A DNA stretch of 30,048 nt from positions 1 to 30,048 of IMG/VR virus record IMGVR_UViG_3300025312_000245; one strand, given 5' to 3'. The notes beneath the pieces were generated by a model. That model had not been told where the DNA came from. It was given only the letters and a program-made list of their open reading frames with translations, and did no database searches. Position numbers and translations under genes: made by a program. Shown piece by piece: positions 1 through 30,048 of the stretch. Source of the DNA: a virus. Positions within the stretch are counted from its first letter, which is position 1, and each line of letters starts with the position of its first letter.

Positions 1-1
1 C

Positions 2-370
2 CGGGGGGTCGTTTCCAATCAGGAACACAAGCAGATGCTCCAGATGTCAACGCTGTGCCCGATTATCAATGCTCCAAGCTGGAGAGCCGAGCGGGGGGTC
101 CAGGACCGTTTCTGGTCGGTATTTACCGCCGGGCGGTTCGGGGTCGTAGACTCGGAGGGGGTTTACGAATTTTTCGATGAGAAGGATGTCGTATGTGAAA
201 CCGACCCGGGGGAGTACATCGAGAAGTCCAGGTTCTTTCTGGAAAACCCGGCGGCGCAGGTCCCATACATCGAAAAGATACAGAAGCGAATCAAGGAAGA
301 ATACAACTACTATCATACGTGGGCGAACATTATCGACACGATTATAAGGAGAGAAGGCAGTGGACGGTAG
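2..370 (+). CDS. Glycosyltransferase, C-terminal part (CgeB-like / GT1-like), cut by window edge
   Basis: The reading frame is open from the first bases of the window, so the real start lies outside and only about 122 C-terminal residues are visible. The visible part resembles the C-terminal half of CgeB/Glyco_trans_1_2-type glycosyltransferases. An Arg-X-Phe helix is followed by a Gly-X-Phe-Gly-Val-Val-Asp strand (where a sugar nucleotide is normally held), then an acidic stretch, then the family's closing pattern: a helix, Phe-Leu-Glu-Asn-Pro, a long helix and Tyr-X-X-Tyr-His-Thr-Trp at the end. This is family-level recognition; donor and acceptor are unknown. The last 11 bases overlap the next gene. 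With the following methyltransferases and the GT2 fusion it forms a probable glycan-modifying cassette. The first in-frame ATG is at 35, but nothing suggests it is the true start. Confidence 0.65.
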   Translation, partial: RGVVSNQEHKQMLQMSTLCPIINAPSWRAERGVQDRFWSVFTAGRFGVVDSEGVYEFFDEKDVVCETDPGEYIEKSRFFLENPAAQVPYIEKIQKRIKEEYNYYHTWANIIDTIIRREGSGR

Positions 371-1007
371 GCCAGAAGAGATGTTTCATTTGGGGGAGGG
401 ATACAAGATGGGGATAGAGATTGCCCAGACAATCAGAGACGGCGGGATATTGGGAAGAATTGCTGGACTTAGACATGACATGGGGGTTCTGTCCGAGGCC
501 GTCTTCCGGGCGGGGGATGGAGACCATGTTGAGATTGGAACATTGTATGGGGCGTCGGCCATCCAGGTCGCCTTGGTCAAGAAGCACTTCAACCTAGGCG
601 GGGATGTTTACTGCATCGATCCCTTCGACGGATACTATGGGCCCGGACGGATGGACGGAAGCGGGGTCCCAGTTGTTGCTGAAACCTTTCTGAAGAACTG
701 TACTACCTTCGGTGTTTTGGATAGGGTTGTGCCAGTGGCGAAGAAGTCAATCCCATGGCCGCTGGGGGACAAGAAGTTCGTTTCTGCCTACGTTGATGGA
801 GATCATGATGGAAAGGCTCCATGGAAGGATATTGAGATTTGCAGGTATGCCGGGGCGAGATATATTGTTGTTGACAACTATGACACCTTGCACTCAGCGG
901 TAAGAGATGCTTGTATGACAGCGGCGTGGGGGGAATATCAGATTGCAGATGCAGTTCACATAAGTGGCATTACCTGTGTATTGGAGACGTTGAATGAACA
1001 TAAGTGA
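360..1007 (+). CDS. Class I SAM-dependent methyltransferase (Methyltransf_24-like)
   Basis: 215 residues, GTG start at 360 chosen because AAGGAG lies at 346-351, 8 bases upstream; the next in-frame ATG (381) lacks such a site. It is predicted to transfer a methyl group from S-adenosylmethionine. Motif I is V-E-I-G-T-L-Y-G-A-S at residues 57-66, followed by a strand ending in Asp (Tyr-Cys-Ile-Asp-Pro-Phe) that would hold the SAM ribose, then a Tyr-Val-Asp-Gly-Asp-His segment and a Val-Val-Asp-Asn strand. That order is typical of the Methyltransf_24/TylF-like group, which often O-methylates sugars or small acceptors, but the acceptor here is unknown. The start overlaps the glycosyltransferase by 11 bases and the end overlaps the next methyltransferase by 14, so the three are probably translated together. 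Confidence 0.8.
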   Translation: MDGRPEEMFHLGEGYKMGIEIAQTIRDGGILGRIAGLRHDMGVLSEAVFRAGDGDHVEIGTLYGASAIQVALVKKHFNLGGDVYCIDPFDGYYGPGRMDGSGVPVVAETFLKNCTTFGVLDRVVPVAKKSIPWPLGDKKFVSAYVDGDHDGKAPWKDIEICRYAGARYIVVDNYDTLHSAVRDACMTAAWGEYQIADAVHISGITCVLETLNEHK

Positions 1008-1599
1008 TTTCTTCCATGTAGACGACCCCCACACCAGAAAGTGGGAGGGACACAACCTCCCGGCGGGGTGGTGGAGCAGGCACTATGAATACCCATGGGC
1101 AATCCAGTGGGCGAGGCCGCACATGACGGTTATGGATGCGGGGACGGGGCAGGTCTTCAGCCCCTTCCGCTACGTCTTGGCAGACAAATGCCGGGAGGGC
1201 ATTGCGGTAGATACGAAGGAGCCCGAGGACGTAAAGAACTGGCCCCAGAACCTCAGCTTTACCGACGCCGATCTGGCCGGCCCGGGGTCGGACATCTTTG
1301 ATTATTTTGATGCCATCTTCTGCATCAATGTCCTACCGGAGGTTGACAGAATTGGAATGGTTCTGAAAAATTTCGCCCAGTGGCTCAAGACGGGAGGCAT
1401 TGCCGTTCTGACCTTCGATGTACAATATGAGATGGATAAACCCCTCGGGGCGCCGGGGGTTGACATCCTCGACTTTCACCGGGCAGCTATGGATGCCAAA
1501 CTGAAACATCAGGAAGAAAACTACTGGGGCAGTAAGGAAAATGCCTTGCACCATCCGGTCTTCAATCTCTGTATCTACCATGCGGTGTTGAAGAAATGA
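994..1599 (+). CDS. Class I SAM-dependent methyltransferase
   Basis: 201 residues. The ATG at 994 is preceded by GGAG at 983-986 and lies inside the end of the previous gene. Motif I is V-M-D-A-G-T-G-Q at residues 46-53; a strand ending in Val-Asp-Thr follows (acidic ribose-binding residue), then Tyr-Phe-Asp-Ala-Ile-Phe-Cys-Ile-Asn-Val-Leu at about 108-118 (motif IV region), then a helix and Gly-Gly-Ile-Ala-Val-Leu-Thr-Phe. This is the Methyltransf_11/25-type fold. The N-terminal 40 residues are Trp/His/Tyr rich and could form a substrate cap. The substrate is unknown; its place between glycosyltransferase genes suggests a glycan or lipid-linked sugar. It differs clearly from the preceding methyltransferase, so it is not a simple duplication. 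Confidence 0.78.
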   Translation: MNISDFFHVDDPHTRKWEGHNLPAGWWSRHYEYPWAIQWARPHMTVMDAGTGQVFSPFRYVLADKCREGIAVDTKEPEDVKNWPQNLSFTDADLAGPGSDIFDYFDAIFCINVLPEVDRIGMVLKNFAQWLKTGGIAVLTFDVQYEMDKPLGAPGVDILDFHRAAMDAKLKHQEENYWGSKENALHHPVFNLCIYHAVLKK

Positions 1600-1618
1600 T
1601 TTCTTCGGAGGCAGTGCT

Positions 1619-2059
1619 ATGAGTGTAATTGTGTGGGACGGAAAAACTTTGGCGGCGGACAAACAGTCAACCATTGGTGGAACCGTCTTTACGGTCACAA
1701 AGATAAAGAAAATCAGAGGGCATCTTGTTGGAGTTGTTGGGAATACTGACCAGGTTCAAGAACTGTTCCGATGGTTCGATGGGGAAGAGAAGGAAGACAA
1801 GTGGCCGAAATTTCAAGAAGATCCGAATACCATGTCCCACCTTTTAGTTATCGAGCCGCCCGGGAGGATTTGGAAATACGAGACACGGCCCATCCCTTTT
1901 GAAGTTGAGCAAGATTTTTATGCTATGGGAAGTGGGCAGGATGTTGCCATCGGCGCCCTGACGGCGGGGGCCGACGCCAAAAGAGCAGTAGAGATTGCAT
2001 CTCAATGGGAGGCTGAATGTGGGCAGGGGGTAGATGTGTTGGAGTTGGGCGATGGATAA
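1619..2059 (+). CDS. HslV/proteasome-like Ntn hydrolase with predicted Ser nucleophile
   Basis: 146 residues; ATG at 1619 with GGAGG at 1607-1611. The chain matches the proteasome beta/HslV fold by eye. A short first strand is followed by Leu-Ala-Ala-Asp-Lys-Gln (HslV has Ala-Gly-Asp-Gly-Gln; the Asp is catalytic Asp17 there), then Thr-Lys-Ile-Lys-Lys-Ile (region of catalytic Lys33), a Val-Gly-Val-Val-Gly-Asn-Thr-Asp turn, then Tyr-Ala-Met-Gly-Ser-Gly-Gln and an Ala-Val-Glu-Ile-Ala helix, ending like HslV. The N terminus is Met-Ser-Val-Ile-Val: after Met removal the nucleophile would be Ser1, not the usual Thr1. It is shorter than HslV (about 175). Phage genomes are known to carry such small proteasome-like genes of unclear role. 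It could act as a peptidase or amidase. No HslU-like ATPase is in the window. Confidence 0.72.
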   Translation: MSVIVWDGKTLAADKQSTIGGTVFTVTKIKKIRGHLVGVVGNTDQVQELFRWFDGEEKEDKWPKFQEDPNTMSHLLVIEPPGRIWKYETRPIPFEVEQDFYAMGSGQDVAIGALTAGADAKRAVEIASQWEAECGQGVDVLELGDG

Positions 2060-3716
2060 ACTCTACATCGGCATGGTTACGTTTGGAAATCTGCCTTACA
2101 CGAGGATGGCGATACAGTCGTTGATGGAGACAGCGTCTCCCCCCGCCGAGTTTGTGGTTGTGGTTGGGAAGCCGGGGGATGAAGAAACGGTTTCTTATTT
2201 AGACGGCATCCCAGAAGAAAACGAGGAGGGGGATTCAATTATTATTTTGAAGAGACATCCAACCAACCTCGGCTTCCCCTGGGGCATAAACGATATTATG
2301 CAGTATGTGTTCAAGATGGCGGGGGCAGATAAACTCCTGATCGTGGGGAATGATTGCATTGCCTATCCTGACGCAGTTGACGAGTTGCTCTATGTGGCGG
2401 CGGCTTACCCGGACTTCGATTATTTTTCTGGAACAGAAACGAAGTCTGTATGGTTCAAAGACAAGTATCCCCACAGATCGAGCATGATAAATCCCGATGG
2501 AGTTCTGAATGTTGGGGGGGTTGGGTGGGAACCATATTACTTCAAGGAACATCTGGCACATTGGGAAGATGTGAAGAGAAATTCTTCGCTGTGGGGGAAG
2601 GTCAAAGAGATTACTTACATCAATGGCTTCCACAACTTTGCCCTGATAAGAAAGTCTTACTTCGACAAGGTTGGGTACGTTGACCCCGCCTTCTTCCCGG
2701 CCTACTATGAGGACGTTGACTACGTGCGGCGGGGGAGGCTGGCGGGGTGCAAGTTCGCCGAGGTCCCTATGGCTCAGTATTTTCACTTCGAGAGTACAAC
2801 CATCAAAACCGAGACCGGGGACATGCACCGCCGTTATTTCCCTCTAAACCGCCGATATTACGAGGAGAAGTGGGAGGGCGGGCCGGGGGAGGAATTGAAC
2901 GTGCGCCCCTTTGCTGGCCGGACGACCCGGCACGGAAGGGTGTTGGCCTCGGCGGAACATTTCGACTTGAAAGAAAGAAACGACATCTTCGAGCGGGGGA
3001 TGGTTGACTACATGAAATGGACGCCGGCGGGGTTCAAGGACTTGCACAAAGGACAGCGATGTGTCATTGCCTGCAACGGGCCAAGCCTGAACGACGTAGA
3101 CATGGATCTCCTGCGGGGGGAGATTGTCTTCGGATTGAACCGTGGATACATGAAGAACAAGCTGCCAATGACGTATCAGGTTGCTGTCAATCTGAATGTG
3201 TTGCATCAATGGGGAGAAAAAATTGTTGACTATCATTTTTTGGGGGACGGGGCATGGGATGTGATTCCGACTTTCATTCCCCATGGCCTTGATGAGTTCT
3301 GGCACCCCCACGTCTACGGATTGCTTTTTGGGCCGCCGGAGGAGAGGTTTTTCAGCACAGACATCGATCGGCCAATTTACCAAGGTCACACGGTTTCCTT
3401 CGTCGCCCTCCAGATTGCCTACTACATGGGATTTTCAGATGTTATAATGGTGGGGATGGACCATCACTACCCCCGGGCGGAGGGTCATCCTACGAACACT
3501 CCGATTGAGAGCAAAGGACCCGATACCGACCACTTCCATAGCGAATACTTTCCGGTGGGGTCCACGTGGGAGACGCCGAACCTGGGGAGGTCCGAAGAAG
3601 CCTACCGCATGGCCCTGGAAGCATACACGGCGGCGGGGAGGCAAGTCGTCAACGCCAGCACATTCAGCAGGTGCGACGTTTTTCCTCGGGTAAGTTTAGA
3701 GGAGGCATTGAGATGA
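2052..3716 (+). CDS. Fusion: family-2 glycosyltransferase + DUF115/sialyltransferase-like domain
   Basis: 554 residues from ATG 2052 (GGAG at 2041-2044); an upstream in-frame GTG at 2034 is unlikely because it lies inside the previous gene without a better site. Residues 1-275 are a GT-A type family-2 glycosyltransferase: opening Ile-Gly-Met-Val-Thr-Phe-Gly-Asn, Asn-Leu-Gly-Phe-Pro-Trp-Gly-Ile-Asn, Val-Gly-Asn-Asp at the metal/sugar-nucleotide site, and Phe-Phe-Pro-Ala-Tyr-Tyr-Glu-Asp-Val-Asp-Tyr near the acceptor/base region. Residues 335-550 form a second Rossmann-like domain beginning Cys-Val-Ile-Ala-Cys-Asn-Gly-Pro-Ser-Leu-Asn (GPS at 343-345) and containing Val-Gly-Met-Asp-His-His-Tyr. 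This is the pattern of DUF115/MptE-like proteins and of GT42 (CstI-type) sialyltransferases. Both domains suggest glycan assembly. It overlaps the previous gene by 8 and the next by 4 bases. Confidence 0.72.
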   Translation: MDKLYIGMVTFGNLPYTRMAIQSLMETASPPAEFVVVVGKPGDEETVSYLDGIPEENEEGDSIIILKRHPTNLGFPWGINDIMQYVFKMAGADKLLIVGNDCIAYPDAVDELLYVAAAYPDFDYFSGTETKSVWFKDKYPHRSSMINPDGVLNVGGVGWEPYYFKEHLAHWEDVKRNSSLWGKVKEITYINGFHNFALIRKSYFDKVGYVDPAFFPAYYEDVDYVRRGRLAGCKFAEVPMAQYFHFESTTIKTETGDMHRRYFPLNRRYYEEKWEGGPGEELNVRPFAGRTTRHGRVLASAEHFDLKERNDIFERGMVDYMKWTPAGFKDLHKGQRCVIACNGPSLNDVDMDLLRGEIVFGLNRGYMKNKLPMTYQVAVNLNVLHQWGEKIVDYHFLGDGAWDVIPTFIPHGLDEFWHPHVYGLLFGPPEERFFSTDIDRPIYQGHTVSFVALQIAYYMGFSDVIMVGMDHHYPRAEGHPTNTPIESKGPDTDHFHSEYFPVGSTWETPNLGRSEEAYRMALEAYTAAGRQVVNASTFSRCDVFPRVSLEEALR

Positions 3717-4036
3717 AGGCCGCTAAATTTTGGGTTTCGACAGACTTGATTCGGGAATTATTGGGGATGCCAAAAGGGGCGGAACTTTTGGACATAAAAA
3801 TAAACAGAGACACAACTCATTTTCCAGTCGAGATTACGTTTACTCATCCTCAACTAAAGGACCAGCCGGAGGGGTATGGCATACCTCTCCTCTCTGTTGT
3901 AGTTAGAACAACGACAGATGTAAGCAAACCCGCGGTGCATCAAGAGTGGGAATTGGATCAGATTCCAGAATTTGAGGCCGGGGAGGATAGTCATGGCAAT
4001 GAAGAAAAGGAGCATCTAAATGGAACAGGAAATTAG
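3713..4036 (+). CDS. Hypothetical phage protein
   Basis: 107 residues from ATG 3713, which overlaps the previous stop in ATGA and has GAGGAGG just upstream (about 3698-3705). The frame stays open further upstream to 3566, but that part lies wholly inside the glycosyltransferase gene. The protein has a mixed alpha/beta look: an N-terminal helix-like segment with Trp-Val-Ser-Thr-Asp-Leu-Ile-Arg-Glu-Leu-Leu-Gly-Met, then alternating strands with Asp-Ile-Lys-Ile-Asn and Phe-Pro-Val-Glu-Ile-Thr-Phe, then an acidic tail. I recognise no family. It resembles the next gene product in style (small, acidic end, central 'GVKIKV/VEITF' strand pair), so the two could belong to a pair of related small proteins, but this is not proven. 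Confidence 0.65.
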   Translation: MKAAKFWVSTDLIRELLGMPKGAELLDIKINRDTTHFPVEITFTHPQLKDQPEGYGIPLLSVVVRTTTDVSKPAVHQEWELDQIPEFEAGEDSHGNEEKEHLNGTGN

Positions 4037-4349
4037 TTCGGGATGGTTTGTGGACCCGCCCATTATTGAGGTTATCCATAAGAGGTATCCCCCGACCAAC
4101 CCCCACAAAGAAACTGTGGGGGTGAAAATAAAAGTGGACGGAAACTTTTGCGGAAAGTGGGAGCCGGTTGAGTTGGGAGAAAACCCGCTGGATGTCTTTT
4201 TTCGGGTAGTGGAGAAGCTCAAGTCTGCCGTGGAAACCCCATCCGAATTTGGTCTTTATGATGCGCCCCATAGAGAGGAAGATAATAGCCATGGCGATGA
4301 AAAAGAGGAAGTGGATACAGGGGGCGGTAAAACGCCCGGGGCGGCTTGA
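4020..4349 (+). CDS. Hypothetical phage protein
   Basis: 109 residues. ATG at 4020 follows AAAGGAG at 4006-4012, a strong site inside the end of the preceding gene (17-base overlap). The N-terminal half is Pro/Tyr rich; a central strand pair (Val-Gly-Val-Lys-Ile-Lys-Val-Asp-Gly) and a helix (Phe-Phe-Arg-Val-Val-Glu-Lys-Leu-Lys) follow. The last 30 residues are hydrophilic and acidic and are encoded where the next gene already overlaps in another frame (from 4291). No family is recognised. The gene contains a perfect short hairpin at 4099-4123, listed separately. Confidence 0.6.
   Translation: MEQEISSGWFVDPPIIEVIHKRYPPTNPHKETVGVKIKVDGNFCGKWEPVELGENPLDVFFRVVEKLKSAVETPSEFGLYDAPHREEDNSHGDEKEEVDTGGGKTPGAA
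4099..4123 (+). other. Perfect 9-bp hairpin inside a coding region
   Basis: ACCCCCACA (4099-4107) pairs completely with TGTGGGGGT (4115-4123) around the 7-base loop AAGAAAC. It lies about 80 bases into the gene starting at 4020, encoding Pro-His-Lys-Glu-Thr-Val. It is followed by A-rich sequence, not a T-run, so it is not a classical terminator. It may act on mRNA stability or be coincidental. Confidence 0.35.
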
Positions 4350-4497
4350 GGAACTTGCCAAGAAGGAGGGGGTATTGAAGGGTGGGAAAATCCCCTGCGG
4401 CTGGCTGGCACAGAAAGCCAAGAGCGACGATAAGAGCCTGGCGTCTGCCGCCCGGCTTGCGATGAGAATGAAGGGGTGCGGGGGGCAGGAATTGTGA
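4291..4497 (+). CDS. Small basic phage protein of the 'KWIQ-A-KRPG-L' type
   Basis: 68 residues from ATG 4291, preceded by GAGAGGAA at 4273-4280; the frame is open back to 4249, but the segment after 4291 (Met-Ala-Met-Lys-Lys-Arg-Lys-Trp-Ile-Gln) is where the recognisable sequence begins. The pattern Lys-Trp-Ile-Gln-X-Ala-Val-Lys-Arg-Pro-Gly-X-Leu, then a Gly-Gly-Lys-Ile-Pro segment and a closing Ala-Arg-Leu-Ala-Met-Arg-Met-Lys helix, occurs in many tailed phages as a small highly basic protein of unknown function. That comparison is from memory of the family style. Here it overlaps the preceding gene by 59 bases. Its positive charge would suit nucleic-acid binding, but this is only an inference. 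Confidence 0.68.
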   Translation: MAMKKRKWIQGAVKRPGRLEELAKKEGVLKGGKIPCGWLAQKAKSDDKSLASAARLAMRMKGCGGQEL

Positions 4498-4718
4498 TTT
4501 TTGCCAGAGGCATCGGATCTCACGGAGGGAGCGAAGCGGGAGATGACCCGCTTGATATGGGGTTTTGGTTTGGTGGCTTGTTCATTACGCTTCAATGTAC
4601 AGATACTTATGAGGACGATTTGAGAACACTGGAGCGGGCAGTAGAAATCTTGAACGACCCCAATAAGACAAAAAAGCCCGAGGTCGTTTTGGGTGGGAAG
4701 ATGCATCGAATAAAGTAA
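4494..4718 (+). CDS. Hypothetical small protein
   Basis: About 74 residues if it begins at GTG 4494, which overlaps the previous stop as GTGA. Other in-frame starts are GTG 4476 and ATG 4557 (with GGGAGA 13 bases upstream); none has an ideal ribosome binding site, so the start is uncertain. The chain has Gly-rich opening residues, a hydrophobic strand (Trp-Phe-Gly-Gly-Leu-Phe-Ile-Thr-Leu), then an acidic helix (Tyr-Glu-Asp-Asp-Leu-Arg-Thr-Leu-Glu-Arg-Ala-Val-Glu-Ile-Leu) and a basic tail. No family is recognised. Its place directly before the large terminase is where a small terminase often lies, but it is shorter than usual for TerS and shows no visible helix-turn-helix. Confidence 0.5.
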   Translation: MIFARGIGSHGGSEAGDDPLDMGFWFGGLFITLQCTDTYEDDLRTLERAVEILNDPNKTKKPEVVLGGKMHRIK

Positions 4719-4750
4719 TCCTTTCTTTGGGTGGGCGGGGAGAATAGATT

Positions 4751-6307
4751 TTGAGGCCCTTTGTTGATTGGATCGACAACGCGGGTTTCTGGGTTTCCGA
4801 GACCTGGGATATAGAAAAGAAAGAGTGGGTGGGGGCGGGGTGGTTGAAACTCTTTCCTGAACAGCGGGCCATCTTCGAGTATTGTCTGACCCCCGACGCC
4901 GAGGGGAAGTTTCCCTATACGACTCTGCTCTTCAGCACCACGAAAAAATCTGGGAAATCTACCCTGGCTGCGGCGGTTGCTCAGTGGTGTGCAGAGGAAC
5001 TCCCGCCGGCCTCCGAGATTTTCGTTTGTGCTAACACCCAGGAGCAGGGAGAGGGGCGGGTCGGCAAGGACTTGAAATATCACATTGACCACTCGGGGCG
5101 GGTCTATTTGAACAAGGAGGGGGAGGAAGAAGATGCCAAGGTAACACAGTGGGGGATCAAATATCCGAACGGGACGCTCATCGGCATCCTCGCCCAGAAC
5201 TATCGCTCCGCCGCCGGGTCCAGACATGCTCTCGTTGTGTGGGATGAGTTGTGGGGGCGGGAGACAGAGGCCGACCGCAAGATGTGGGATGAACTGACCC
5301 CCATCCCGACCGTGCCGGTCAGTCTCCAATTCATCGCTACCTACGCCGGATATGAGAACGATTCCAAATTGCTGTGGGATTTGTACTTGCAGGGCGTAGG
5401 AAAGGACGAACACAAAGATGGGCAGGGGGAGCCCATCCCCGAACTGGAGGGGCTGCCCTGTTGGAAGAATGGGAAGCTGTTTACTTTTTGGGACCATGAG
5501 AACCGGATGCCCTGGCAAACCCAGGAGTATCTGGATGACGAACTGGCCCGCAACCGCCCATCGGCTTACCTGCGCTTCCATGAGAATCAGTGGGTAACGT
5601 CTCACGAAATCTTCATCCCAATTGAGTGGTGGGACTTGGCGGCGAAGGCGTATGAGAAAGATGCAATTCTTTGGAACGATCATCCTTATCGCCAGTATCC
5701 GGTGTTCATTGGCATTGATGCCGCAGTAAAGAAGGACAGCACGGCAGTCGTTGGGGTTTGCTACGATGCCGCCGAGGGAGTCGTCGTCGAGATATTCCGC
5801 AAGATTTGGCAGCCGACTACGGGGGAGATTTTTAGCCTCCAGGATACCGTTGGAGAATTTGTGAAATCCGTGTATAATGACTTCAACGTGCAGAAGGTCG
5901 TGTACGATCCGACCCACATGCACGAAACGATGTCCAGCTTGGTCAAAGAGGGGATACCGATGGAGCAGTATGTCCAATCCCCCGGCAACATGATTGCTGC
6001 AAGCCAGGCGTTTTATGATTTGCTCCAGAAGGGAGCCTACAAGACCTTCCCTGGGGAAGATGCCCGCCGCCACATTCAGATGGCGGTTGCACAGGAGACG
6101 GGGAGGGGATTTCGTATTGTCAAGGACAAACAGAAACGGAAGCATCCAATCGACTACGCGATTGCCGCAGCGATGGCCTGCAAAGCCTCTCTTGATTCCG
6201 GCGGGGTTGATGTTGTGAAGCCCATTCGCATACCGTCGAATTTCTCTGACTCTTCTGCATGGCGGGAGGACGACCAATCCTGGTTGCCCTTCCCGCTCCA
6301 GGACTAG
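4751..6307 (+). CDS. Terminase large subunit (ATPase + nuclease)
   Basis: 518 residues. This is the packaging motor that cuts and pumps DNA into the procapsid through the portal. The start must be TTG 4751: an in-frame TAG sits 3 bases before it, GGGGAGAA lies at 4737-4744, and the first internal Met is at residue 179, beyond the ATPase motifs. A degenerate Walker A (Ser-Thr-Thr-Lys-Lys-Ser-Gly-Lys-Ser-Thr) is at residues 62-71, Walker B Val-Val-Trp-Asp-Glu at 162-166, and a motif III-like Gln-Phe-Ile-Ala-Thr at about 193-197. The RNase H-like nuclease shows Gly-Ile-Asp (D323), Tyr-Asp-Pro (D386) and a late Asp in His-Pro-Ile-Asp-Tyr-Ala (D468). Length and order fit a complete TerL. It is followed 3 bases later by the portal gene. 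Confidence 0.95.
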   Translation: MRPFVDWIDNAGFWVSETWDIEKKEWVGAGWLKLFPEQRAIFEYCLTPDAEGKFPYTTLLFSTTKKSGKSTLAAAVAQWCAEELPPASEIFVCANTQEQGEGRVGKDLKYHIDHSGRVYLNKEGEEEDAKVTQWGIKYPNGTLIGILAQNYRSAAGSRHALVVWDELWGRETEADRKMWDELTPIPTVPVSLQFIATYAGYENDSKLLWDLYLQGVGKDEHKDGQGEPIPELEGLPCWKNGKLFTFWDHENRMPWQTQEYLDDELARNRPSAYLRFHENQWVTSHEIFIPIEWWDLAAKAYEKDAILWNDHPYRQYPVFIGIDAAVKKDSTAVVGVCYDAAEGVVVEIFRKIWQPTTGEIFSLQDTVGEFVKSVYNDFNVQKVVYDPTHMHETMSSLVKEGIPMEQYVQSPGNMIAASQAFYDLLQKGAYKTFPGEDARRHIQMAVAQETGRGFRIVKDKQKRKHPIDYAIAAAMACKASLDSGGVDVVKPIRIPSNFSDSSAWREDDQSWLPFPLQD

Positions 6308-6310
6308 AAC

Positions 6311-8182
6311 ATGGCTGATAGTTATCGGGATAAAACTTACGTGCTGGGCCGCATCTCGGCGGCCCGGAAGGACAGTGAGGGCTGGCATGGCGGCATCAAG
6401 CACTATCGCAAGCTCTATGACTTCAAGCATTATGATGGTCAAAGGCGCAAGGGGGAGGTCCGTTACGAAGACCCGACCTATGCCAATGTTGTAGACACGG
6501 CGGTGGGCATCCTCCTGGCGAACCCAATTGGTTTCAGGGCTTACGGGTGGGAGCCAGATTTGCGGGAGGAGCAGGAAACCAGCAACATTGAGAAGTATCT
6601 CTCTGCCCTCATCCAGATCAATTCCGAGCGCAACGAATACGACATTGCCTATGAAAGCACGTTGAACATCGTGCGGGACGGGGCGGCAGTTTTGTATTCG
6701 GTGTGGGATCCGAAGTTACATGCCCGTTATCGGACGACCTTTCAGAAACCTTCCAGAGAAAACGCACAGGGAGTCGAAGCCGTCGGGGGTTTCATAGAGC
6801 CCCCGCTGACCTTGGAAGTTATTGACCCTGTGCAGATATATGCTTCTCCTGGGGGGCCGCATCGCTGGCAGACTGTCATCCGAGTTGTCAAGAAATCTGT
6901 ATGGGATGTTGAGCATCAGTTTGGAGTTACTCTCGAACAGCACAAGGGAATTGAGGACCACCGGAAGCGAGCGATGATGGGGGAGCTGACGGATTTCTGG
7001 GAAATTGCCGAGGAGCCGGAGGAGGGGGGTTCGTTCTTCCAGCGCCTCTTGGGGGGCGAACAGGAGACCGCTCCAGATCAAATCGTAGTTTACAACGCTG
7101 TACTCTTCAACGGTGAGTTCATAAAAGGCTTCGAGTACAGGCCCATGAGGGATTACGATGCCATCCCCTACTCCATCCAATTCTTCAAGCCGGTAAATCG
7201 AGACGACGCAAAGGGGTGGGGGCAAAGCATTATTCGGCCCTTGGAGAGTTCGGTAGACCTTCTTTCCCGAACCATCAACCGCCGCCAACGGCAGATTGAT
7301 GTCTTTTCTGAATTGGATTTGTTCTATATCCCGGCACAAGAGGGGAGGGATTTGCAGCTTGACCCCGGCATTGGGAAAGCGCATACCCTCCACCCGGGGG
7401 ATTCGATTGTGTACCCGCAGTGGCCGGGTAATCCTCCTGACCTGAATGAGCAACTTGGCTTTTTGAGTGGGCGCATCCAGCAATCCGGTTTTTCGGATGT
7501 AATGTTCGGGACGCAAGGGGGCATGACCGGCTATGCCCTTTCTCAGATGGGGGATCAGAACCGCATCCGGCTCAACCAGCCGGTGCAACACCTCCAGCTT
7601 CTCTGGAGGATCTGGGCGAAGAAGGTTTTGGATTTGACCGAAAAGTTTGCTTCGGATGCCTTCGTTCGAGTGTATGGGCGGACGAAGGGGCAGTTTTTCT
7701 CCGAACACATTTCTGGGGAAAAGGCTAATCTCTACGGAGTCATTGCAGAAATCAAGCCGGAGTTTCCCAATGAGAAGGTCAGGAAACACGCCATGGCGAC
7801 CCAAGCCCGGGGTATTCTCTCTGAGCATCGTTTGATGGAAGACTACTACGATGTCGAGAACCCGGATGATGAAAAGACCCGCCGCCTCCAAGAGGCGTTG
7901 GAACACAACCCGGTGCTTGTCCAATACAACATTATGAAACATCTTCGCCGGCTGGCTTCGACGGGGGATGAAGATGCCAACATTCTCCTTGAGCAGTTGC
8001 AGCGTGGAGGCGTCATGGGAACCCCCGGGCGGCCCCCCGGACCCCCCGGCGCCGAACAGCCTCTTGGCCTTCAATCCCCGACCGGACAGGGGCAGAACCC
8101 GGCTACCCCGCCGGGGGGAGACTTACTGAGCCAATTGGCGGGCATGTCTGCCGAAGCCCCGACCATGCAGGGGACGTTATGA
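6311..8182 (+). CDS. Portal protein
   Basis: 623 residues; ATG 6311, three bases after the terminase stop, with AGGA shortly upstream. It would form the dodecameric ring at one capsid vertex that takes up DNA and joins the tail. Evidence is position directly after TerL plus the layout seen in portal proteins: an N-terminal Tyr/Asp-rich segment, a 'Val-Asp-Thr-Ala-Val-Gly-Ile-Leu-Leu-Ala-Asn-Pro' helix at about 60-75, a long alpha/beta wing, and a helical stem region (Ser-Ser-Val-Asp-Leu-Leu-Ser-Arg-Thr-Ile-Asn-Arg-Arg-Gln-Arg) before a helical crown. The last 70 residues are Pro/Gly/Gln rich and likely disordered. The stop overlaps the next gene in ATGA. Confidence 0.9.
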   Translation: MADSYRDKTYVLGRISAARKDSEGWHGGIKHYRKLYDFKHYDGQRRKGEVRYEDPTYANVVDTAVGILLANPIGFRAYGWEPDLREEQETSNIEKYLSALIQINSERNEYDIAYESTLNIVRDGAAVLYSVWDPKLHARYRTTFQKPSRENAQGVEAVGGFIEPPLTLEVIDPVQIYASPGGPHRWQTVIRVVKKSVWDVEHQFGVTLEQHKGIEDHRKRAMMGELTDFWEIAEEPEEGGSFFQRLLGGEQETAPDQIVVYNAVLFNGEFIKGFEYRPMRDYDAIPYSIQFFKPVNRDDAKGWGQSIIRPLESSVDLLSRTINRRQRQIDVFSELDLFYIPAQEGRDLQLDPGIGKAHTLHPGDSIVYPQWPGNPPDLNEQLGFLSGRIQQSGFSDVMFGTQGGMTGYALSQMGDQNRIRLNQPVQHLQLLWRIWAKKVLDLTEKFASDAFVRVYGRTKGQFFSEHISGEKANLYGVIAEIKPEFPNEKVRKHAMATQARGILSEHRLMEDYYDVENPDDEKTRRLQEALEHNPVLVQYNIMKHLRRLASTGDEDANILLEQLQRGGVMGTPGRPPGPPGAEQPLGLQSPTGQGQNPATPPGGDLLSQLAGMSAEAPTMQGTL

Positions 8183-8406
8183 CCGACCCGATGCAGGGCG
8201 CCATGGATAGACTGGATAAAGTAGTTGGAGGGGTCTTCGATTCTGCCCGGGCCGGAAGCGGGGACGTGATAGACCCCATGCTGTCTGACTACTTGAAAAT
8301 TGACGAAGTAGATTTGTGGAATTTGGTGGCCGAATTGGGCCTGAAGGGGACCATCGACTACGTGAAGGAAATGGAAATGAGGAGGGTGGAAAATGCCAAG
8401 CCCTAA
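8179..8406 (+). CDS. Hypothetical small head-module protein
   Basis: 75 residues; ATG 8179 overlaps the portal stop by 4 bases, implying translational coupling to the portal. The protein is acidic and predicted helical: an N-terminal amphipathic helix (Met-Asp-Arg-Leu-Asp-Lys-Val-Val-Gly-Gly-Val-Phe), a Gly/Asp turn, then two more helices ending in Met-Glu-Met-Arg-Arg. No family is recognised. The next gene starts inside its last 14 bases. Confidence 0.65.
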   Translation: MTDPMQGAMDRLDKVVGGVFDSARAGSGDVIDPMLSDYLKIDEVDLWNLVAELGLKGTIDYVKEMEMRRVENAKP

Positions 8407-9394
8407 TGTAAACGTTCCTGAAATCGGAAGCCCTGAATGGTATCAACAGTGGCAGAATTATGCTCAGGCTGAGTCTGGAGGGGAGTATAAGCCCCCACCC
8501 GCCCAAGAGGAAAAGCCTAAGTGGGAGGACACCCCGGAGGGAAAGGCCCAGATTGCCAAACATGCCGCCCGGCGGGGGGCATGGGTCAAGGATCTCAATC
8601 AGCTCTATAAACAGGGAGGCATCCAGGGCATTTTGGATGCAGGTTACGATCCTTACGACATTTTGGAAAAGATGGGGGTCAAGAACCCCGGGCGGGTAAT
8701 TGCCAAATATGGGGACCAGTTCGACCTTGGCGGAGGCGGGGGAGCCGGAGGGGGAGGCAATGCCCATGGAGCTACCGACTGGACTTCGGATGCTTATGAC
8801 CTGATGCCCAGTGTGACCCCGCCAGAGTGGTGGAACGCCATGTTGCCCGGGCAGTGGACGCCGGAGACGGAATATGCAGCTTTGATGAACAGCCTGCTGC
8901 CTTTCCTCTCGCCCGAGGACCAGCGGACGATTTCAGAATATCTCTATACTAACTTCCCGGATCCATTCTCGGGATACAACCCGCAGTACACGAACTTCCC
9001 CGTCCCCCCGGAAGTGACGACGGAGATGCAAGATTACTATACCTCGGCCAACTATGCTGCTCAAGTGCTTGGCGCCTTGGCGAATTTCCAGCAGGCCGCC
9101 GGCGCCGCTGGAGGAACGACGGGCCCGGGGGTGCAGTTCTTACAGCAGCTCATGGACGTAATGAAGGACTTCGGTGGGCTGACGGGGGAGGGGCAGACCA
9201 ACTTCCAATACGAGAGTATGCTGGCCGCTCTCGACCCACTCCTGGGGCAGGCCGCCTCGGGGGATCTGGCGGTCTACCAGGAACTCGCCCGGATGCTAAC
9301 CCAGCCTTTCTTCTCGCAGGGGGCGTTGATGCCAACCTATATTGGACCGAACGGGGAACCGATTTACGGAACCCCCAATCCATCTTTTCAATAA
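8393..9394 (+). CDS. Hypothetical structural protein, Gly-rich linker
   Basis: 333 residues; ATG 8393 with AGGAGGG at 8380-8386. The N-terminal 110 residues are Trp/Tyr/Pro and charge rich, followed by a Gly-rich linker of five Gly, Ala and four Gly, then a C-terminal region dominated by Trp, Tyr, Pro, Gln and Asn with motifs such as Pro-Pro-Glu-Trp-Trp-Asn and Tyr-Thr-Asn-Phe-Pro. No enzyme motif or membrane segment is visible. The low-charge, aromatic and Pro-rich composition is common in virion proteins. Its location between portal and the giant gene suggests a head or internal protein. No family is recognised. Confidence 0.7.
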   Translation: MPSPNVNVPEIGSPEWYQQWQNYAQAESGGEYKPPPAQEEKPKWEDTPEGKAQIAKHAARRGAWVKDLNQLYKQGGIQGILDAGYDPYDILEKMGVKNPGRVIAKYGDQFDLGGGGGAGGGGNAHGATDWTSDAYDLMPSVTPPEWWNAMLPGQWTPETEYAALMNSLLPFLSPEDQRTISEYLYTNFPDPFSGYNPQYTNFPVPPEVTTEMQDYYTSANYAAQVLGALANFQQAAGAAGGTTGPGVQFLQQLMDVMKDFGGLTGEGQTNFQYESMLAALDPLLGQAASGDLAVYQELARMLTQPFFSQGALMPTYIGPNGEPIYGTPNPSFQ

Positions 9395-9404
9395 GGAGTA
9401 AATG

Positions 9405-9695
9405 ATGCCTGAGTATGATGTTCTATTCGCCAAGCGTTTTGGGGACCTAAAAGATTCCATTGTGGCTGCGGGGAAGAAAGGGTGGAGGTTTGTGGAGATG
9501 GACTTTCTCAACGGGCAGTATCTCATTGTAGTTGAGAAAGAAACCCCCGCCCCAAAAGAAAGGAAAGAAAGCGTTACTTCGGCCCACGAATTTACCGAGG
9601 ATCAGATACAGAGACTAAAAAAGGCCCTTGAGGGCCAGACCAAAGGAATCCCTCCGAATCCAGAGAAAGATGAGATCGTGACTTTGGAAGGATAG
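9405..9695 (+). CDS. Hypothetical protein, weakly DUF4177-like
   Basis: 96 residues from ATG 9405; AAGGAG at 9393-9398 is 6 bases from this ATG and only 3 from an adjacent in-frame ATG at 9402, so 9405 is preferred. Residues 3-45 follow the pattern Tyr-Asp-Val-Leu-X-Ala-Lys ... Ile-Val-Ala-Ala-Gly-Lys-Lys-Gly-Trp-Arg-Phe-Val-Glu-Met ... Tyr-Leu-Ile-Val-Val-Glu-Lys. This is like the strand-helix-Gly-Trp-strand-strand arrangement of DUF4177-type small proteins; I regard the match as tentative. The second half is a charged helix with a Pro-rich end. Role unknown. Confidence 0.65.
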   Translation: MPEYDVLFAKRFGDLKDSIVAAGKKGWRFVEMDFLNGQYLIVVEKETPAPKERKESVTSAHEFTEDQIQRLKKALEGQTKGIPPNPEKDEIVTLEG

Positions 9696-9698
9696 GCT

Positions 9699-12600
9699 GT
9701 GCCTGTGCCTGTTTCTCCGTATACCGGAAGACAGCCTGTAGCGGGGGGTGATAGGGACGAAAAACCTACGACTCCCCCGCCCGAAGAGTCTGTTTTCTCC
9801 GGTTTCTATGAGGCCCTCTACGGACCCGGGTCTACTTCTCCCCCAACCGCCCCGCCGGGGGAGACAGCCAGCCCGAGCGAATACAAAGAGCGCATCGCCG
9901 CCGCATTGGAGCAGTCCCGCAAGTCCAAGGTCGAGTCTCAATCTACTGTTCCAGATTTCAAGATCGGCGGGCGGGTCTATTTGGACAAAGAAACCGGCCA
10001 GCTAACTCAGGAGAAGACCAAATATCCAGCCTATTGGGACGCCAGGGAGAAGAAAGTAACCATCGAACCAACTCCCATCCCGTTTTTGTGGGGAATGATT
10101 GGTTCGATGCAGACGATCCAGGAAGCCTACAAGAAGATGTTCCCAGAAGCTACCAAGGAAGGCAGCACCGTGTCTTTGTGGCAGGGGCTTTCTGGCCCCT
10201 TCACACCTAATCTTGAGGCCAAGCAAGCCGCCTATGAGTTTGTGAGATCAGGCATCCCGGGCCTGGCGCCTCCCATGGCAGGGCCCCCCAAACCGGGGGA
10301 GGAGGCGTGGTACGAAGAGGGAGAAGCTTATCCTGAGCAATATCGTACACCCATAATGGGCATCCTGACCCCAGAGTGGGCGACTCCAATTGTGGACTTC
10401 TGGCAGGAGACAATCGTTCCGGCGGCTAAGAGCGTCGCAACAGCGATAGGGTGGTTGGCTGTGCCTGGAATTATGTCGCTTGGAAAAGCCAACGAGGAAT
10501 TAGAAAAGCGAGGGGTCAATTTTGCCGGGGCGTTGACAATGGCTTGGGAGGCGACCGGCATCCCAGGGGCCATAACCGGGGATGTTTATTACATCCCCAA
10601 AGAGGGGGGAGAAACAACCTTTGAAGGATTGGAGGCGGCAACGCCTTTTGGGGGATTGGAAGAGGCGCCGAAGACCTTTTGGGAAAAAGCGATTTGGGGA
10701 CTGCGCTGGGGGGCGGAGATCTTTATCGAAGCAGAGGGGCTGTCCCTAACAACAGCCCCAATTGTCAGGCTGGCATTTGCTACCGGAGGTGTGCTTCTCA
10801 ACGCAACGCAGTGGGCGGCGGGGAAGTTTTTCCTCAATTCAATTGCATTTGGTGTAGAGAAGCTGGGCGGGGAAGAAGCCGCAGATAAAATGCGGGCTGT
10901 CACGGACAAGCAAAAGGCGGATTTGGATTTCTGGTGGATGATAAGCGGGGAGGCGACCAAGGCCATTATTGAAGGCGAGGATTACGAGGATGCGTGGATT
11001 TCAAAGATGGCCCCAGAAAAAGCTGCCATTGTTGAGGCCCAAAATGCCCTTATCCCGCCCTCCCCCGGGAAGCTGGACCAACTAATAATCGACTTCAAAG
11101 CCGCCCAGAAAAGGGCGGAAGGACAGGCAGCCGCACTCCGCCAAAGTGCGAGGATTCTTTATACCGCCGCCGAGAACGCTGAACAATTCAACCGGGCGCT
11201 TGATCTGACCCGCCAGGCCATTGAATTGGACAGGCTGTATGGATGGGATTGGTTGAATCCGTACAATGCCTGGACGTGGCAGTTGGAGGGGGAGGATCAA
11301 CAGGAAAAATTCCTGCGGGCGGTTGCCTGGGCGGAGTTGCAGCGTGGCCGGCCACTTACCCGCTACGAGATTGTGCAGATTCGAGATCGCTTTGTTTCGG
11401 CGGGAACGGAGTTGGCGGGGGAGATGGTATTCGACTTGCTGAATTTTGTCCCGGCTAAAGTTTTTGATTTCCTTCTTGTGACCCCCGCCAAGGCATTGGG
11501 GATTGTAGCCAAGGAAGTTGGACTGAAGACCCCGATTGTCGGCAGCATCATGCGGTCGGTAATGAAGTCGGCAACTCGGTCGGTTGGGTACAAAATCGAG
11601 CGGGCGGCTATCATTCTTTTCAACGACGTGGCGGGGGGCGCCAAGAACTCGGATGACCTCATTGACCGACTTGGGCGCATGGGGGATTTGGTCGATGATT
11701 TCAACGCCGGAAAGATTGCCGAGGCAGAAATGACCGATGGACTGCGGGAGATTACCCCCCGCCTCAACCGAACTGCCCCAGTGTTGGTCAAGACTGGCAA
11801 GATGCCTGCGCTGTCCAAAATTCCTCGGGTTGACAGTTTTGGAGATTGGATACGGACGACGTTGGCATCGGCAACAGATGGCTTAGTCAAAGCCTATATG
11901 GATGACATCTACGAAAATGCCTATCGCGCTCGTGGGCTAAGGGGCATGGGTAACACCGCCAAAGTGTTCGCTGACGCAATGGCGGAGGCGGCGGCCAAGG
12001 CGGGGAAGAAAGCCAAGCTGGAAGATATTGTCGCTCTGCTTGATCCCGAGATAAAGAAACAAGCCAGGAAGATTGCTTCCAGCCAGGTATCCGACCCAAA
12101 GTTGCTGGCGAGGGGGTTTGGACAGTCCTTCCGTGAGGCGTACTGGGAAGCAAACCGAGCGTGGACGGGGAGCAAGTTGCTGAAGGGACAAATCCTTGGG
12201 GAATTGGGGGCGAAGGTTCCTTGGACTCGGGGGGCCATCAATGCAACGACCTACCTTACTGACCTTATTTTTCGAGCCTGGGTAAGTGCGGTGCTGACGA
12301 CCCGCCCCGGCTGGGTCATGTTCAACTATATTGACTCGGCTGCCCGCTTCGTTATTATGGGTGGGAGCCTTCTTGATGATTTGGCGACAACGACCGCCGG
12401 ACTTATTGATAATGGCTTCGGCATTGACCCGAACTTCCTAGGTATCCGATTGGGATTAGGGGACGAGAAATGGTCGGAAATTGCGGAACAGATCGCTCGG
12501 GGAGAGGGGCCCAAAGTCTACAACTGGCTTACCGCCCCGGTTGCCGGAACCATCCAGAGGATCGGGAAGCTGTTCGGGCAGGATTGGCTGCCGGGGGTTG

Positions 12601-15600
12601 CTTATACCAAATGGACACAGGTGACGACAGCACTGAATGACAGCATCGAGTTTTCTCTGCGGATACGCCTGTTTGCCAAGAAAGCCTACGAGATTACCAA
12701 CACCCTCGACCCCATCGCTCTCGACCGGATGCTGGCGCAAGTGCCGGAGAAGTTGCAGCCTCTTTACAAGCAGATGTGGATAGAAAGTGGGAACAACCCG
12801 GACAAGTTCATGGCTCTTGTGGATTCGTGGGCGGGGGGCGTCGGACAGAAGCCCGGCTGGGCATTGACCATCCCGGAAGAATTGTTGGATACCCCCATCG
12901 GACACACCGCTCAGGACCAGCAGCAGATCCTTGGGGCCATCAATAAAGAGATGCGGGAACTGGTGAGCGCCAAAGCCGCCCGCAAAGAAAGCCTTACTTT
13001 GGAGGACATCGACAATCTTTTCGATGACATCTTGGACAGTTTCCGCAAGCGGTATGAGGAAATCGCCAACTCCCGGGGGCGGCTGGGGGAACTGAGCAAC
13101 GATTTCACAGGGAAGGTCAACATGGACGAACCCTTCCCGGAGAGCGTAATTCCTCCTCCGCCGAGGACAGATGCCGACATTGCCCGGCAACTGGACGAAC
13201 TGCCCCGAGGGGGCATTCCTGAAAATATCGAGGGGGCCGTTGATGAATATATCAACCAAGGCATCATGGATGGGAGGACTCCTGAGCAGCGGGCAAACGT
13301 CGAACTCCGTAGCCAGGCATCCAAGACTCTGGATGACTTTGCTTTTGGGTTGACCCCCAAAGTGCCGGAGGGGTGGGAGTTCCCGAGGGCTCTTGCCGTC
13401 CAACAATACCTGGGGGATTACAGCAAGAACATCGACGAGAACTATCGCTTTGTTCAAGACTTGGTTTATCGTTATGTGAATCCAGAACAATACAAGTCCG
13501 GCTCTCAAGAATGGCGGTTGGCCTGGGATAACTATTTTGATTTCGTAGACTCCATCAAGACCAAGGAGATCTCCATCTTCAATTCGCTTCTTGATGCCGC
13601 TCGGACGGGGGACTTCGAGAGCCTGCCCAAGCCAATGACGGTCAAAGAGTATCTGGCTGAGATGGGAATTACTTACGAGCAGGCCCAAACCAAGGTGGGA
13701 TGGAAGATTACTATTGAGGCCCCCTGGGGGAAAGTGACCAAGACGAGTTGGAAAGCCCGGGGATGGTTGCTCGAACCCTACAAGAACGTAGGCATCACCC
13801 TGATTGACGATCTGGAAAATGCTGTCCTCGTGCGGCGAGTCGAAGATATACAGAAGTATGCCGAAGAAATCGCCGCCGGGATGTCACCGGAGGCGGCCTA
13901 CTTTGGCGGAAAGCTACCAACCTCTGAGGCGCTGACGAAGAAATTTGGAGATTACGAACCTTTGTCTTGGGAAGTTGAACTCAATAAACAGTGGGATGAT
14001 CTCAGCATCAACAAGCCAGAGCTTCGATTCATATTCAAGGGAGACGATGACCTTTTACCAAACATTCTTCGTCGGATTTCTGAGAAAGGATATGCAACTT
14101 TCGACGAGGTAGCGACCCTATTCGACAACTTGGACGACCCTATGGCGGTGGCGTTGTGGTCATGGATTGATTTTGACGACAGCTGGAAAGGATACCTTCC
14201 TGCATTGGCCGAGCGGTATTCAAAAGAAGCGAAGACGATACAGCAGCAGACGTGGTGGGTGTTGATGAACAAGTATGGGGATAGTGTCACAGGCTACCCG
14301 AAGACTATAGAACTCTACCGAGCAGTGGCAGAGGGGCGTCCGCTACGCGATTGGGACTCTTTTACCACCAGCAAAAGAGTGGCGGAGAAGTTTATGGGTA
14401 AGGCAGCAAACCAACTAAACAATCCAAAACTGGTCAGGGTTGAAGTTCCCATCGAGAACATCTTTGTTTCTTATGACTCCCATGCCGCCTTCCACCGCTT
14501 TGTGGATGAGCAGGAATTTATCATCAAGAACTTGGACAACGTAAAGATTCTTGAGGGGGGAGAAGAAATCCTTACTTTGACTTCCCAGCAAAAATTGGAT
14601 AATCTCTCCACGATGGCGAAGCAGGATATGGATGCCTTCTGGAAGGCGTGGGCGAAAAATAACGAACTGGATTTTCTGTATGGAGAGCCGGCGGGGAGCT
14701 ACGAAAACTTTGCTTCCTACCTGCGAAAAGAAATCCCCCGGGCGACGAAGAAATTCGGTAAGGACTCGGAGATGGTCAGGTTCCTGGAATGGAGGCTGGC
14801 GCAGGCGGAGCAGACGATGGCTGCTACAGCTTCCTTCCTATACCCCGAGGCGATGGGAATGGTCCCCCCGCCGGTCCCGGTATGGGAGATGCCGGAAAGC
14901 GCCGCCACAAGGCTTTTAGCCCAGGAATATCTTGGAACCCACTTCAGGAAAATCGAGCAGGGGCTCGACATCTTCCGCAATGCAACCAAGCAGGCGCTTG
15001 AGAGTGGAGCCTTCTATGATGCCACCAAGTACACCGCCGACGAGATAGCTGACCTGCGACGGCTCGTGCGGGACGGGGCGGTTTGGAAGCAGGAAATCAT
15101 CGACGTTGCCCGCAATGGAGGCGTTAGCCAATTGATGCCGACGATGAGCTTCGAGGGGGCGGCGCCGTTTACCAATCGCACCATGATCGACTACACCGAC
15201 TTCAGCGCCTTCGACGAGGGGATGAGGAACTTCTTCCCCTTTTGGAAATTCTACAAGAACTCCATTCCCTTCTGGATTGAAACGATGGCTTTGCATCCAG
15301 AGATTGCCGCCTTCTATACCAAGTACCTGCGATATACAGACCGGATTGCCTGGTCGGAGGGGGCCATCAACTCCCGGGGCGAGACGCTTCCATCATTGAA
15401 AGGAAAAATACGCATCCCGGGGACAGACATCTGGGTAAATCTCTCCGCCCCGTTCTCCCTGCGCTTTGTTTTCCCGAGGCTGTACCAGCCCTATGAGGAC
15501 CAGGATGAAGAGCAAATGGGACCGTTGGGAAAGACAGTGAAGTGGCTATATGATTTTGGTTCGGAGCGGGGGCTGTCGATTGCTCCCTGGACTGCCGCCC

Positions 15601-17993
15601 TGCTTTATGGGACGGGGGTTTTGAATCAGGCCGAAAATCCGAAGTGGTCAGTGTTCCCTATGGCGCAACTTGTCCCCCCAAACTGGCAGCGCCGCATTGT
15701 CGATTGGCTGAGAGGGTCTACCTTTGGGACTGCGGTTGCCGACTGGATGTGGCCGGATGTGGCATGGAAGGACATGATTGTTGAGCGGGAGTTGTTCCGT
15801 GAACTTACCGAGCGGATTTCGGCCCCCGGACTGACCGACGAAGAGAAATATGAAATTGCCCAGGAATACTGCCGGGCGCTGGGGGGCCAAGCCTGCACCG
15901 CTGAAAATTCCTTGAAAAGTTGGGACATGCAGGCCCGAGAGAACAACAAGCTCTGGTTGGCAGCGAGGGACCGGGTAGAAAAGTCGGATTATTACCTCCG
16001 CACCGTAGGATTCTTTACCGGATTTTACGGGCGGGTATGGACGGACGCCGATGCCGAACTCATACAAATTCGCAACGAAATCAACCAAATGAAGGATGCC
16101 GTCGAGAACCAGCTCCTCGCTGCCATGTTCGGGATGGACGATGATGCCTCCAACCGCTATACCTACTACATCGAAAACCGCTACAACACCCCCGAGGGAT
16201 ACGTCAACAATCTCTATCAAGCAACACAGTGGGTAATTTCTCCGACAACGGGAGAGCAACTCTATGGCCCAGACCGCCGGGACCTGATTGCTCAACGCAT
16301 CATGGAAGACTCGATGACAACTGCCTACTACGACTCGGTGAGGCAGCTGGGGGAGCAATTGGATGGATGCCTTGGGAAACTGCCCATTGGAGCGGCGGGA
16401 GGGGCGAAAGGCGGCTGCTACGAGAGATATTTTGAGGGGCGCCTAGAACTCGAAGACACCGATATGTACAAAGCCGCCAACCGCCCCTGGGTGGAAGGAC
16501 TGAAGCCGAGCGAACTCGTCGTCGAACACTATCAGGAAATGTGGTGGTACATGGTGAAGGCGACCAAGCCGAAGTGGAGGGTCGAGGAGGGCGAAGAATA
16601 TGGTGACTGGCAGCAGCGGGTCGCCATCTGGCAAGCAGAGCTTCCGGCGATGGCACAGAGCATGGGGGCGGCTTTCGTGCGGGTTGCCGGCGCAAAGGGC
16701 TGGTTTACCCAGAAATTTACCGAAAAGAATTTGCAGGACATGATCGCCAATACAACGGCAGAGAACTATGCGGCCTGGCAACTGAGCAAGGACCGCCCCT
16801 TCGATGCTATCGACAACGCCTGGGACGACATCTACTACTCGCAGTATTGGGATGCCATCCGGGGCAAGACCGGGGCGGCAAGGGAACTGGCCGAGAGGGA
16901 ATTTTACAAGCAGTGGGAAAGCCCGCCGACCTTCGAGCAGCTCTGGGGCTGGATCGAGCAGAACTATCCGCCTGGGCAGTTTACCAAATCAGACATCTGG
17001 CGGGCCTACAATGGCAGGGATGTCGAGACAGTAGAATCCCGCATCGAGGAAACCAAGTCGGAGTGGGACAAGATGGAGGATGACATCTGGGCGGGGATGA
17101 ACCTGGCAGGGCCGCTGGGGTCGGAGACCTACGACGAACTTATCGACCTGTTTATCCGCTCGGGAGGGGAGCGGTCACAAATCGACTTCTGGTTCATGTC
17201 GGATGGAAACCTGGAAGCCTATGGGGACCCTGAAGATGCCCAAGCCTTCTACGAGAGTTTCATGCTGGCGGTCAATGAGATGCGCCGACTGAACAAAATC
17301 AAGGAACCGACTGATGCCGAGCTGCGAGAGCGGGCGGTTGCCGAGGAATTGAACAGCAAATACAAAGAGCAGATAACCCAGAAATTCGGAGAGAATATCT
17401 ATTGGCTGCTCGGGCTGGTGTATGGGGAGATGAATGCCTCCGAGCGGAACGAGTGGAAGAAGAGCAATACCGAGGATTGGGAGAAGCTGCAAGCCTACTT
17501 TGATTTCAAAGATACTTACTCCGCCGCCAACCCGCTCTGGGCCAGATATTACAACCCCGACTTCGAGGCCGGGGGGACGACCAAGCAGCAGGCCCAGAAG
17601 GTTTACACGAAGTCCAAAGTCAGGCGCAAGGGGCCAAGCCGGAGCGGGAAAGCCGCCCGCCGCTACCTTGGCTCGCTCGGGGGGACCCAACCCGTACACG
17701 TAGAAAGTAAGGCTTTCTTACCCCTTGGGCGCCGGGGCGGGGATATTACCGATTTGCTGACCAAGGGATTGGGGCGGGGTGGATACTCCGAACTACCCCG
17801 ATGGCCCGCAGACCTGAAGGCCGCCGTGGGGGATACGGCCCTAGAGGTCATCGACAATGCACACAAACAGGGGCAGCCCTACCCGATTTCCCTCAAGCAG
17901 CTGATTCTGAAGCTGCGGGGGAGACATCCTGAGTGGCGTGAGTATATTGACCGACTGTTACACGACGAACCTGGATTGACACAATCCATTTAG
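9699..17993 (+). CDS. Giant virion-associated protein with embedded ADP-ribosyltransferase-like domain
   Basis: 2764 residues; GTG 9699 with GGAAGGA at 9686-9692. Residues 1-80 are Pro/Gly/Ser rich. Hydrophobic stretches lie near residues 244-260, 347-380, 573-610 and 853-895, so parts may contact membranes. Residues about 1505-1625 look like an R-S-E ADP-ribosyltransferase: Leu-Tyr-Arg (R1541), Ser-Phe-Thr-Thr-Ser (1554-1558) followed by Val-Ala-Glu-Lys-Phe, and Glu-Gln-Glu (E1604, E1606) as the ExE motif. Near 1845 an aromatic Phe-Phe-Pro-Phe-Trp-Lys-Phe-Tyr motif starts a Trp/Tyr/Pro-rich region. The C terminus (2640 on) is basic and Gly-rich. Giant proteins between portal and capsid genes are often internal or ejected virion proteins or 'polyvalent' proteins. 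Function beyond the ART-like domain is inferred from position. No RNA polymerase motif was found. Confidence 0.85.
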   Translation: MPVPVSPYTGRQPVAGGDRDEKPTTPPPEESVFSGFYEALYGPGSTSPPTAPPGETASPSEYKERIAAALEQSRKSKVESQSTVPDFKIGGRVYLDKETGQLTQEKTKYPAYWDAREKKVTIEPTPIPFLWGMIGSMQTIQEAYKKMFPEATKEGSTVSLWQGLSGPFTPNLEAKQAAYEFVRSGIPGLAPPMAGPPKPGEEAWYEEGEAYPEQYRTPIMGILTPEWATPIVDFWQETIVPAAKSVATAIGWLAVPGIMSLGKANEELEKRGVNFAGALTMAWEATGIPGAITGDVYYIPKEGGETTFEGLEAATPFGGLEEAPKTFWEKAIWGLRWGAEIFIEAEGLSLTTAPIVRLAFATGGVLLNATQWAAGKFFLNSIAFGVEKLGGEEAADKMRAVTDKQKADLDFWWMISGEATKAIIEGEDYEDAWISKMAPEKAAIVEAQNALIPPSPGKLDQLIIDFKAAQKRAEGQAAALRQSARILYTAAENAEQFNRALDLTRQAIELDRLYGWDWLNPYNAWTWQLEGEDQQEKFLRAVAWAELQRGRPLTRYEIVQIRDRFVSAGTELAGEMVFDLLNFVPAKVFDFLLVTPAKALGIVAKEVGLKTPIVGSIMRSVMKSATRSVGYKIERAAIILFNDVAGGAKNSDDLIDRLGRMGDLVDDFNAGKIAEAEMTDGLREITPRLNRTAPVLVKTGKMPALSKIPRVDSFGDWIRTTLASATDGLVKAYMDDIYENAYRARGLRGMGNTAKVFADAMAEAAAKAGKKAKLEDIVALLDPEIKKQARKIASSQVSDPKLLARGFGQSFREAYWEANRAWTGSKLLKGQILGELGAKVPWTRGAINATTYLTDLIFRAWVSAVLTTRPGWVMFNYIDSAARFVIMGGSLLDDLATTTAGLIDNGFGIDPNFLGIRLGLGDEKWSEIAEQIARGEGPKVYNWLTAPVAGTIQRIGKLFGQDWLPGVAYTKWTQVTTALNDSIEFSLRIRLFAKKAYEITNTLDPIALDRMLAQVPEKLQPLYKQMWIESGNNPDKFMALVDSWAGGVGQKPGWALTIPEELLDTPIGHTAQDQQQILGAINKEMRELVSAKAARKESLTLEDIDNLFDDILDSFRKRYEEIANSRGRLGELSNDFTGKVNMDEPFPESVIPPPPRTDADIARQLDELPRGGIPENIEGAVDEYINQGIMDGRTPEQRANVELRSQASKTLDDFAFGLTPKVPEGWEFPRALAVQQYLGDYSKNIDENYRFVQDLVYRYVNPEQYKSGSQEWRLAWDNYFDFVDSIKTKEISIFNSLLDAARTGDFESLPKPMTVKEYLAEMGITYEQAQTKVGWKITIEAPWGKVTKTSWKARGWLLEPYKNVGITLIDDLENAVLVRRVEDIQKYAEEIAAGMSPEAAYFGGKLPTSEALTKKFGDYEPLSWEVELNKQWDDLSINKPELRFIFKGDDDLLPNILRRISEKGYATFDEVATLFDNLDDPMAVALWSWIDFDDSWKGYLPALAERYSKEAKTIQQQTWWVLMNKYGDSVTGYPKTIELYRAVAEGRPLRDWDSFTTSKRVAEKFMGKAANQLNNPKLVRVEVPIENIFVSYDSHAAFHRFVDEQEFIIKNLDNVKILEGGEEILTLTSQQKLDNLSTMAKQDMDAFWKAWAKNNELDFLYGEPAGSYENFASYLRKEIPRATKKFGKDSEMVRFLEWRLAQAEQTMAATASFLYPEAMGMVPPPVPVWEMPESAATRLLAQEYLGTHFRKIEQGLDIFRNATKQALESGAFYDATKYTADEIADLRRLVRDGAVWKQEIIDVARNGGVSQLMPTMSFEGAAPFTNRTMIDYTDFSAFDEGMRNFFPFWKFYKNSIPFWIETMALHPEIAAFYTKYLRYTDRIAWSEGAINSRGETLPSLKGKIRIPGTDIWVNLSAPFSLRFVFPRLYQPYEDQDEEQMGPLGKTVKWLYDFGSERGLSIAPWTAALLYGTGVLNQAENPKWSVFPMAQLVPPNWQRRIVDWLRGSTFGTAVADWMWPDVAWKDMIVERELFRELTERISAPGLTDEEKYEIAQEYCRALGGQACTAENSLKSWDMQARENNKLWLAARDRVEKSDYYLRTVGFFTGFYGRVWTDADAELIQIRNEINQMKDAVENQLLAAMFGMDDDASNRYTYYIENRYNTPEGYVNNLYQATQWVISPTTGEQLYGPDRRDLIAQRIMEDSMTTAYYDSVRQLGEQLDGCLGKLPIGAAGGAKGGCYERYFEGRLELEDTDMYKAANRPWVEGLKPSELVVEHYQEMWWYMVKATKPKWRVEEGEEYGDWQQRVAIWQAELPAMAQSMGAAFVRVAGAKGWFTQKFTEKNLQDMIANTTAENYAAWQLSKDRPFDAIDNAWDDIYYSQYWDAIRGKTGAARELAEREFYKQWESPPTFEQLWGWIEQNYPPGQFTKSDIWRAYNGRDVETVESRIEETKSEWDKMEDDIWAGMNLAGPLGSETYDELIDLFIRSGGERSQIDFWFMSDGNLEAYGDPEDAQAFYESFMLAVNEMRRLNKIKEPTDAELRERAVAEELNSKYKEQITQKFGENIYWLLGLVYGEMNASERNEWKKSNTEDWEKLQAYFDFKDTYSAANPLWARYYNPDFEAGGTTKQQAQKVYTKSKVRRKGPSRSGKAARRYLGSLGGTQPVHVESKAFLPLGRRGGDITDLLTKGLGRGGYSELPRWPADLKAAVGDTALEVIDNAHKQGQPYPISLKQLILKLRGRHPEWREYIDRLLHDEPGLTQSI

Positions 17994-18004
17994 TATGATA
18001 GAGT
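17976..18004 (+). promoter_or_regulatory. Possible sigma70-like promoter for the capsid operon
   Basis: A perfect -35 box TTGACA at 17976-17981, inside the last codons of the giant gene, is followed after 17 bases by TAGAGT (17999-18004), a 4-of-6 match to the -10 box. A better -10 sequence, TATGAT (17994-17999), lies too close (12 bases). The position, just before the scaffold and major capsid genes that need high expression, favours a promoter, but the -10 is weak. Confidence 0.35.
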
Positions 18005-18015
18005 AACGGAACAAC

Positions 18016-18046
18016 GGACAGGCGGCGGATCCCCGCCGGACTGTTC
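18016..18046 (+). promoter_or_regulatory. Structured leader hairpin before scaffold gene
   Basis: In the 70-base gap between the giant gene and the scaffold gene, GGACAG (18016-18021) pairs with CTGTTC (18041-18046) and the inner CGGCGG (18023-18028) pairs with CCGCCG (18033-18038) around the loop ATCC, with a small internal loop between the two stems. No T-run follows, so it is not an ordinary terminator. It ends 6 bases before the AAGGAG ribosome binding site (18053-18058), so it may stabilise the mRNA 5' end or tune translation. Confidence 0.45.
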
Positions 18047-18063
18047 TCATATAAGGAGCGGAA

Positions 18064-18807
18064 ATGACAAAGCTACCAGTTTCCACCGAGCCGGGGCCCG
18101 GGGTTTTACCAGAGACGCCCGCCGCCGGCGGAGTTCCACAAGGGACGCCCGCAACCGAGCCAAAAGGAGATGGGGGAGTAACGAAGGTTCAAACTCCAGA
18201 AGAACTTCAGGCGCAGCTCAAGCAAGCTCAAGAAGTTGCCGAGAAGTATCGAAAGGACATGGACCGGATGCGCTCCTCGCTACAACAGGGAGAGCATGTG
18301 CGGGCTCAGGCTTATGAGCAGCGCATTGCCGATATGGATGCCCAACTCAAAGCGGCCCTGACCGCCGACATGGATGAAGTCGAGCGTATCAAGTTTGAGA
18401 ATGAAGAACTCAGGCGGAACTACGCAAACCTCCAAAACCAAACGGCGCAGGACCGCGCCAGGCAAGCCGAGTACACAGCGAAGCTGGCCTGGGCGCAGGA
18501 GTTTCAGAAGGTAGGAGTTGATGTCAGCCAATTGGACATCAATGCCCCCTTCAACCAATTTTTTGGGGCGGGATGGTCCGCTCTTATAGAAAAGGTTGGA
18601 ACTCCTGCGGCAGAGGCAATGCTGAAGAAACCGGCGGCAACCCCTCCCCCTGTGGTGTCTGGAATTTCGGGGCAGCCCTCGACTGGACCATCGTGGAAAG
18701 AACTCAGAGAAATGACCGGCAAAGATTCTGAGGAGGAAATCTACAAGATGGTCGAGAAGGGGTATCTTGACCCCAAACTTATCCCCGGCCAGCCCTTTGA
18801 CGAATAG
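18064..18807 (+). CDS. Capsid scaffolding protein
   Basis: 247 residues; ATG 18064 after AAGGAG at 18053-18058. Scaffolding proteins guide coat-protein assembly and then leave the procapsid. The evidence is its place immediately before the major capsid gene together with a typical composition: a Pro/Gly/Thr-rich N terminus (1-42), a long charged coiled coil rich in Gln, Glu, Lys and Ala (about 43-145), and a C-terminal part with a Pro-rich linker and a final acidic/basic helical segment (Trp-Lys-Glu-Leu-Arg-Glu-Met-Thr-Gly-Lys) of the kind that contacts coat protein. No protease domain is fused to it. Confidence 0.82.
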   Translation: MTKLPVSTEPGPGVLPETPAAGGVPQGTPATEPKGDGGVTKVQTPEELQAQLKQAQEVAEKYRKDMDRMRSSLQQGEHVRAQAYEQRIADMDAQLKAALTADMDEVERIKFENEELRRNYANLQNQTAQDRARQAEYTAKLAWAQEFQKVGVDVSQLDINAPFNQFFGAGWSALIEKVGTPAAEAMLKKPAATPPPVVSGISGQPSTGPSWKELREMTGKDSEEEIYKMVEKGYLDPKLIPGQPFDE

Positions 18808-18846
18808 TTAGAGGAGGACGGGGGAGACAAATAGGGAGGCTATCAA

Positions 18847-19875
18847 ATGCCTACTTCTCCTAATCTTACTCAGACCGCTCTGAGTGACTCCATCAAAACC
18901 CGTTACGAGCGGCGTTTGCTGGTGAGGGCGATTCCCCGCCTGATCCACAGCCGCTTCGGCGAGAAGGCTTCCATCTCCCAGTTCGGTTCTTTGGAATGGC
19001 GGCGCTACAGTGGCCTAGCTGCAATTTCGTCTGCGCTGACGGAGGGCCAAACCCCTACCGAACAGTCGGCCCCCACGCTGACCCTCGTAACTGCTACTCC
19101 GCTCTTCTATGGGGCCTGGATTGGCATGTCGGATGAGCTGGAAATGACGACCATGGACCCCTTGGTGCTAGAAGTTTCCGGCATCCTGGGTGAACAGGCC
19201 GGCCTTTCCGTCGATACTCTGGTCCGCAACACTCTAACCGACGGGGCGACCAAGCTGTACTCCGGCGTTGGCAACTCCGCCCGCACGACCCTGGACGCTT
19301 CTCAGGACAACATCGCTTTCGATGACATCCTGGTTGTTCTGGGCACCCTGTGGGCAGGCAACGCCCGGGAGTTCGCAGACGGACGCTACAAGTTGCTTCT
19401 GCACCCTCACACCTACGTTACCCTCATGTCCGACCCAACCTTCGTCAGCCTCTTCGAGAAAGCTGACCCGGCGGGAGACTCGAATCCGCTGCGCTCGGGC
19501 TTCATGGGCACCCTGCTCATGTGCGACATCTATATGTCGTCCAACGCCCGGGAGTATGCCGATGGAGGCGTCGGTGCGACCGACGTTTACTCGGCAGTCT
19601 TCATCGGACGGGAAGCCTACGGCGTGACGGGCATCGGCAACACAACCCCGCAGGAAGTCGATATGGCAGGCCCGGAAGGGCGGACCATGACCGGCACTCC
19701 TGGTACGGCTGTGTCCCCGGTGGACATCATCGTAAAGCAGCTCGGTTCCGCCGGCGCTGCTGACCCCCTGAACCAACGTTCGACTATCGGCTGGAAAGCC
19801 TCGGTCGATACCGACGTTCTCAACAGTGCCTTTGTCGTTGATCTGGAGCATACAAACTCCTTCAGTGACAGCTAG
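18847..19875 (+). CDS. Major capsid protein, N4-gp56 family type
   Basis: 342 residues; ATG 18847 with GGGAGG at 18834-18839. It is the shell-forming coat protein with an HK97-type fold. The recognisable pattern is an early Arg-X-Leu-Leu-Val-Arg-Ala helix and Arg-Phe-Gly-Glu-Lys, then Phe-Gly-Ser-Leu-Glu-Trp-Arg-Arg-Tyr, Leu-Thr-Glu-Gly-Gln-Thr-Pro, and Pro-Leu-Phe-Tyr-Gly-Ala-Trp-Ile-Gly-Met-Ser-Asp-Glu, which is like the N4-gp56 family core. Later come Leu-Leu-Leu-His-Pro-His-Thr-Tyr and a Gly-Trp-Lys-Ala strand at the end. Codons are more C-rich than in the upstream genes, as expected for a highly expressed gene. The decoration gene follows after 9 bases. Confidence 0.9.
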   Translation: MPTSPNLTQTALSDSIKTRYERRLLVRAIPRLIHSRFGEKASISQFGSLEWRRYSGLAAISSALTEGQTPTEQSAPTLTLVTATPLFYGAWIGMSDELEMTTMDPLVLEVSGILGEQAGLSVDTLVRNTLTDGATKLYSGVGNSARTTLDASQDNIAFDDILVVLGTLWAGNAREFADGRYKLLLHPHTYVTLMSDPTFVSLFEKADPAGDSNPLRSGFMGTLLMCDIYMSSNAREYADGGVGATDVYSAVFIGREAYGVTGIGNTTPQEVDMAGPEGRTMTGTPGTAVSPVDIIVKQLGSAGAADPLNQRSTIGWKASVDTDVLNSAFVVDLEHTNSFSDS

Positions 19876-19884
19876 GAGGAAGCC

Positions 19885-20346
19885 ATGCCTCTTACTAATC
19901 CTGTAGAGCTAAAGTTTCCTCCCAAGCACCAGGGACACGACTCGGACGCCCTCCTGAGCCATGACCTCATCGTGAAGGCCGCAAGGATTACCCATGACAG
20001 TTTCACTGGGAATGGTACGATCCAGCTTTTCAACGTCCCCCAGAACACGCTGATCCTGGAACTCATCCTGGACATCGTGGGGGCGTGGGGAGGCTCCCAG
20101 ACCTTTACGTTGGGTGATGGCAGCGATACTGATCGCTTCATGGACAACACAATTGCTGGTCCGAACACGGTCGGCTTCAAATCCTCGAAACAGGATGACA
20201 GCCAGCCGGGGGCGGGCGGGCATGTGTACACCGCAGACGACACCATCGACATCGTAGGGACAGGAACCCCGACGGCGGGAACCGCAGACATCTACCTGCG
20301 CTACGTCCCGTTCGCCGACGACCGCAGGCTGTTGCCTGGACAGTAA
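19885..20346 (+). CDS. Probable capsid decoration (cement) protein
   Basis: 153 residues; ATG 19885 with AGGAGG at 19874-19879, nine bases after the capsid gene. The protein is nearly all beta: Thr-Gly-Asn-Gly-Thr-Ile-Gln-Leu-Phe-Asn-Val-Pro, Thr-Leu-Ile-Leu-Glu-Leu-Ile-Leu-Asp-Ile-Val, then Thr-Phe-Thr-Leu-Gly-Asp-Gly, a Gly-rich loop, and a final Ala-Asp-Ile-Tyr-Leu-Arg-Tyr-Val strand. Size, beta-sandwich look and place directly after the major capsid gene suit a head-stabilising or decoration protein. This is an inference; no named family is recognised. Confidence 0.7.
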   Translation: MPLTNPVELKFPPKHQGHDSDALLSHDLIVKAARITHDSFTGNGTIQLFNVPQNTLILELILDIVGAWGGSQTFTLGDGSDTDRFMDNTIAGPNTVGFKSSKQDDSQPGAGGHVYTADDTIDIVGTGTPTAGTADIYLRYVPFADDRRLLPGQ

Positions 20347-20354
20347 ACTACCTC

Positions 20355-20384
20355 AGAGGGAGGGCAAGGGGAGGCCCTCCCTCT
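20355..20384 (+). terminator. Perfect 11-bp hairpin after the capsid genes
   Basis: AGAGGGAGGGC (20355-20365) is fully complementary to GCCCTCCCTCT (20374-20384) around the loop AAGGGGAG. It fills most of the 50-base gap after the decoration gene. Only TCT follows, not a clear T-run, so it may be a weak or partial terminator or a 3'-end block that protects the abundant capsid mRNA and lowers transcription of the tail genes downstream. Confidence 0.6.
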
Positions 20385-20396
20385 TCTGGAGAAAAC

Positions 20397-21176
20397 ATGT
20401 CTGAACGGGATCTGGTTCGTGAGCAAGAAGTTTTGAGTTCCCAGGTTCGGCTGGACGGGAAGGGGGAAGACCCCGCCGTGGCCGCCTTGCTGTCCCCCGA
20501 GTTCGAGACCATGAGCAATACCGAGGCGTTGAATGTTGCCCTGGCGCTCCAACAGCTCGTGCGGGGGGTCAACTCCCTTTTAGACAACGATAAGATCATG
20601 GGGGAAGAAATCTCCAAACTGAAAGCCCGCATGGATGCTCAGGACCGGGACGCAAGGCTCTGGGAAGAAGACCGCAAGAAATTCCTGGAGATGGCAAACG
20701 AGAAAATGGAACGAACCCGGGCGGCCAATCCGGTAGAAGATAAAGAGAAGCTGCGGGTCCTTACCGCCAACAAAGTTGGACAGGCCGCCAAGCTCGCCGC
20801 CGCCAATCAAGCCATGGTCGCAGAGAAGATCAAGAACGAACCCAAAGTTACTTTGATGTGGCCGGGCAAATCCGAACAGGTGCGGGGGCAGGGAGGCACA
20901 ACTCAGTTTGTGCAGCGGCCCATCGTAGTGCGTATTGGTAACTTGGAATATGGGGGCAGATTCCGCCCCGGCGAGATGGTCAGCGTCCCCCAAAGCATCG
21001 CTACTCGAATCGAACAGCATCTTCGTAACGAGGCAGAGCAGGCCGAACGCAACGCCCTGATGGATGCCAGCCCCGGCAAAGCCAAGGAAGACACCATCAT
21101 CGCCGCCAAATGGCATGAAATCAACAGCCGCTACGGATCCAATTCTCAGGAGGTCTTTCCAATTGCCTCCCGCTAA
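20397..21176 (+). CDS. Coiled-coil virion-module protein, unknown
   Basis: 259 residues; ATG 20397 with TGGAG at 20387-20391, just after the hairpin. An acidic N terminus is followed by a long charged helical stretch (about residues 48-112, Glu/Lys/Arg/Met rich), an Ala-rich helix, and then a compact domain from about 150 with Pro-Ile-Val-Val-Arg-Ile-Gly-Asn-Leu-Glu-Tyr-Gly-Gly-Arg-Phe, Arg-Pro-Gly-Glu-Met-Val-Ser-Val-Pro and a closing amphipathic helix. The strand-Arg-Pro-Gly-strand-Val-Pro pattern is common in small phage head or joining proteins. No specific family is recognised; a structural role is inferred from position. Confidence 0.7.
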   Translation: MSERDLVREQEVLSSQVRLDGKGEDPAVAALLSPEFETMSNTEALNVALALQQLVRGVNSLLDNDKIMGEEISKLKARMDAQDRDARLWEEDRKKFLEMANEKMERTRAANPVEDKEKLRVLTANKVGQAAKLAAANQAMVAEKIKNEPKVTLMWPGKSEQVRGQGGTTQFVQRPIVVRIGNLEYGGRFRPGEMVSVPQSIATRIEQHLRNEAEQAERNALMDASPGKAKEDTIIAAKWHEINSRYGSNSQEVFPIASR

Positions 21177-21185
21177 GGATAGATT

Positions 21186-21746
21186 ATGACCAGCACAATT
21201 CAACGAAAACACCTTCGCAGGCTCCGGGCCGCCCCACTGGATTATGGGGAATCCTTTCATGCTATTCTGGATCTCTCCGGCATTGCTGCGGATACACCCT
21301 ATCTTATCCCCCTCAACGACTCCAACATGCCGCACGTGGCGGCGCTGAATACTGCCTTTCTTCTGAAATCCCTGAACATCCAGGCGGAGGTCGAGAGTTC
21401 GGGGGTTTACGACATTCTCTTTGGCGTCATTACCGAGAACGACCCGACTGACGGCTCGGTAGACTGGTTTGCCCGCTTCCAGATGGAAACCAGCGGAGGG
21501 AACGTACTCTCCTTCGAGAGAACCTGGCCGGACGGATTCAACCTTGAAATTTCTGGGGGATCGCCGGTGTGGTTTCGGACCAACTCCAGAGACCAGGCCA
21601 ACACCGATTACCAAGACGACGCCTACATAACAACCCCCTTCGGCTCGGCCCTGCCCGACGTGGGGGACGTTATCATGCGGGTTGAGGAAGTCAGCGGCTC
21701 CGGCACGATAGACCTGTTCGCAGAACTCGAATACGATACCCTGTAG
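21186..21746 (+). CDS. Beta-rich virion protein, unknown
   Basis: 186 residues; ATG 21186 with AAGGATA just upstream. The sequence is basic for the first 17 residues (Gln-Arg-Lys-His-Leu-Arg-Arg-Leu-Arg), then a string of predicted beta strands (Ser-Phe-His-Ala-Ile-Leu-Asp-Leu; Phe-Leu-Leu-Lys-Ser-Leu-Asn-Ile-Gln-Ala-Glu-Val; Tyr-Asp-Ile-Leu-Phe-Gly-Val-Ile) and ends with Thr-Ile-Asp-Leu-Phe-Ala-Glu-Leu-Glu-Tyr. This is a jelly-roll-like profile, similar in style to the decoration protein at 19885. It might be a second surface or collar protein. No family is recognised. Confidence 0.68.
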   Translation: MTSTIQRKHLRRLRAAPLDYGESFHAILDLSGIAADTPYLIPLNDSNMPHVAALNTAFLLKSLNIQAEVESSGVYDILFGVITENDPTDGSVDWFARFQMETSGGNVLSFERTWPDGFNLEISGGSPVWFRTNSRDQANTDYQDDAYITTPFGSALPDVGDVIMRVEEVSGSGTIDLFAELEYDTL

Positions 21747-21754
21747 GAGGGCTC

Positions 21755-23089
21755 ATGGCTCTCCCCTGGTCATTGCTTATTTCATCCCGCCGCCGGCGGA
21801 GGAGATTTATCTCATCCTCATCTCCCCGTCGGCGTCTCGTTGGCGCCGTTACTCTATTCCAAGACCTGTTTACCGATACGGATGAGGTCTCTCTCGACGC
21901 ACATACTCCTGATGTAGATACGTTGGGTGGGGGGTGGACAGAGAGGGCTGGAAACTGGAAGATCAATAACAATGAAGCGGCCCTGGCCGCCCAACAATCT
22001 GCGGCGGTGGCGACGGTGGGGGTTGGACAAGCCGACGTAACTATTGCCCTTTCTACAAAAAACAACTATGAATCCGGCAATCCGGGACTGACCGACCTCG
22101 TAGTCTTTTGGGAACTAGACGACCTGACCGACAGCCACGGGGCGAATGACCTGACCAATGTCAACGGCGTCACCTTCGTGGCAGGGAAGGTGGGAAACGC
22201 GGCGGATTTTGAGTTTGATAGCGTGCAAAGGTTGAGCATTATAGACAACGCCGACCTGAGCATTGGTGACGAGGATTTCTACTGGGGAGGATGGATAAAA
22301 CCCGAATCTGCGGCTACAGCCTTTCGGGGAATATTCTCAAAAGATGGGGGGGCTGGGTTGCGCGAATACTCATTGTCCTTCGGCGAGACCGGCGGGGTAA
22401 ACCGGGTTGCGGCTTTCATCAGCGCAAATGGTTCAACCGGCACAAACTTGATTTACACGAATTTGGCGCTAGCCCTGGCTACGTTTTACTGGGTCGAAAT
22501 GTGGTACGACTCTGTGGGTGACCTGTGGTATTGCAACGTCAACAATGGGACGGCGATGAGCGCGGCGCACGTCGGGGGAAGCAATGACGGCGGCACCGCG
22601 TTTGAAATAGGGAGATTTTTTGGAGCCAATACCCGCTGCTTCGACGGCTTGGTTGACGAGGTTGTTTTCTACAAGCGCGTTCTCACCGCCGACGAGCGCA
22701 CTTGGCTCTACAACGCCGGAGCGGGGCGGGCGTATTCGGAGTTGGCCTCCTCCGACCCGCTGGCAGACACCGGCATCGTTGCCCGCTGGTCAGACAATAA
22801 CAACTACTGGCTGGTTTCCCACAACGTAGAAGACCAGGAATTTCGCATTTGGGAAAAGAACGTCGGGACATACACCAAGCGAGCCTCTGCCGCTGTTGCC
22901 CTGGCCGGAGGAACCTACTACGACATCGAGGCCGAATTAGATGCACAAACGATTACTGCTACCCTCGACGGGGGCAACCAAATTTCCTATGGTTCGGCGG
23001 CGTTGAATGAAACTGAGACCATTCATGGGATGCAGCTTCAACGAGCCAACGCCGATGACCGCAACAATGACTTCTTGGTGACGACATGA
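21755..23089 (+). CDS. Lectin-like virion protein: LamG domain nested in a second concanavalin-type fold
   Basis: 444 residues; ATG 21755 with AGGAGG at 21745-21750. The first 30 residues hold a run of six Arg and a further Arg cluster. A laminin-G-like (LamG_3/concanavalin A-like) domain spans about 113-327. It starts Val-Val-Phe-Trp-Glu-Leu-Asp-Asp and ends with the hallmark Phe-Asp-Gly-Leu-Val-Asp-Glu-Val-Val-Phe-Tyr (from 296), Leu-Thr-Ala-Asp-Glu and Leu-Tyr-Asn-Ala-Gly. Residues 32-108 (Phe-Thr-Asp ... Gly-Gly-Trp-Thr ... Trp-Lys-Ile) and 330-444 (Ile-Val-Ala-Arg-Trp-Ser-Asp-Asn-Asn-Asn-Tyr-Trp ... Tyr-Tyr-Asp-Ile-Glu) look like the two halves of another lectin-type beta sandwich, so LamG seems inserted in it. 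Likely role: sugar binding at the virion surface or tail. Confidence 0.78.
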   Translation: MALPWSLLISSRRRRRRFISSSSPRRRLVGAVTLFQDLFTDTDEVSLDAHTPDVDTLGGGWTERAGNWKINNNEAALAAQQSAAVATVGVGQADVTIALSTKNNYESGNPGLTDLVVFWELDDLTDSHGANDLTNVNGVTFVAGKVGNAADFEFDSVQRLSIIDNADLSIGDEDFYWGGWIKPESAATAFRGIFSKDGGAGLREYSLSFGETGGVNRVAAFISANGSTGTNLIYTNLALALATFYWVEMWYDSVGDLWYCNVNNGTAMSAAHVGGSNDGGTAFEIGRFFGANTRCFDGLVDEVVFYKRVLTADERTWLYNAGAGRAYSELASSDPLADTGIVARWSDNNNYWLVSHNVEDQEFRIWEKNVGTYTKRASAAVALAGGTYYDIEAELDAQTITATLDGGNQISYGSAALNETETIHGMQLQRANADDRNNDFLVTT

Positions 23090-23328
23090 AAAAAGCAAAG
23101 ATACTGCCCCCCTGGCGGCAGGAAATAAAGAAAGGCTTACTTATCAACACCCCCCGCCTCGAACGGGATTACCGCCTGCTGAGGTGGCAGGACGTAACCG
23201 GACAAGATGCCATGAAGTTGCCGCCTGACCCGAACCTGCTGGTCCTGGATGTCCTCGTAGATGACCTTACCTTACAACGCATCGAGAATGACCAAAACTA
23301 TTTCGTATTATGGAGCCGAAATGCCTGA
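23086..23328 (+). CDS. Hypothetical small protein
   Basis: 80 residues; ATG 23086 overlaps the previous stop in ATGA. The N terminus is basic (Lys-Lys-Ala-Lys, Arg-Gln-Glu-Ile-Lys-Lys-Gly), the middle contains Arg-Leu-Glu-Arg-Asp-Tyr-Arg-Leu-Leu-Arg-Trp, and the end is acidic with Leu-Leu-Val-Leu-Asp-Val-Leu-Val-Asp-Asp-Leu. No family is recognised. Coupling to the lectin-like gene and to the next gene (8-base overlap) suggests a tail or assembly accessory. Confidence 0.6.
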   Translation: MKKAKILPPWRQEIKKGLLINTPRLERDYRLLRWQDVTGQDAMKLPPDPNLLVLDVLVDDLTLQRIENDQNYFVLWSRNA

Positions 23329-23596
23329 CCTGCACGATCCAACTCCTTTGGAAGACTTTCTCGCACAGAGCGGGGCGGCGGGGTATAATATCCCTCGGGG
23401 GAGAATGAACATAGAAGTCTCCTCCTACATGAGAACGTGGCTGAAGGACAGGCCGAAGATGAGCATCCGGCGGGCGGCGATCCTCTATCAACCCCGCCCG
23501 ATTGTCCAGGTCTTCAAGAAACCGTTCTATCTTTCGGCTGAATTTACCTGGAAGAAAATCATAGGCCCACTACTCAGGATTGGGAAAAATGTCTGA
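23321..23596 (+). CDS. Hypothetical small protein
   Basis: About 91 residues from ATG 23321, preceded by GGAG at 23312-23315 and lying within the end of the previous gene; the frame is open back to 23261, but that part only overlaps the earlier gene. The protein is basic, with Ser-Ser-Tyr-Met-Arg-Thr-Trp-Leu-Lys-Asp, Arg-Arg-Ala-Ala-Ile-Leu-Tyr-Gln-Pro-Arg and a final aromatic/basic segment. No family is recognised. It overlaps the adaptor gene by 8 bases. Confidence 0.6.
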   Translation: MPDLHDPTPLEDFLAQSGAAGYNIPRGRMNIEVSSYMRTWLKDRPKMSIRRAAILYQPRPIVQVFKKPFYLSAEFTWKKIIGPLLRIGKNV

Positions 23597-24710
23597 ACCT
23601 ACCGCAACCCGTTCCGCCCTCCGCAAAGACATCTGCCGCCGCCTCAACATGAGGTTTTTCCAGCGGTTCGATGAGTATTCGACCCTGACCGGCTCTCCGG
23701 TTGCGGGGACGCCAACCGACTCTGCCTTGGCCGAGGATGCGGATTACTGGAACGGAAGCTGGTACTTCGCCATGACTGGCTCTCCAGCCCTGGACGTGCG
23801 GAAAGTCGATGACTTCGTGGCGGGGGGCAGTCTGACTTTGAACCGTTCTCTTTCTTCCAACCCGGCGGCGGGGGACCGCTACCAGCTCCTCGACTATAAT
23901 CTTTCCCCCCATATGCTCCACGATGCCATCAACAAAGCCATCACAGAGAGCATCCCCTATTTCTTCCAAGTCCGCCTGAGTGAGGATCTCATTCTCCAGG
24001 AAGACACCTTGGAGTACAGCCTATCATCCATCTCCCCAACAGTGTGGAAGATCAAGCAGGTGTGGTTGGAGCAGGCCCAGAGTGTAAAGCGGGGGGTAGT
24101 TGTCTCGACGACCGGGACGATAACGACCATCGACAGTTCGGACACCGGGGACGTAGACAGCAGTTGGCTTCTCTCCATTTATGATGGGACCGGAAAGGGC
24201 CAGCAGCGAGCGGTAACCTCTGTCTCGGGAGCAGCCATTACCCACGCCGTATGGACGACCAATCCCGACACGACTTCCAAGTATGCACTGTGGGACCCAA
24301 CCGAACAGACGGCAGACTGGTACGACCTGCCCGCCCTGCGGGTAGACCGGCGGGAGTGGCCGGATGAAATCCATTTCCCCAATCGCTACGTCTCGGAGTG
24401 GGGGCACAGAATACGAATACAATACTTGGCCCAGCCCCAGGCACTCACGACCGAGGCGGGGACGACCATCGTGCCAACAGAGTACGTCGTGCTGAAGGCG
24501 CTCTCCATTATTTACATGCAGCTTTCCAACTCCAATAGAGCCGACCGGCAGCACCTTCGCCAGCAGGCTACCGACTACGAGGCCATGGCGATTGCCTATG
24601 CCATGAAGAACGCCTTCGCTCAACCCGCCGAGACCTTGTGGATGGAGAGCGACCTTGGGGCGCCGAGGGCAGGATATTCCGAAGACCACAACCCGTTGGG
24701 ATGGGGATAA
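23589..24710 (+). CDS. Head-tail adaptor / tail-tubular-A-like protein
   Basis: 373 residues from ATG 23589, which sits in the previous gene's last codons with AGGA about 10 bases upstream; a TTG at 23580 is also in frame but less likely. Residues 1-30 hold a helix (Thr-Arg-Ser-Ala-Leu-Arg-Lys-Asp-Ile-Cys-Arg-Arg-Leu-Asn). The part around 110-150 (His-Asp-Ala-Ile-Asn-Lys-Ala-Ile-Thr-Glu-Ser-Ile-Pro-Tyr-Phe-Phe) and the late Ala-Leu-Ser-Ile-Ile-Tyr-Met-Gln-Leu helix with a following Tyr-Glu-Ala-Met-Ala helix resemble adaptor proteins of short-tailed phages, which sit below the portal. Between them is a beta-rich insert with Gly-Gln-Gln-Arg. Position just before the nozzle-like gene supports this. 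Confidence 0.68.
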   Translation: MSEPTATRSALRKDICRRLNMRFFQRFDEYSTLTGSPVAGTPTDSALAEDADYWNGSWYFAMTGSPALDVRKVDDFVAGGSLTLNRSLSSNPAAGDRYQLLDYNLSPHMLHDAINKAITESIPYFFQVRLSEDLILQEDTLEYSLSSISPTVWKIKQVWLEQAQSVKRGVVVSTTGTITTIDSSDTGDVDSSWLLSIYDGTGKGQQRAVTSVSGAAITHAVWTTNPDTTSKYALWDPTEQTADWYDLPALRVDRREWPDEIHFPNRYVSEWGHRIRIQYLAQPQALTTEAGTTIVPTEYVVLKALSIIYMQLSNSNRADRQHLRQQATDYEAMAIAYAMKNAFAQPAETLWMESDLGAPRAGYSEDHNPLGWG

Positions 24711-26516
24711 ATGGCGACCGGCGAACAGGGCCACATCCGGCTGAATGGTCAGTATTACAGGATCCTCCTAGATGGCTATCGAGAGGTAGACCTGATCGAC
24801 TTCGCCCCCCGAGCAGCAACCCCCGGCGGGTCGATCATTCATTCCCAGCTTGGCCTCTATCAGCCATTGCTGATGACCGACTGGCGGCATGGGTTTGGTT
24901 TCCAGTGGCACGAAGACGAGGCCGGCTACCTGCGGACCTCGGGCGCCATCGACACCCGCCACCCCGGGATCGTCATGCTTTGGACTGCCCCGGTACAGTC
25001 TCACACCAACAATGCCATCAAGGAGGGATTTACGACCTTCGACGGGGACCTGTATGCCTGGGGCGCCGATGGACTGTGGAAATACAGTAGTGCAACATGG
25101 TCGCAGGTTTACTCCGCCGCCGCAGTCAACTTCGCCCTGGGAACGGGGGACTACCTTTTCTACTGCCCAAACGGAGCGAGAATCAGGAAGATAACGACCG
25201 GCGACGTACACTCGGATGCCGGCCTCAACTCCAATTCGACCGACTACAAGCTCCTGATTATCCACAATGGCTACGTCTACGCCGTCAAGGATGGAACGAG
25301 GGTCGTGTACTATGACAGCAACGATGACCTCTCCCAACTCCATGGCGACCCAACCGACGACACGACCGAAATCTATGTCGGCGGGGCGAACGTGCCTATC
25401 GTCTCGGCTTTCTCTTACGCCGGAAAGCTGTATTTCAACCGGCACGATGGCATGTGGTTATTGGGAGAAGATAACGTCGCCCGGCGCTTCCTCGATTATT
25501 CTTCTGAATCTTCCTCGACCAACTTCCGCAGCGTTGCCATCCACGAGGGAGGCTTCGCTGTCTATCCGGTGCGGGACGTGCTGTACCAATGGAACGGAGT
25601 CAGGCAGGCCGACATTACCCCGCCGTGGCTGACCGACACCTTCCCCTTTACGACCTACGGGCGCTTCGATAACTTTGTAACTGTTGGGAGATTCCTCTTC
25701 CTGACCGCCCGCACCAATGAGACGACCTACACAGAAAGCATCCTGTGTTTCGACGGGGTTGGGTGGCACAAACTCTACGACGTAATTACAGATGGCGATG
25801 GCTCGGTAACAGGAATGGCCTTCGACACGGTAAACAACTACCTCTGGTATCACGTCAACAAGGCCGCCTCGAACACGACCTTCTACGTCCCCTTCCAATC
25901 TCAATCCGAGCTGCCCTACGCCGGCTTCCCGACATCCGGCAACCACTATCTATTTACCTCCCGCATCGACGCCGGGTTCAGGTGGGTACAAAAATCGGCC
26001 CGGGCGCTGGTCGTAGAGGCCAGAAACCTGACTTCCACCCGGAAGATAACCATCGACTATTCGGCGGACGGGGGAGCCTACACTACTTGGGGGGAGGTTA
26101 CTGCCAATGGGATAACGACCCTTGATGCCCCGGGGAACGCCGTCAATTTCTACTATGTAATTTTCCGGGCAAAGATAGAAACCGACACCGCCGCCCAATC
26201 CCCCATTTTGGAGGACATGACCCTGCAATTCATCATGCGCCCGGTCACGGTTCGTGGCTTTTCGATGACCGTCCTCTCCGCCCCGGACATTACCTTCGAT
26301 GGCCGGCCCGACACCCGCACGTCCAAAGAAATCAACGATGACATCTGGACCGCCCGGCAGTCGGTTTCGCCGGTTGCTTACGTCGATCCCTATGGAGTCA
26401 GCTACAATGTCTACGTTTCTTCCTATCAGACCCGGGCAACAGAGCAGCACCTACAGAAGGAAGAGGGCTTCGAAAGCATCGAGAAAGTCATTACGCTGAA
26501 CCTGGTAGAGGTCTAA
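24711..26516 (+). CDS. Tail nozzle / tubular-B-like beta-propeller protein
   Basis: 601 residues; ATG 24711 directly after the adaptor stop. The chain is dominated by repeated beta units of the form Gly-X-Leu-Tyr-X-Trp/Phe: Phe-Asp-Gly-Asp-Leu-Tyr-Ala-Trp-Gly-Ala-Asp-Gly, Ile-His-Asn-Gly-Tyr-Val-Tyr-Ala-Val-Lys-Asp-Gly, Phe-Ser-Tyr-Ala-Gly-Lys-Leu-Tyr-Phe-Asn-Arg-His-Asp-Gly, and Phe-Asp-Gly-Val-Gly-Trp-His-Lys. Such repeats point to a beta-propeller, as found in the nozzle proteins of podoviruses (T7 gp12-like, P22 gp10-like by role). The C-terminal 200 residues are further beta sandwich. Assignment rests on fold style plus location after the adaptor; a tail hub or receptor-binding propeller is the alternative. 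Confidence 0.68.
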   Translation: MATGEQGHIRLNGQYYRILLDGYREVDLIDFAPRAATPGGSIIHSQLGLYQPLLMTDWRHGFGFQWHEDEAGYLRTSGAIDTRHPGIVMLWTAPVQSHTNNAIKEGFTTFDGDLYAWGADGLWKYSSATWSQVYSAAAVNFALGTGDYLFYCPNGARIRKITTGDVHSDAGLNSNSTDYKLLIIHNGYVYAVKDGTRVVYYDSNDDLSQLHGDPTDDTTEIYVGGANVPIVSAFSYAGKLYFNRHDGMWLLGEDNVARRFLDYSSESSSTNFRSVAIHEGGFAVYPVRDVLYQWNGVRQADITPPWLTDTFPFTTYGRFDNFVTVGRFLFLTARTNETTYTESILCFDGVGWHKLYDVITDGDGSVTGMAFDTVNNYLWYHVNKAASNTTFYVPFQSQSELPYAGFPTSGNHYLFTSRIDAGFRWVQKSARALVVEARNLTSTRKITIDYSADGGAYTTWGEVTANGITTLDAPGNAVNFYYVIFRAKIETDTAAQSPILEDMTLQFIMRPVTVRGFSMTVLSAPDITFDGRPDTRTSKEINDDIWTARQSVSPVAYVDPYGVSYNVYVSSYQTRATEQHLQKEEGFESIEKVITLNLVEV

Positions 26517-28042
26517 TGAGAAGGCGCCGCCCTCGCTTTCGCCGCACCCGCTTCCTCCCCATTCGGGAGAAGCGCATACGCATCCCTCAGCCCAAGGACA
26601 GGCCGCTCCAACTGCATCAGGCCAGTTTGGTCAAGAGGGAGGAGGCCCGCCCCGCCGCCGATCATTTCGTTCTGCACCGGCGGGGGCTCAGGAAGACCCA
26701 GGTTGGCATGGACCCGTTGGAGGCCCGGGCGGTTTCTGAGAGCGTAATCAAAGGAACCCTGCCAGAAAGGATATTGTGGAGGTCATTGTTGTTTCCGTTT
26801 CGTTTGAAGCCGGAGGTTGACTTTTCATTTCAATGCCTAGCTGGACACCACCGTGTACTGACAGATGGCCTGAGATGGATTCCTATATCACAGCTAAAAA
26901 AGGGAGACGGGCTTATAGCTTTCTCGGAGGATGGAGGCCCCCGTGGACCGGACGGTAGAAAATACGAGCGGGCAATAGTGATTAGCAATGAACCCGACAT
27001 TGAGCGCACCTTCAAAATAACCCTAAAAAGTGGGGCAGAAATCATTTGTACCCCAGAGCATCCTTGGCTCGCCTTTGGTGATCCCCGAGGAGGAGTACAT
27101 GGACAATTTGTAAAGGGAGCTACCCAAACATGGGTACAAGCGAAGAAGTTGCGCCCCGGGATAGAAATTCCAAAACTGCTCCCAACATGGGAAGCACAAG
27201 ATACCAGACATGCAGGCTACTTGGCAGGGTTCTTTGACGGAGAGGGATCTGTAATTCAGACACACCAACATCGAGATCGAAACCTGCCAGAGGACCAGAG
27301 AAGCTATTATATTTCTCTTACAGCAGCACAAAATCATGGACCCATCCTCCAACATTTTATAAGGAGTGTGGATATTGCTGGTTTTGATTTCAGTATTTAT
27401 GACTATAAAGATAAATACGAAAGATCATACGACAACGGGATGAGAAAAGTAGTTCATCTGAGAATAAGAGGGGGAAGATCAGAAGCACTGAGATTTCTTG
27501 GGACAATTCGCCCAGAAAAGATGAAGCAACTTGATCCCACCAAGCTGGGGGCGGTCACTAAGATAGAGGCAGACTCCATCATTAGTGTCGAGGAAGCGGG
27601 AAGACAGGAGATATATAGACTTGCAACCTCAACAAGAACCTACATCGCCGAGGGGTATGGGATGCACAATTCCTCCTTGGATGGTGGCAGACTCAGCCTT
27701 GGTGGGATTGTGGCCGACTTCCTGTTCCCTTTTATAATGCTGGTTTTCCAGGTCCAAGGCCCGACGCACGACCAGCACCTTCGTAAAAGAAAAGACACCG
27801 AGCAGCGTCTCGTCCTGGAGGCCATGGGCTACCGGGTCATTGATTTTGAACTGGAAGAAATCTTCGACGCCGCCCGGCTGGACAGCAAGCTCCGCCGCAT
27901 CTTTGGCTACGCCGGGGGGCAGTCTTCCGCCTCCGCAACCCACGAGCGGGAGGACGCCGAGGAGATTTCGCCAGAGGACGATTTGATTGCCCAGATGTTT
28001 GCCGACGTGTATGCCATGCAGGAGATGGTTGGTTATGCCTAG
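26516..28042 (+). CDS. PD-(D/E)XK-like (Vsr/DUF559-type) endonuclease interrupted by an intein
   Basis: 508 residues before splicing, 229 after. ATG 26516 shares its A with the previous stop; GAGG lies just upstream. N-extein residues 1-106 start with an Arg cluster and include Leu-Pro-Glu-Arg-Ile-Leu-Trp (E84). C-extein residues 386-508 carry Val-Ala-Asp-Phe (D401), then Phe-Gln-Val-Gln-Gly-Pro-Thr-His (Q412, Q414, H418), Lys-Arg-Lys-Asp-Thr and a closing Gly-Tyr-Arg-Val-Ile-Asp-Phe. The order Glu ... Asp-Phe ... X-Val-X-Gly-X-X-His fits the Vsr/DUF559 branch of PD-(D/E)XK nucleases; here Gln stands where many members have Glu/Asp. Joined exteins read Phe-Gln-Ser-Ser at the junction. It lies among tail genes, so it may be packaged or may act on competitor DNA; its role is not known. 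Confidence 0.75.
   Translation: MRRRRPRFRRTRFLPIREKRIRIPQPKDRPLQLHQASLVKREEARPAADHFVLHRRGLRKTQVGMDPLEARAVSESVIKGTLPERILWRSLLFPFRLKPEVDFSFQCLAGHHRVLTDGLRWIPISQLKKGDGLIAFSEDGGPRGPDGRKYERAIVISNEPDIERTFKITLKSGAEIICTPEHPWLAFGDPRGGVHGQFVKGATQTWVQAKKLRPGIEIPKLLPTWEAQDTRHAGYLAGFFDGEGSVIQTHQHRDRNLPEDQRSYYISLTAAQNHGPILQHFIRSVDIAGFDFSIYDYKDKYERSYDNGMRKVVHLRIRGGRSEALRFLGTIRPEKMKQLDPTKLGAVTKIEADSIISVEEAGRQEIYRLATSTRTYIAEGYGMHNSSLDGGRLSLGGIVADFLFPFIMLVFQVQGPTHDQHLRKRKDTEQRLVLEAMGYRVIDFELEEIFDAARLDSKLRRIFGYAGGQSSASATHEREDAEEISPEDDLIAQMFADVYAMQEMVGYA
26834..27670 (+). mobile_element. Intein with LAGLIDADG homing endonuclease
   Basis: The insert is residues 107-385 (279 aa) of the host protein. It opens with Cys107 in Cys-Leu-Ala-Gly-His-His-Arg-Val-Leu-Thr (block A), has Thr-Pro-Glu-His at 179-182 (block B), Leu-Ala-Gly-Phe-Phe-Asp-Gly-Glu-Gly at 236-244 (LAGLIDADG block C), and ends Thr-Tyr-Ile-Ala-Glu-Gly-Tyr-Gly-Met-His-Asn (blocks F and G), followed by Ser386 as the +1 nucleophile. 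All residues needed for self-splicing are present. The DNA here is visibly richer in A and T (many AGA, ATA and AAA codons) than flanking genes, which fits recent arrival by homing. A second LAGLIDADG motif is not clear, so the nuclease may work as a dimer. Confidence 0.93.
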
Positions 28043-29507
28043 CGACCTGAAAACTCTTGCCGACGAACTAAAAGAACTGCGGCTCTTCCTCGAACAGGTC
28101 TGGAACAACCAGACCGTCTCGGCGGCGCAGGTCATTGTCGTCAATGGCCTCTCGGACATCTCGGAAAGCTTGGGGATGGTGCAGGCGGGCGAGTTCCGGG
28201 TGGGGAACCGCGTTGACCCGGGCAAAGGATTTACCGGCGGGCGGTTTGGATGGCCGGGATTTACTTATGGAAGCACAACTTACTTCTTGGCGGGGGTTTC
28301 CAACGATGTGCTTCAGGTTGGACTCAGTCTTGATGACGGGAAAGTATATGCTGGGGCAGGAGCAGTTTATTTGGATGTCTCCGGTGCAACCTTCGAGGCC
28401 AACGGAACGAATTATATTATCTTTCACGAAAGCGATGACGATGAGGATGTTGGTTACATTACCGGACTTCAAATTGGTGGCTATCATCGAATGGACTTCT
28501 TTGCCCTTGTCCCTGCCGGATCGACGGAGGAAGCCCATGTCCGGTTTGTGGCTACAAATCTTGATGCTGGCCTGGAAGCCACTTTCAATTTGTACACAGA
28601 TGAACCAGCGACCATTGACCTGAGAGGTCTTGCATCTGCTGATCAGAAATTAATCTTCTATGGAGGACTTCAGATTGATGAGGGATACAACATTGACTTC
28701 GGAACCTCCATAGGGACAAAAATAGGAACATCGGCGACCCAGCTTTTGAGTTTGTGGGGAGTAGACCCGGTTGACCAACCATCTGCTTTGACTGCTGCTC
28801 TGACCCAGATTGCCCATTCCGAGCCGGGGACCCCAGACTATACGGTGGCATTTGGAACGGCGGGAGGGCTGTGGGCATTTACATCACAAGACAAAGCCAG
28901 GACGTTTGCAAAGGTAGTCAAAAATCTTCAAGTGCGGGTTGACGAATTGGAAGCCAAGGCCGTGGCTGTGGGGTGGATAGATTCTACCGGAGGAGGGGGA
29001 GGCGGCGGGGGTGGAGGAACTCCTGGAAATACTGGACCGAAGGTGGCTACGGCGGTCGAGACAAGTAGTCCAACATGGACAAGTTGGACAGCGGCCCAAC
29101 TAAATTCGGTCAACAACAGCTATGCAAGTTATGGGGCAACGGACAGTGCAAGCGGCTGGCAGGTTCTAAAAGACTTTGACTTCGGGGTTCCTGGAGGAGC
29201 AACGCCTGTGGGAATCAAGGCACGCTTTTATGCGGTACAGAGCGCAGAATTTTTGGCGGTTGAAGTCAAGCTGTCTTGGGATGGCGGCTCATCTTACACG
29301 TCAGTAAAAACATTCGTTGCCAATGGGAACCCCCAATACTTTGTTCTGGGAGGGCCATCAGATTTGTGGGGACGTGTCTGGGCAGACACGGACTTCAGCA
29401 ATGCCAACTTCCGCATGGCTGTCCGTCGTCTTGGTGGCACAGCCGGAAAATTCGACGGGACGATTTATATTGATTATGCGGAAGTAACTGAATACCATGA
29501 GGTCTAG
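28035..29507 (+). CDS. Tail fibre / receptor-binding protein with Gly10 linker
   Basis: 490 residues from ATG 28035, inside the previous gene's last codons, with AGGAG at 28020-28024. Residues 1-30 form a short amphipathic coiled coil (Leu-Ala-Asp-Glu-Leu-Lys-Glu-Leu-Arg-Leu-Phe-Leu-Glu). Residues about 40-250 are beta rich with Asp/Gly turns. Next comes a segment with Ala-His-Ser-Glu-Pro-Gly-Thr-Pro-Asp-Tyr and a short coiled coil (Val-Val-Lys-Asn-Leu-Gln-Val-Arg-Val-Asp-Glu-Leu-Glu) of a kind common in phage fibres. A run of ten Gly near residue 320 links to a C-terminal beta-sandwich domain (about 335-490) that likely binds the host surface. Its stop overlaps the opposite-strand gene's stop inside CTAG. 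Confidence 0.78.
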   Translation: MPSDLKTLADELKELRLFLEQVWNNQTVSAAQVIVVNGLSDISESLGMVQAGEFRVGNRVDPGKGFTGGRFGWPGFTYGSTTYFLAGVSNDVLQVGLSLDDGKVYAGAGAVYLDVSGATFEANGTNYIIFHESDDDEDVGYITGLQIGGYHRMDFFALVPAGSTEEAHVRFVATNLDAGLEATFNLYTDEPATIDLRGLASADQKLIFYGGLQIDEGYNIDFGTSIGTKIGTSATQLLSLWGVDPVDQPSALTAALTQIAHSEPGTPDYTVAFGTAGGLWAFTSQDKARTFAKVVKNLQVRVDELEAKAVAVGWIDSTGGGGGGGGGGTPGNTGPKVATAVETSSPTWTSWTAAQLNSVNNSYASYGATDSASGWQVLKDFDFGVPGGATPVGIKARFYAVQSAEFLAVEVKLSWDGGSSYTSVKTFVANGNPQYFVLGGPSDLWGRVWADTDFSNANFRMAVRRLGGTAGKFDGTIYIDYAEVTEYHEV

Positions 29508-29761
29508 CGGGCAGAGCAGGTCAGCATCAATTTCAACATCGGGGGTTCGCCCTGTTCATCGAGGTACAATTCGGTGACACAATGAACGTAGGCAAAATCG
29601 TTGTTACAAGCAACCCTCCACCAACCGTCATGGTCATAAACGACGGAGGGGGAGTTGCAAGGACTCTTGATACTATCTCCGGGTTCCATGTAAAAGTAGC
29701 CCCAGAAGGCGGCGATGGAAAACAGGGACAAAACTGCGAGGAGAAGTAAGACTTTCTTCAT
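29504..29761 (-). CDS. Small secreted or membrane-anchored protein (moron candidate)
   Basis: 85 residues on the reverse strand, start ATG at 29761, chosen because AAAGGAA precedes it by about 8 bases on that strand; the frame is open further upstream to 29812, but that extension would run through the promoter. The N terminus is Lys-Lys followed by a 20-residue hydrophobic segment rich in Leu, Val, Ala and Phe (residues 4-24), a signal peptide or anchor. The remaining 60 residues contain four Cys (35, 52, 61, 82), compatible with two disulfides outside the cytoplasm. It is the only reverse-strand gene and has its own strong promoter. Such isolated genes in phages (morons) often change the host surface or block superinfection; that role is an inference. 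Confidence 0.72.
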   Translation of the reverse strand: MKKVLLLLAVLSLFSIAAFWGYFYMEPGDSIKSPCNSPSVVYDHDGWWRVACNNDFAYVHCVTELYLDEQGEPPMLKLMLTCSAR

Positions 29762-29783
29762 GTCAGAGTTCCTTTCTGCTATA

Positions 29784-29812
29784 ATTGTATCGCCCCCCGC
29801 TCTATTTGTCAA
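29784..29812 (-). promoter_or_regulatory. Near-consensus sigma70 promoter for the reverse-strand gene
   Basis: On the reverse strand TTGACA (29812-29807, 6 of 6) and TACAAT (29789-29784, 5 of 6) are separated by exactly 17 bases, the ideal spacing. Transcription would start near 29777, about 16 bases before the start codon's ribosome binding region. This is the best promoter seen in the window. A forward-strand TATAAT at 29780-29785 overlaps it but lacks a good -35. Confidence 0.82.
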
Positions 29813-29824
29813 GGGGCAAACGTG

Positions 29825-29857
29825 AACTGGAAGTAAGACTTAGTATCGCTTCCAGTT
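29825..29857 (+). promoter_or_regulatory. 9-bp perfect inverted repeat before the last forward gene
   Basis: AACTGGAAG (29825-29833) is repeated inverted as CTTCCAGTT (29849-29857), 15 bases apart; the spacer itself contains TAAGACTTA, a smaller palindrome. It lies just upstream of the AAAGGAG site (29861-29867) of the next gene and just upstream, in reverse, of the moron promoter. It could be an operator for a dimeric repressor or an mRNA hairpin. Confidence 0.5.
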
Positions 29858-29872
29858 GCCAAAGGAGAAACC

Positions 29873-30048
29873 ATGAACTATCCAACCCACGGAAGGCTTT
29901 ACCCGGATGTTTTGCTGGCAATGTACAACTATGCCCCCCGCCCGATTGTCCCGGTCGGGACCTATCCGGCGCCGGTCCCCATCGGAACCAGGCCGGTCGG
30001 GGAGCCAAAAGATGACACCCCCCTGAGTGAGGAGTGGGTGAGATTCGT
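29873..30048 (+). CDS. Start of a forward gene, cut by window edge, Pro-rich
   Basis: ATG 29873 follows AAAGGAG at 29861-29867 and the frame is open to the window end (58 full codons). The visible protein is Pro/Tyr/Val rich with Met-Asn-Tyr-Pro-Thr-His-Gly-Arg, Tyr-Pro-Asp-Val-Leu-Leu-Ala-Met-Tyr, Pro-Arg-Pro-Ile-Val-Pro-Val-Gly and later Pro-Leu-Ser-Glu-Glu-Trp-Val-Arg-Phe. No family can be named from this fragment. Confidence 0.6.
   Translation, partial: MNYPTHGRLYPDVLLAMYNYAPRPIVPVGTYPAPVPIGTRPVGEPKDDTPLSEEWVRF

Follow-up and report, generated by a model that had tools for sequence, protein, structure and literature searches.

Which function is served by a small gene that lies directly behind the tail fibre gene of a phage, faces the opposite strand and carries a host-type promoter? 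The question is raised by the right end of a metagenomic phage contig. The window analysed is the whole IMG/VR fragment, 30,048 bases long. The original prediction described the gene as an independent moron of a kind that often acts in the host during lysogeny, under a strong promoter that implies expression separate from that of the late genes. The features of the locus are collected in Table 1.

Table 1. Positions of the locus features and of the scaffold/capsid promoter in the window
Feature	Position	Strand	Remark
Near-consensus sigma70 promoter TTGACA-17-TAGAGT, before scaffold/capsid genes	17976..18004	+	conserved in relatives
Tail fibre/adaptor gene	28035..29507	+	probable role, from position and conserved N-terminal domain
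CTAG common to the stops of the convergent fibre and 85-aa genes	29504..29507
CDS of 85 aa, N-terminal anchor/signal segment, four cysteines (35, 52, 61, 82)	29504..29761	-	ORF, codon use, sequence
Shine-Dalgarno (SD) AAGGAA, upstream of ATG 29761	about 29769..29774	-
Consensus extended -10 TGCTATAAT, facing right	29777..29785	+	overlaps the leftward -10 by two bases
Sigma70-type promoter TTGACA-17-TACAAT	29784..29812	-	sequence match; predicted start near 29777
-35 TTGACA, spacer 17, -10 TACAAT	29812-29807 (-35); 29789-29784 (-10)	-
Inverted repeat AACTGGAAG...CTTCCAGTT	29825..29857		in the rightward gene's leader, upstream of the leftward promoter
Start of next rightward gene, 58 aa visible, SD AAAGGAG	29873..30046	+	ends at contig end

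The 85-residue gene and its predicted product

The predicted 85-residue protein with a signal or anchor segment and four cysteines was confirmed in the ORF from 29761 to 29504. It opens with MKKVLLLLAVLSLFSIAAFWGYFYM, which is followed by approximately 60 residues containing all four cysteines, and the hydrophobic N-terminal segment covers about residues 4-25. Of the span first given for the gene, 29504-29812, the end at 29504 is correct, whereas 29812 is not the gene start and belongs to the -35 hexamer, whose TTG opens a spurious extension of the ORF to 102 aa.

The codon score of the ORF (0.090 per codon) exceeds the maximum of 0.062 among 55 spurious antisense ORFs and lies just above the 5th percentile (0.072) of real-gene windows. 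The overlapping plus-strand frame scores 0.083 and has no SD. By its codon use the ORF is coding but atypical, and the gene is very probably real.

The product is probably exported or membrane-anchored. The single-sequence AlphaFold model contains a confident helix at residues 2-23 and a four-stranded beta part of low confidence (pLDDT below 60); the best Foldseek match to this model (E 1.2) was set aside. The first cysteine is residue 35 and is preceded by KSP. Because it has no lipobox or N-terminal cysteine, the protein is not an outer-membrane lipoprotein. No homologue was found in Pfam, PHROGs, NCBIfam, PADLOC, PDB, phages, plasmids, IMG/VR or GTDB genomes, and Rfam gave no match at the locus.

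Promoters and transcripts at the locus

The near-perfect sigma70 promoter and the good ribosome binding site described originally were both recovered, and their combination is above chance. The leftward promoter is the sole 11/12 match in the 30-kb window, against 0.1 expected per 30 kb, and 22 nt separate it from the ATG at 29761. The window contains two cases of a promoter of at least 10/12 followed by an SD and an ATG-initiated ORF of 80 aa or more (18064 on the plus strand and 29761 on the minus strand), versus 0.12 expected per 30 kb in a second-order Markov simulation. The corresponding expectation for the 365-nt gap is about 0.0015. The second gene with the combination is the scaffold gene, directly before the capsid gene. 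As read from its sequence, the leftward promoter would be used by the host RNA polymerase, and it gives the 85-aa gene a promoter of its own, separate from the flanking operon, as expected of a moron. An exact 12-nt direct repeat, GAAGTAAGACTT, flanks this promoter at 29743-29754 and 29830-29841, with one copy inside the inverted repeat; the two copies may be an operator pair.

On the other strand, TGCTATAAT is a possible divergent promoter for the gene at 29873, for which no homologue was found. The predicted rightward and leftward starts are 15 bp apart and their -10 elements overlap. Bidirectional promoters have been defined by divergent starts 7-25 bp apart (PMC10268837), and the predicted spacing lies inside that range. 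The predicted rightward start is separated from the gene at 29873 by a leader of 81 nt, in which the hairpin of the inverted repeat has a z of -2.0.

No terminator-like site was found on the minus strand leftward of 29504 until about 27811, so that the 85-aa gene does not have the terminator of its own that is expected of a moron. Because no such site is nearby, the leftward transcript would run antisense into the fibre gene.

Host-type promoters and the question of lysogeny

A promoter of at least 10/12 precedes the scaffold gene in 8 of 13 distinct relatives, versus 0.3-1.7% of random 160-mers from the same loci, and the match is 12/12 in two of the relatives, L020 and L038. Host-type promoters therefore appear to drive the structural genes of the phage group. 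Since the same promoter type heads the scaffold/capsid module in the phage itself and in these 8 relatives, promoter strength at 29812 is uninformative on lysogeny, and the step from a strong host-type promoter to expression separate from the late genes is not supported.

A role in lysogeny found no support from the gene content either. Neither a tyrosine integrase nor a serine recombinase was found in the available 35 kb of the phage (window plus extending contig) or in the 13 tail-homologous relatives, which reach up to 66 kb; an HTH_3 domain occurs in one of the 13. Integrases or recombinases were found in five of ten more distant relatives, whose similarity is limited to the fibre domain. 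One such genome (L068) encodes a serine recombinase together with an HTH-like protein at 9021-11167, and another (L073) a tyrosine integrase at 9952-10353, both on the leftward strand after fibre and lysis-type genes. The fibre domain is thus shared by integrating and apparently non-integrating phages. For the phage studied here, whose contig is incomplete, a temperate life is unlikely. The description of the gene as an independent moron stands as regards its own promoter, its probably exported product, its place beside the fibre gene and its sporadic occurrence, and a role in surface change or exclusion is a reasonable proposal; the part concerning lysogeny and separate expression found no support.

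Relatives and the slot behind the fibre gene

Near-identical sequence was found in three contigs of other metagenomes (3300025174, 3300009285, 3300002123). Their matches are confined to portions of positions 1-20,596 and thus end short of the 85-aa gene; one of the three adds 5.25 kb leftward. No second contig covering 20,597-30,048 was found, and the exact-pattern search for a rightward extension of the contig gave no match. The sole genome match, a TerL of 27% identity in a Proteobacteria MAG, was too weak for host assignment.

The relatives were chosen by a shared tail protein (27-50% identity) and by the N-terminal domain of the fibre. In the window this conserved domain is encoded at approximately 28044-28430, the C-terminal part of the gene is variable, and its product probably binds the receptor. 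In most relatives the rightward virion module ends with the fibre, a GH25 endolysin and small membrane proteins. After the lysis genes a leftward arm encodes a PD-(D/E)XK nuclease, a protein that we read from its sequence as RuvC-like, a RecA-like protein, a UDG and a family A DNA polymerase. The observation that the 85-aa gene is the only one against the main direction is correct within the window and is partly an effect of the fragment end, as the relatives carry this leftward arm. A leftward gene is in itself unremarkable in the group; a lone one between the fibre gene and the next rightward gene is odd.

None of the 21 distinct relatives with a readable slot has a leftward gene directly after the fibre. 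A moron is expected to lie between genes that adjoin in relatives or have other genes between them there, and the absence of a leftward gene from these 21 slots agrees with this. Because the slot has no leftward gene in the relatives and no homologue was found anywhere searched, the 85-aa gene is regarded as a sporadic accessory insertion.

When the 623 called genes of the group were filtered for small proteins that combine a single hydrophobic segment at the N-terminus with four or more cysteines behind it, two small exported proteins remained. These are the 85-aa protein and L020:13366-13782 (IMG/VR 3300001580_000001). Both are encoded directly after the homologous fibre genes, and each gene has its own promoter. 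The promoter in L020 is TTGTAA-18-TATAAT with an extended -10 (TG before the -10), in an AT-richer locus of which about 3% of random 120-mers contain an equally good match. The L020 protein has five cysteines after its signal segment, against four in the 85-aa protein. Unlike the 85-aa gene, its gene encodes 138 aa and lies on the strand of the fibre gene, and the two products have no detectable homology. Its predicted structure (mean pLDDT 47) was set aside. Nine further relatives that share the fibre domain and have a readable slot yielded no third case of a small exported cysteine protein encoded directly behind the fibre. The pattern consists of two cases only and was noticed after the fact. 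It is rather improbable that the slot has repeatedly taken up genes for unrelated exported cysteine proteins, each gene with its own promoter and each matched to the fibre beside it; such a slot would be a convergent counterpart of Cor/Llp in phages with GH25 endolysins, with a membrane anchor replacing the lipid.

Other features of the window and of the relatives

The DUF559-type gene at 26516-28042 (plus strand), between two tail genes, contains an insert of approximately 260 residues that is missing in relatives, as indicated by a split tblastn alignment. The insert has weak intein-splicing and LAGLIDADG matches and is probably an intein. A single ORF of 2764 codons occupies 9699-17993 (plus strand), between the portal-side genes and the scaffold gene. 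Upstream of the terminase, a run of glycosyltransferase- and methyltransferase-like genes is present at 1-3716 of the window and at 1404-5620 of L005, which suggests glycan modification by the phage. In L020, the capsid gene (1649-3813) aligns in three separated pieces, as if interrupted by an intron or intein, and a leftward ORF of 277 aa lies at 9011-9844, just before the tail gene.

Discussion

The 85-aa gene belongs to a known kind of accessory gene, and its product is an orphan. Given the place of the gene beside the fibre gene and its absence from relatives that have other fibres, the most likely job for its product is surface exclusion, a role drawn by analogy with Cor and Llp from position, size, export and cysteines. 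That the protein works like Llp, excluding superinfecting phages, is a tentative proposal with less than an even chance. The mechanism would be as follows. A single-gene cassette, acquired sporadically, would be transcribed leftward by the host RNA polymerase from its own sigma70 promoter during infection, with no dependence on read-through from the rightward tail genes. The N-terminal segment would export the product, which would then be anchored or cleaved. The outer part of approximately 60 residues may fold into a small beta domain stabilised by one or two disulfides. On the infected cell, the product would act against the receptor used by the phage itself or against the injection site, and this interference would exclude superinfecting phages and spare the progeny from binding to debris, as Cor and Llp do.

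The Llp protein of T5 has 77 aa; its gene and the receptor-binding gene oad are neighbours on opposite strands, with divergent promoters that overlap. The 85-aa protein is likewise small, probably exported and cysteine-containing, and its gene lies opposite a receptor-binding or fibre neighbour, with a promoter of its own that overlaps a possible divergent one. The llp gene, however, diverges from the 5' side of the receptor-binding protein gene, whereas the 85-aa gene converges on the 3' end of the fibre gene. Llp is a lipoprotein with a lipobox, in contrast to the 85-aa protein, and BLASTP detected no similarity between the two. Llp and the likewise small Rtp45 are exported proteins that contain a disulfide and exert their effect from the periplasm (PMC9586334, PMC12685063). 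In T1, HK022, N15, ES18 and phi80 the cor gene follows the tail fibre cluster directly, and relatives that use other receptors lack it (PMC13164509). The neighbourhood is similar here, as the stop of the 85-aa gene overlaps that of the fibre/adaptor gene, and the Cor proteins of these phages and of mEp167 are also small, exported and encoded directly downstream of the fibre. On the other hand, Cor is an outer-membrane lipoprotein from a three-gene cassette in phages of Gram-negative hosts, whereas the 85-aa protein has no PHROG or Pfam match to the Cor/Llp family. On present evidence it is not a member of that family.

The relatives' endolysins belong to GH25, and GH25 endolysins are common in phages of single-membrane hosts. 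The blocking of an outer-membrane receptor would not apply in a single-membrane host, a point against the proposal.

Other explanations were weighed against surface exclusion. A classic prophage moron, expressed in the lysogen with an effect on the surface or fitness of the host or on its resistance to other phages, is an unlikely description. An antisense position relative to lytic genes, combined with an independent promoter, is characteristic of accessory loci in prophages, such as STMMW_20121 of ST64B (PMC7067206), which the 85-aa gene also resembles in its sporadic occurrence, and integrases are known from half of the more distant relatives. STMMW_20121, however, is transcribed in lysogens (PMC7067206), whereas the phage of the 85-aa gene has no sign of lysogeny: no integrase or resolvase was found in its 35 kb or in the 13 closer relatives, only one of which has an HTH_3 domain, and sigma70 promoters also serve the capsid module. 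The promoter could also serve mainly an RNA, so that the leftward antisense transcript would regulate the fibre gene or act as an exclusion RNA, the ORF being secondary. The minus strand has no terminator-like site near the 3' end of the gene, and the prophage antisense RNA STnc6030 of BTP1 provides a precedent for superinfection exclusion (PMC7067206). Such an RNA is nevertheless quite improbable here: the SD, the ATG, the codon signal and the signal/anchor segment are what a translated gene would have, the gap occupied by the ORF contains no credible plus-strand gene, and Rfam has no match.

Some lysis regulators are small periplasmic proteins that have a disulfide and an N-terminal anchor. 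The 85-aa protein might be an antiholin, a lysis-inhibition sensor or a similar membrane protein for the timing of infection, belonging to a lysis block behind the fibre, and the relatives do encode GH25 endolysins and small membrane proteins only a few genes behind the fibre. Yet the 85-aa gene is on the reverse strand under its own promoter, whereas the relatives' endolysin genes are on the late strand, and its product has no similarity to any lysis family, which leaves a lysis function improbable. To a similar degree, it is doubtful that the element serves above all as a divergent promoter of the rightward genes that follow, with the leftward gene riding along. The overlap of TGCTATAAT with the leftward -10, the spacing of the starts within the 7-25 bp range and the strong SD 81 nt downstream agree with such a promoter, but the leftward -35 matches at 6/6, against 3/6 for TTCATG on the plus strand at 17-bp spacing, and the leftward unit has a directly placed SD and ATG. 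It is very improbable that the last 0.5 kb of the contig was joined from another genome during assembly. Positions 20,597-30,048 are indeed covered by no second contig, and neither the 85-aa gene nor the next gene has a homologue in relatives; against this, the stops of the fibre and 85-aa genes interlock in one CTAG with both frames intact, and base composition has no sharp break.

Two consequences follow for the phage group, which is known here only from metagenomes. Since promoters of the same type stand at the head of the group's capsid operon, a consensus host promoter before a reverse-strand phage gene does not by itself point to expression in the lysogen. If surface exclusion is the true role of the 85-aa protein, an orphan protein family would be added to the few phage proteins that bar competitors from the cell surface.
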